64,000 nt of DNA from Zea mays (lineage: Eukaryota; Streptophyta; Magnoliopsida; Poales; Poaceae), in assembly GCF_902167145.1 (NCBI RefSeq), contig NC_050097.1:143741982-143805981 (forward strand), given 5' to 3'. The translations under genes and the position numbers were made by a program. The notes under the pieces were generated by a model. The model was not told the origin of the DNA. It saw only the letters and a list, made by a program, of their open reading frames with translations, and did not search any database. Shown here piece after piece: positions 1 to 64,000 of this stretch (its first letter is position 1; every line of letters begins with the position of its first letter).

Positions 1-604
1 CCTTGGGGCTATAAAAGGAGCCCCTAGGCGCATGGAGGAGACATCCAAGCAACCTTTGAGCATTCTTGATCATCCACACTAAGTCTCTGCGCATTCGTTT
101 GTGTTTCTAAGTGATTCGAGCTCTGTTCTAAGTGAGAACTCTGAGATAGTCTTGTGAGCTCGATTCTTGGCCGTGTGTGTGCGCTTTTACTGTGGATTTG
201 TGTGTGTTGCTTCCCTCCCTTACTCTGTGTTTCATTTGTGATCATATACTTGTAAGGGCAAGAGACTCCAATTTGTGGAGATTCCTTGCAAACGGGATAG
301 TGAAAGGAAAACAAAACACCATGGTATTCAAGTGGGTCTTTGGACCGCTTGAGAGGGGTTGATTGCAACCCTCGTCCGTTGGGACGCCACAACGTGGAGT
401 AGGCAAGCGTTGGTCTTGGCCGAACCACGGGATAAAACCACTGTGTCACTCTGTGCTTGATTCTCTTGTGGTACTGTGTTTTGTTGAGACTTCACTCTAG
501 CCACTTGGCCATACTTGTACTAACCCTTAACAAGTTTTTGTGGCTTAAGTTTAAGTTTTTATAGGATCACCTATTCACCCCCCCCCCCCCTCTAGGTGCT
601 CTCA
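1..604 (+). repeat. 5' LTR of Sirevirus 1 (3' part only)
   Basis: This matches 7740-8337 almost base for base and ends in ...GTGCTCTCA at 604, directly before the primer binding site. It holds the TATA region and the R/U5 part. A run of 13 C near 578-590 is 7 C in the other LTR. Confidence 0.95.
5..24 (+). promoter_or_regulatory. LTR core promoter: TATA box between inverted GGGGCT/AGCCCC arms
   Basis: CTATAAAAGG is flanked by GGGGCT on the left and AGCCCC on the right, so the TATA box lies in the loop of a 6-bp inverted repeat. The same arrangement occurs at 7744-7763. This is the expected start region for retroelement RNA; no transcription data were available. Confidence 0.7.
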
Positions 605-620
605 ATTGGTATCAGAGCCG
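605..620 (+). other. Primer binding site, initiator tRNA-Met type
   Basis: TTGGTATCAGAGCC begins two bases after the LTR end. It is the standard plant copia PBS complementary to the 3' end of initiator tRNA-Met. Confidence 0.9.
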
Positions 621-654
621 TTCTCTTCAAGAAAGGGACTAACCGCCCGAAGAG

Positions 655-3060
655 ATGGATCCTAAGGGGAAGGGAATTGTGATCAACGACAAGGAGAAGG
701 AGTCCTTCGTCAACGAGCCAAGGGATGACAAGTCCAATGACTCAGGCTCGGGCCACAAGCGAAGAGATGGGAAGAAGAAGAAGACAAGACGCATCAAGGA
801 GATCGTCTACTACGACAGCGATGAGTCCTCTTCTTCCCAAAAGGACGACGACTACGACAAACAAAGAAAACCGGTTAATTCGAACTTTTCTTTTGATTAC
901 TCTCGTATTCCGCAAAGTTCACATTCTCATTTGCTCTCCATTCCACTCGGCAAGCCCCCACACTTTGATGGAGAGGACTACGGATTTTGGAGCCACAAAA
1001 TGCGTAGTCACCTATTCTCTCTCCATCCTAGTATATGGGAGATTGTAGAGAGTGGAATGCATTTTGATAGTTCGGATAGTCCCATGTTCATTAATGAACA
1101 AATTCATAAGAATGCACAAGCTACTACTGTTCTTCTAGCTTCCTTGTGCAGGAATGAATACCATAAGGTGAGCGGCTTGGATAACGCCAAGCAAATCTGG
1201 GACACCCTCAAGATTTCTCATGAGGGGAGCGACGTCACCTTACTCACCAAGATGGAGTTGGTGGAGGGCGAGCTTGGACGGTTCGCAATGATAAGGGGCG
1301 AGGAGCCAACGCAAACATACAATCGGCTCAAGACCCTTATCAACAAGATAAGAAGCTACGGGAGCACGCGATGGACGGACCACGACGTCGTCCGCCTAAT
1401 GCTAAGGTCATTTACCGTTCTTGATCCTCACTTGGTGAACAATATACGTGAAAATCCCAGGTACACCAAGATGTCGCCCGAAGAAGTTCTTGGGAAATTT
1501 GTTAGCGGGCGAATGATGATCAAGGAGGCGAGATATGTGGACGACGCCTTGAATGGTCCGATCAACGAGCCGCAACCTCTCGCTCTCAAGGCAACACGAA
1601 GCAAGGAGGCGCTACCTAGCAAGGTGGCACAAATTGAGGCGGCTGGACTCAACGATGAAGAAATGGCCCTCATTATCAAGAGATTCAAGACGGTGCTAAA
1701 GGGTCGCAATGGACAGCCGAGCAAGACTAAGACCAAGGGGAAGCGATCATGCTTCAAATGCGGTAAGCTTGGTCATTTTATTGCTAACTGTCCTGATAAT
1801 GATAGTGACCAGGAAAAGGGGAACAAGAGGGAAAAGAAGAAGCATTACAAGAAGGCAAAGGGCGAGGCGCATCTAGGCAAGGAGTGGGACTCGGATTGCT
1901 CCTCGTCCGACTCCGACAATGAAGGACTCGCCGCCACCGCCTTCAACAAATCAACCCTCTTCCCCAACGAGCGTCACACATGCCTTATGGCAAGAGAGAA
2001 GAAGGTATGTACTCGCAACTCTACCTATGCTTCTTCAAGTGAGGACGAATCTAGTGATGAGGATGAAGTAGATTATTCATGTTTGTTCAAGGGCTTAGAT
2101 AGATCTAAGATAGACAAAATTAATGAATTAATTGATGCCTTGAATGAAAAGAATATACTTTTAGAAAAGCAAGAGGATTTGTTGTATGAAGAGCATGATA
2201 AATTTGTTGAGGCACAAAAATCCTATGCTTTAGAAGTTAAGAGAAATGAAATGCTTTCTTTTGAACTATCTACTTGTCATGAAACCATTTCTACTTTGAA
2301 AGGTGTCAACAATGATTTAAATGCTAAATTAGAAGTAGCAAACAAATCCAATTCTTGTGTAGAACATGTTGAAATTTGTACTAGGTGTAAAGACTTTGAC
2401 ATTAATGCTTGTAGTGAACACCTAGTTTCAATTTCCAAGCTTAATGATGAACTGGCTAGTCTTAATGCTCAACTTAAGACTAGCAAGAATGATTTCGATA
2501 AGCTAAAATTTGCAAGGGATGCCTACACAATTGGTAGACACCCCTCAATTAAGGATGGACTTGGCTTCAAGAGAGAAGCTAAGAACTTAACAAGCCATAA
2601 GGCTCCCATTCCCGCCAAGGAGAAAGGGAAGGCCCCTATGGCTACTAGTGCTAAAAGGAACCATGCATTTTTGTATCATGATAGAAGACAAACTAGAAAT
2701 GTAAGTCATGATGCTTATGATTCATATGTTTATGATTCTCATACCATGTTTGCTCCTAGTTCCTCTTATGTGTATGATAGAAATGTTACTAGGAGAAATG
2801 TTGTTCCTAAAAGAAATGCTATTCATCATGTGCCTAGAAGGAATGTTATTCATGCTCCTAGGAAAATAGCAAATGAACCTTCCACAATTTATTATGCTTT
2901 AAATGCTTTCTTTGCTATTTGTAGAAAGGATAAGAAAATTGTTGCTAGGAAGTTAGGGGCAAAATGCAAGGGAGACAAAACTTGCATTTGGGTCCCTAAG
3001 GATATTTGCACTAACCTTGCAGGACCCAACATGAGTTGGGTACCTAAGACCCAAGCCTAA
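655..3060 (+). CDS. gag: Sirevirus Gag polyprotein (801 aa)
   Basis: This is the capsid/nucleocapsid protein, which packages element RNA in cytoplasmic particles. The lysine/serine-rich N-terminus (residues 1-80) is followed by a copia-type gag (UBN2-like) domain at about 95-300. A CX2CX4HX4C zinc knuckle, [14 protein letters not shown], lies at residues 366-379. A heptad-rich coiled coil lies around 490-570 and a basic tyrosine-rich tail follows. The ATG at 655 lies 50 bp after the LTR. The frame is intact and ends at TAA 3058-3060. Pol lies in the +1 frame, so its production needs frameshifting, splicing or separate initiation. The long C-terminal extension is typical of Sireviruses. Confidence 0.93.
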
Positions 3061-3067
3061 ATTTGCC

Positions 3068-5716
3068 TTGCAGGTTTATGCATCCGGGGGTTCAAGCTGG
3101 ATTATTGACAGCGGATGCACAAACCATATGACGGGGGAGAAGAAGATGTTCACCTCCTACGTCAAAAATAAGGATTCCCAAGATTCAATTATATTCGGTG
3201 ATGGGAATCAAGGCAAGGTAAAAGGGCTAGGTAAAATTGCAATTTCTAATGAGCACTCCATATCTAATGTGTTTTTAGTTGAGTCTCTTGGATATAATCT
3301 GCTATCTGTGAGTCAATTATGTCATATGGGGTATAATTGTCTATTTACAAATGTAGATGTGTCTGTCTTTAGAAGAAGTGATGGTTCACTAGCTTTTAAG
3401 GGTGTATTAGACGGCAAACTTTATTTAGTTGATTTTGCAAAAGAAGAGGCCGGTCTAGATGCATGCTTAATAGCTAAGACTAGCATGGGCTGGCTGTGGC
3501 ATCGCCGCTTGGCACATGTGGGGATGAAGAACCTTCAAAAGCTTCTAAAGGGAGAACACGTGATAGGTCTAACCAATGTTCAATTCGAAAAAGATAGACC
3601 TTGCGCAGCTTGTCAAGCAGGGAAACAGGTGGGAGGAGCGCATCACAGCAAGAATGTGATGACCACTTCAAGACCCCTGGAGCTGCTGCATATGGACCTC
3701 TTCGGACCCGTCGCCTATCTAAGCATAGGGGGAAGTAAGTATGGTCTAGTTATTGTTGATGATTTTTCCCGCTTCACTTGGGTGTTCTTTTTGCAGGATA
3801 AGTCTGAAACCCAAGGGACCCTCAAACACTTCCTCAGGAGGGCTCAAAATGAGTTTGAGCTCAAAGTGAAGAAGATAAGGAGCGACAACGGGTCCGAATT
3901 CAAGAACCTTCAAGTGGAGGAGTTCCTTGAAGAAGAAGGGATCAAGCACGAGTTCTCCGCTCCCTACACACCACAGCAAAATGGTGTGGTAGAGAGGAAG
4001 AACAGGACGCTCATTGACATGGCGAGGACGATGCTAGGAGAGTTCAAGACCCCCGAGTGCTTTTGGACGGAAGCCGTGAACACTGCTTGCCATGCCATCA
4101 ACAGGGTCTACCTTCATCGCCTCCTCAAGAAGACGTCGTATGAGCTTCTAACCGGTAACAAACCCAATGTATCTTACTTTCGTGTATTTGGGAGCAAGTG
4201 CTACATTCTAGTGAAGAAAGGTAGAAATTCTAAGTTTGCTCCCAAAGCTGTAGAAGGGTTTTTATTAGGTTATGACTCAAATACAAAGGCGTATAGAGTC
4301 TTCAACAAATCATCGGGTTTGGTTGAAGTCTCTAGCGACGTTGTATTTGATGAGACTAATGGCTCTCCAAGAGAGCAAGTTGTTGATTGTGATGATGTAG
4401 ATGAAGAAGATGTTCCGACGGCCGCTATACGGACCATGGCGATTGGAGAAGTACGGCCACAGGAACAAGATGAACGAAATCAACCTTCTTCCTCAACTAT
4501 GGTGCAACCCCCAACCGGAGATGACGAACAGGTACCTCAAGTGGAGGCGCTTGATCAAGGACGAGCACAAGATGATCAAGTGATAGAGGAAGAAGCGCAA
4601 CCGGCACCTCCAACTCAAGTTCGAGCGATGATTCAAAGGGATCATCCCGTCGACCAAATTCTGGGTGACATTAGCAAGGGAGTAACTACTCGATCTCGAT
4701 TAGTTAATTTTTGTGAGCATTACTCCTTTGTCTCTTCTATTGAGCCTTTCAGGGTAGAAGAGGCCTTGCTAGATCCGGACTGGGTGTTGGCCATGCAAGA
4801 GGAGTTAAACAACTTCAAGCGCAATGAAGTTTGGACAATGGTGCCTCGTCCGAAGCAAAATGTTGTGGGAACCAAGTGGGTGTTCCGCAACAAACAGGAC
4901 GAGCACGGGGTGGTGACGAGGAACAAGGCTCGACTTGTGGCAAAAGGTTATGCCCAAGTCGCAGGTTTGGACTTTGAGGAGACCTTTGCTCCTGTGGCTA
5001 GGCTAGAGTCCATTCGTATTTTGCTAGCATATGCCGCTCACCATTCTTTCAGGTTGTACCAAATGGATGTGAAGAGCGCTTTCCTCAACGGGCCAATCAA
5101 GGAGGAGGTGTACGTGGAGCAACCCCCTGGCTTCGAGGATGAACGGTACCCCGACCACGTGTGTAAGCTCTCTAAGGCGCTCTATGGACTTAAACAAGCC
5201 CCAAGAGCATGGTATGAATGCCTTAGAGACTTTTTACTTGCTAATGCTTTCAAGGTTGGGAAAGCCGATCCAACTCTTTTTACTAAGACTTGTAATGGTG
5301 ATTTGTTTGTGTGCCAAATTTATGTCGATGACATAATATTTGGTTCTACTAACCAAAAGTCTTGTGAAGAGTTTAGCAGGGTGATGACGCAGAAATTCGA
5401 GATGTCGATGATGGGCGAGTTGAACTACTTCCTTGGGTTCCAAGTGAAGCAACTCAAGGACGGCACCTTCATCTCCCAAACGAAGTACACGCAAGATCTG
5501 CTAAAGCGGTTTGGGATGAAGGACGCCAAGCCCGCAAAGACTCCGATGGGGACCGACGGACACACCGACCTCAACAAAGGAGGTAAGTCCGTTGATCAAA
5601 AAGCATACCGGTCAATGATAGGTTCTTTGCTTTACTTATGTGCTAGTAGACCGGATATTATGCTTAGCGTATGCATGTGTGCTAGATTTCAATCCGATCC
5701 TAAGGAGTGTCACTGA
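3068..5716 (+). CDS. pol: Sirevirus Pol, first part: protease, integrase, reverse transcriptase; ends at an in-frame TGA
   Basis: The open frame starts just after the gag stop and has no ATG at its beginning; the first listed codon is TTG and the frame is open from 3035. The aspartic protease motif IIDSG is at residues 12-16. The HHCC pre-integrase region spans about 138-185. The integrase triad is D210 (HMDLFGP), D273 (RSDNGSEF) and E309 (VVERKN). A charged linker follows, then reverse transcriptase with YVDD at 752-755. A TGA at 5714-5716 interrupts the conserved [13 protein letters not shown] junction before RNase H. The related element at 57109-58542 has a CTT leucine codon there, so this looks like a point mutation. 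All visible catalytic residues are present. Confidence 0.92.
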
Positions 5717-6274
5717 GTGGCGGTGAAGCGAATTCTTAGATATTTGGTTGCTACGCCTTGCTTCGGGCTCTGGTATCCAAAGGGGTCTACCTTTGACTTA
5801 GTTGGATACTCAGACTCCGACTATGCTGGATGTAAGGTCGATAGGAAGAGTACATCGGGGACGTGCCAATTCTTAGGAAGGTCCCTGGTGTCATGGAACT
5901 CTAAGAAACAAACTTCCGTTGCCCTATCCACCGCTGAGGCCGAGTATGTTGCCGCAGGACAGTGTTGCGCGCAACTACTTTGGATGAGGCAAACCCTCAG
6001 GGACTTTGGCTACAATCTGAGCAAAGTCCCACTCCTATGTGATAATGAGAGTGCTATCCGCATGGCGGAAAATCCTGTTGAACACAGCCGCACAAAGCAC
6101 ATAGACATCCGGCATCACTTTTTGAGAGACCACCAGCAAAAGGGAGATATCGAAGTGTTTTATGTTAGCACCGAGAACCAGCTAGCCGATATCTTCACTA
6201 AGCCTCTAGATGAGAAGACCTTTTGCAGGTTGCGTAGTGAGCTAAATGTCTTAGATTCGCGGAACCTGGATTGA
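5717..6274 (+). CDS. pol: Sirevirus Pol, second part: RNase H, in frame after the TGA
   Basis: It continues the same frame as the upstream pol after the TGA. The RNase H domain shows SYSDSDYAGC, ALSTAEAEYVAA and LLCDNESAI, which carry the acidic catalytic residues, then the copia tail [14 protein letters not shown] and [10 protein letters not shown]. It ends at TGA 6272-6274. RNase H degrades the RNA strand during cDNA synthesis. Without readthrough of the TGA the element would lack RNase H. Confidence 0.9.
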   Translation: MAVKRILRYLVATPCFGLWYPKGSTFDLVGYSDSDYAGCKVDRKSTSGTCQFLGRSLVSWNSKKQTSVALSTAEAEYVAAGQCCAQLLWMRQTLRDFGYNLSKVPLLCDNESAIRMAENPVEHSRTKHIDIRHHFLRDHQQKGDIEVFYVSTENQLADIFTKPLDEKTFCRLRSELNVLDSRNLD

Positions 6275-7072
6275 ATTGTAGCATACATGTAGTTATGCTT
6301 TTGATCATGTTCCTTTTTTGCATTATGTTGCTTATTATGGTGCTCAAGTTGTACAAACACTCCCTGGACCTCACAAGTCCGTTGCAAAGTGATGCACATG
6401 TTTAGGGGGAGATGTGTTACAACTTGACCCTTTGAGACTAACCTTGTGCTTGAGTTTGATAACTTAGTCTCGAAGGAGGATTGAAAGGGAAAAGGTGGAC
6501 TTGGATCATGAAAGACTTCCACTGCACTCCGATGAGAGGATAACTAATTCCAAGTTCATCTCATGAAATCTTATTGCCATTTGCTCTTAATTGAAGACTT
6601 TGGTGAGGCAATGAGGTTAAAAAGGCCAAGATTGATCCCGTTTTGGTGCTTGATGCCAAAGGGGGAGAAAATAAAGGCCAAAGTGATAAATGGATCAGCT
6701 ACCACTTGAGAGATTTTGAAAATAGTAGAATAGAGTTTTTGTTTTGTCAAAAGCTTTTATTGTCTCTTATTGTCTCTATTTTCAAAAGTTGGCTTCTTGT
6801 GGGGAGAAGTGTTGATTATGGGAAAAAGGGGGAGTTTTTGAAATCTTTGATCAATCTCTTTTGGAATGACTCTCTTTATACTTCAACATGTGTGTTTGAC
6901 TTAGAGATAGAGATTTGAGTTTGATTTGCAAAAACAAACCAAGTGGTGGCAAAGGATGATCCATATATGCCAAAATTGAATAAAACCAATTTGAGTTTTT
7001 ATTTAAAGTGATTTTGCACTTGTTCTAGTTGCTTTATATTGTGTTGGCATAAATCACCAAAAAGGGGGAGAT
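6275..7072 (+). other. Sirevirus 3' untranslated region with repeated polypurine tracts
   Basis: There is no convincing coding sequence. Three AGGGGGAGA-like purine tracts lie at about 6402-6413, 6658-6666 and 7059-7072. Only the last directly abuts the LTR and is the expected plus-strand primer. Multiple PPT copies are a described Sirevirus trait. A 91-codon open frame at 6643-6918 has no recognisable domain and I do not call it. Confidence 0.8.
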
Positions 7073-7320
7073 TGAAAGGGAAATGTGCCCTTGGGCCATT
7101 TCTAAGTATTTTGGTGATTGAGTGCAAACACAAGGGCCTAAATGTGAAAATATGCTCATGGATGAACAAAGTGTAAATCACAAGTAAAGGTATGTTTCTA
7201 AGCCTTAGTACATTAGTTTTGTGTACTAACATCTTGTCTAAGTGTTAGAAACAGGAGAAAGAAGAAAAGAAAAGAAGTGGAGAGTGGTTGTGTACAGCCA
7301 AAGGCTGCTTCGGGCTGGGG

Positions 7321-7680
7321 CACCGGACTGTCCGGTGTGCACCGGACAGTGTCTGGTGCGCTAGGCTGCCTCGGCCGAAGAGGCCGCTCTCGGGTTTTTC
7401 TCCGGCGACTTCGGCTAAAATTCACCGGACTGTCCGGTGTGCACCGGACTGTCCGGTGAGCCAACGGTCGGCCAGGGCCAACGGTCGGCCGCGCAATCCG
7501 CGCGGGACACGTGGCCGAGCCAACGGTCGGAAGACGGCACCGGACTGTCCGGTGTGCACCGGACATGTCCGGTGCGCCAACAGCGCCAGATCTGCCAACG
7601 GTCTGCAACGGTCGTCTTTGCCGTTTAAGGAAACAAATCGGGCACCGGACAGTGTCCGGTGTGCACCGGACTGTCCGGTG
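7321..7680. repeat. Array of CACCGGAC-N-GTCCGGTG palindromes in U3
   Basis: Eight perfect or near-perfect copies lie at 7321, 7340, 7423, 7442, 7538, 7557, 7643 and 7664. Most are CACCGGACTGTCCGGTG; some have a wider centre (ACAGTGTC or ACATGTC). They lie upstream of the TATA box and are candidate protein-binding sites in the LTR promoter. Confidence 0.9.
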
Positions 7681-7743
7681 CCCCCGACGACAGAAGGCAA
7701 GGGTGGCCTTCCGGATTTGCTCTCAACGGCCCCTAGCTGCCTT

Positions 7744-7763
7744 GGGGCTATAAAAGGAGCCCC
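7744..7763 (+). promoter_or_regulatory. TATA box of the Sirevirus 3' LTR inside an inverted repeat
   Basis: The sequence is identical to the box at 5-24 of the 5' LTR. Confidence 0.7.
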
Positions 7764-8337
7764 TAGGCGCATGGAGGAGACATCCAAGCAACCTTTGAGC
7801 ATTCTTGATCATCCACACTAAGTCTCTGCGCATTCGTTTGTGTTTCTAAGTGATTCGAGCTCTGTTCTAAGTGAGAACTCTGAGATAGTCTTGTGAGCTC
7901 GATTCTTGGCCGTGTGTGTGCGCTTTTGCTGTGGATTTGTGTGTGTTGCTTCCCTCCCTTACTCTGTGTTTCATTTGTGATCATATACTTGTAAGGGCAA
8001 GAGACTCCAATTTGTGGAGATTCCTTGCAAACGGGATAGTGAAAGGAAAACAAAACACCGTGGTATTCAAGTGGGTCTTTGGACCGCTTGAGAGGGGTTG
8101 ATTGCAACCCTCGTCCGTTGGGACGCCACAACGTGGAGTAGGCAAGCGTTGGTCTTGGCCGAACCACGGGATAAAACCACTGTGTCACTCTGTGCTTGAT
8201 TCTCTTGTGGTACTGTGTTTTGTTGAGACTTCACTCTAGCCACTTGGCCATACTTGTACTAACCCTTAACAAGTTTTTGTTGCTTAAGTTTAAGTTTTTA
8301 CAGGATCACCTATTCACCCCCCCTCTAGGTGCTCTCA

Positions 8338-8959
8338 CTATCCTTGCCTTCTGTCGGGTGGCGCACCGGATAGTCCGGTGCACCACCGGACAGTCACTGT
8401 AGATGGTCTGGTGCCGATCTCTTTCCTATTCTGGCGCAGACGACCGTTGCAGATTCGTGGCAGTTGGCGCACCGGACACTGTCCAGTGCACACCGGACAG
8501 TCCGGTGCACCCTGCCGACCGTTGGCGTGGGCCACGTGTCGCCCGCGGATTGCGCGGCCGACCATTGCGCTGGCGGTCGTTGGCTCACCGGATAGTCCAG
8601 TGCACCACCGGACAGTCCGGTGAATTATAGTCGTACGCCGCCGATTTTTCCCGAGAGTGGCCTGTTCACCGGAGGCTGGCCTGGCGCACCGGACAGTCCG
8701 GTGTGCCAAGCCGAGCTGGACTTTAGCTGTACCAAGCCAAGTCTTTTGCATTTATTTTCTTCTCTTCTTTTCTCTGTTTCTAGCACTTAGACAATATATG
8801 TTAGTACTCAAAACAATGTACTAAGTCTAGAAACATACCTTGTTACAATATGATTTGCACTTCTTGCTTGTTTGGCACATAATCAACTCACTTAATATGT
8901 GTTGGACACTTAATCACCAAAACATTATAGAAATGGACCAAAGGCACATTTCTCTTTCA
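8338..8959 (-). repeat. Older Sirevirus LTR fragment (U3 part), reverse orientation
   Basis: Read on the minus strand it begins at 8959 with TGAAAGAGAAATGTG, then matches the U3 of Sirevirus 1, including the GGTATGTTTCTA and ACACTTAA blocks and several degenerate CACCGGAC palindromes. It stops at 8338 at a point equal to about 7702 in the intact LTR, exactly where Sirevirus 1 begins. The rest should lie left of the window. Confidence 0.88.
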
Positions 8960-9125
8960 GTAACCTTTAAAGTTTATGCACTTTATTGTAAAGCTAGAGC
9001 AAACCCACACACCCACCCCTACTCTGTAAGAGAAAATAGGAAATAAAGTTGTGACGCGTTTCATTTTCCATTACTTACCCTAGAGCCTTAAATCTCGGGA
9101 CGAGATTCTTTTATGGGGGGAAGGA
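8960..9125 (+). other. 3' end of a Ty3/gypsy (Tekay/Del-like) internal region with polypurine tract
   Basis: ATCTCGGGACGAGATTCTTT followed by TATGGGGGGAAGGA resembles the end of chromovirus pol and the PPT just before a TGTAACACC LTR. The rest of the internal region is displaced to the left of the nested copia elements. Confidence 0.65.
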
Positions 9126-12100
9126 TGTAACACCCCTGATATTACGAGAACTAAAACTTCCGCATGACATCATATGCATTGACATTTCATTATGTATGAT
9201 ACACCTAGGATGCATCCACTAGGCTAAAAATTCAACACAAATATGTGATGTGATGCTCTGACTTGGTAAAAGGGATTCTTGACCCTAGGTTAGAGTATCT
9301 CTCCTTAAGGATTAGAGACCTATGGACTTGTGAGATGAGCACTAAGGTATGATCTCAACAAGTTGGTAGAAATATTCAAGAAAGGTTAAGCTTAGAGAAC
9401 TTAAGTGCCACATGTACCCTAGAATACTCAAAACCCTAATTTGGAACACTAAAACCCTAATTAGTGCCCTATTGGGTGATTTCAAATTATTTGCACTTTT
9501 AGTCAAAAGTGTATACATCAAAGTGACAGAGTAACAAAAGTTAAGCAACTTTCATGTTTGGGGATTTCCATGTTTTGTGGTAAAAATTGTGGTAAATTTC
9601 AAAAGATCCAAGAGCACCCATGTTCTTAGCTCTGAAAACAGTGTTAACAAGCCAACTTTAAGCCTCTATCTATTGATCTATGAGGAGTTTGTCATGAGTC
9701 ACCATAACAAAGTTGTAGAGCTACTATAGTAGTCTAAGTTTGATTAAGTGACTTAGCCCAAGAATGGTACAAGAATTGGAGTAAAATACCCTAGAAGTCG
9801 GGCTGTCACTCGAGCCCTAATCTGAAAACAGACTGTCAGTGATGTTTGCTCGACTTTGGAGCCAAATTATGCTTGATCTAGTGAGTAAATGACCAAGATC
9901 TTTGTGAAAAAGTTGAAGCTGGTATATAGGGGAACAACTTTGCTATAGTCGACTTGGTAGTTTGCTGAATGAAAATTGAAGGAAAAGGTCCCTCAAGTTG
10001 CTCTGTCAGGGCACTAAATGGAGTTGGCACGGTACAGTAACCGCAAAATATCAAAGATGCAGAGCATCTCGCCGTCGGTGATTGGGCGCGATGATTCGAG
10101 CTCGCCATGAATATTCATGCATGGCTCGACGCGGATATTACCAGGTGGGTGAAAATATTGTGACCATGGATGAGTTTGTGCACTGGCCACCATACCCACT
10201 TGCTTCACGATCGGCCAGAATGCCATTGTCAGTGTCCGCCGCTCATCGCGATGATGCCACGTGCTTGAGGGCGTTACCACATCGCAATAGGTCGCAGTGG
10301 ACAGCCCATTTACTGCCTGAGCCTTTACCCCATTGAGCGCCATGGTACACGAGCTCCGGTGACTCATCTCTTCACCAACGCGAGCTCATCTTCACCCAAA
10401 TTCGTCGCACTCGTGGTTTCTCTTTATAAATTGAGTGTTTCCCTTGCTTCGCCTCTCCGTTACGAACCTAGTCCACCCTCAGCCAACCCTTCTTGTTCAC
10501 CAGAGCGCAAGGTCACCGGATTTCCCCAAACCTGGTCAACGTCGCCATCGTGAGGCATTGCACCATGGACAGCTATTCTTAGGTTAGTTCATGCCTCTCG
10601 GATTCATGTTTTAGCATTCCTTACTTCTAGTGAAGCTCCTGGTCTCGGCCAATTAAATGCTACTGCGCCATAGCTTAGGGAACACACGTTGTTGCCCGGG
10701 AACACTGTCGTGGACATGGCTCATGTCGACCGGTCGTTCAAGGTTGCTCCTGACCAAGATTCCGCAAGCACCATAGTCCTAGTAGGTCACTGATTTGTTC
10801 CGAGTCCTTGGATTGCATGTGACCGACTCGGATAAACCAAAACGGGCTCGCCGGAGCATTTGTTCCGCGGTTGTCGCGGACAGACAGGGATTAGTGGCGG
10901 ATTGGTCAAATTAAAGCCATAGATGTGTTTGGGTAACGTCGGATATGGAGCCCGAGTACTCTACACCACCAGAACAGGTCGCCGTCGGCGAGTACACGTG
11001 ATTCCGGTCATGTGTTCGACCGAAGCGCCGTCGGGGACCTAGAGCCATGAAGAAATAGAAATAAGACTTTTGTGTAATTGTCAGTTAGACATATGAATAG
11101 TGATCAAGGATTCTTTACTAGCTATTCAAATGCCTAGGGGCCTCGGTGCAAATCCGCTAGCGCGGGCGCGGGCGTGCTCGAATTCTGCACGAGTTTTGGC
11201 CTGTCGTGCTGAATTGAGCCCGTTACTATTCATGTTTTATTATTTTCTTTTTACAGTCAGCTTGGGAGATCTGTAGAAAATACTAGAAAAATGGTAAAAT
11301 TATGAGACAAATTTTGTTAGATTTCTAAAATTAAGTAGTATTTAATAAAAATAATTCCAAGATTTTTAGTTCAAACCTAGAATTATGTAGCATTTAAAGC
11401 TTTTTGAATAAAGTATTTTAGAATTTTAGAAATAGTTTAGTAATTCCAAAAAACATAAAACTTTTTGGATAGGCTTAATATGATGGTCAGAGACCATGAG
11501 TGAAGTTTGAAATGGTTTGGCCATTTTTTGACTAGAAAACCCAATAACCAACTTCGTAGGATTAATTATCTAATACTAATCCCAAAGGAACACCTAACTA
11601 GGAAATCTTAGTGATTGATTCGTACCATGAAGGAAAGTTGTATTCAAGACACAACTTACTATATTTCTATTGTATGATTGCATATTCATGACATAGCATA
11701 AGCATTCATGTACATGTATTTTCATGTATAGAACACGAGAAAGAATCTGTAGTAGAGGAAGAAGTTGTCCTACGGACTAAGAATCCTCCAGTGGAGAACA
11801 ACTTTTATTTCGACATCTGCGGTGTAGAAACAGAGGCTCCTGCAACACAAGGCAAGCCCCGGTGCATTATCTCTGTTCCTTATTGTTTTAAAATCTTTAT
11901 CACCTTATATGATGCATTAGGTGATAAGAATTAGGTGTTAAACAGTTGGTGCATTCCCTTCCTTGGAAAATTGGTTACCATTCCTTGTTTACCTGTTTTA
12001 TTTAAACAATTTTTCTAATGCTTAGTCTTGCTATAGAAAACAAAAGGTTTTGTTTTGAAAAAGGTGATGCTTCACACGGGATGGGGATTTTTCAAAGAAA

Positions 12101-13129
12101 AGACTGATGATTGTGGATCCATCACGGCCGTGATGGGTTCAACATCTGAAAAGAAGTACCTCTGCCAGGTACCAAACTTTGGGGTTTTAAGTAATAAAGA
12201 CGAGATCGGGCGGGGAGTCTCGGTGTAGTGTCTCTGTCTGAGTCGATTAAGGACCAAGCCGATGTAGGCTTGATGATCAAGGACCCTTTAACTGGCCACA
12301 TGCCTCGTCATGGGTATGCTTTGCCTCGGTCGGACCAATACTAGAAAGGCTACCAAGCAATGGGAGTGGAGAGATGGCGAGAGTAGCGTGTACCCTAGCT
12401 AGGTATTAATCGATTCGGATCATCGTTACTTCTCGGACATGAAGATTTGGTCACTGTCCTACACGTAGCAATAAGTGAACTAAAGGGTTGATAAAAGACG
12501 GCTAGTATAGGCCAAGTGCTTGATCTAAGAATAGAAAGGAATCTAGACATAGGTAATTACTTAACCTGATAAGTAAAATGAATTCTTATGGATCCACTCA
12601 TAGTAAGCTTTTCTGTAAAAAGAGTCTTTGAATCTTGATAAGCTTTACCTTAATTCCCAAAAGTCATCATATCCTTGAAGTCTTTTTCCTTGGACGGGTA
12701 AGACTTGAGAAAGTATACTCCGTACTCAGGATTTTCAAACCCATGTTGTTGTAGGTGATGAAACTGTTGAGTTCTACTATTTCTGTTCCAAGGTGGTTCC
12801 AGAGCAGGAGGAAGAAAACTAAGACCCACCTGGGGAAGGTGTTTTCCTTCCTATGATGTAATAATAAGATTAAGCACTCAGTACCTGTTATTTAATAATC
12901 AACTCTTCCTATAATATACTTATGAATGTAAATTATGTTATTGTAATCCTTTCCGCTTATTCCGATGGTGTGTAATGTCTGTGTTATGGGATAAGCTCTC
13001 TTGGGCGATGTGATGGAGATACAAATAACCGGACCTGTCGAGCCATTGTGCGCACCTGCATGACTGTCTGAGGTCCTCAGGACAAGGACATCTGTAGGTG
13101 GGCCTAATACCTTGGGAGGTTCCGCCACA
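9126..13129 (+). repeat. Large Ty3/gypsy LTR (about 4.0 kb), 3' LTR of a disrupted Tekay/Del-like element
   Basis: It begins TGTAACACCCCTG directly after the purine tract and probably ends at ...GGTTCCGCCACA near 13129. LTRs of this length starting TGTAACACC are known from Tekay/Prem-like grass chromoviruses. No credible ORF occurs; the open frames at 9878-10553 are short and unrelated to known proteins. The 3' boundary is a judgement without a visible partner LTR. Confidence 0.7.
10434..10440 (+). promoter_or_regulatory. Probable TATA box of the gypsy LTR
   Basis: TTATAAA lies in a CT-rich promoter-like stretch. About 145 bp downstream, CTTAG/GTTAGTTC resembles a splice donor. Confidence 0.4.
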
Positions 13130-13757
13130 GAAACAGTGGATGAACTTAATTTAAACAGATAGAAAATATTATAATGAACATTTTGCAATTTGAACCATCC
13201 CATTTGGAGTTCATATGACAAACTTATGAAATTTACAAGTTTTGGGATTCAAAACCCTAATTTAGACCTATTTCTGTGATTAAAATAAAGTGCATGGGTC
13301 TCTCTGCAAGAAACCAGGGGCTCAGGCACAAGAAACTAGGACGACGGGTTGATTTCTAAGAAACCGGGGGTCTTTTCAACAAAACGGCCAAGCAAAGGGG
13401 TATCGGGCGTTCTCAGACGTCCGATCTCAGATCAACGGCTGAGAACAGACCCCGCGGGCGAGGGTGCGAGCACGCACTGACATGCGGGCCAAGGCAGTCA
13501 GTGGCTCGGGTGACGGTGGGCTGACTAGTCGGGCCCAGCGCTAGGGGCGCAGGCGATCGACGAGTGGCACACAAGGCAGGGGGCACCCACGCGAACCGGT
13601 ATCCAGTGATATGGTCCTTCTCCTTCTAGTGACCTTGTTCATTAACTCTTTTGGGTTACTTCTAGGTTCTGGCTTTGACACTACTCCTCCTTCTAGTGAC
13701 CTTGTTCATTTCTTGAGCTTGATGTTAAGCCTTATGACTTACACCACATAACCATAG
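13130..13757. other. Retroelement-like filler and first units of a tandem repeat
   Basis: No gene is visible. 13130-13605 resembles LTR-type sequence, with phrases such as GATCAACGGCTGAGA, but no boundary is recognisable. From about 13615 a CTTCTAGTGACCTTGTTCAT repeat begins. Its unit of about 140 bp recurs at 15080-15209 beyond a solo LTR. Confidence 0.5.
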
Positions 13758-15074
13758 TGAAGGAAACAGGTGACGCCTAAGTGGGGGTGAATTAGGACTT
13801 CTAAAACTTTCACTAATCTAGGCCACAAATAAATCCCTAGAGCAAAACCTATACAAATAATCAAACTATAATGTGCAAACTAGGTTTTGTCTAAGTGATG
13901 CTATCTCTACCGCAATGTCTAAGTTTCAATTCTAAATAATATATGTATAAAGACAAGATTGAAACTCAAATGCTTAATATAAATGCGGAAGCTAAAGAGC
14001 AAGGTAGACATACAAACTCTCGTGGATGATGCCGATATTTTTACCGAGGTATCCGAAACCACGCAAGGTCCCGATTAATCCTCGTTGGTGTCTCTACGCA
14101 AAAGGAAGCCCACGCGAGGGCCAAGCACCACGGTCGAGTAACTCCATAGAGAGCTGTGGGCCTTCTCCACACGCAATGGTGCTCTGCTTCCAGCTCCTCT
14201 TCGACGCTCCCTGCCATCTCCACTATCAAGCTTCCGGCCGAAAACACCACAGACCTCATTCCCTCCGGTACAAGGTCGCGGTCGTGACACAAATGCGGTT
14301 GTCATGGAATCGCAAGACTCTCACCCCACTCGGTACAATTACAACGGCTCGCGCAAGAGCCGAGTGGTTGTGTGGTTTTTCTAACTCACTCAACTAACTA
14401 GGATTCACCTAGAGCAAGCGCTAATGCGGTCTAACTAACCTAAGCACTTCGCAAAGCACCTACGCTAATCACCGAGTGATTCTATTAAGCACTTGGGTGT
14501 ATGAGCACTTGGAAATATCTACTATATGCCTTGGTATGTTGCTTGGGCTCCCACACCTTGAAATGGCTGGTTAGGGGTGTATTTATAGCTCCAAACAAAA
14601 AACTAGCCGTTGGAGAAAAGATGATGCTCTCTGCGGCACACCAGACAGTCTGGTGGGCCTAGCCGTTGGACTGACACTGCAGGTGACCGTTGGCGCTGCA
14701 GGCTTTCACACTGAACAGTCCAGACATCGCACCGGACAGTCCGGTGCCTTCTCTCCACCAGTGCCACCTAGAATTAGCCATTGGGCTACAGTTCCCTGGT
14801 GCACCGGACAGTCCGACGTGTGGCACCGGACAGTCCGGTGCCCTTGCCCGGACAGTCCGCCTAGCAACACTTGTCTTCGTTTCTTGGACTTCACTTGATC
14901 TTCATAATGTCTTCTTTTGAGGTGTTGCTTTCCTCAATGCCTTAGTCCAAGTTACTTTAGCATCTTGTGAACTACAAACACAAACACTGGCAAACACATT
15001 AGTCCACAGGTTATGTTGATCATCAAACACCAAAATCTATTGAGCCAAATGGCCTAGGGTCCATTTTTCTTACA
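13758..15074 (-). mobile_element. Solo copia-type LTR (1317 bp) with perfect 5-bp target duplication
   Basis: The plus strand reads TGAAGGAAAC...TTTTTCTTACA and is flanked on both sides by CATAG (13753-13757 and 15075-15079). On the minus strand there is a promoter CTATAAAT (14581-14588), with CACCGGACAGTCCGGTG palindromes upstream of it at 14730 and 14824, as in Sirevirus U3. No internal region is present, so it arose by LTR-LTR recombination. The open frames near 14026-14397 are not protein-like. Confidence 0.9.
14581..14588 (-). promoter_or_regulatory. TATA box of the solo LTR
   Basis: CTATAAAT on the minus strand lies between the palindrome-rich U3 and the R/U5-like part. Confidence 0.55.
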
Positions 15075-15079
15075 CATAG

Positions 15080-15564
15080 ATCAAAGTAAAATTAACTCTT
15101 ATGGGTTACTTCTAGGTTATGGCTTTGACAGTACTCCTCTTTCTAGTGACCTTGTTCATTTCTTGAGCTTGATCTTAAGCCTTATGACTTACACCATATA
15201 ACCATAGATGTTACCTCATTGGTTGTAAGTCACGTCCTAAGATAGTGATCCTCGATGCACCATAGCTCTTCTCAACTCGATCAACCTTGACTTTACAAGT
15301 CTTCTTCTTCATCTCTGGCTTTGGGTTCCTCGACTTCCTTGACCTTCTCCCATGCACTCGGTACCTCAAAGCTCTTCTTGCTTCCATCCTTGGCTTGATC
15401 AGTTGTCTCCATGATATGCACACCTAGTCTCACTTAAGCAATGCTCTCATTCACTTGTGATGTCCACAACCATGATCAACACAACCTTGGAACCATCACA
15501 CTTGAACACTTGTGTTGAACTCTACAAGTTTTGTACTACACACCTGTTCAACACTTAGCACACC
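15080..15564. other. Second unit of the interrupted tandem repeat and unassigned flank
   Basis: 15090-15209 repeats 13640-13757 with only a few differences. This shows that the solo LTR inserted near the junction of two tandem units of about 140 bp. The rest, to 15564, shows no gene or clear element boundary. Confidence 0.6.
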
Positions 15565-16696
15565 TGTTAGTCCTTTAATTGGGTTGTCATCCAAACCACC
15601 AAAACCCACAAGAGAGCTTTCAACTGGACCACGTGCACAGAGGCCTGAGACTTGGTCCTTCGGCGGCCTATGTCACCGGACCGTTAGATGGAGCACCAGA
15701 CCGCCAGTAAGTCCGAAGTCGATGGTTTCGAGAATTATTTTTATAATTCACTAGACCATGAACAGTGCTCGGTCTGGTGTGCACTGGACCGTTCTCCAAT
15801 GGCTCTCTCCAATGGCGCACGGGTAGCGCAACAACTAGTTGACATGGCCCATGGCCTAGTGGCGCACCGGATCAGTCCAGTGCCACTTAGCTAAGGAAGG
15901 TTCCAATCAAAATCCTGGGCACGAGGCTACAAGACCTAGTCTGATGCGCCCGTAGACAGGAAGGTTTGTAACTTCCTAAGGAAGGAGGCAACGGTTCTTA
16001 GGCCACTTGGGGCTATAAATATAGCCCCTAGGCGCCTCCATTCTGCACTCAAGTACTAGAAGAGCTACACAACACTCTGACACACTGCACCAACACATAC
16101 TAGATGTTTTAGTGAGATCTGAGCGCCCGTTACGAGCTATTATTGTTGATTTGTGTTCTTGGGCTCTTGTCTTTGTGAATCTTGCATGTATTGGTGCTTG
16201 TTGCTCTTGTGTGTGTACTTTCTCTCCCTCCCTTACTCTAAGTTGACACTATGATCTTTTGTAAGGCTGCAAGAAACTCCAAGTTATGGAGATTCCTTGC
16301 AAACGGGAATACTTGTGATATAAGGAAGAACCGTGGCAATCAAGTTTAATCTCGGTGATCACTTGAGAAGGGTTGATTGCAACCCTTGTCCAAAGGAGGA
16401 CACCACAACATGGATGTAGGCTTTGCTGAACCACGAGATAAAAATTGTGTGTCTCTCTTGTCTCTTTACTTTATTGCGATTTTCCTTATTCCCACTTTCT
16501 TAACTTCACTTGTGATATTGCTCTTAGTATAGTTCACATCGATCTTGAAAGAGCAATCAAGTGAAGAGGACTTTTCTATATTTTCTTCTTTTAAACTTGA
16601 TTTTAGTTTACACTAACTTTATTTTTAGACCGAGTTTGTGTTGTTTTAAGTCATTTTTGTAGGATCGTCTATTCACCCCCCCTCTAGGTGCTCTCA
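15565..16696 (+). repeat. Diverged Sirevirus-like copia LTR
   Basis: The end TAGGATCGTCTATTCACCCC...GGTGCTCTCA and the TTGCAAACGGGA and GGGTTGATTGCAACCC blocks align with R/U5 of Sirevirus 1. Degenerate CACCGGA palindromes precede the TATA box. The start at TGTTAGTCC (15565) is my best guess. No target duplication or PBS is seen, so it is a fragment or its flanks have changed. Confidence 0.7.
16009..16028 (+). promoter_or_regulatory. TATA box within a near-perfect 20-bp palindrome
   Basis: GGGGCTATAAATATAGCCCC has 9-bp complementary arms with two central A's. It corresponds to the shorter-armed TATA region of Sirevirus 1. Confidence 0.6.
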
Positions 16697-17148
16697 CCAT
16701 TCCTAGCATCAACATCATATGGTAGAAAATTGGGAACGGTAGATTTTTCAAACGCACGCGCTAGTCCTCTATAATCCTCTTGCATACCCCCTAATACTTG
16801 TTGCATTTGTTCCCTTTGTTCATCTACGTAAGGTCTAAGAGATTAGACGTCGTTTGTGTTACTTACATTGGGGCGGTTGCAGTAGGTCGGAGCGATGTCA
16901 GGTAAGTCAGATGACTTTCTGATGCATGTCCACCTTGAAATTAGCCAGGTACTTCACCTCGGCGTCCTTAATCAGTTGCTTCTTGTGTTCCTCGAATTCC
17001 TGCTGATCTTCACCCGACAGGCTTTCTATAGTCGGCTCGATGATATTGCTCAGGGAGATGTCGGAGTGATCCTTTAAACCGACCATACGGAGTCGATCTA
17101 TGGCAGGTCACACCTAATTAATTCCCCGGCGAAGTCGCCAAAAAAGTG
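16697..17148 (-). pseudogene. Leader and gag N-terminus of a Ty3/gypsy element, truncated
   Basis: On the minus strand, the LTR end is followed by TTGGCGACTTCGCCGGGGAA, a PBS like that at 40634. A short ATG frame at 17086-16907 (59 codons) begins MVGLKDHSDIS and contains an EEHKKQLIKDAEVKYLANF-like helix. It is homologous to the N-terminus of the gag at 40690. The frame stops early, and the element is cut at 16697 by the copia LTR. Confidence 0.65.
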
Positions 17149-17732
17149 TGTTGGCTCCAATTCGGGGCCAAACACTTAGGGTTGTAGTGCCTGATGGTGC
17201 TCTCTGCGGCGGCGCGGACGGTCCGCGACCCTACTACAGGAGCGGGTCTCCTCTGCTAGCTGGCCGGACGGTCCGCGCCCTGGGGCTGGAGTGCTGCACA
17301 GTCCGCGCTCATGTAGAGAATTGGAGAACCTTAGATCTCGCCTCCTGGGAGGGATCCATCAGAGAGGAGAGTTCCAGGGATGCATCAGGATCGGCAGGCC
17401 ACCCGATACGTCCCTAGACGATGTAGAGTCGAATAGGAATGAAGATTTCAGGTTGGGGGTACTAAGCTAGATCTAAGTTACGCCTACTCCTATGTCCTGT
17501 TCTAGATGTTCTCCAACAAACTCCACGTATTTAGTTACATAAACACGTACGGAAAAGAAATATATCTAGTTTGATATGATCTAATCATTATGACCGTCCG
17601 AGCTAGCCCATAGCCGGACACTATGGTCATCTATTTGTATATTATCTAGGTTAATCGTAATAGATAGTCGTGCCTAGCGGCTACGTTTTCTGGAGAGCAC
17701 AGAGGAGCACGAAGAAGAGCATCAGGCCAACA
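17149..17732 (-). repeat. LTR of the truncated minus-strand gypsy element (584 bp)
   Basis: The plus strand runs TGTTGGCTCC...GGCCAACA, with GCGGACGGTCCGC palindromes at 17214-17280. It adjoins the PBS on its left. The same LTR family recurs at 33839. Confidence 0.7.
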
Positions 17733-20700
17733 CAGTGCGTTCCATGGAGAAGCTTCCAAAGGACCAAACGCTACAGGTCGCGGTAGCCGCGTGCCGCCAC
17801 GGCATCAACTTTCCTCGTAGCGTGGTTGCGTACAGACACCGATGAAAAGTCGTGTTGATGACGATGAAAATGGCGAGTTGACTACGGAGATGTCCATGCA
17901 TCATGCCCAGGCAAAAAAAAAAACGAAAGTCAGAAACCGGCCCTGCCTCTTGTGAACAAGCTCATGTGTGGCAGGTGAACCTCTCAGCTGAGCAGCAGGG
18001 CGGACCTTCGTTATACGGCCCCACTCAATTTTTAAGTTTCAGTAGATCTTTTATCTTATTTACTAGCAGAAAAAAAACAAGAGGACAGGTTAGTGAGGTT
18101 ACAGGGGGCACATGACAGAGCTGATGATGCATCACGCGTATAATGACGATGGAACCTCACCGTGCTGCATTTTTCCAGATGTGGTCATGAGTAAAACATT
18201 TTCCTCGACTATTATTTCATCTGTTTTGCGAAAAGGCTTCTACCATAATGATTAATACTTCCGAGTAACATATTCAAGTCTTGAATCCGATCTCTCTGGA
18301 AACGAATTTCTTGTTTAGTTAAAAAAAATCTCCTCGAGTAGAACGGTTACAGAGAAGACGGTAGCACAAAAGGCGGTAACAGCCCGTTCGTAACAGGGGC
18401 CAGCAGTGGCAGAGACAGGGAGGGGCCAGGGGCCGTGGCCCTGCCAACGAAAATTAAAAAAAACATATATGGATTAATGAGCCTAATTAAACTTAACCCG
18501 CCAAAGCATAAACAAAGCCACGTACAAACGAAAACCAACGAGTAGATTGCGACCTGCCGTTGTCGACTTTGCTAGTGCCGGACGCCCGCATCGCGCCTCG
18601 TCCTCGATCGTCACTCTACGCTCACGCAGGGGTGGCTTAGTGGATGATCTATATGGATCATGGCATATCCTAAGATTATATAAGGTTAGTTAATATAGTA
18701 GGTTAGTTAATATAGTGGTGTAAGCAGCCGGGTCCGTCACTGCGCTCACGCCGTCACGCGGTTGGCTCCGCCGCTGCCGCAACCTTTCTGGCGATCTCCT
18801 GTAGCCCTACCGTAGCTTGGTGCAACGGCGCAGGAACATCATAGGCTCAGGAAAAAACCTCGTGTCTCCCTACGTATCTCCATGCGTGTGTTTGCATAAG
18901 ACTGTAGATAATGTTGGCACCTTGATGATGAAGTCTTATTTGTTCTTGCCCAGACGCAGGATCTAGGAGCTATTTCTGAGCCTAGGAGTTAGCGATGAAA
19001 AAATTAAATTTGTAGGATAATCATAAAATTTAAAAAGTCTACAATTAATTATTGGTACTAGAAGAATTATACTGCCCCTGAAGTTTACATTGAGAAGGAG
19101 CTTGCCATGAAGTACTACCGATGAATTATTATATGACTTTTATGGTATAAAGACCCGTAAGTACGACTAAAATAAAAAAATATTAGTTCATCATAAAATT
19201 TTAAATTATAACTCTCTTAATAGTGGGTGTATATATAAATTATAACTAGCAAATATTACAGGCTATATATTAGATAAACATATACGACTATATAATCCAA
19301 CAAATTAAACTTTGCAAAACCCACTAACTTAATCAGCTCCACACACATAATCTCCACTGAATGCACTGTGGTTTAGATCGATGGATAACCTACTTTCTCC
19401 TACTCAAATTCAACAGACAATATTATTTTGATCATGTCTCATTTCTCATCTCTCCCAACCCCTCACTTACGGCGTCGCCGCTGCCGTCAACCCCTTCCCT
19501 CACACCGCCGCCGCCACAGTCGACCCCTCTCCGCCTCGAGCTATATGCTAGTAGATAATGATACAAGGCCCTGACCTCTCCTAATGTTTACACAAACATA
19601 AATACATACTAATTACTACTCATTTTTTAGTTAAGTACATAAAAATGATTGATTCAATAAATATTGGTTATTTTTTGTGTGTGAGTTTAATAAAAACATG
19701 TAATCTATTACGTTAAATTTAAATTGAAATCAGACACTCATATACTACACTAGTACAATGCTCGTACGTGTGATGGCACGCAAGAACAAATATTACACTT
19801 TATCTTAGACAAAAGGCTTACAAAGGTATGAGTTGAAAAGGAGTATGACCTCTTTTTTTATAACTCGTTCGGTCACTTGTCCTCCTTCAGCTAGCGAGGT
19901 GGTACTATGTGAGAGCGTTGTGTGCGACTTTTTATCGTGTTGGGTTTGGATGGTTTATCACATCTCATATGTGGGGTAACGGTACACTAATAAAGATTTG
20001 GGTGGTTTTCACAGTGAAGGTCCAGTGGTAGGGGTGGAATAAACGTACGCGCTACGTTAAAACTGATGCTTTATAGTAATAGAGATATAATCTATTAAAT
20101 ATTGTTTATGGTCCCTCTCTATAAAAAATCCTGGCTACGCTTATATTAATTATTTACCAATATTTAAGAGTGGATGTCAATTTATTTGTCATGTCAGTGA
20201 CACATGATTAAAGGGCACATTGTTAAATGCCGAATGCAGGTACAAAGCCCATTAACCATCGACAACATCAGCAATTAGAGTATGTTCGTTCTTGTGTTTC
20301 GGTTGCTGTGAGAGGTAGAATCTTATAAAAAGGGATAAGAGATGAGCATTAGGAATAAGTACAGCTACCAAAGTCTACAGGCACCATCTTTAAAAAGCCC
20401 ATTAGTTTAACAGGAAGGGATTTGTCCGGCAACAGTGTAGCAGGAAGGGATTAGTTCAACCTGATCAAATGCTGGTCAGGTAGCGACACTAGCTAGCCTA
20501 GTTGCTGGCACTAGGTGGTGGGAGCAGAAAGAGCACATCCAACTGCCGCACTCAAGGGGCAACACCGCAACAGCCTGAAATTTTTTTTGGATGAAACGCA
20601 AATGCTGCCATTATTTCAACAGGTACGGAAAAAAATGGCGCTTGTTTATGGCCTTGACCACGGCCACTTCGTTATTAGCGCCTACTTCTAAAAGAAAACG

Positions 20701-21420
20701 TTGCAGCTCCTATTATTCTGCATCCAGTTGATCAGGACCTTTTCAATACCTTCAAAATATTCTGCATGCATGCTCAGTTTATTTAATTAGTAGTAATTAC
20801 ATCCAGTTGGCTGGTCCTATTCTTCGTATATCCACTTTGCAACTCAAAAATAATAATATACTGATCTATCACACAATTCATAATGCAGATATAAGCAATC
20901 CACAATAGACCACTCAGAGACATATTGCCCGGTTGAGACACGCAACCAAATCATGCGTTACATCACATTAGCCCATTTAGAGTACTGACAAAAAAAAGTG
21001 GCTTCTCACAAACTTATCACCAAGGCCTTCTTGTTGTTATTCTGTAACAAATTGATCACCGCATTTTTTTTGCCACAATTACTGCCCCATTTCTTTGCAC
21101 AATGATGCCGATAGAATGAACGTGCACAGTTAAACCAAGAAACGTGCACAGTGAACCTAGAACACATTTTCTTTTCACACATTTTTTTCCTGCTTGTTAG
21201 CGTTGTCAATGGAAGTCACATTCCCAAAGTGGCACGAGTTGCTCGAGAATTAGCTGCGCACAGACGTGACACTATCAAAAAACACAAGGATATACAGCAA
21301 ATGCAGCATCAAAACATGGGAATAAGGAATCATCTTTACCCAAAGATGACACCTTCCCTTTCCTCTTTGTGTAATCCTTTACAGAAGGACACACATTTTA
21401 TACTTTCCACTAGCTGATCA
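17733..21420. other. Low-copy intergenic DNA downstream of the ROH1-like gene
   Basis: No protein-coding gene or RNA gene was recognised. A 17-bp direct repeat GGTTAGTTAATATAGT lies at about 18684-18716. An AAGGGATT...CAGGAAGGGATT repeat lies at about 20413-20453. A possible small element lies at 19744-20090. The remainder is AT-rich and anonymous. Confidence 0.5.
19744..20090. mobile_element. Possible small non-autonomous element
   Basis: ACACTAGTACAATGCTCGTACGTG at one end and GCTTTATAGTAATAGAGAT at the other resemble end motifs of a small dispersed repeat seen widely in grass genomes. I could not find clear inverted repeats or a target duplication, so the call is tentative. Confidence 0.3.
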
Positions 21421-21485
21421 CAATTCACAAGAGCACCGCCACACTGTGAGATCGAAGGCAAGACGATGATGATCTTGAATAGAGC

Positions 21486-22727
21486 TCAATCTGCATTGGC
21501 CATCGGTGGATCGAGGCCCGCCATTCGGCTGCGCACGATGCGGTGGAAGAGCTCCCGCACCTGTCTCTCCAGCGGGTCCAGCCCGTCCTTGATGGCGGAG
21601 CACGCCGCGGCGAGTTCCGCTGCAGCCTCACGCAGCTCGGCCTCCCGCTCGCCGGTAAGCGGGACCGGCGCGGCGTCGATGGCCTCCGCGAGCCGCTGCG
21701 CGCACTTGTCCAGCGCGTGGATTTCCCTGAGCAGGCCGCACGAGCTGCGGCGGTCCTTGCGCCTCCCCTCCTCGGCGAGGCGTTCCTGGAGCGCGAGGAG
21801 CGGCGGCGCCCAGGGGAACGCGGCGCGCGGCGGCGCGGCCGGGAGGTGGTGCGCCTGCAGCGCGGCGGCGCGGTCCGGGCACGGCACGGCGGCAACGAGC
21901 GCCCAGGCGGCGAGGTGGAGCAGGCAGCCCATGGCGTAGGCCGGCGCGGCGAAGCCGCAGGAGGCCTCGGTGGCGCGCGGCGCGGCCAGGCCGGCTCCGA
22001 TGGCCTGCAGCTGGCGCGCCGCCGACCAGGTGCGGGACACGCTCCACGACAGCGAGCGTAAGTGCGCGGAGGGCGAGGCGCGGGACGGCGACGCCCGCGC
22101 GCGGCCGAAGGAGCGGTTGCGGTGGGACGCGAGGAACGAGGCGAGCCCGCCGCCGGCGCCCGCGGAGGCGGCGGCGGCATCGTCGGCGAGGAGCAGGGAA
22201 AGGTCCGAGAGCGCCTTCCGCGCGCGCCAGAGCTGGCCCTCGTGCACCTGCCCCTCGGCGGGCGCCAGCAGTGCGGAGGCCGCCAGCCCCGCGAGGCGCT
22301 CCCAGCGGCGGGCCTGGTCCACGCCGTCGCGCGCCGCGTTGCAGACGTCGAGCGCCCTGACGGCGCGCTCGCCGACCTCCGCCACCAGCTTCTCCGCGTC
22401 CGCGGGGGCCGTGACCCCGCCGCCGCGGCGCCGCGCCTCGGCCACCGCCGCCCGGAACTCCTCCTGGCACAGCAGGAACGCCTCCAGCAGGCGCCGGACC
22501 CACGCGACGGACATGAACTCCTCCCCGCCGGGCGCGCTCAGGCCCGCAAGGCGCACAGCGACATGGGCGTGGAAGTCCCCGAGCTCCGGGCCGGCGCCGC
22601 GCGGCGGCGGCATCGCGGCCGCCGGGGCGTCGCGGCGGAGGGAGAGGAGCGTGCGGCCGAACGAGGGGAACGGGGACGAGTGGGCGTGCGTCGACGGGGA
22701 GGAGCCCTGGAGGTCCGTGGCCGGCAT
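21486..22727 (-). CDS. ROH1-like protein (DUF793 family), 413 aa, single exon
   Basis: This is the one clearly intact host gene. The start MPATDLQGS matches the conserved N-terminus of plant ROH1/DUF793 proteins, followed by FGRTLLSLRRD. The conserved body begins at FHAHVAVRL (about 52) and continues with WVRRLLEAFLLCQEEF (76-91). A hydrophobic stretch lies at about 262-283 (AYAMGCLLHLAAWALVAAVPC), as in other members. The C-terminus is helical. Length is normal for the family. In Arabidopsis, ROH1 binds the exocyst subunit EXO70A1 and affects local secretion during seed-coat pectin deposition; the same role here is inferred. The gene is very GC-rich and intronless, so long antisense frames are by-products. 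The nearest element boundaries I can place lie several kb to the left and about 2 kb to the right. Stop: TGA at 21486-21488. Confidence 0.9.
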   Translation of the reverse strand: MPATDLQGSSPSTHAHSSPFPSFGRTLLSLRRDAPAAAMPPPRGAGPELGDFHAHVAVRLAGLSAPGGEEFMSVAWVRRLLEAFLLCQEEFRAAVAEARRRGGGVTAPADAEKLVAEVGERAVRALDVCNAARDGVDQARRWERLAGLAASALLAPAEGQVHEGQLWRARKALSDLSLLLADDAAAASAGAGGGLASFLASHRNRSFGRARASPSRASPSAHLRSLSWSVSRTWSAARQLQAIGAGLAAPRATEASCGFAAPAYAMGCLLHLAAWALVAAVPCPDRAAALQAHHLPAAPPRAAFPWAPPLLALQERLAEEGRRKDRRSSCGLLREIHALDKCAQRLAEAIDAAPVPLTGEREAELREAAAELAAACSAIKDGLDPLERQVRELFHRIVRSRMAGLDPPMANAD

Positions 22728-22955
22728 GGTGTCGGTCTCGGCGTCGGCGGACGAATCGAAGCGCGGATCTTGGACAGGGAATGGCCGACAGCGTTGTGGT
22801 GGGGTCGGTGGGGCTTTGGCTCAGTGGGTCCGTGGGCGCATGGCGGCCCAGCTCAGCTCAACTCGAGCAGGCGTTTTTCCGGTGAGATTGCGTGGGGGGA
22901 TGGCGGTGGTGGATGAGTGAATGGTGATGGGGAATGGGGAGGGTGGCGTGGTGAA

Positions 22956-22970
22956 GCTATGTATATATGT
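22956..22970 (-). promoter_or_regulatory. Probable TATA region of the ROH1-like gene
   Basis: ACATATATACATAGC on the minus strand lies about 230 bp upstream of the start codon and suggests a 5' leader of roughly 200 bp. No other core element was assigned. Confidence 0.5.
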
Positions 22971-22984
22971 GTGGGGATGGCGCG

Positions 22985-24661
22985 ATTACGACCGGCATTA
23001 CTTTTTTTATTGGTTTTGGAAGGTTTGGGAAGAAAGGGTCCGAAGCTCTCCCCCTCCTCGTTTGGGCTAATCATGGCGGTTGGAGTAGTTTAGCAGCGCT
23101 GTGTTTTCTTATCTTTGGGCGCAAATATCCCTCTGGTATCGTGCGGTGGACAGACCAACGCAAATCCCGCGATCTGTAGGGACCGGATCCGCAAAAAGGT
23201 TTAAAGGTACGTGCAGTGCAGGCGTAGCTCGTGCTCGTGCGTGCGACGGTACACGGGAGGCGGCGGCCATTATTCTACCCGTTTGGTTCTACCAGCAGAT
23301 CGTGTATGAAACACGATTGTACACAGTTTATTTGGTGGAAGATATGAGACAAGGCCGAAGGAGATAGCCACTTCTTGTAAATTGTGCTAGTGTTGCATTA
23401 GCCAAAAAAAACTACTACAGTACCCTTATGTTATGTCAGCACACACTCATATTTGATATTCATAAAAACTAAATTTAATATCAAAGTGAACACATGTTCC
23501 AGATATCAGATATTAAACTGATAAGAATAAATATTAAATTTTACTTTAACCAAAAGGTATAAACTGATAAGAACAAATATACCATCGTATTTGATAGCGA
23601 TAAAAGAATAGATTTAATATCAAAGTGAATATATGGTTCATATATAAAATATTAAATTGGATAAAACAAATATCACATACTATCTTAGACGACGAAAAAG
23701 TTACGAGTCAAACGCAATTCTAATCCCTTATTTTATAGCACTATATGAAAACGCTGTAATATATGTGGTCATGTGTCGTGTTGGTGGTGTTTCGTCTAAC
23801 GGGGATCGCTACAGATGGTGGAGACCGGTCGAAATCCTCCGCCCGGGCGAGCAGTTGGCGGTCAGGTCATGTTTCAGCAATCAGCGGGACGATGGCGAGG
23901 CGGATTTTGGTTATGATTAGTAAAAGAAACCGAGTCGTTTGTTTGTGCCATGGTCAAGGTCCGCAAGGAAGAGCAGGGAGCAAGGAGCAGGTCCGTGACC
24001 GCGGCGGACGCGGGAGGGGTCGTCCAAGGGAGTAACGGGCTAGTACACGCGCACGCGACGCGGAGGGCGTTCCCACCAGCACCGCGGGCGCGCGAGCTTA
24101 GCTTACGGCGCTGCCCCTCGCCTGGTGCGGCGGCGTCGGCGGCCGACCGGGGGCAGTTTGGGGAGTCCTGGAGGCGCGGGCGAGCGCGGTGGGCCACGCG
24201 GACACGGACACGCGGCTGGGGAATGGGGATGGTGGTCTGGTCGCTCCCGCTACTCGTCTCGTGGTTGGCCTTGACCCCAGTGGGGCCCGGGCTCGGCGAT
24301 TGCCACTGGGAAACGCTCGGGGAGGGGAGACCGTCCGCAGGTGGGTGGGTCCCGGTTCCCAGGCATGCAGTGGACGAGTGTGGGTTCAGACTTCAGAGTC
24401 CAGACTCCAGGGAGGGAGGGAGGGAGGTGAGACCGGACGGACGGGTGGCACGTGCCGTCGGCCGCGCGTACGGACCCGATCCCGACCCCAGCCGTTCACT
24501 TGAAGTGGGGCCCGCCCGTACAAGGGCTGCTTTCTTCCGGCTCCAGGCGAAAGCACAGTGCCGCAGCCGGCGTACGTACGGCACACACGCGTCACTGCTC
24601 GCAGAATCACCGACACTACCCTACGTAGCGTCGGCACACGCATCCGGCGACCACAGCGACG
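22985..24661. other. Upstream flank of the ROH1-like gene; imperfect tandem repeat inside
   Basis: No gene is seen. 23445-23545 and 23584-23685 are two AT-rich imperfect copies sharing TTTAATATCAAAGTGAA and a following ATATTAAA block, with a period of about 135-140 bp. 23950-24660 is GC-rich with long open frames but no recognisable protein. Confidence 0.5.
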
Positions 24662-24834
24662 TGTTGAAGTATATCTAGTGGTAACGAGATTGAGAGAAAC
24701 AAATGACAGTTGTAAGTCTATATTGCAGGGGAACATTGGATTATATACAGGCTGCAGGGTACTCCCCCAAGGGGTGCGACCCTTGGGTAGTAACCCATCG
24801 GATGAGTTTGATCACATGTGAATGTTTCGCAACA
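24662..24834 (-). repeat. 3' LTR of the old copia element
   Basis: The plus strand is TGTTGAAGTA...TTTCGCAACA. It lies beside the purine tract at 24835-24850. Confidence 0.88.
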
Positions 24835-25150
24835 CTCCCCCTTGATCAACCCAAATCCCTTTGATCACCTGAAAGTCGTCTTCCAATGTACCATCTCCTC
24901 AAAAACCCTGTGGGAAAAAATAAGGAGTACACAATGTCTTTTGGATAATGAGAATAATCCCATTTGAATTCCAAAAGAAAATATGCTTGTAATCATCATG
25001 CATAAAAACCTCTGTGGGGAAAAATCAATGATGAAGCATATAACTTAGTTGATATTACCTCATTAAAAACTTTAGATGAGAAAACCTTAACAAGGCAAAA
25101 CTCATACAAAGAAAAGAGTGTAATATGATGGTACAAAACAGGTCAAAAAT
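24835..25150 (-). other. PPT and 3' untranslated repeats of the old copia element
   Basis: The minus strand holds TTTTTCCCACAGGG...-type phrases (near 24901 and 25011) and TTTTTAATGAGG-like phrases. These are characteristic of the region after pol in several plant copia lineages. A second diverged set lies at 25450-25880. Confidence 0.65.
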
Positions 25151-25154
25151 CATG

Positions 25155-27385
25155 GAGAATTACTCCCCCGATCCTTGCAAGCACTTAAGTCTTCTAATAC
25201 CAATCACCTCAACACTTTTATGAAAACGTTGAGTATGGTAGAGATTTTGTGAATAAATCAGTATTGATTATCACAAGACTTTGTTTGCAAGATGTTTATA
25301 TCTCCATTTTTCTGAAGTTCATGGCGATAAAACAATTTAGGAGCAATATGTTGCTCCTGATATAACCTGTTTCCATCTGAACAACACAAGCTCAATTATC
25401 CTTATAGATAATTGTCGGTGGTTCAATTGAACCATGGTATGACATTGTTCTCCCATGGACCTCTAGTCCAAAGAACAATAATATGTCTATAGTCATCATC
25501 TCAAAAACCCCAGTGGGAAAAATAAATGATGAGACATATAACTCAGGCAAATATTTTTTCCAAGATAATCTAGTCAGAAAATCTGAGAAATCAACATATC
25601 AGCTGAGTCTCCTTAAAAACCCAGTGGGAAAAATAAGGAGTGCAGTCATACTCTATTGTTGATCTATTTGAACTTTAGGGAGATAAACTCATATCCTAGT
25701 TCAAATACAACAATAACTATGTCATAATGTATAATCCTCGAAAACATCTACGGGAAAAATAGATGATACGACATAGACCTTGTGTTGATGTTGTCTCGTT
25801 AAAAACTTTGAATGAGAAACCCAAACAAGGGAAAAACTCATGCAAACAAAAGAGTACAACATGATGTATAAACAAGTTCTTCTGATCAAGAGGAAACTCC
25901 CCCTGATCTTTACAAATTACTAAGTCATCCCACGACCTGCTCTCAAACACATTTAAAATATGAAGTAAGGTAGAGACTTAGTTTGTAACTTGTTTTTTCA
26001 TCTAAACAACACAAAGTAATATTATCTTTATAGATAATAAGGTCAGTGATATAAAAATCATGACCACCACATACCCTCTGTATGTAGTATATCATTCTGT
26101 ACAATCCCACGAAGTGTACTATAGAATGATTAGTGTAAGTGACCATTAATCTCTGTTGATCAACATTTATCAAACAGTAGGTCCAACTTACCAGAAGTAT
26201 GTCATTGATCTTGTACCTGGGGATCTTCTATAGATATCCAAGATCAATATATCCAAAAATAAGGAGAGCATGAGTACATCTGGAGATCATAACTCGATCT
26301 CATGTGCTGTTAGCTAGCAAATCATTGCAAAGCAATATCCGGCCGGATGCTCTTGCAAGATACAATAGCACATCTCATGATCGGAAAGAATCAAATAACA
26401 ATGATTCTTTCATATTGAATTTCTTCAATATATGTTGGATATAGACAACTTTGTATCTAAGATACGCAAGGTAGTTTACTTTGAATTGAAATCTCTTACA
26501 ATTCATATCCTCTATCTTGAACTCCGTCGATAAGTAATGTATGTTTAAAATATGCTGCACATATTTACACTGAACATACCATAATTTGTGTATCCTTTCA
26601 GAAAGAAGGATTCACTAGGTCGAATGTACCATATTTGACCTGGATGCTCTAAGTCACAAAGACTTTCCAAGCATTGCAAACTTGTGATTGGTTATTATGT
26701 ATTTGGAATCCTTCAAGACTCCATAAATACCATAATTCAGTGACCACATATGCATATGTTGTCACTACATCTATCAACTGCAAAGATAGATGATTTACTG
26801 CCCTTTGTATTGTATCGGAATTTTACTACTCACAGTAGAAGAGAATTTATAGCATTAAAATAATGCTTGGGTTTGCGTATAAACTCAGTTGCTACTAGCC
26901 ATGCTTTCTCACCACCTCATTGTTTCCAAGTCCATGAAAACAAACATGTATCCACAGTAAGATACCTTGAAGTGGAAATAATTCAACACTTCTTTCCGAT
27001 GAGCAAGGCTATCTCTGCAACATTGTATCACTCAACAAGATCCAATTTGAGCATACTCGTGCTCTGCTATGGCCATAGTCTTTTGGATCACTTGGAGTGC
27101 ATATACAATTGCTGAGATGTATGTGTCGACACTTGTAGCTTTTAAATAACACAATTCTCCAGTTGACATAAAGTCATTTTTATGTACCCTTATGATTCCT
27201 CGTGAAATCCCAAAACGAGAATCAAGGGCTTCCGATAACCTAGCCTCATCAGTGCGCACTGAGCTAGGTTGTGAATGTCTTCCATTCACAGGATAATCAA
27301 TATCCTTTAGGTGTCCACCAACACCATGTTGGTTACCAACGAATAGATGGTCTACATTTACTATCTCAGAAGGTCTAGCCTTCAT
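25155..27385 (-). pseudogene. pol: Decayed copia pol: RT and two copies of the RNase H end
   Basis: Minus-strand fragments match copia Pol in order. An ARLVA...F-like RT start lies at about 26840-26960. QIWYIRPSESFFLKGYTN at about 26600-26660 is an RT segment. YVQHILKKFN lies at about 26400-26440 and RPDIAFAM at about 26310-26340. TYTNHS...LIIYKDN (RNase H) lies at 26030-26150. A second RNase H end, PTIIYKDN and DLFTKSLPYSTF, lies at 25210-25440. Many stops and frameshifts make it non-functional. The 26173-25943 frame carries the first RNase H copy. The repeated tail shows a duplication with a period of about 735 bp. Confidence 0.8.
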
Positions 27386-28844
27386 TAGCTTGCAAGCATC
27401 TTAATCCTAGGATTTGTGACCATACTTCTCCCCCTCTTATTTACAACATTATTGTAATAGGGAGTTGAGTGGTGTTCCATTTAACCACTCTTTCTGGCAC
27501 TTCCCCGTAGGATTAATTTTAGTGACACCTCATAGTAAATGCACATGGTAGTCAATTTGCAATTTCTTGCAAATCATTCGAACCTAAAGGTTCAGTTTTA
27601 GTACGTGATCCTGAGCCTGAATGCTTACTGCATTCATTATAATTTCCTGGCATTCATTTTGGTACTCGAAATCTCCCCCTAATGCCTGGAAAAGCTCATG
27701 ATTCAAGCAAGCGTACGAGCCATAAATAGATTCTCAAGAAGAGATTCTAAAACTTAATGATCGACGGAGAATAAATTCTCACATAGATCCCCAGCTTTCT
27801 GTGTGCCCATACATGTACGCTGCGGTGGTGAGATTGGGAACATCCCAATGTATGCATGGGAAATCTTTCATGGATTCCCACGTACTAAAACCATAGGGGA
27901 ACTTGTACATGCAGTACATGCAGTTCATCACAAGTCAGGAGCGTGTAAAACTTCCTGACTCCAACCATAACTAGTTGGAAATGACAATTCATTACTGATG
28001 GTCATTAATGATCTGAAATATTCGAATCTATCACAGATTCATCATATCCCTTATGGATATCATGCTGAATACCAAGACAAACAATCATCATTGTAAGCAT
28101 ATTTGGTAAATTCAGTAGTGTGGAGGCTAATGTGCTCAAGCTTGAGACATTATTACTTAATGGTCATGTGTTGTCCGAAGGACACACTTGAGGTCATCAT
28201 ATAGATGCACCAAAGAACCATATAAAGCCTTCAATGTCCATACCATCTTTGTATTGGACCACACTCGTTCTTTTGAAGCAATTCAAAGAACTTAACCAAT
28301 TCAGATCAGATTTTAAGATAAGAGAGACTTAAAATCTCATTTCCGATGATACTCATCAAGTATTCATCTTATGGAAAAAATGACCAATAGAATTGTTCAT
28401 AACTTTTCATTTCATCCCAACAATGGGATGACCAATTCAATCTTACCCAACATGGTAAGTATCATCACTTGAAAAGTTATAACATATGCAACACTTTGTA
28501 TGGGAGGATGTATGTAGAATACAATCCATAAGAAATGTTTCCGAGAAACACATGCAATATCCATCACTATCACTTTGTGTTTCCACATGATAGAAATTAT
28601 ATGGATATCTCTATAATATGGTAAGATAACAATTAGGATATATCAACACATCCTTGATACTTCCAATACCAAAGGGGGTATGATAATAACATATCATGAT
28701 ATCGCTTGAAGCGATAGTCAAAATATTCTTTCCTCTTTCCAAAGGAATATGAGAATATTTTGTTTCCCCACTTATAGAGTTTGTGGCTCAATTCTCCACA
28801 TTGCATGTTTCTTCCTCAATTGGAAGAATCCCTGTACAAATTTG

Positions 28845-29035
28845 CACAACTCAAATCAATGAGTCTTCAACTCCCTTGAGGAGTTTGTTCAACTCTAATC
28901 GATGAGTTTGTTCAACTCAAATCACATGAGTGATCAACTCCAATCGATGAGTTTGTTTAACTCAAATTCATATGAGTTTTTACACTCAAATCACATGAGT
29001 GTGTTCAACTCACATCGCATGAGTTGAACCTATCA
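28845..29035. repeat. Short tandem repeats with (T)CAACTC and GATGAGTTTG phrases
   Basis: About eight degenerate units of roughly 20-35 bp alternate CAACTCAAATC and its near complement ATGAGTTTGTT. Confidence 0.7.
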
Positions 29036-29828
29036 CAACATCAATTATGAGATTATACCAAATCTCATGCATCATGCAAAAGCAAATCATCTAACAAAGT
29101 GGTCTTCTCTTAGGAAGAGAAGTGTTGTTACATGATTATTCCAAATCACGATTTACACAACTAACCATTGTTATCATGTCAGATGGAAGATTGAAGTACA
29201 CTTCATATCTTAGCTTTGATGAGTAGTATGCATATTTTGGGATTTCATATACAAGATTAGATGCCTGGGCATACAACACTATATCACATATAGTGTAATG
29301 ACAAAAGAGTTTGTCATACTCATTGCCCTTCTCTTTTTAATGTGCTTATATATTTGCTTTCAAGCAAAATATATGAATACAAAGTGTTAGTCTACAACAT
29401 AATGTAGACACATACTCATAAGTCCATAAGTCTTATGATTTTCTTTGCTATTCATTTTGCGCTTGCACATCAAGGCGCAAAAGCACATAAGTTCTTTTCA
29501 TAAGAACCATAAGAGAAAGAGAGCATCTCATTTCCTCCAAATTGAAGAGGTGAATTACCATATCATGCAAAAAATGAAATGAACATATCCAATGAACATT
29601 GAGGATAATTAAGCCCATTAGGCGAGTTCATCAAACTCTATTAAATAATTATCCTTCAAATGGCTTAACCATTTTCGTTTGTTGTTGTAACTTTGCCGCA
29701 AAATATATTATATCTTTATATGTTGGATAATTCCAGGTATCACATAAAGTGTACCAAAGATTTTTGAAAATTGGTGTACACAACGTAGATAATCTCCATG
29801 TAATTAAACAATAGAGTAGATCTCCCAG

Positions 29829-30460
29829 TAGTGGGCAAAACTTTTGCTGCCTGAAAGCATGGTCTCTGGGCTGATATATTCAAGGAACATACCGCAACCA
29901 ATGCTTAGGACTCCACTACCCTGTGCTTGACCAAAATTTCAAAAATAAAATGGAAATCACCATAAAGGTGAATAACCAACATCACATCTCCAACATATCT
30001 ACTTGGAAGAACACATAGGTAATCATCATAACCATATGATGTAGACCTCTTACTGATGGGCAAATAACATTTTGCTGTCTAAAAGCTTGGTCTCAGGGCA
30101 AATAAATTCCAAGAATTTATTGCAGCCAAAGCCTAGATCTCCATCATGTGTTGAAATATTCCAAGTTCAAGATATGTGTCATATTTTGCAAGAATTCATC
30201 GTTTAATTAAGTAGAACTTAATTAAAAGAGTTCTTTTAGCAGTCACCATGACTGCAGCGTCCAGCCTGGCTTTATAGCCCGCGACGCCTGCTTGGTCCGT
30301 GATCTTTTTGGGTTAGCACGTATAGGTAATCATCTCGAAAGATGTAGACCTTATAGTGATAGGCATTTCAAATGCGGCCTAAAGCACGGTCTCTGGGCTA
30401 CTAAATTCTATAAAGAATTTAGCGCAGCCAGTGCTTAGGACTCCATCACCCTATGCTTTT
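29829..30460. repeat. Three diverged copies of an approximately 100-bp block
   Basis: Each copy runs GGGCAAAA..TTGC.GCCT.AAAGC.TGGTCTC.GGGC..., then an AATT(T/C)-rich inverted piece, then GC.GCCAATGCTTAGGACTCCA. Starts lie near 29829, 30055 and 30356, spaced 225-300 bp. Confidence 0.7.
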
Positions 30461-30779
30461 CACAAAAAATGCAATCTTATGTTGCATGAGGACCGTTAAG
30501 TTTCGACTTAATTAATGTGCTATGTTTTCCATGCTAACATAAAAAAATGCAAAAACAAAAGCAAGTCGAAAATATGTGAATTATAAATGTAAATAAAATA
30601 TAATTCACTAACAAGTCTGTATTTTTATAATAAAAACAGACAAGTATATACAATTATATAAAACAGTTTGCAGTCTAAATATCGAATTTAGACGCCTAAT
30701 CATAAGTTAGAACTGAAATGACATATAAAACATAGTTTTATACTTCAATTCAGAACTTAAAATGATAAAATAGGTTTTT

Positions 30780-32210
30780 TTTTTCTTTTTCTGGTTCATG
30801 TGGTGGCCCTGGTGCCATCAGGCCGGGGCGGCCCACGCGTCCAGCCACCAGGCCGGGGCGGCCCACGCGGCCAGCCACCAAGCCGGGGCGGCCCAGGCGC
30901 GCCACCAGAGCCGACGGCCCAGACGCTGGCCTAACCAGGCGGCCCACTTGGCTATTATAGTGGTGGGGCTGTTTAGGGTTTGTAACCCTAACCGCCATAT
31001 GCATAGCCGCCGCCGCCAGGGGCTAATCCGGCCGCCGCCATGGAGTTGGTGCTCCTCTGCCGCCGCCATGCATCGGCCTTTGCCGCGCCCAGCCCCTTGT
31101 CGCGCCAAGCGCCAGGACCACCTCGTGGCCAAGCACCGAGCACCGCGCCCAGACCACCACGTGGCCGAGCCGCCGCCGGTCTTCTCCATCCGGCGCCAGG
31201 GAGCCAGGCGCCCTCCAGGAAACCAGGCCATGAAGCAACAGGGCCTCTCTGCGCGTCCTCGGGAGCAGTCGCCAGCGCGAGAGATGGCCAAACCGTGCGC
31301 TCGCTCGACCAGGGAGCCGCGCCACCTGGAGATGTGTGGCCCGCGCGCCTGGCTTGAGGCCGCCAGGTCTGCGCGCCTCGCCGGGCTGCTGTGCCGCTCC
31401 GAGCTACGGCCGTGGCCGATCGTCCGCGCCGAGCGCGTGACCCGGACTGGAAACCGGGCTCGCGACCGTGCAGGGGAGCCGCGCCGAGGGCGCCTCTGCG
31501 CCTGCCTTCGCTGGGAAGAGCCGCCGGGCTGCGCCAAGCGCTGCCGAGGAGGCCGCTACGAGCGCCTCGTAGGGCCGCGCCGAGCCCCCAGCCGTCTGTC
31601 TCGCGCGAGGCCGCGTCCGTGGTTGACTGGTCGGACGCGCGGCCGACAGGGAGCGCCGCCGGTCCTCCGTGTGCGGCCGACGGGGATTCGAGGGCGGTCG
31701 AGCCGCCGCCCGCCACTACCAGGGGCGTTGCAGCCGTGGAGCCGCGCCCGAGGAGGACCGACGTGGTCCGTCGGGGCTCGCTGAGGCCGACCAGCCGAGC
31801 ACGCACCGCGCCGGGTGGCCAGCAGAGTCCGCGCTGGCTCCTACGCCGAGGAGTCCTCGCCGGAGCCAGGCCGGCTGCGCTCGAGCCGTGGTCGACCTCG
31901 TTCGCCCGTGGCCGCCAAGGGTCGGGTTCGCCATCCAAGCCGGAGTCGGGGCTCGCCAGGCCCGTGGCTGCGCGCCGCCAGGGGATCCGACCGTGCTAGG
32001 GCGGTTGCCCGCGGCGGGCTCGGCCGGCTGCGCCCACCCGCACTAGGGCTGGGGCTAGCCGTGCTCGCATCGGAGCGTCCCCGAGCCCACACCGGAGTCC
32101 GCATCCGTGACTGCCGGTGCTTGCAGCACCGTGGCCGCGATGGCCCTTGTGACGTCCGGCTCTCGTGGTGATGTGAATGGCGACGAATTTGAAGAAGAGC
32201 CATAGGCATC
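30780..32210. other. GC-rich block near the 5' end of the old copia element
   Basis: Base composition switches from AT-rich to strongly GC-rich between about 30785 and 32210. Long open frames exist on both strands (for example 30798-31784 plus and 30988-31938 minus). Their products are low-complexity Arg/Ala/Pro/Gly with no recognised domain, so I do not call genes. It could be a GC-rich leader/gag region or captured DNA. Confidence 0.55.
30818..30910. repeat. Three tandem 30-bp units
   Basis: CAGGCCGGGGCGGCCCACGC plus a variable CAGCCAC tail repeats three times with one or two changes per unit. Confidence 0.85.
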
Positions 32211-32315
32211 GTACCTTTCTATTCTTCTTTCACCAACTGCGAGCAATCACTTCTATTCGTCCGTCCAATAGTGCTTCTGCCATGGCCTTTTCTCGCTCCG
32301 CTCGGTGGAGAGCAA

Positions 32316-32329
32316 ACGTGCTGATAACG
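32316..32329 (-). other. Primer binding site of the old copia element
   Basis: CGTTATCAGCACG on the minus strand directly follows the LTR end. This PBS form is known in some plant copia lineages. Confidence 0.65.
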
Positions 32330-32493
32330 TGTTGAAGTATATCTAGTGGTAACGAGATTGAGAGAGACAAATGACAGTTGTAAGTCTTTATTGCAGGGGA
32401 ACATTGGATTATATACAGACTGCAAGGGTACTCCCCAAGGGGTGCGACCCTTGGATAGTAACCCATCTGATGAGTTTGATCACATGTGAATGT
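32330..32493 (-). repeat. 5' LTR of the old copia element, outer end truncated
   Basis: It matches 24662-24825 with few differences, then diverges at 32494 before TTCGCAACA. Confidence 0.85.
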
Positions 32494-33050
32494 AGAACGG
32501 AAGGACGGAGGAAGCATGGCCACGTCAGCAGCGGAGAGAAAGAGGCGGCAATGCTGCGGTTTTCGTACATCGGCTCGTCTCGTCCATTCAGGGAACGTCC
32601 ATGCATGCGTTTGGGCGCATTGTTGAAATTCAATCGAACTAGTACTGTTGTGGAGGATTTACAACGTATATAACAATGTTTATATAGTGAAGTTTGAAAC
32701 AGAGAACAAGAGAGACAGCCTAATCACGATCAGCGATTTTCAATTCAAACCCGTTGGCCCATCTAAAGCGGCGATGAAGAGTATCAGGTAGATCCTTAGG
32801 CGTTTGGCCATAGATAGAATCATATTTAATCCTCTACCTTTTGGTTCCGTCATCAGTTTTTCCTAGTTTTTTTTAAGGATTGTTACTTCTGTACCACTGT
32901 CTGCGTTGTTTGGCTAGTAATGCAAATATGAATCGAGTATGAGATATAGGGGTTATTTGGTTTACTGTCTAAAGCATCACAATGTGTCTAACTTTTATAC
33001 CTAAGCTACCGTCACATCAGACTAGATCGGATGGCCTTCCACATGTGCTA
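32494..33050. other. Unassigned intergenic DNA
   Basis: No gene, RNA gene or element boundary was recognised. Confidence 0.5.
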
Positions 33051-33838
33051 GTAGCTTTCTCCACTACACACCATAGGTCTGGTGTGCCAACAATGTACAC
33101 CAAACCGGTCTGGTGCCTACCACGTAACATGTCCATTTGAGCTAGCTGTTGCCTGTCATTGGACCTCTAGCATCCAGTGCACCACACCAGGTCCAGTGTG
33201 CCAACAGTGCTCCGGTGCACCAGGTCCAGTGTGCCAACAGTGCTCCGGTCTTTAGCCTAGTATTCATACTGTTCACATTGGACATCTAGCATCCAGTGCA
33301 CTGCACCAGGTCCATTGTGCCAACAGTGCTCCGGTCTTTAACCTAGTATTCATACCGTTCACAGGTCTGGTGCACCACCCAAAGTTCTCTTTTGTGGGGA
33401 ACATAGATTGGCTGTCGCTAAGAGATGGTGAATAGGTGAATAATAATTAACACCAAAAGCTAGAACTTTCTTATTCTACTCGAAGTATGGATCATAGTGG
33501 ATGATGATCGGATTGAGTAGATCGCAACATAGTAGTAGTCCTATACCAAGATGAGAGCAGAAGTGCAAAGAGTAAAGCAAACAGAAACAGAATAGAGAGA
33601 CAAAGACGTAGAGTTTTATCCCTTAGTTCGACCAAGCCTGAAATACTTGCCTACATCCACATTGGAGTTAGCCAACCTGGCTTATAGTCTATTTCAACTC
33701 TTTTCTCCGTTTGCTCAAGTTTATCACCAGGTGACAAATCGAGACTTCTCCTTATATCTGTCAGTGTTGCAGTACAACAGAACAACGACTATCACAGGCC
33801 ACACCTAATCATGTCCCCAACGGAGTCGCAAAAAAATG
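33050..33838. other. Degenerate copia-LTR-like sequence with a tandem duplication, then a gypsy leader
   Basis: Decayed GGTCTGGTG and GGTCCAGTGTGCC phrases resemble Sirevirus palindromes. 33166-33275 and 33276-33373 are tandem copies of CATCCAGTGCAC...GTATTCATAC(T/C)GTTCAC. GTCCCCAACGGAGTCGCAAA at 33813-33832 resembles the gypsy PBS seen at 17121-17141. Confidence 0.55.
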
Positions 33839-34190
33839 TGTTGGCTCCGATTCGGGACCAAACACTTAGGGTTGTATCACCTGGTAGTGCTCCCTGCGAC
33901 GACATGGACGGTCCATGGCACGGGACCTAACAGTCTGCGACCCTACAGCAGGAGCGGGTCTCCTCTGCTTGCCAACCGGACGGTCCGCACATGCATAGAG
34001 GGTTGAAGAACCCTAAATCTCGCTTCATGTGAGGGACCCGTCAGGGACGAGAGGTACAGGGGTACCCCGAGATCGGCTGGCCACGTGGGATAAACTCCGC
34101 GTATTTAGATGGATAAACACATACGAAAAAAGATATCTTGCCTGATCTGATCTAACGAGGGACTGTCTGGACCAAATAGTCGAACCGTTC
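33839..34190 (-). repeat. Gypsy LTR fragment, same family as 17149-17732
   Basis: TGTTGGCTCCGATTCGGGAC through GATCTGATCTAACGAGG aligns with the start and middle of the LTR at 17149, including the CGGACGGTCCGC motif. The right edge is approximate and the fragment is truncated. Confidence 0.65.
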
Positions 34191-35278
34191 AGCCAGCCTT
34201 CCCAAGTGCCACACATGTTGCTCAACACCAAACATCCCCTAAATACATATGGACATTTTTGACGACCAGCAAGGATGGACGGATCATTTGCTTGCTTGGG
34301 AAGAATCAAGACTCCAATTAAGTCCAGGGTGCACGTACACAAGTGGGCGCATGCAATGCAACGACCTCTAGCTCCGTTCCTTGTGCATCAGGAAATTCGG
34401 TCCACATCCGCTGGTCCGTCCGGTTCGGGTTCAGAGAGAGCACACGGGCTTCACAAAAATGAAGAAAACATGGGCATGGTCACTGGGGTCGTCGTCCACG
34501 TCCACCCATGCACATCCATCCTGTTGCCTTGCCTCTGGCAGCAAGCGAACAAGCCGCAGCGGAATGGCGGCGTCCCAACTAAACTTGAGAACAGAGTCAG
34601 CTTCTTGGACGGACACAATCACTATCGGTTATCTCTGATTATTCGATGAGCGCTAGAACTGAAGAAATTATTCGCAGGCCAACTTGCTGTCGAAGCTGCT
34701 CAGGCAGATGGCGAGGACCAGGAAGGCTGACACAGCGGGTATGCACTCCTCATCTCATCGTCAGCGTCACTCAATGCCTGGCCCCAGCTAACAATGCCAT
34801 TCCCTTGGCATGGCTGTGACAACGAGGCACTGCTGAATGAGTAGAATCTCTGGCTTGTTTTCCCTGCCACTGTAGGACTAGCTGCATTATGTGGTGTGCT
34901 GCTGGCTGAGTATCGTATATAACAAATTTTGTGCAAAGAAAATTTGACCTCAAGTCCAATGCAAAAGGCAAGAACATGTCAGATTAAAACACTGTAAGTT
35001 CTAAACAAAAAAAAAGATGAAGCTTATGAAGCTAGCTATGATACTGTAAGTTCTAAACATGTATTTCCGCCTCCCTTTTTCTATGGAACGCTGAGCCTGA
35101 TACTGTGCACAACTTACAAAGCATGGTGAACACACACAGAGGCCATTCGATAACAGCACAGCAATTGAATGGTTTATATAACTGTGCATATAGTTTTCAA
35201 AGAAACTAAAAATAACAGCATACTCGAATACTGGACAATGGTTTCCAATTTTGTGATGACCCTTAGTTGAAGTGTTCT
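34191..35278. other. Unassigned DNA left of the gag-only gypsy element
   Basis: No gene was recognised. A 16-bp phrase TACTGTAAGTTCTAAAC occurs twice (about 34989 and 35041). The last five bases, GTTCT, are the target duplication of the next element. Confidence 0.5.
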
Positions 35279-35530
35279 TGTTGGAAGCCAAAAAAGGCCG
35301 CGCGGACGGTCCGGCCCTGAGGCCGGACGGTCCGCGGTCCAGACTGTCCGCGGTGGTGGCGCAGACGGTCCGCGCGTGCACAGAGTCAGTTAGGGTTCCT
35401 AGTTTCTGGCACAGACGGTCCGCGCGTGCACAGAGTCAGTTAGGGTTCCTAGTTTCTCGCGGCATTTGTTACCTAAAACCGTGGGATTGACTCGAAAATC
35501 AGTTCGAAGCGGATCCAGACCTCCCCTTTA
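35279..35530 (+). repeat. 5' LTR of the gag-only gypsy element, upstream part
   Basis: It runs from TGTTGGAAGCC to CCCCTTTA, where the Helitron begins. It holds GCGGACGGTCCGC palindromes and a tandem 49-50 bp duplication at about 35361-35458 that is absent from the 3' LTR. Confidence 0.92.
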
Positions 35531-35776
35531 TCTCTACTAACTATTAAGAAGGCAGTGTAGACTGCCCCCGCCCACTACCGCACGCCCGCAGCGCACACTC
35601 CGTGAATCCCGCCGCGAAACGCCCGCCTCCCTATGCCACGAATCCCGCCGCTACCGCCCGCCCGCCCACGAGAACCGCCCGCCTCCCACCCGCAGCCCGC
35701 CCACACGCACACTTGCCCGCCGCACAGTTTCGTCTCCCTCCTCTCCGACCCTGACCACCGGCGCACAACGCGCGCC

Positions 35777-36241
35777 ATGGAGCCGGACGCGGATGAGGAC
35801 TACATGGGCGACCTCTCCCGCTTCCTCCCACCGAGTCCGTCCTCCTCCCCACCGAAGAATCTCGGGCGCCGGAAGCAGCCATCCACGCAGGCGCAGGCGC
35901 AGCCGAGGGCAAAGCGCGGGAAGGGGGTGTCGTGGCAGGAGCGGCGGCGGCAGGAGCGCGAGCGGAAGCAGCGGGAGGAGGACGCACGCACGATGGCCGG
36001 GCTCGCGGAAGCTATCCCTGAGAGCAACGTAGGGTTCAGGATGTTGAAGCAGATGGGGTACGATCCCGACTCCCGCGCCGACGCCGGCGCCGAACCGGTC
36101 AGCATCGAGATCCGCCGCTCGCGGGCGGGGCTCGGGGCGGAGGAGCCTGTGTTGGCTCTGACGCCGGCGCTGGCGCCGGTGGAGAAGCCCCGGGAGGTGT
36201 CGGAGCGGGAGCGTAGGCAGCAGGAGGAGATGGCAGCAGAG
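35777..36241 (+). pseudogene. Captured fragment of a G-patch protein (GPATCH11-like), N-terminal part
   Basis: The fragment starts with its own ATG (MEPDADEDYMGDLSRFLPP). A KGVSWQERRRQERERKQ basic helix follows, then a G-patch-like core NVGFRMLKQMGYDP and EIRRSRAGLGAEEP. It then runs into unrelated DNA after MAAELRE at about 36241. G-patch proteins usually stimulate DEAH helicases in RNA processing. About 155 codons remain open, and the frame continues through antisense methyltransferase sequence to 36436, making a chimeric reading frame. Function is doubtful. The parental gene should lie elsewhere. Confidence 0.8.
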
Positions 36242-36531
36242 CTAAGGGAAGACAGCCGAAACGGTCTCCCAGAACACTTGGTGCGCCTCGGGCGACCGGA
36301 TCTGGTAGCCGAGCAGCACCACGCCGCGCTCGGCGTCGGCGAGCGCATCCATGGCCGCGATGAGGTGCGGCACGGACTTCTGCACGTAGACCACGTCTGC
36401 GGTGACGACGAGATCGAAGCGGCACGGGGTGGCTAGCGTGGCGAGATGCGCGAGGCAGTTCCAGTGGAGCTGGGCGAGGCGAGGCGTGCGGGAGAGGTGG
36501 ACTCGGTTGCGCCGCAGGTTGCGACGGATTC
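36242..36531 (-). pseudogene. Captured METTL21-like methyltransferase, second exon
   Basis: The minus strand encodes GIRRNLRRNRVHLSRTPRLA, then FDLVVTADVVYVQKSVPHL and GVVLLGYQIRSPEAHQVFW. This is the post-SAM-binding half of a family-16 (METTL21-type) lysine methyltransferase. A clean splice acceptor CTTTACCCTTGCAG/G lies just upstream at 36532-36545. It ends at a stop at 36242-36244, where the G-patch fragment meets it. Its partner exon is at 38187-38457. Confidence 0.82.
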
Positions 36532-36638
36532 CCTGCAAGGGTAAAGCTAGATATACTTTTTACCCTGCACTTTTATCATTTGTCTCCTTAATTTATTTGA
36601 TTAAGGCGATTCTTCATTTTTTTGTATGCTTCTATGAG

Positions 36639-37280
36639 CAGAATATCATCCATGGAAGTGACAAAAGAATTTGATCCACAAAATCTCTTGGAGCTGTTCT
36701 CCATCTTTGCTATCAATTTGAGTAGTCCAACCAAGGATGTTCAGATTTTAACATTGAGGATTCTATCATATTTTGTGAAGATGGATCAACGTCTAATAAC
36801 GGATGAGGAGCGACCACACAAGAGGCAGAGAACAGAAGTTTCTGGAGAGGAAGCTGTTGCTAAATACGCTAATGTATGTCTTGTGAACTAATACTTTTAT
36901 TTGCTATTTTCCTGGCATGCCTCTAATGTTTCATTGAAATCAGGTTGTGGATATTCTTTTGATTATTGAGTCAATGCCAATTTCAGTATCTACTAGCCGT
37001 AAAATTTCTATCTTCATTTCTCGGATACAAATGAGTTTATCTTCCAAGATGGTTCATGATGATTACATACCTCCTCTCTTACATGGTATTATTGGCATAT
37101 TGTACAATATATTTAGTGATCTATGGCCACAAACACTGGATTGCCTTGCTGTTCTCATTAGAAAACACAAGGAGCTTGTTTGGGGTCAGTTTGTTCTGTT
37201 CATTGCAACTCACCAATCAAAAGGACTGACTGTGAAAAATCAGGAGAAGCTGGAAGCTGCAACCCAACCACAGTGTACGT
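36639..37280 (+). pseudogene. Captured fragment of UTP20 (U3 snoRNP protein), two exons with an intron
   Basis: An acceptor TGAGCAG/AATATC precedes an exon encoding FDPQNLLELFSIFAINLSS and LRILSYFVKMDQRL to about 36870. The intron GTATGTCTTG...GAAATCAG ends at about 36942. The next exon encodes IIESMPISVSTSRKISIF, HDDYIPPLLHGIIGILYN and CLAVLIRKHKELVWGQF, ending near the donor GTACGTATC at 37274. UTP20/DRIM is a HEAT-repeat protein of the small-subunit processome in ribosome assembly; the full protein exceeds 2500 residues, so this is a small internal piece. It lies antisense within the intron of the captured methyltransferase. Confidence 0.82.
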
Positions 37281-38186
37281 ATCTTCATTCTCAGTCAGAC
37301 AATCCAGAGTTTGTACTAACTGGTAACCGTTTATCTAATGTGTTTTTGTCATTGTTCTTCTAGAAACCCACATATTAAACAATCCGGAGCCTCTAATAAC
37401 CGTTTGCATGTGTCTTCATCCTCTACATGCACACATTTGTGCTTTGAATTGCTCTTTTCATGTCCTTTGCTGCTGTCTGGTCATATTCCTAATTCTGCTT
37501 AGAAGTTCTTGACACTTTATGGGTATTTTGTATCATATTTCAAATGGTGCATTTGCAGGCTGTGTGGATGTAATATTATTGCCAAACTATTGCCAGAAAA
37601 TTTGTCAGATAAGCTATGGCTCTGATGGCAAAGTTCTGATGTAATATGCATTTAGTTACAGCTGATGGTACATTTGAGGATACTGAAGTAGTGAAGTCTA
37701 ATCTTACCTTCTGAATTATCTACCTGTGCTGACTTTCTAACTTAGTGTTTTTCATCCTTTTACATTAAGAACAAATGAACAATAGTTTTGGGGTGAATAG
37801 AGAAACCCTGATTCATAAATGAACTGCAGTATTACAATAGTACATATAGTCTACGCCTAATGGGCTGGGCTCTAGGCCCATAACACACACAAGCAGCAAA
37901 TAGTTCCTTCTGTTCAACTCGGTTTACATATTGAAAAATTAATTTGTTGGTTTTCACATATTTGTGATTTACTTGTAATTGGTCTACATAAATGCTTTTT
38001 GTAAAATGCTTAGTAGTAATTTTGGAAAGCAACCGATTTGAAGCAGAAAGAGTTGATGATGTATCCTCATAATATTCTGATAATATCGAGTATTCTTGTA
38101 TCCATCCTCCTTTGGCTCTGTTTTTTCTTTTGTACTGTTGTTTCTTACTCCATGTTTGGTATTGCAGCTATTTTTGACTGCTTCAA
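37281..38186. other. Helitron interior between UTP20 and methyltransferase exon 1
   Basis: No clear coding segment. A short GCNIIAKLLPENLSDKLW-like stretch on the plus strand at about 37565-37625 may be a further UTP20 exon piece, at low confidence. Confidence 0.4.
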
Positions 38187-38457
38187 CGGGGGCGATGTCG
38201 GTGAGGCCGAGGCGGGAGAGGCCAAGTCCTGCCGGGCCGCACCCGGACCCGAGCTCCACGGCCCGAGTTCCCGGGAAGCGGGGCACGTCGGCAAAGGGGA
38301 GGGCCGGGTCGCGGATGCAGCGCTCGACGAACTTGACGAGGACCAGGGACGAGGGCCACACAGAGGTGCCCACCTCGAAGGAGTCGTTGTCCTGCTTGAA
38401 CATCAGCACCACGCCGCCGACCGGAAGCTCCACCACCGGAGACGCTGTGAACCGCAT
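38187..38457 (-). pseudogene. Captured METTL21-like methyltransferase, first exon
   Basis: The minus-strand ATG at 38457 gives MRFTASPVVELPVGG, then FEVGTSVWPSSLVLVKFVE and the SAM-binding motif AVELGSGCGPAGLGLSRLG, ending LTDIAP at a GTTGAAGC splice donor. It joins in phase to the acceptor at 36532. The open frame continues upstream of the ATG, but that part is not family-like. METTL21-type enzymes methylate lysines of chaperones or elongation factors. Both exons are open, yet the intron now contains antisense UTP20 sequence. Confidence 0.82.
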
Positions 38458-38879
38458 CTCCGCAGGCGGCCCGTGAAGACACTGAAGCGAAGCGACCAGA
38501 AAAGACAACCAACTGCAAACCCCAGGTACACCTGCACAGGAAGTACAGAACCCACCCCCATGGCTAGCATATAACGAGTAGGATTCTTTATTCCTTATTG
38601 ATCCTTTGGCCGACCACCAACCATAATTATCAGAAACAATTACATGACAAATTGCTTCATGATATGACGAACACAACCTTTTTATTTTAAAAGAAGAAAA
38701 GAGTACTGGCAAATGTTTAAAATATATCCAAAAACACGAACTGATGGGCGATGAAAAGAGGAAACAATGGGCGATGACAACACCGCAGCTGCTTTTCCTC
38801 TAAACCCCGAGTTAGGTAAGACGAGAGAGAGAGTCGAACACCCGGCGGGTGCTCTAAAACAAGATAAGTTTGTTTTTGG

Positions 38880-39579
38880 AGATGCATGCCTGATTACATA
38901 TTGCCAACTACCTTAGCTAAGGTTCCTAACTGTATGCCATTGTTGAGAAAAATATCTCTGAAGGGAAATTATCAGCTTTCTGATAATGGTTTGGTCACAA
39001 TCATCTCGACTGCACCTTCTTTATGTTCCATAAATCTGTGTGAGTGTTCTCTTCTCACTTAATCTGGAATTAATATTCTTGCAAACAAGTTACATTCAGT
39101 TCTTAGATAACTGTATATAGATGATTGCACAAACGTGGATGCTATGGCAATTCTTCCTGCTCCACAGAAGATTAATCATCTAGAGGTTTTGGCAATGTCT
39201 GGAATACAATCTGTGTGTGACAAGTTTGTGAAGGGGCTCATTCCTGTGCATGGTTCAAATCTGAAGGAGTTAGCATTTGCTGGTTGCTTGTAAGTCTTTG
39301 CATATTCCTACTTTAGGAAATAGTTTTCTTTTGGAAGTATTAGTACCATAGTTATATTACTATTATGCCAGTATTCAGAAGCAACATGGAACTGTATATC
39401 TGTCTTGCTATCTAATGTAGGGAACTTACCTCAACTTCCATCAAGACTGTTGGGGAATATTGTCAAGAATTAACTTCATTGGATCTCCGCAACTTGAATA
39501 GGCTGTGTGACCCAGCACTGTGGCATCTTCGTGGTTGTAGGCTACTAAGGAAACTAAGGCTTCAAAGAAACGCATTCAG
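38880..39579 (+). pseudogene. Captured RAD7-like leucine-rich-repeat protein fragment, two exons
   Basis: Exon 1 (about 38880-39289) encodes NCMPLLRKISLKGNYQLSDN, CSINLCECSLLT, DDCTNVDAMAILPAPQKI and NLKELAFAGC. The donor is TT/GTAAGTC and the acceptor is AATGTAG/G at 39420. Exon 2 (39421-39579) encodes LTSTSIKTVGEYCQELTSLD and CRLLRKLRLQRNAF, ending at CAG/GTATTG. Two in-frame stops break exon 1 (LLT/stop and VLR/stop). Cysteine-containing LRRs of this kind occur in rhp7/RAD7-type proteins linked to nucleotide excision repair and cullin ligases. Confidence 0.8.
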
Positions 39580-39930
39580 GTATTGCCCCACTTCCCCTGA
39601 TTTTTGTTGACTGATCCAAATTTGAAGTGCTTCATTACTAAGCAGAATTAAGTGTTGTGCAAACATTCATGTCCTTTTATGTCAATTTTTAATGTGTATC
39701 ATTGCATATTATTGTTTTCCAAACTCAGATGCATAATGATTATTATGCTTGTATTTTTAGCTTCTTTCTGGCATTCTAATCATTTGTCAATGCTAACTCA
39801 ATTGCCTTTTCTATTATGTTTGTGCATTGTACAAGTGCTGATTTTTTTCTCACTGATCGTAATGAGGGCCTGATAGTAATGTCATGACCCACAACTTAAT
39901 CACTTATAGAACTAGAGGATTTAGTTGCGA

Positions 39931-40170
39931 ATCCGGACAAGGTCGGTTAAGTAGATGTTGGCCGCTGCCGAACTTCTCGAGCACGGGGATGCAGTCAAGC
40001 AGGTGGTCGATGTCCCTAGCGTGGATGATGGTAGCGTAGAGTCCAATCTCCTAGAGGCAGGGGAACATGGCAGCGTAGCCCCGCGGGAGCGTGGCGGTGT
40101 CTGGGAAGCGCCAGAAGCCGAGGTAGAGGGTGCAGAGGGAGGCAAGGTGGAGGACGTTGATGAGGCAATT
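39931..40170 (-). pseudogene. Captured F-box/LRR-type protein fragment
   Basis: The minus strand encodes VNCLINVLHLASLCTLYLGF, then FPDTATLPRGYAAMFP, EIGLYATIIHARDIDHLLDC and PVLEKF, with one stop after FPCL. This resembles the LRR part of monocot F-box/FBD proteins. The fragment runs almost into the Helitron 3' terminus. Confidence 0.72.
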
Positions 40171-40174
40171 GACT

Positions 40175-40202
40175 CCGTAGCAACGCACGAGCATACACCT
40201 AG
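40175..40202 (+). other. Helitron 3' terminus with hairpin and CTAG
   Basis: CCGTAGCAACGCACGAGC followed by ATACACCTAG matches the conserved end of maize Helitrons (CCCGTTGCAACGCACGGG...CTAG). The stem has a mismatch. Confidence 0.85.
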
Positions 40203-40630
40203 TATAGATGAAGGGCAACGGCCGATTAAACCCCCAACAATCGACCAAATCAAGTCTATTTCTCGTTTTTACCTTATGCATTAGGAGTAGTTCTAGTCTA
40301 GTTCTAGTTTAGCCTCCCAATCCCCAAATTCTTCGCTTCTCTTCGGCTCTACGTCGATTAGAGGAGTTTAGGTCGGTCTGCCCGAGCCTAGACAACTCCT
40401 AGGATCTCTCCTCCCCGACGGGGTCCCTCCCGGGAGCGAGATCCAGGCGCCGCCGGCGACCCTTCGCCGCCCCTGCGCACGCGCGGACCGTCCGGCCCTA
40501 GGGCGCGGACCGTCCGACACGTCAGGCAGGGAACCCTAGCCCTGTGCCAGGTTGCGGACCGTCCGCGCTTGTGCAGAGAGCACCGCCACGGTTCTTGTTG
40601 AGTGTTTGGCGCCCAAAAAAGGTGTCAACA
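40203..40630 (+). repeat. 5' LTR of the gag-only gypsy element, downstream part
   Basis: It resumes with TATAGATGAAGG and ends AGGTGTCAACA. It aligns to 44154-44581 and contains CGGACCGTCCG palindromes. Confidence 0.92.
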
Positions 40631-40633
40631 TAC

Positions 40634-40653
40634 TTTTGGCGACTCCGCTGGGG
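40634..40653 (+). other. Primer binding site of the gag-only gypsy element
   Basis: TTTTGGCGACTCCGCTGGGG lies 3 bp after the LTR. The same type adjoins the LTRs at 17149 and 33839, linking these families. Confidence 0.75.
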
Positions 40654-40689
40654 ACTAGGTGTCTAGATCTGCTAAAAATTGGCCCATAA

Positions 40690-43620
40690 ATGGCCGGTTC
40701 TAAGGATCAAACCAAGATCTCCACTACCAACATCATCAAGCCGACCATGGAGGCGCTCCTGGCTGATGACCAAAGGCCCTTTGAAGACCTCATAATGCGC
40801 GATGAGAAGGAGGTGATGCGGCAATGGAACGAACAACGCGACAAGGAAGAGACGGAACTGTTGCATAAACTCTCCGAACGGCGCAAGGAGGCGGCGGACA
40901 AGTACTTGTCACACTTCACGGTGGATCGCCACCAGAAGATCGTCCGTCAAGGGGAGATCGATATGGAATCTCTCCTATCTCCACTTTAGGGTCCCGCTAT
41001 AAGTGCTCTAGATCTATCTCTTACGACTTTCATGGATCAACGAGGAGATCAATTAAAACAATATGTAGATGAATCTATTAAAATGCATCTACGTGCATAC
41101 GAGAAATCAGCTGCTCCTAGCTTTCCATCGCGAGAGTCTAATACTAAGCCACCCGCGTCAAACACATCGGCTATAAACGGGTTGCCCTTGACCCAGCCAT
41201 CATATGGTATGCCGATACACTCTTTCGTGTCACCATCACAGCCGCAACCACTAGGCACGTGGCAGGTACTAGACGTGGTCGGACCGTCCGAGCATCATCT
41301 CAGACAGTCCGGTTATATCGCGGACCGTCCGACGTATTTCGTCGGACCGTCCGACCCGATACAGGCCTGCACACAAAACGCTCAGGTCGCACCGTACATG
41401 GCCGGACCATCAGGGTACAACCCCGAACAATTCGCCCCCATCACGGACCGTCCGGTGCATCACGCCGGACCGTCCGGATATGTTGCGGACCGTCCGCCAT
41501 CTTACGTCGGACCGTCTGGATATGGCATGAACCGGCCGACGTATTACGCCGGACCATCCGACTCTACACGAGTCCACGTGCAGACTGCCCAAGTCGCGCC
41601 ATATATGATCGATCCATCCGAGTACAGCCCTGGACCATTCGACCCGATTGCGGACCGTCCAGTTCTTTACGACAGGCGGTCTAGGTACGAGACTACCCAG
41701 GTAGCACCATATACGGCTTGACAATCCAGATATACCTTCGGACCATTTGGCCAGGTCGCGGACCATCTGGCCTCTTACGTCGGACCGTCTGGATAAGCGT
41801 ACGCAAAGCCGAGAGCTGCGCAATACGCACAGTTTCCACATTCATCGCAGCAACATTATGGTGCCCCACCAGCAACACATTATAATCATGCCATACCACC
41901 TCATGGACATAGGGCTGAATACTGTTCGGCCACACAAGAGCCTGAGAAGTATAGGGCAGGAGCTGGTGACATTAATAGGACACCTAGCACACACCTCAAA
42001 CATCCCTGGGGGGAAAGCCAACAGAGTGATGTCAGGCAACCTGAGATTTCCACCCACAAACTCAATGGATGGTCGCTAGACATGGCGGAGATGATCAGAG
42101 ACGAGGTAGCCAGGATGTTCAGGGACAAACTCGGTGTTAGTGTGTCAGGTACAGGGCAATCGTATCGGAAGCCTTATAGCCACCGATTCGACACCGTGTC
42201 ATATCCATAGGGAACTAGAATACCAGACTTCTCTACGTTTTCTGGTGAAGGTGGGAAAAGCACACATGAATATATTATCCAATTCATAGCACACTTAGGA
42301 GAATTGGCTGATGGGGAAGCTTATCGCGTTCGTTTATTCTTGTTGTCCCTTACTGATACTGCATTCGCATGGTATGCAGCCTTGCCACCAATCTCTATTA
42401 ACTCTTGGGAAGAATTAGAGCGGAAATTTCATGAACACTTCTTCTCAGGAGAACATGAATTAGAATTGGCTGACTTAGCCTCAGTCCGACAGGGGCCTGA
42501 AGAATCGGTTAATGACTATATCCGGAGGTTCCGGGACACTAGAAACCGATGCTTTCAGATCCATGTCGCAGAAAAACAACTAACAAGGCTGGCTTTCAAT
42601 GGGTTGCGACCCTACTTAAAAGAAAAATTAGATGGCACCCAATTCTTTTCGCTAGTGCACTTGCACCAGCGGGCTATGACCTGTGAAAGCCGAAGTAAGG
42701 AAACATCAAAATCGGCTAGCCATAAGATGCATCTAGTGGGATACAATAATTCAGACGATGAATCCACGGATGTATACACCGCCGAACTGGTTTGGCCAGG
42801 ACAGGCTAAACCTTCCGCATGTTCTACTTTACAGTCGATTCGAAAGAATCGACAAGAAGAAGTTAAGTTTACTTTTAATGTTGCCAAATGCGATAAAATA
42901 TTTGACGAGTTACTAAAAAATGACAACATTAAATTAACTCATACTATTCCACCTCCTGATGAATTAAAAAGGCATGCTTATTGTAAGTGGCATAATTCTT
43001 TTTCTCATGCCACCAATGATTGTAATGTTTTTCATTGACAGATACAATCGGCCATAAATGAAGGCCGATTGGCTTTTTAGGAGATGCAAGTAGACACACA
43101 ACCTTTTCCTGTTAATACAATAGAACTCACATGCAAAAAGGTCTTGGTTCGGCCTGAAATGGCCGATAAAGGCAAAGGCAAGGGCATCATCATTGGTGAT
43201 CCTCGCATGTCAATCATATCACAAAAGGAGATTGCTCGAAAAGCTTCGGACAAGAAGGCTAAAAAGTCTGAAGACGCCGGGGGGCAAGCACAATTAATGA
43301 GCCAAACACATCAGCCTGGCCCGAGCATCGTAGATGGTCCGGCACCTGCGTGCGGACGGTCCGGTGCTCAGACAAACGGTCCGGCTAACTCAGCCGGACA
43401 GTCCACCTATGACCAAAGGCGTCAACCTCTACACGAAGCAAGGAAAAAGACGCAAGGTCAAAGCACATATAGTCGGCTGATCAAAGCCGACCCTACTTTT
43501 GATCAGTTGCTCTCCAAAAATACTAGCAAAAAGACTATTCCACGTTATCGGTCAACAAAGAAACCCCGGTCACCTGCTAAAACGAAACGACCGAACAAAA
43601 CGGCCCAAAGGGCGACGTGA
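40690..43620 (+). pseudogene. gag: Gag of the gypsy element, one frame with six in-frame stops
   Basis: A single frame runs 40690-43620 (about 976 codons) with stops at 40987 (TAG), 41719 (TGA), 41794 (TAA), 42208 (TAG), 43036 (TGA) and 43078 (TAG). The N-terminus is a charged helix (MAGSKDQTKISTTN..., residues 1-99). Codons 115-370 hold a GPS/DRP-rich linker encoded by repeated CGGACCGTCCG. The capsid-type Retrotrans_gag domain lies around 42220-42720 (FAWYAALPPISINSWEELE, YIRRFRDTRNRCF, GLRPYLKEKL). A CKWHNSFSHATNDC motif near 42980 resembles the region next to protease in related elements. Most stops look like C-to-T changes of CAG or CGA. Nothing resembling protease, RT or integrase follows. 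Confidence 0.85.
41280..41790. repeat. CGGACCGTCCG palindrome array inside gag coding sequence
   Basis: Perfect copies lie at 41280, 41321, 41343, 41444, 41466 and 41486, with several one-mismatch copies to about 41790. They are read as GPS and DRP tripeptides. The same palindrome is found in the LTRs of this element. Confidence 0.88.
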
Positions 43621-43951
43621 CAAGCATCGTCTGATCATCCTATGAGACCAGGGTACTTTCCACCCGTTTATTCATCATCGGTATATTGTCCTACTCAAAT
43701 GTGGAATGGCACGACGATGAATCCATGGTACATGTATAGTCCCTTTATCTATCTAGGCTAGGGGGCACCTCCATTCTATTCATTTTGATCCATTGATCAA
43801 ACGGTCATGGCTGAGAAAGATATAATCCAAAACGGCCTTTATACATTGGTGCTTTATTGAATGATCTCTATTTTGAAAAGCCGGTGACTTACATCAGGTT
43901 TAGTTCATGTGCTTTTGGTTCGTCAACCTTCACCAAAAGGCAGGGGGCATA
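43621..43951 (+). other. Post-gag region with polypurine tract
   Basis: There is no coding signal. AAAAGGCAGGGGGCATA ends directly before the 3' LTR and serves as the PPT. Confidence 0.65.
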
Positions 43952-44581
43952 TGTTGGAAGCCAAAAAGGCCGCGCGGACGGTCTGGCAATGAGGCCGGAT
44001 GGTTCGCGGTCCGGACTGTCCGCGGTGGTGGCGCGGACGGTCCACACGTGCACAGAGTCAGTTAGGGTTCCTAGTTTCTCGCGGGATTTGTTACCTAAAA
44101 CCGTGGGATTGACTCGGAAATCAGTTCGAAGCGGATCCAGACCTCCCCCTTTATATAGATGAAGGGCTACTGCCGATTAAACCCCCAACAATCGATCAAA
44201 TCAAGTCTATTTCTCGTTTTTACCTTATGCATTAGGAGTAGTTCTAGTCTAGTTCTAGTTTAGCCTCCCAATACCCAAATTCTTTGATTCTCTTCGGCTC
44301 TACGTCGATTAGAGGAGTTTAGGTCAGTCTACCCGAGCCTAGACAACTCCTAGGATCTCTCCTCCTCGACGGGGTCCCTCCCGGGAGCGAGATCAAGGCG
44401 CCGCCGGCGACCCTTCGCCACCCCTGCGCACGCGCGGACCATCTGGCCCCAGGGCACAGACCGTTCGGCACGTTAGGCAGGGAACCCTAGCCCTGTGCCA
44501 GGTCGCGGACCGTCCGCGCCTGTGCAGAGAGCACCACCACGGTTCTTGTTAAGTGTTTGGCGCCCGAAAAAGGTGTCAACA
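43952..44581 (+). repeat. 3' LTR of the gag-only gypsy element (630 bp, uninterrupted)
   Basis: TGTTGGAAGCC...GGTGTCAACA. It contains the intact TATA site that the Helitron split in the other LTR. Confidence 0.93.
44150..44159 (+). promoter_or_regulatory. TATA box of the gypsy 3' LTR (intact counterpart of the Helitron target)
   Basis: TTTATATAGA follows a C-rich stretch. In the 5' LTR the Helitron lies between TTTA and TATAGA. Confidence 0.65.
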
Positions 44582-44586
44582 GTTCT

Positions 44587-45081
44587 ATTTTGTGAACACT
44601 TTGCCACAAAAAGTTGCAAAATCTTCCCAAACTTTTATGTCATGCTTCTACCCTCGGGTTGTGTCGATGCCAAATTTCAGATTTTTCTCATCACGTTTAC
44701 ATATTATTATATGTTTCTAGAAACTCATGTAGTAATTCGTTTAATTGGTATAAAATTATAAATGTGCCAAGAAAATTGAATTTTCTACTCTAAAATGAAT
44801 AAGTACCTTACATGAATGTGTGTACCAGAATTCAAAGAAAGACAGTGGAGAAAACATTCTATATAGTGCAAAGTGGAGGGTTATACTTAGTTGGCAAGTC
44901 ATAACATTAATCGAAATGAAAACATAAAATCTAAGGAGTTACTGTATTTCCTTATCCACCGTGGCGCACCCAGGACAATGAATTGTGTGGGATCCTTCGC
45001 TCAACATTCCTTACCTTGTTTGGATGGTTTATGAAGAGAGACATGTCGCTGAACTGGTTAAAATCCTCCAAATCAATCAAC
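44587..45081. other. Unassigned DNA right of the gypsy element
   Basis: No gene was recognised. It may belong to the CACTA element whose transposase relic follows. Confidence 0.45.
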
Positions 45082-45479
45082 TCATATAGTTAGTTGTTTT
45101 CCAGGAAAAACTACATGCTTCGGTTTGTCGATATTTTTCTTCTCATTCTTAGAAATGATTTGTTCAGCATTGAAGACCTTTGTAGCACGATTATCAAGGA
45201 TCCACGAGTCATCTTTGTAACCTACCTTACTTAGATCAAGAACTTTGAACCCATAGTTGTCTACTGTGACTTGTTTGTCTTCAACCCATTGACATAAAAA
45301 ACCAGGATCTAAAATGTAACATAGTCTAGTTCCCATATGTCCTCAATAAAGCCAACATATGTTTTATCGTCTATGGGCTTGCATTGAACACCACTGTTTG
45401 TGTCATGCTCTTTTTGCCCTTGGACTTGGTACAAAATGTGGATCCACTAATATCATAGATTTGCCATGTCATGACCTAG
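45082..45479 (-). pseudogene. CACTA (En/Spm) transposase TNP2 C-terminal relic
   Basis: The minus strand carries VQCKPIDDKTYVGFIEDIWE, then QWVEDKQVTVDNYGFKVLDL, SKVGYKDDSWIL and KHVVFPGKQ. This is the DUF4216-like C-terminal domain of plant CACTA TNP2 transposases, which cut at the CACTA ends. Frame changes occur near 45330. The upstream part is cut at 45479 by the Sirevirus LTR. No CACTA termini were found in the window. Confidence 0.75.
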
Positions 45480-46231
45480 TGAGAGCACCTAGAGAGGGGG
45501 GGGGGTGAATAGTTGACCCTGTAAAATTCAACACTTAAACAACACAAACTTGGTTTATGAGATGTTAGTGAGGTCAAAACCAAGGTGCTATGGAGAGAAC
45601 TCTTCACTTGATTGTTCCTTTAGAATCAGTATTGAACTTAGGAACAATAGAAAAAGTGATTTAAGTGAGAAATCTAAGAATGAAACCAATCACGATGAAA
45701 AGTGGCATAAGAGACACAGTGATTTTATCCCGTGGTTTGGCCAACGCCTACTCCACGTTGTGGTGACCTCCTTCGGTCAAGGATTGCACTCAATCCCTCT
45801 CAAGTGATCCAATGATCAACCTTGAGTACCACGGTTTTCTTCCTTATAGTAGAGGTTTCCCATTGTGAGTAATCTCCACAAGTTGGAGCCTCTCACCCTT
45901 ATAATATTGATCACAATAAAAACCACAGGAGTAAGGGAGGGAATAGAAACACACGCAAGAGCTAGAGTCGCAGCAACGACACGCACACAAGTCAATAAAC
46001 GAGCACACAAACACAGCGCAATGAATTCACAACTCAACAAGTGCTCAAATCTAAAACACAATGATCTGGATGCGTGCTTGCGGAGTCTAGGTATCTTAGG
46101 ATGTTCAATGGATGCTTGGTGTACTGCTCCATGCGTCTAGGGGTCCCTTTTATAGCCCCAAGGCAGCTAGGAGCCATTAGAGCTCCATTTGGTAGGCAAT
46201 TCTTGCCTTCTGTCCGTTGGCACACCAGACA
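45480..46231 (-). repeat. 3' LTR of Sirevirus 2, part A (R/U5 and TATA)
   Basis: The plus strand TGAGAGCACCTAGAGAGGGG is the reverse complement of a Sirevirus LTR end, and blocks such as GGTTTTATCCCGTGG align with Sirevirus 1. The last five bases, AGACA (46227-46231), are the target duplication of the next element. Confidence 0.88.
46147..46159 (-). promoter_or_regulatory. TATA box of the Sirevirus 2 LTR
   Basis: GGGGCTATAAAAG on the minus strand matches the promoter core of Sirevirus 1. Confidence 0.6.
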
Positions 46232-48914
46232 TGTAACACCCCAGGTTCCACAAACAACCCAGAATGCTACTGAACTACACTTCTGACGTCCATATATAAA
46301 ATTTCGGCAGCATCCCCTTTGCAAGATTGCATAAATAAGGGGGCAACAGGTTATAAACATATATCATGACCAAAAACATACTAAGTATTATTAATCGGCT
46401 AGCAAGGGAAGATAAACGTACGACCTGAACTGAATTAATCAGTGTGCACGTCTATATAAAAAACAAACTTCCCTTGACAATAAGTTTCTAATTAAATCAT
46501 GGCTGCGCCTGGGCAGCGTTATTGTGAGAGTGTAAGTGGACGTGCTGCTACTCCCCTCATTCCCAACATGTATCAAGTACCTGCATTGAGTAATGCAAGA
46601 GTGAGATGACATATCTCAGCAAGTAAAATATTATCAAACTATTCAACCACATAAGAACATTGTTTTACCACCACCTGATTCCACCACCTTCTTATTACCA
46701 AGATGCAGCACGTATACAACGTACAACACACCTAGTTACCACACCTCGCAGGTAGAAACCACAATAGTAACATAGTAATGTCACACTTCATATATTCCTC
46801 ATGAATGCAAATGTCTGCAAATGCAAGGATGACTTCTGCCTTCATACCTCTAAGGATATGAAGCCGCATCGTACCCCTCCTCGGGCAACATACGATGCTA
46901 AAAAAATGTACCGGTACGGTCGGACCATAAGATCACGACATAACTTCAAAATGCAAGATGGATGATGCGATGTGCATGTCATGCCTACAACACTTCATAT
47001 AACGTGATTCAAAAAGACACTTCAACTTCATCCAAGATGGGAATCAACCACATATATCATAACCAAATTATGATCATCCACAATATTAGACAATTGAGAA
47101 TTAATACTTCCAAACAAATAAACTTCATCATAGAATTCAATGATTAACATAATTAAAAACTTATGCATACTCAATGACAGGGAATAGGATGCAAACCAAA
47201 CGGTAGCAACCACCACTATATTTACTTGCCTTTACCGGAAGTTCGGGCAAATCCCTAAGTACGATCCGGAAGTCCACCACCTGTTTTTGACACACAACTT
47301 AGTGCACCAATTTCACATAACCAGGCTCATAAACGACGCCGCACCTACGCACAAACTCAAACCCCGCCACGGGTTACATCTCTCCCCACACCCACCAAAC
47401 TGTAGCGGCGCTGCTTAATAATTTCATAACTTCAAAATTATGACAGCATTGGTAACAAACAAAAACTCCAGAGGCATCTACATAAAATTCCCCACAAGTT
47501 TTGTATACAATTTATAATTAAATTCCAACATCTAATTAGCCCAAAACAGTTCACAAGTTGAACCCTGTAATCTGTTTTTTTCTCTTTTGGACAGCGACAT
47601 ACCCGGATTCAAACAGCGATATCTTTTAAAATATAATTCCAATTCAAGCGCATAAGTACTCATTGGAAAGATAGGACAAAGCCATACATGATTATCATAC
47701 TGGTTAGCACTAATTAACCACGAAAAATTCCCAGAAACTGCTAATACTACTGCTGTTCACCCACCTGAAAAATCTGTTTTTTTGGACAGCAACATACCCG
47801 GATTTAAACGACGATATCTCCTAAATTATAACTCCGAATCGAGCGCATAAGTACTCGTTGGAAAGGTATGACAAAGCTCTACATGATTATCCCACGGATT
47901 CTCACTAATTACCCCACGAAAATTCCCAGAAACTGCTAATACTACTGCTGTTCACCCACCTGAAAAATCTGTTTTTTTGGACAGCAACATACCCGGATTC
48001 AAACGACGATATCTCCTAAATTATAACTCCGAATCGAGCGCATAAGTACTCGTTGGAAAGGTATGACAAAGCTCTACATGATTATCCCACTGATTCCCAC
48101 TAATTACCCCACGAAAATTCCCAGAAACTGCTAATACTACTGCTGTTCACCTACCTGAAAAATCTGTTTTTTTGGACAGCAACATACCCGGATTCAAACG
48201 ACGATATCTCCTAAATTATAACTCCGAATCGAGCGCATAAGTACTCGTTGGAAAGGTATGACAAAGCTCTACATGATTATCCCACTGATTCCCACTAATT
48301 ACCCCACGAAAATTCCCAGAAATCCCTAGAACTACTGCTGTTCACCCACTCACAAAATTCCTGGACAGCACCTCTACCGATTCGCAAAGATAAACACATA
48401 ATCCAATTGATTGCAGCACAAAAACAACAAAAGTTAATCACAAATTCACCTTAGGTTCTTCCCTTACTCCTTCCTTCTTCCTCCCTCCAAACTCCAATTA
48501 AGATCGCAGCCACACGACGGAGAACCACACGGGAGGGCTGCACCTTGGGAGGAGGGGAAGAAATGGGGGGGCAGCTAGGGTTTTGGGTGGTGAGGGCTGC
48601 AAATGTTTGAGGAGGAAGAAGATGTGAGAGGGGGGGGGGGCGTCCAAGAGAAAGGGGAGGGGAAGCGGCGGCTGCAACAACAAAAGGGGGAAAAAGGGGG
48701 GGGGGGCGGCTAGGGTTAGGGGAGGGTTAGTGGGCCGAATTGCGATTCGCGGCCCAACTCGCTTGCACGACAGCTCCCGACCAACCACCCTACTGCTATA
48801 CTGGTGAATGTTTTCCACAAATTCTAAATCCCCAAAGCGCGACACCCGAATAAGAGAAAAAACAAACAAAAAGAATAACCTTCAACTTCTCTTCTTTGCA
48901 AACCGGGTATCACA
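46232..48914 (-). repeat. 3' LTR of the non-coding LTR element
   Basis: The plus strand is TGTAACACCCCAGG...GGGTATCACA. It includes a 195-bp tandem repeat and G-runs near 48628-48710. Confidence 0.93.
47572..48358. repeat. 195-bp tandem repeat in the LTR
   Basis: Units begin with CTGTTTTTTTGGACAGC at 47774, 47969 and 48164 (exact 195-bp spacing), preceded by a more diverged unit at 47572 and followed by a partial unit. Units carry CGACGATATCTCC, CGTTGGAAAGGTATGACAAA and TACTACTGCTGTTCACC. Confidence 0.93.
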
Positions 48915-51900
48915 CTCTACCCCCCTTAAAAAGAATTCGACCTCGAATTCCGACGCTCCTATCGGAACGACAAGGAAAGATCAGCAACAACAAAAACTCA
49001 CCCCATAACGAAAAGTTCGGGGTACTTCTGCCGCATCAGCTCCTCGAGCTTCAAGGATTCTAGGATACGCAGCAGACGACACTCTAGAGTCAGGTCTTGC
49101 TACATGGGAATCGACTCTAGCTCGATTATTGATATGGATTCCGCAAATACTTTCTCAACATAGAGACATGGAATACATGGCGTACTCTGATCATAGACTC
49201 CGACAATTGCATGTGCTAAGCCAAGCTGCCAACTCGGGCTAAGATAATAGACAGTCCTATATAACCCGGACAAAGTTTTCCTGACACCAAATCAACATTG
49301 ACACATGCAAGTACTTCAATGAATATATATAATGAAAGCAATACATACTGTGCTCCAATAGCCTAAACCAAACCTATCCAAACAAGAGTAACTTCAAAAG
49401 ATCAACTTAATGCTTGCATATTTCTAGACATCAGCACAACGGTTAATTGTTTTGCTCATAAACTCACAAAATATGCATCCAACAGTAGTAAACTAGGACT
49501 TTATGGAAAGCTTACAAAGTCCACTATACCCTTGGTATTATCATCACCACAAGATTTGACACTTAGAAAGGACAAACAATGCGAAACGTAAATTTTGTCC
49601 AGACTTGGACAGAATTCAACTACTCACTTAAAAAAAATCCATAATTGGAGTCTCAGTCATCCAATTTAGGCGCTCCTAGACTTTTTTGAAAGCCAGTAAA
49701 ATTGTCTATATTTCATTTATAAACATATCAGGTTAATTCAATGCATATCAAGGTCAAAAGACATAAGAAAGGCTTTGCTGTCCACATTTGGACAGATTCA
49801 AAGATTCCACTTAAAACAGTTGTAGCTTAACTTATAGGTCACCAAAAAGGGTGATCCAATATTTGTTGGAAATCTTAAGGAAAGTACTCCACTTCTTTAT
49901 AATTTATAAGAACTGATTCAAAGTTTAACTTGGGCAAACAAGGTCAGTTTCAAAATCTGTACAGAATCTAAATAGATTCCAAGACTAGACTTGAGAAAAT
50001 CATAACTCCCAAACTACTAGACCTATGGTCATGAAATTTTTACACAAGTAAGATAAAGAAGTTGGCTACAACTTTTATATATAACATCTCTACAGAAAAG
50101 TTGGTTTACTTCACTGAACTAGCTGCATAACTAAAACTGGTCATGCAGTCCCAATAGCAAGCAATAGATTTTATCAGATTCATTACTCTTCTAAGATTAA
50201 GCGTTCATTGAAAGGCTAATAACTTTAGGTTCTTCATTACGAGACACCTAGAACAAATATAAGTATAGAAGCAATATGATAACCTTTTAAATCATTTAAG
50301 CCTAATCTCACATCATGCAAACAAGAATCAATTTAAGCATGTTATGTCTGCCCACATATTCATCCAAGCACATTCTATACATGATAGCATAACTCCCTGC
50401 AGCTAACAAAATTTTGCAAATATAAACTCACTGAAAAGATTATAACATTCCCTAGAACTTTTATTATAATGAGTGTCTCGGAATTGGTTTCCAAACCGAT
50501 AAAACAATGCAACTCTTTTGTTTCAAAACTGATAAGATTGAAACAATGGACAACTAAAATTCAAAAACCTATAACTCCTGCTATACTCAACTTAAACTAC
50601 AACGAACACGCGTTGGAAAAGTTTTGAAAATTGTCCACGACTTTTGCAATAAAGTTGCACCCAAATTTATCCTTATAGCCCACAACTCTGCATGACCTAC
50701 AGCTAAACTCAGCCTGAGATACTGCACATTAGAGATTCGACTTATATCCGGGCAACCACCTCTCCAAATCTATTTAACAGACAGTTACAAGTAAATACCC
50801 ATTAAAAAGGTACTGAAAATACCTACAAGTTTTGCTTAAAGAGAATTCGCAAATTTGTGCTCTGCAACTATCAAAACGCGGTCGATTTATTGGTGACTAT
50901 AACGACGCCTAAAGTTCAGACACAACAGTGCAACAACTTCAGAGCAACCTAACTCCAACTATATGCAATGAGAATTAGAAACCCATACTCTTTGAAAAGA
51001 TCATGAAATTACTAAAACTTTCATAATCCACAAAGACCAAATTATACCGTCTTCAATGTCTACTCTTCCGTACAAAATTAAAGACTCACTCTGCTAGAGA
51101 CACCAACAAAGATGTTTTAAGAAACCCATATCTCTCAAATGTTTAGACCAAACATGGTGATTAAGCATCCTATGGAAAGATGCAGAAACATACTACAAAA
51201 CATTCTAGATAAGTGAAGCCTAATTCAGCCTCCAACTAATTTAAAATGCCTCCCAAAACCAAACAACACATTATCAACAATAATAAAAAAAAACAATATA
51301 AAATGAAACCCAAGTCATTGGCAGGTGCCATCAACACTAGGATTTTCCACTACCAAACTGGGATGCAACTCCACAAAGTCTTTAAATAACACTCTACCAA
51401 ATAGGTTAGAACACTAAGCACAACAATCAATGAATTCAACAACCTCGTTTGTTAATGCCACTAAGGCCAAACATACATGTACCGACAATGTATGAAACAC
51501 CTGACATACCCGTCTCTAGCTCTATAAAACATGGTTGTTATTACACTAGAATCCAACTACTAGAAATCTCCAAAACTATTCTGTTGACGTGAAGCAAATG
51601 GTGCTCATGTCATATAACATCTTTTCCCCCTCTCAAAAGAGATAAAATTTGCAATACTCATAAAGCAATGGAGGGATAACAACAAGAAAAAAACTAATGT
51701 ACTTCTTGACACAGACTCATGCAAAAGCTTCATAAATATTACTTTCAACACTTAATAATAACACGATACTATGCTCAACAGGAGTAATTGGACTTCAATA
51801 AGATAATCCACCTAACCCAACTACTTTGATTAACCTCACATACAACAATACCTCCTATTATTGCACTTGAACAATTTGTACCTAGTGATGTCATAGGATG

Positions 51901-53079
51901 AATTCAAAGTAGTAGACATACATGATCTATCAAACCATCATTCATATAATAAAAATCTCCATCTAATGCAACAACCACATCATTATAGAGATAGCTGACT
52001 AACAAACATAAGCAACTTCCAGTTAAACATTGACTTTGTTTAAGATAAAGCGGTCCAAATAATAATTCCACAAGCATGCATAGAGAACTGATCATATAAA
52101 AAAAACTACCATGTATCATCGGCGATTAAAAACAATATAAAACGGGTTGTCCATATCGTCCGCATGACTAGCCTCCAACAAACAAAAATTATGCATAACC
52201 TTTTTGGCTATAGAAACAAACCATAGAAGGAAAATATGCATGCCTCTTCAACTATAATATAGACATAAAATCCACTTGAAATCACCCTATTTATTATTAA
52301 AGATAAGGTTGCACACAATAAGAAAACCTATCATGTAAACATGGTTGGACTTATCTACCCACGTCATCTTGCAAAATTCACTTGAGTTCTTCTAGTTTCA
52401 AGATTTCATAGACAGTACAACATTGCCTTTGCTCTATGGAGACAAACCTATTGTACTCTAAGATCAAGTTGGCAAGTAGCCACACTAGCCAAAAAAAGGT
52501 GAGGTGTAAAGCACTGCACCCATGGAAATATTACATTGATAAGTTGGGTTGTAACCCAACAGTCAATCAAACTCAACAACACCATAAAACTCCATTGTAT
52601 AGTGTTTTCACGCTATACCAAGTCGGATTAGATCCTCTATACACAAGCTCAATAAACAATCGGTCCTACAAGTACTAGAACCCAAGAATCCTTTTGGGAA
52701 AAAAAACATCCACAGTCAAGCATATAGAAATATATGATGGTAATAGCTCAGAGATTAGTAAACATTGCATCCCAAAAAACATCATGACGATATGTATATA
52801 AAACAAGTACATTAGTAGCTTCACTCGCATAATAATTTCAATAACAACCACATCAAGAAATCAATATTAAATAGAAGTAACATTTCATATCAAGCATTAC
52901 GTCGTTAACGACATACCTCATCAAACCATAAAGGGGTTTGGAGTAAGGAAATTCTAGTCATCTATACAATAAAATACTAATATGGAAGATATATGAACCC
53001 ATACCCTTCCTATATGTGCAAGTGTGTCAAATTTATCTTCAAATTGCGTAGAATCTAAAGCCTATCCTCTGATACCAAC
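48915..53079 (-). other. Non-coding interior of the LTR element
   Basis: 4165 bp between the PPT (48915-48930) and the PBS (53065-53079), with no gag or pol similarity. The left end ATTCGACCTCGAATTCCGA resembles the end of a gypsy pol region on the minus strand (TTCGAGGTCGAATTCTTTTTAAG form). Much of 49560-51200 consists of loosely repeated phrases (GTTGGAAA, ACAACTTTT, CATAACTCC). Confidence 0.7.
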
Positions 53080-55761
53080 TGTAACACCCCAGGTTCCACA
53101 AACAACCCAGAATGCTACTGAACTACACTTCTGACGTCCATATATAAAATTTCGGCAGCATCCCCTTTGCAAGATTGCATAAATAAGGGGGCAACAGGTT
53201 ATAAACATATATCATGACCAAAAACATACTAAGTATTATTAATCGGCTAGCAAGGGAAGATAAACGTACGACCTGAACTGAATTAATCAGTGTGCACGTC
53301 TATATAAAAAACAAACTTCCCTTGACAATAAGTTTCTAATTAAATCATGGCTGCGCCTGGGCAGCGTTATTGTGAGAGTGTAAGTGGACGTGCTGCTACT
53401 CCCCTCATTCCCAACATGTATCAAGTACCTGCATTGAGTAATGCAAGAGTGAGATGACATATCTCAGCAAGTAAAATATTATCAAACTATTCAACCACAT
53501 AAGAACATTGTTTTACCACCACCTGATTCCACCACCTTCTTATTACCAAGATGCAGCACGTATACAACGTACAACACACCTAGTTACCACACCTCGCAGG
53601 TAGAAACCACAATAGTAACATAGTAATGTCACACTTCATATATTCCTCATGAATGCAAATGTCTGCAAATGCAAGGATGACTTCTGCCTTCATACCTCTA
53701 AGGATATGAAGCCGCATCGTACCCCTCCTCGGGCAACATACGATGCTAAAAAAATGTACCGGTACGGTCGGACCATAAGATCACGACATAACTTCAAAAT
53801 GCAAGATGGATGATGCGATGTGCATGTCATGCCTACAACACTTCATATAACGTGATTCAAAAAGACACTTCAACTTCATCCAAGATGGGAATCAACCACA
53901 TATATCATAACCAAATTATGATCATCCACAATATTAGACAATTGAGAATTAATACTTCCAAACAAATAAACTTCATCATAGAATTCAATGATTAACATAA
54001 TTAAAAACTTATGCATACTCAATGACAGGGAATAGGATGCAAACCAAACGGTAGCAACCACCACTATATTTACTTGCCTTTACCGGAAGTTCGGGCAAAT
54101 CCCTAAGTACGATCCGGAAGTCCACCACCTGTTTTTGACACACAACTTAGTGCACCAATTTCACATAACCAGGCTCATAAACGACGCCGCACCTACGCAC
54201 AAACTCAAACCCCGCCACGGGTTACATCTCTCCCCACACCCACCAAACTGTAGCGGCGCTGCTTAATAATTTCATAACTTCAAAATTATGACAGCATTGG
54301 TAACAAACAAAAACTCCAGAGGCATCTACATAAAATTCCCCACAAGTTTTGTATACAATTTATAATTAAATTCCAACATCTAATTAGCCCAAAACAGTTC
54401 ACAAGTTGAACCCTGTAATCTGTTTTTTTCTCTTTTGGACAGCGACATACCCGGATTCAAACAGCGATATCTTTTAAAATATAATTCCAATTCAAGCGCA
54501 TAAGTACTCATTGGAAAGATAGGACAAAGCCATACATGATTATCATACTGGTTAGCACTAATTAACCACGAAAAATTCCCAGAAACTGCTAATACTACTG
54601 CTGTTCACCCACCTGAAAAATCTGTTTTTTTGGACAGCAACATACCCGGATTTAAACGACGATATCTCCTAAATTATAACTCCGAATCGAGCGCATAAGT
54701 ACTCGTTGGAAAGGTATGACAAAGCTCTACATGATTATCCCACGGATTCCCACTAATTACTTCACGAAAATTCCCAGAAACTGCTAATACTACTGCTGTT
54801 CACCCACCTGAAAAATCTGTTTTTTTGGACAGCAACATACCCGGATTCAAACGACGATATCTCCTAAATTATAACTCCGAATCGAGCGCATAAGTACTCG
54901 TTGGAAAGGTATGACAAAGCTCTACATGATTATCCCACTGATTCCCACTAATTACCCCACGAAAATTCCCAGAAACTGCTAATACTACTGCTGTTCACCT
55001 ACCTGAAAAATCTGTTTTTTTGGACAGCAACATACCCGGATTCAAACGACGATATCTCCTAAATTATAACTCCGAATCGAGCGCATAAGTACTCGTTGGA
55101 AAGGTATGACAAAGCTCTACATGATTATCCCACTGATTCCCACTAATTACCCCACGAAAATTCCCAGAAATCCCTAGAACTACTGCTGTTCACCCACTCA
55201 CAAAATTCCTGGACAGCACCTCTACCGATTCGCAAAGATAAACACATAATCCAATTGATTGCAGCACAAAAACAACAAAAGTTAATCACAAATTCACCTT
55301 AGGTTCTTCCCTTACTCCTTCCTTCTTCCTCCCTCCAAACTCCAATTAAGATCGCAGCCACACGACGGAGAACCACACGGGAGGGCTGCACCTTGGGAGG
55401 AGGGGAAGAAATGGGGGGGCAGCTAGGGTTTTGGGTGGTGAGGGCTGCAAATGTTTGAGGAGGAAGAAGATGTGAGAGGGGGGGGCGTCCAAGAGAAAGA
55501 GGAGGGGAAGCGGCGGCTGCAACAACAAAAGGGGGAAAAAGGGGGGGGGGGGGCGGCTAGGGTTAGGGGAGGGTTAGTGGGCCGAATTGCGATTCGTGGC
55601 CCAACTCGCTTGCACGACAGCTCCCGACCAACCACCCTACTGCTATACTGGTGAATGTTTTCCACAAATTCTAAATCCCCAAAGCGCGACACCCGAATAA
55701 GAGAAAAAACAAACAAAAAGAATAACCTTCAACTTCTCTTCTTTGCAAACCGGGTATCACA
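53080..55761 (-). repeat. 5' LTR of the non-coding LTR element
   Basis: Nearly identical to 46232-48914 at an offset of 6848; the 195-bp repeat units lie at 54420, 54622, 54817 and 55012. Confidence 0.93.
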
Positions 55762-55766
55762 AGACA

Positions 55767-56307
55767 TTAATAGTGCACGATTTCTTTCCTTGTTTGGCGA
55801 AGCCAACCGTTGCACCCGCGGTCCCCTTGGCACACCGGACAGTCCGGTGCGGCATAGTGACCGTTGGCTCTAGCCACTCGTTGCCCCGTTGATTGCGCGC
55901 TGGTCGCGCTGCCAACCGTTGGTGCGGACGCTGTTGGCTCACCGGACAGTCTGGTGAATTTTATCCGCAGTGTCCTTGGCGATTCCCGAGAGCAGCGAGT
56001 TCGTCGCTGAGCTAGTCTGGGCACCGGACAGTGTCCGGTGCACTCGCAGCTGGTGCAATACTGGCTGTTTCAGCTGAACTCCTTTTGCTCCTTTTGGACT
56101 TGACTTAATTGAGTTCCTGACACTTAGACAAGCATGTTTAGCACATAAAACAATTGACTAAGTGTCTAGAACTTACCATCATACTTGATCCATCTAGATA
56201 TATCTTCATATACCTTGGCTCAACTTTATGTTAGTTCACACATAGTGTGTTGTGCATCTAATCACCAAAACAATATAGAAATGGCCCAAGGGCACATTTC
56301 CCTTTCA
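55767..56307 (-). repeat. 3' LTR of Sirevirus 2, part B (U3)
   Basis: It contains CACCGGACAGTCCGGTG (55833-55849) and further decayed palindromes. It ends in ...GCACATTTCCCTTTCA, the reverse complement of a Sirevirus LTR start. It resumes right after the AGACA duplication. Confidence 0.88.
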
Positions 56308-57108
56308 ATCTCCCCCTTTTTGGTGATTTATGCCAACACATTAAAAAGCAACTCATTTCGAACTAACATATCTAGAAGAGCTCAAAAATGCAAATTGAAG
56401 ACCAATAAGATTTTCAAGGAATTTGGCATATTTGGATCACTTTTGCCACCACTTGGTTTATTTTCAAAAAACAAATTCTTTTTCCTATCTCTATGTCAAA
56501 CACACTTGTTTTGGCAAATCAAGAGATCTTTCAAGAGTAAACTTGATCAAATGCCAAAAACTCCCCCTTTTCCCTTACTCAAATTTCTCCCCCACAAGAG
56601 AACAGTTTTTGCATTAAGAGGGTTTTGATCAAATGCAAAGAGTCTAACTCTACAATTTTTTAAATTCACAAGTGGTTGGCTGATCCATTTGCTTTGGCCT
56701 TAATCTCTCCCCTTTGGCATTAAGCACCAAAACAGGAGAACTTTTGGCCCTTTGAACCCCATTGCTTCACCAAAATGTCAAATAAGAGCAAAAAGGCAAA
56801 TGAGAGCACAAATAAGAACTTGGGACGAGATACATTGATACCAGAATGCAGTGGAAGCCCTTTCTTTGTCCAAGTTCACTTTTCCTTTCAATACAACTTT
56901 GAGACTATATCAAGAGTACTCAACAACCAAGTTAGTCTTAAAGGAGTCAAGTTGTAGACATCCTCCCCCTAAACATGTGCATCATTTGCATAAGGACTGG
57001 TGAGGTCCGGGGATGACTTGTACAACTTGAGCACCAAAAATAAGCAATTAAAGACATCAATGCTTAAAGTAACATGATCAAAGGCATAGAACACATGTAT
57101 GCTATAGA
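56308..57108 (-). other. PPT and 3' UTR of Sirevirus 2
   Basis: AAAAAGGGGGAGAT on the minus strand touches the LTR. Further purine tracts lie at 56566-56572, 56704-56711 and 56961-56968, as in Sirevirus 1. No gene. Confidence 0.8.
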
Positions 57109-58542
57109 TCAATCCAAGTTACGTGAATCCAAGACATTTAGCAAACTACGCAACCTGCAAAACCTTTTCACATCTAAAGGCTTGGTGAAGATATCAGCTA
57201 GGTGGTTCTCGGTGCTAATATGGTAAATATCGATATCTCCCCTTTGCTGGTGGTCTCTCAAAAAGTGATGTCGGATGTCTATGTGCTTAGTGCAGCCGTG
57301 TTCAACAGGATTACCCGCCAAGCGAATTGCACTCTTATTATCACATAGGAGTGAGACTTTGCTCAGATTGTAGCAAAAGTCCTGGAGGGTTTGCCTCATC
57401 CAAAGCAGTTGCGCGCAACACTGTCCTATGGCAACATACTCGGCCTCAACGGTGAATAGGGCAATAGAAGTTTGTTTCTTAGAGCTCCAAGACATCTGGG
57501 ACCTTCCCAGAAATTGACAAGTCCCTGATGTGTTCTTCCTATCAACCTTGCATCCGGCATAGTCGGAATCTAAGTATCCGATTAAGTCAAAGGTAGACCC
57601 CTTTGGATACCAGATCCCGAAGCAAGGCATAGAAACCAAATATCTAAGAATTCGCTTAACGGCCACAAGGTGACACTCCTTAGGGTCGGATTGAAATCTA
57701 GCACACATGCATACACTTAGCATAATATCCGTTTTACTAGCACAAAGATAATACAAAGATGCTATCATAAACCGGTATGCCTTTTGATCAACGGACTTAC
57801 CTCCTTTGTTGAGGTTCATATGTCTATATATTCCCATTGGTGTCTTTGCGGTCTTTGCATCCTTCACCCCAAACCTCTTGAGCAAATATTGAGTATACTT
57901 TGTTTGGGAGATGAAGGTTCCTTCCTTGAGTTGCTTCACTTGAAATCCAAGGAAGTAGTTCAACTCGTCCATCATTGACATTTCAAATTTCTGCATCATC
58001 ACCTTGTTAAACTCCCCACAAGACTTTTGATTAGTAGAACCAAATATTATGTCATCAACATATATTTGGCATACAAAGAGATCACCATTACAAGTCTTAG
58101 TAAAGAGAGTAGGATCAGCTTTCCCAACCTTGAAAGCATTAGAAATAAGGAAATCTCTAAGGCATTCATACCATGCTCTTGGGGCTTGCTTAAGTCCATA
58201 GAGTGCCTTAAAGAGCTTGTAGACGTGGTGGGGATACCTGTCATCTTCAAAGCTAGGGGGTTGTTCCACATACACTTCCTCCTTGATTGGTCCGTTAAGG
58301 AAGGCGCTCTTCACGTCTATTTGAAACAACTTAAAAGAGTGGTGAGCAGCATAGGCTAGTAATATTCGAATTGATTCTAGCCTAGCTATAGGAGCAAAAG
58401 TCTCCTCAAAATCCAAACTTGCGACTTGGGGATAACCTTTTGCCACAAGTCGAGCCTTGTTTCTTGTCACCACACCGTGTTCATCTTTCTTGTTACGAAA
58501 CACCCACTTGGTTCCCACAACATTTTGCTTCAGACGCGGCAC
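57109..58542 (-). CDS. pol: Sirevirus 2 Pol: reverse transcriptase and RNase H (477 codons open)
   Basis: The open frame begins within the RT N-terminus ([10 protein letters not shown]), contains [19 protein letters not shown] and the catalytic YVDDIIFGS, and runs through [14 protein letters not shown] into RNase H ([29 protein letters not shown]). The RNase H DNES motif reads DNKS here and the TAEAEY motif reads TVEAEY, so E-to-K and other changes may weaken activity. Upstream (58543-58803) the linker has stops, including one at the EVW position. It is a broken polyprotein, not a free gene. Confidence 0.85.
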
Positions 58543-59777
58543 TAGGCTTCAAACTTCATTTCTCTTGAAGTTGTTGAGCTCTTTCTGCATGGCCAACACC
58601 CAGTCTAGATCCTACATGGCTTCTTCTACCCTGAAAGGATCAATAGAAGAAACAAACGAGTAGTGCTCACAAAAATTAGCTAAACGTGAGTGAGTGGTTA
58701 CTCCCTTGTTGATATCACCTAGAATCTGATCCACTGGATGATTTCTTTGAATTGTCATCTAGACTTGAGTTGGAGGAGCTTGTGGTGCTTCTTCCTCCTT
58801 ATCCTATTCTTCATGTGCTTCCCCTTGATCCAGCCCTTCATCTTGAGGTACCTGTTCTTCATCTTGAATTGGGGGATGCACCATTGTAGAGGAGAAAGGT
58901 TGATCTTGCTCTTGTTGTTCCTGTGGTCGCACATCACCTATCGCCATTGTTCGCATTGCGGCCGTCGGAACCTCATTGTCATCTACATCATCAAGATCAA
59001 CTTGCTCTCTTGGAGAGCCATTAGTCTCATCAAATACAACGTCGCTAGAGACCTCAACTAATCCTAATGACTTGTTGAAGACCCTATACTCCTTTGTATT
59101 TGAGTCATAACCTAGTAAAAACCCTTCTACAACTTTGGGAGCAAACTTCGAATGCCTACCTTTCTTTACCAAGATGTAGCATTTTCTCATAAATACACGA
59201 AAATAGGAAACATTGGGTTTGTTACCGGTTAGGAGTTCGTATGATGTCTTCTTAAGGAGGCGATGCAGATAGAGCCGGTTTATGGCATGGCAAGCTGTAT
59301 TCACAGCTTCCGACCAAAACTGCTCAGTCATCTTGTACTCTCCAAGCATTGTCCTTGCCATATCAATTAGCATCATGTTCTTCCTCTCTACTACACCATT
59401 TTGCTGTGGTGTGTAGGGAGTGGAGAACTCGTGCTTGATGCCTTCGTCCTCAAGATACTCTTTGACTTGAAGGTTCTTGAACTTAGATCTGTTGTCGCTT
59501 CTTATCTTTTTCACCTTTAGCTCAAACCCAATTTGAGCTCTTCTTAAGAAGCGCTTTAGAGTTCCTTGGGTTTCAAATTTATCCTGCAAAAAGAAAACCC
59601 AAGTGAAGCGGGAAAAAATCATCAACAATAACAAGACCATACTTACTTACCCCGATGCTAAGATAAGCAACGGGCCCGAAGAGATCCATATGTAGGAGTT
59701 ACACTGGTCTTAATGTTGACATCACGTTCTTGCTTTGATGATTGCTTTCCACCTTCTTCCCTGCCTAGCATGCTGCA
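58543..59777 (-). pseudogene. Sirevirus 2 integrase and linker, broken
   Basis: From 59777 leftward on the minus strand: the HHCC region end (CQAGKK-like), [13 protein letters not shown] with the first Asp, then an open stretch 59640-58804. That stretch has [29 protein letters not shown] (second Asp kept, neighbouring Gly and Glu changed), [14 protein letters not shown] (catalytic Glu), NGSPREQV and a Gln/Glu-rich linker ending at a stop. Frame breaks near 59640 and stops in 58543-58803 make it non-functional. Confidence 0.82.
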
Positions 59778-60378
59778 TGTTGGGAGCCTGCTTAGTCGCC
59801 GAAGGTCCTCTAAGCAAGTTGGCACAAGCAGACACAACATGAAGGAACAGGCCGAAGCTACGATCCAGGGAGCTTCAGCATAGTGATATTCCTTGAGACG
59901 AAGGGCTGCACCAACCTAAAGAGGAAAAGACCGATCAGTCCATGATAGTTTGTGTCATTTTTATAGTTACTTGTCGAGGGCATGAATGTAATTTCGACCG
60001 AGCTGCGCCCCGTGCCTATAAATAGATGAACAGTAACCCCGTACTGTTCACGCTGACTTGTATTCATTTGCACGTCACACTTGGATTTTTGCCTTCTGTC
60101 AAGCCGAAGGTATAAATGTAATTCAATATTGTTTATATTCATTCATGATGCTATATTAATGATGTCATATGATTATTCATGATACTTCTCATGTTTCATA
60201 TGCTTCTACTTCCATTATTATACACTGTGATTATGAAGGAATGTCCTTCATAACCTTCGTCTGAAGATCATTAAATCCTAAGGGAGATAATGCTTCGAAG
60301 GACGAAGGGCTTTAACCATTAATGTTTTGTGTTTCCTTATTCTTGATTCATAGCATTTGAGAACAAGTCCCTAACATT
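59778..60378 (+). repeat. 5' LTR of the right-edge gypsy element
   Basis: It runs TGTTGGGAGCC to CCCTAACA and is followed at once by the PBS TTGGTGCCCACCTCCGG. The presumed target duplication on its left is CTGCA (59773-59777). Confidence 0.85.
60016..60025 (+). promoter_or_regulatory. TATA box of the gypsy LTR
   Basis: CTATAAATAG follows a GC-rich stretch about 240 bp into the LTR. Confidence 0.6.
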
Positions 60379-61184
60379 GGTGCCCACCTCCGGTGAACTC
60401 ACTTCCACTATTGAGCTGATGGCTTCGTTCAACAACCAAGTCATAGCACCTTCGGCTACGAAGCTGGTGCTCCTAATCATGGGCGGTTCAAGTTCAGAGC
60501 CAACTAACAAGAAGCAAAAGAAGGAAGCACAGAGAAGAGTGCAGCATGTTGGGGTGCAAGGACCCTTCATCAGGTCCAAGTGGTCCCACATTCCAATCAC
60601 TTTCTCCCGGGAGGATCTTTAGCTAAAAGATTATCCTCACAATGATGCTATGGTCATATCTTGTGTCATCAAGGGTTTTTTGGTCCATAATGTTCTGGTT
60701 GACACAGGCAGTGTAGCGGACATTATATTTGCAAAGGCCTTCAAGCAGATGCAAGAACCAGAGGACAAGATCCATGACTCTACACACCGTCTTTGTGGCT
60801 TCGGAGGACGGCAGATTGTGGCACTTGGCAAAATCACAATGCCAGTTACCTTCAGCTATATGAGGATGAGGTTCCGACATTGTCGACATTGGCAAAATCA
60901 CAAGAACTGAGCAAGTCATTTTTGACATTGTCGACATGGAATACCCATATAATGCAATCATTGGTCGAGGGACACTTAATGCTTTCGAAGCAATACTTCA
61001 TCCAACATATTTATGCATGAAGATACCTTCGAAACAAGGGCCCATTGCCGTCCACGGAAGTCAAGAAGCTGCTAGAAGGGCTAAAGGGAGTTGGACAGAT
61101 TCAAAGGCAATACATAACATAGATGGAGCCGAAGTTTGTCAACAATACAAGCACAAAAGAGTGAAGGCTGCTTCGGCAGACTAG
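60379..61184 (+). pseudogene. Gypsy leader, gag remnant and aspartic protease
   Basis: A short leader frame (60377-60622) ends in TAG, and the same frame resumes to 60910 with LVDTGSVADIIFAKAF, the retroviral-type aspartic protease active site (DTGS). A frameshift near 60905, beside the repeated phrase GACATTGTCGACAT, moves the continuation (YNAIIGRGTLNAFEAI) to another frame ending at TAG 61182. Capsid and zinc-knuckle parts of gag are absent. Confidence 0.78.
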
Positions 61185-62156
61185 CCGAAGCCTATGCCTT
61201 TATGTGAAGACATAGCAGATCAAAGGGTACTGCTGGGATCTCAGCTATCTGATGAGCAGGAAAAAACCTTGATAAGATTTTTGTTGAACAACAAAGATGT
61301 CTTCGCTTGGACAGCTAATGATCTCTATGGTGTCAACAGAGATGTCATCGAGCATTCACTTAATGTGGATCCATCTTTCAGGCCAAGGAAGCAAAGACTT
61401 CGGAAGATGTCTGATGATAAGCTGAAGGTGCTCGGAACGAAGTAAAGAGACTTCTCAGTGCTGGTGTTATCAGAGAAGTAACATATCCAGAATGGCTAGC
61501 TAACACTGTTATGGTGAAGAAGGCTAATGGCAAATGGAGAATGTGTATTGACTTCACAGATCTCAACAAAGCATGTCCAAAGGACGAATTTCCATTACCA
61601 AGAATAGACTCCCTTGTAGATGCAGCAGCTTCTTCGGAGCTCATGAGTCTACTAGACTGCTATTTAGGCTATCATCAAATATGGATGAAGAAGGAAGATG
61701 AGCCAAAGACTAGCTTCATAACTCCTAGTGGCACTTATTGCTACCTTTAGATGCCTGAGGGGCTCAAGAATGCTGGAGGAAGCTTCAGCAGAATGACAGC
61801 CAAGGTCCTTCATTCTCAAATAGGCAGGAATGTGCTGACTTATGTTTATGATATCATAGTAAAGAGCTCAAAGCAAGAGAATCACATTGCTAACTTGCAA
61901 GAAACATTTACCAATTTTAGGCAACCTGGTTTGAAATTAAATCCAAAAAAGTGTGCTTTTGGAGTAAATAAGGACAAGTTTCTTGGTTGTCTGGTATCAA
62001 CAAAGGGAATCGAAGCTAACCCCAATAAGATCAAAGCTATCCTTTGAATGGAGCCGCCAAATACAAAAAGGGGCCCAACGGCTGATAGGAAGACTGGCAT
62101 CATTGAATAGATTCATATCCAGATGACCAGAAAAAAATCTCCCATTCTTTGAGATA
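61185..62156 (+). pseudogene. Gypsy reverse transcriptase, broken
   Basis: The N-terminal part (DIADQRVLLGSQLSDEQEK, DVFAWTANDLYGV) runs to a frameshift near 61440. The next frame has MCIDFTDLNKACPKDEFPLP and SLLDCYLGYHQIWM, then TAG at 61748, then MPEGLKNAGGSFSRM. The catalytic motif at 61841-61852 reads YVYD instead of YVDD, losing one metal-binding Asp. A TGA at 62045 and a further frameshift before 62157 follow. Confidence 0.82.
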
Positions 62157-63103
62157 TTGAAGTCAGCCAAAGTTTTTCAGTGGGGTCCGGCTCAGCAAAA
62201 GGCTTTCGAAGAGTTAAAGCAATACTTGATCGATTTGACAACACTAACTCCACCTTCGCCAGGGGCTCCATTGCTCTTATATGTTGCAGCTTCGCACTCT
62301 GCAGTTAATGCGGCGCTTGTACAGGAGAAGCAAGATGGCCAAGTCAAAAAACAAGCACCGGTATATTTTGTCTCCGAAGTTTTAAGATTTTCAAAGAAAA
62401 ATTACACAGAATTGGAAAAGGTGCTATATGTTGTGTTGATGGCCTCCAGGAAGCTTCGGCATTACTTTCAAGCATACAATATAATTGTTCCTTCGCCGCA
62501 ACCTCTAAAAGACATAATGAGGAATAGAGAAGCTACTAGGAGGATTGGAAAATGGGCCACCGAGCTCAATGAATTCTCTATAGATTATGTGCATAGGCCC
62601 TCAATTTAGTCCCAGGCATTAGCAGATTTCATCGCCGATTGGACGCCAGGGGCTCAGAAAGAAATAACAAAGGATGTCAAAGCCTGGACAATTTTCTATG
62701 ATGGTTCTTGGGGAACCTTCGGCGCAGGAGTCACTGCTGTCTTAGTAGCACCCTCTAAAGTCAGAACATGCTACGCAGCAAGACTGGACTTTAGTTGTAC
62801 AAACAACATTGTTGAATACGAAGCCCTTCTGTTGGGGCTTCGGAAGCTAAAGGAAATGGGAATAAGAAGGGTGATTCTTAAAACTGACTCCCAAGTCATC
62901 TCTGACCATGTGGATAAAAGCAGTCAGACAAGGGACCCGAAGCTTGAAAAATATTTGGACACAATCCGAAGGTTGGAGACTTCTTTCGAAGGTTTTTCTG
63001 TAAAAAATATCCCAAGAGGGGAAAATGAGCATGCAGACCTACTCGCCAAATCAGCTGCACAAAGGCTCCCTCTGCCTTCGGAGGTATTCTTTGAGACAAT
63101 AAA
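62157..63103 (+). pseudogene. Gypsy RT connection and RNase H
   Basis: 62157-62609 encodes the RT thumb/connection (QWGPAQQKAFEELKQYL, APLLLYVAASHSAVNAAL, KNYTELEKVLYVVLMASRKL), ending at TAG 62607. The same frame continues with FYDGSWGTFGAGV, NNIVEYEALLLGL and LKTDSQVISDHVD, which carry the RNase H acidic residues, then NIPRGENEHADLLAK. Confidence 0.82.
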
Positions 63104-64000
63104 AGCACATCTGATACAGCCTTCATCTCTCACACAGCTGATACAGCCTACTTGGCCATTGCAAAGATGGGGCCTAGACTTGTTAGGTCCACTTCCACCG
63201 GCGCAAGGTAATTTGAAGTATGTTGCGGTGGCAGTAGAATATTTTTCTAAGTGGATTGAAGCAAAGCCCTTGGCTACAATAACTTTGGCCACAGTCCAAA
63301 AATTATTCTAACAGAATATTGTTTGTTGTTTTGGCGTGCCGAAGGCAATAACCATAGACAATGGAACACAATTTGATGCCGAAACATTCAAGGATTTCTA
63401 TGACCAGATTGGTACGAAGATCCATTTTGCATCAGTTAGGCATCCGGAGTCAAATGGGCTGGTAGAAAGAGCAAATGACATCATAATGACAGGAATAATG
63501 AAGCTAATCTTCAATCAGCCCAGAGGAAAGTGGCCAGACGAGCTGATTAAAGTGGTGTGGAGCCACAATACAACTACGTCAAGGTCAACAAGATTTACAC
63601 CCTTCAAACTCTTGTTTGGTGACGAAGCAATAACTCCAGAAGAGGCAAAGGCAGGGTCAATAAGAACAACAGCTTCGGCAGAAGACAAAGCTGATTATCA
63701 AGTAACAAAATATACTATAGAAGGGACCAGACTTCAGGCTATAGAGCAGATCAATAAATACCAGGCCAAAACAATAAAGTGGCGTGATAGAAAAGTTCGA
63801 TTGAAAAACATCAAGCCAGGGCATTTGGTGCTTCAGAGAGTGGCCAACCCAGACACAGTGGACAAGTTGCAACTAAAGTGGGAAGGTCCTTTTCTGGTAG
63901 TATCTTCGTCAAGACCCGGTTCTTACAGATTGAAGGATATGGACGGAAATGACCTACCTAGATCTTGGAATGCGGATGAGCTTCGACGATATTATGTGTA
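63104..64000 (+). pseudogene. Gypsy integrase core lacking the HHCC zinc domain, cut by the window end
   Basis: RNase H is followed within about 20 codons by WPLQRWGLDLLGPLPPAQ, so the usual N-terminal HHCC zinc-binding domain is missing. The core has D (GLDLLGP), D (TIDNGTQFD) and E (SNGLVERAND). A TAA at 63309 interrupts it before NIVCCFGVPKAI. The C-terminal part (LKWEGPFLVVSSSRPGSYRL, WNADELRRYY) reaches the window edge, where a TA begins the likely stop. Confidence 0.82.

What the first reader, a model, noticed from the sequence alone, without database searches (positions are those of the whole stretch)
35531..40202. Helitron with at least five captured gene fragments
One 4.7-kb Helitron carries pieces of G-patch, METTL21-like, UTP20, RAD7-like and F-box/LRR genes on both strands, some with introns and splice signals. 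Such mosaics could give chimeric transcripts or antisense RNA against five parent genes, three of them linked to RNA or ribosome biology.
Basis: partly seen in the sequence, partly recalled or inferred. Interest (0 to 1): 0.88.

Follow-up and report, generated by a model that had tools for sequence, protein, structure and literature searches.

The report
Maize Helitron carrying five gene fragments
This is an ordinary maize rolling-circle transposon that picked up pieces of five host genes one after another, including one piece inserted inside another; sister copies in the same genome show the steps, and the copied pieces look like decaying passengers.

Summary
Confirmed. 35531-40202 is a complete 4,672-bp non-autonomous HelA-type Helitron in a maize-like genome. 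Its empty site lies in the window: the sister LTR (43952-44581) of the host retrotransposon. Five fragments: G-patch (+), METTL21 (-), UTP20 (+), RAD7-like (+), FBD/F-box LRR (-). Parents of four are at C1, C6, C3 and C1; the F-box parent was not found. UTP20 lies inside METTL21. Of seven related copies examined, three have RAD7 and F-box but none of the other pieces, two add G-patch and uninterrupted METTL21, and UTP20 is in the window copy and one C3 fragment. The four junctions that could be tested carry 2-3 bp microhomology, fitting break repair or template switching. RAD7 and F-box stops are shared by three copies and changes between copies show little constraint (few changes). So the anatomy is right, but function is unsupported: one transcript cannot be antisense to all five, two rather than three parents are RNA/ribosome genes, and such Helitrons are well described. 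By-product: the NCBI maize 'METTL21A' protein is encoded inside the C5 sister Helitron.

The parts
35531..40202 (+). Complete non-autonomous HelA-type Helitron, 4,672 bp
   Evidence: Published end patterns matched; empty site in sister LTR; complete sister element on C5
35531..35548 (+). 5' terminus TCTCTACTAACTATTAAG, preceded by host A
   Evidence: identical 18 bases in the C5, C1:226 and C3:200 Helitrons
40175..40202 (+). 3' terminus CCGTAGCAACGCACGAGCATACACCTAG, followed by host T
   Evidence: fits the 3' model in PMC3288121 and PMC2267711; one base differs in the C5, C1:226 and C3:200 copies
35777..36247 (+). G-patch (GPATCH11-like) fragment, 157 codons from the native ATG
   Evidence: Pfam PF01585; 94.9% to maize protein P0122; parent locus C1:192.37 Mb, DNA match from 35717
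35777..36436 (+). Chimeric ORF of 219 codons: G-patch then antisense METTL21
   Evidence: also 219 codons in the C5 copy, 203 with another frame in the C7 copy
36245..36526 (-). METTL21 fragment, 3' half
   Evidence: PF10294; tblastn; parent locus C6:176.02 Mb with an open 224-aa frame
36527..38184 (+). UTP20 fragment inserted inside METTL21: exons 36527-36540, 36642-36873, 36944-37274, 38168-38184 with three GT-AG introns
   Evidence: spliced frame open; parent gene C3:8.77 Mb with flanking UTP20 exons in order
38185..38499 (-). METTL21 fragment, 5' half
   Evidence: PF10294; tblastn
38880..39579 (+). RAD7-like LRR fragment: 38880-39289, intron 39290-39420, 39421-39579; two in-frame stops in the first exon
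   Evidence: 95.6% over 137 aa to maize P0241; parent locus C1:212.78 Mb; stops shared by three copies
39970..40158 (-). FBD-associated F-box LRR fragment with one stop at 40051-40053
   Evidence: PF24758 E 1.4e-12; stop shared by three copies
35279..35530 (+). Host retrotransposon 5' LTR, left part
   Evidence: aligned to LTR 43952-44581; TSD GTTCT at 35274-35278
40203..40630 (+). Host retrotransposon 5' LTR, right part
43952..44581 (+). Sister LTR without the Helitron: the empty site
   Evidence: TSD GTTCT at 44582-44586

Best explanation
A non-autonomous maize HelA Helitron inserted, without target duplication, between A and T of a TATA-like stretch in the 5' LTR of a retrotransposon. It was built stepwise: an ancestor carrying RAD7 and F-box pieces gained G-patch and METTL21 pieces, then a UTP20 piece was inserted into METTL21, replacing 11 bp. 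Shown: termini, empty site, parents of four fragments, sister elements lacking the later pieces, 2-3 bp microhomology at four junctions. Inferred: the order of steps (parsimony); the junctions were made by microhomology-mediated break repair or template switching; mobility was supplied in trans by an autonomous Helitron; the pieces evolve without strong constraint.
For: Ends and empty site. Fragment identities. Parents. Sister elements: C5 (3,523 bp, complete) and C7 lack UTP20 and have METTL21 uninterrupted; C1:226, C3:200 and C9:157 have RAD7 and F-box with no G-patch, METTL21 or UTP20 match at E 1e-6. Window (UTP20 left out) vs C5 2940/2997 identical, vs C7 2886/2977. Microhomology 3, 2, 3, 3 bp; sum of 11 or more in 0.16% of 200,000 random-breakpoint trials. 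None of 10 large ORFs matched a Rep/helicase family.
Against: The 3' hairpin is not significant by folding. The C5 copy has T, not A, before its 5' end, and the C7 copy lacks the first bases of the 5' end. In a C3:208 fragment the UTP20 piece begins within 3 bp of the window's left boundary but is joined there to a different sequence, which a single simple insertion does not explain. F-box parent not found (searches unanswered). dN/dS rests on few changes and one copy pair is at 0.50. Four junctions are a small sample.
Confidence: 0.93

Rival explanations
1. The Helitron is a functional chimeric gene: the 219-codon G-patch/antisense-METTL21 ORF, or a spliced mosaic transcript, makes a useful protein or antisense RNA.
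For: The ORF begins at the native G-patch ATG and stays open at 219 codons in the window and C5 copies; four protein clusters from JGI/ENA data (P0121, P0123, P0183, P0222) have the same junction. Maize Helitrons can be transcribed and spliced (abstract and passages of PMC4528327).
Against: C7 copy has another frame; between copies dN/dS is 0.50, 1.39 and 0.68 for G-patch and 1.68 and 1.28 for two METTL21 pairs, the third (window-C5) having 6 changes with dS 0; RAD7 and F-box pieces have stops; strands are mixed; the host LTR TATA-like stretch is split.
Confidence: 0.05
2. Fragments were gained by 3' end bypass (read-through of the terminator into flanking genes), as shown experimentally for the bat element Helraiser.
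For: Helraiser captures flanking DNA when the hairpin is bypassed (passages of PMC4778049); the weak 3' hairpin here would favour it.
Against: UTP20 lies inside METTL21, and G-patch/METTL21 lie upstream of RAD7/F-box, while the last 35 bp are 94-97% alike in the older-type sisters. End bypass adds at the 3' end.
Confidence: 0.1
3. A single native locus or tandem array with these exons in this order, not a transposon.
For: None found. The G-patch and RAD7 parents are both on C1, but about 20 Mb apart.
Against: Parents on C1 (two places), C3 and C6; empty site in sister LTR.
Confidence: 0.01
4. The UTP20 piece entered first in another Helitron (the C3:208 type) and reached the window copy by recombination within METTL21, rather than by direct insertion into METTL21.
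For: C3:208 has UTP20 plus the METTL21 5' half joined to a different left partner at nearly the same UTP20 boundary; UTP20 differs less (10 of 1655) than METTL21 (9 of 497) between the two copies, Fisher P 0.024.
Against: Across the METTL21 5' half, window and C3:208 agree at 488/497, window and C5 at 484/497; but C3:208 and C5 agree at 487/497, so the grouping is weak. METTL21 is G+C-rich and may simply mutate faster (inference).
Confidence: 0.2

Closest known systems
Maize HelA Helitrons (Dong et al. 2011, PMC3288121; Du et al. 2008, PMC2267711)
   Same: Same 5' and 3' end patterns, A|T target, non-autonomous, multiple gene fragments, stepwise gain and loss between related elements
   Different: A combination of fragments that my paper searches did not find; one capture is nested inside another, and parent and sister DNA resolve the junctions to the base
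ZmhelA3/ZmhelA2 series (PMC3288121)
   Same: A shorter element and a longer one differing by an internal captured piece (section read)
   Different: There the 1,366-bp piece is placed at the 25 bp of the 5' terminus; here 1,658 bp went into an earlier captured gene fragment
Helraiser (bat Helitron, PMC4778049)
   Same: TC...CTAG ends and gene capture (passages)
   Different: Its demonstrated capture is 3' read-through, which does not explain internal capture here

Membership tests
Helitron (maize HelA) | 5' TC with HelA consensus | tested here: met
   the 19-base Methods pattern misses by one base, the consensus with 'T or none' is met
Helitron (maize HelA) | 3' CTAG with HelA consensus | tested here: met
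Helitron (maize HelA) | Insertion between A and T, no target duplication | tested here: met
   Sister LTR as empty site
Helitron (maize HelA) | Palindrome/hairpin near the 3' end | tested here: inconclusive
   CG...AA...CG spacing is met, folding z 0.42; PMC2575219 reports no obviously strong 3' hairpin in 16 of 35 maize elements (passage)
Helitron (maize HelA) | Other copies with the same termini | tested here: met
   C5, C1:226 and C3:200 share the 18-base 5' end and, but for one base, the 3' end; C7 and C9 have a 3' end that fits a looser pattern, C7 has a damaged 5' end and for C9 none was found
Autonomous Helitron | Rep/helicase protein | tested here: not met
   No such Pfam match in 10 large ORFs (67 ORFs of 40 aa or more overlap the stretch, and not all were scanned)
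Pack-MULE or CACTA | Terminal inverted repeats and target duplication | tested here: not met
   No target duplication; ends TCTC... and ...CTAG are not inverted copies

The most novel reading that the evidence does not exclude
Helitron gene capture in maize can proceed by microhomology-mediated repair or template switching inside the element: the window copy and its sisters are before-and-after pairs in which a 1.66-kb UTP20 piece replaced 11 bp of an earlier captured gene with 3 and 2 bp microhomology, and a 478-bp loss in the same copy has 3 bp.
Probability: 0.55. Interest if true: 0.4.

Novelty: new member of a known kind. Interest (0 to 1): 0.25.

Why it matters
Helitrons are known to shuffle maize gene pieces, but how the pieces get in is debated. 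Here four parents and intermediate elements are in one genome, so junctions can be read base by base. They argue for internal, microhomology-guided capture over end read-through, at least for UTP20. It also shows an annotation hazard: a named maize protein (METTL21A, 203 aa) and a partial G-patch protein are encoded inside sister Helitrons.

Tried and rejected
I first read METTL21 as two exons with a GT-AG intron holding UTP20 (queries joined the halves on that basis). One search showed that the supposed acceptor is a UTP20 exon (DSLQG), and the C6 parent and C5/C7 copies have METTL21 uninterrupted, so the intron reading was dropped. I first took P0001 (NCBI maize METTL21A) as the parent; it is 100% identical to an ORF inside the C5 Helitron, and the parent is on C6. 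A viral-contig scan with P0121 found no relative. Paper searches for Helitron with UTP20, or with G-patch plus methyltransferase plus chimeric, found 0 papers; a looser search (at least 3 of 6 terms) listed 3 that I did not open. Helitron plus microhomology plus capture gave 23 papers, 10 listed, of which I saw passages of one, and these did not show its microhomology passage, so I make no claim that microhomology at captures is unreported. In my notes I wrote 'about 15 bp' and 'about 475 bp'; the calls give 11 bp and 478 bp.

Gaps: F-box parent not found; window 38185-38869 was not searched in the genome; no RNA data; no second maize line. In one search only 40 of 694 first-look candidates were scored, so further copies may exist. 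The LTR date uses a substitution rate that I recalled (1.3e-8 per site per year). METTL21 copy-parent dN/dS was computed without a gap at the 5-residue deletion, so those values are rough.
Full report
What it is. The stretch 35531-40202 starts with TCTCTACTAACTATTAAG after a host A and ends with CCGTAGCAACGCACGAGCATACACCTAG before a host T. These are the ends given for maize HelA Helitrons (passages of PMC2267711; Results part 1 of 2 of PMC3288121). In the whole window the 3' patterns and my 5' pattern occur once each, at these ends; a looser 5' pattern has one more match on the minus strand at 20085. In 100 letter-shuffled windows the looser 5' pattern occurred 0.02 times and the 3' pattern 0.28 times per window; the longer 3' pattern occurred in none of 100 dinucleotide shuffles.

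Empty site. The element sits in the 5' LTR of a retrotransposon: 35279-35530 plus 40203-40630 align to the sister LTR 43952-44581, 595 of 631 compared sites identical, with the same 5-bp duplication GTTCT outside both LTRs. The sister LTR reads CCTTTA|TATAGATG at the insertion point, so no target duplication is seen. K2P 0.060 gives about 2.3 million years for the retrotransposon at a recalled rate, an upper limit for the Helitron. The site lies in a TATA-like stretch TTTATATAG, so the insertion probably disabled that LTR promoter (inference).

Fragments. G-patch, 35777-36247 (+): PF01585 E 7.5e-8, 94.9% to a maize protein. METTL21 (-), in two halves, 38499-38185 and 36526-36245: PF10294 E 4.4e-8 and 2.6e-9, PDB relatives METTL21A/B/D and a plant methyltransferase. 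UTP20, 36527-38184 (+): four exon pieces with three GT-AG introns read as one open frame; four UTP20 proteins match its two long exons at 57-83%, while PDB matches to UTP20 alone were weak, E 0.026-0.11. RAD7-like, 38880-39579 (+): 95.6% over 137 aa to maize P0241, with two stops; in the PDB the best match was F-box/LRR-repeat protein 2 (E 4e-13), with a RAD7 chain at 0.0056, so the RAD7-like name rests on the plant proteins. F-box LRR, 40158-39970 (-): PF24758 E 1.4e-12 when read across one stop, below the cut-off when the two sides were searched apart.

Parents. The genome search places the window at C2:143741982-143805981 of a 2.18-Gb genome. Contig lengths and protein names fit maize (the species is inferred). 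G-patch parent: C1:192.37 Mb. METTL21 parent: C6:176.02 Mb, open 224-aa frame. UTP20 parent: C3:8.77 Mb, with upstream and downstream UTP20 exons in order. RAD7 parent: C1:212.78 Mb, 99.8% to P0241 residues 1-585. The F-box search did not complete. So no single native locus with this order was found, and four parents lie apart.

History. Three older-type elements (C1:226.2, 5,472 bp; C3:200.8, 5,506 bp; C9:157.6, 5' end not found) carry RAD7 and F-box pieces and about 2.7 kb more before a nearly identical 3' end, with no G-patch, METTL21 or UTP20 match at E 1e-6. Two elements (C5:187057814-187061336, 3,523 bp; C7:27.51 Mb, 5' end damaged next to a TA repeat) carry G-patch, uninterrupted METTL21, RAD7 and F-box and lack that 2.7 kb. 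Apart from the parent, the window copy and a C3:208.22 Mb fragment were the only long UTP20 matches among 22; in C3:208 UTP20 is joined to the METTL21 5' half, 2,153 bp at 99.1%. The window copy also lost 478 bp beside RAD7. Window (UTP20 left out) vs C5 is 2940/2997 identical, vs C7 2886/2977, C5 vs C7 3391/3476. The order of steps is parsimony over these seven copies. Further partial matches exist in the 47 rows and 11 rows and were not all examined.

Junctions. With parent and sister DNA four junctions can be read: G-patch/METTL21 3 bp (GGG), METTL21/UTP20 3 bp (GGA), UTP20/METTL21 2 bp (AC), and the 478-bp loss 3 bp (GGA); UTP20 replaced 11 bp of METTL21 as found in C5. With random breakpoints in the same sequences, one junction has 3 bp or more in 5-6% of trials and the four sum to 11 or more in 0.16% of 200,000 trials. 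Junctions at RAD7's right side and F-box were not tested. This fits repair or template switching inside the element. The 3' read-through shown for Helraiser (passages of PMC4778049) does not explain a piece inside an earlier piece. An oddity: in C3:208 the UTP20 piece starts within 3 bp of the same boundary but next to a different sequence.

Function. Two RAD7 stops and one F-box stop are shared by window, C5 and C7 copies. G-patch dN/dS between copies is 0.50, 1.39 and 0.68, against 0.28-0.43 for copy-parent pairs; METTL21 5' half gives 1.68 and 1.28, and window vs C5 has 6 changes with dS 0, against 0.47-0.48 for copy-parent pairs (the latter rough, see gaps). Numbers are small, but nothing points to strong constraint after capture. 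The 219-codon ORF is kept in C5 and changed in C7. With G-patch, UTP20 and RAD7 on one strand and METTL21 and F-box on the other, one transcript cannot be antisense to all five. Maize Helitrons can be transcribed and alternatively spliced (abstract and passages of PMC4528327), so chimeric RNA is possible but untested here.

Place among known things. HelA elements carry 0-12 fragments, mean 3, and 82.1% carry 1-5 (section read); stepwise capture was proposed from similar comparisons (section read); maize has over 22,000 annotated Helitrons, half of them within other elements (passages of PMC8547701). This is a new, well-resolved member of a known kind.

Noticed in passing
L009:6997-7605 (C5:187059996-187060604): The NCBI protein 'protein N-lysine methyltransferase METTL21A [Zea mays]' (P0001, 203 aa) is 100% identical to an ORF inside the C5 sister Helitron; it ends at the METTL21/G-patch junction and lacks 5 internal and 30 C-terminal residues of P0002. 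A locus on C6 has the full 224-aa frame.
   Followed up: yes
L010:1141-1605 (C7): NCBI 'uncharacterized protein, partial [Zea mays]' (P0124) is 100% identical to the G-patch piece inside the C7 sister Helitron.
   Followed up: yes
L021:3928-6080 (C3:208222927-208225079): UTP20 plus METTL21 5' half joined on the left to a different, G+C-rich sequence at nearly the same UTP20 boundary, and cut on the right by what looks like another Helitron 5' end.
   Followed up: partly
window 37784-37895: Part of the third UTP20 intron has 19 short matches elsewhere in the genome, so it may hold a small repeat that is also in the parent gene.
   Followed up: no
window 46232-48914 and 53080-55761: 2.7-kb direct repeats 99.6% alike, starting TGTAACACC and ending in CA, each with about four 195-bp tandem units: probably a very young LTR element.
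   Followed up: no
window 3605-7557 and 55830-59776: 4-kb inverted relatives about 80% alike, perhaps coding parts of two related retrotransposons.
   Followed up: no
window 35357-35457: A 50-bp tandem duplication in the 5' LTR of the host element that the sister LTR lacks.
   Followed up: no
grass chromosomes (protein records): The G-patch and RAD7 relatives show the same longest-contig length in maize, Miscanthus, Urochloa humidicola, two Paspalum species, Eleusine, Eragrostis and Stipagrostis records, but not in Digitaria, so the two parents may be linked across grasses; in this genome they are about 20 Mb apart.
   Followed up: no
window 20085 (minus): A lone Helitron 5'-end-like sequence TCTCTATTACTATAAAG without a strict 3' partner in the window.
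   Followed up: no
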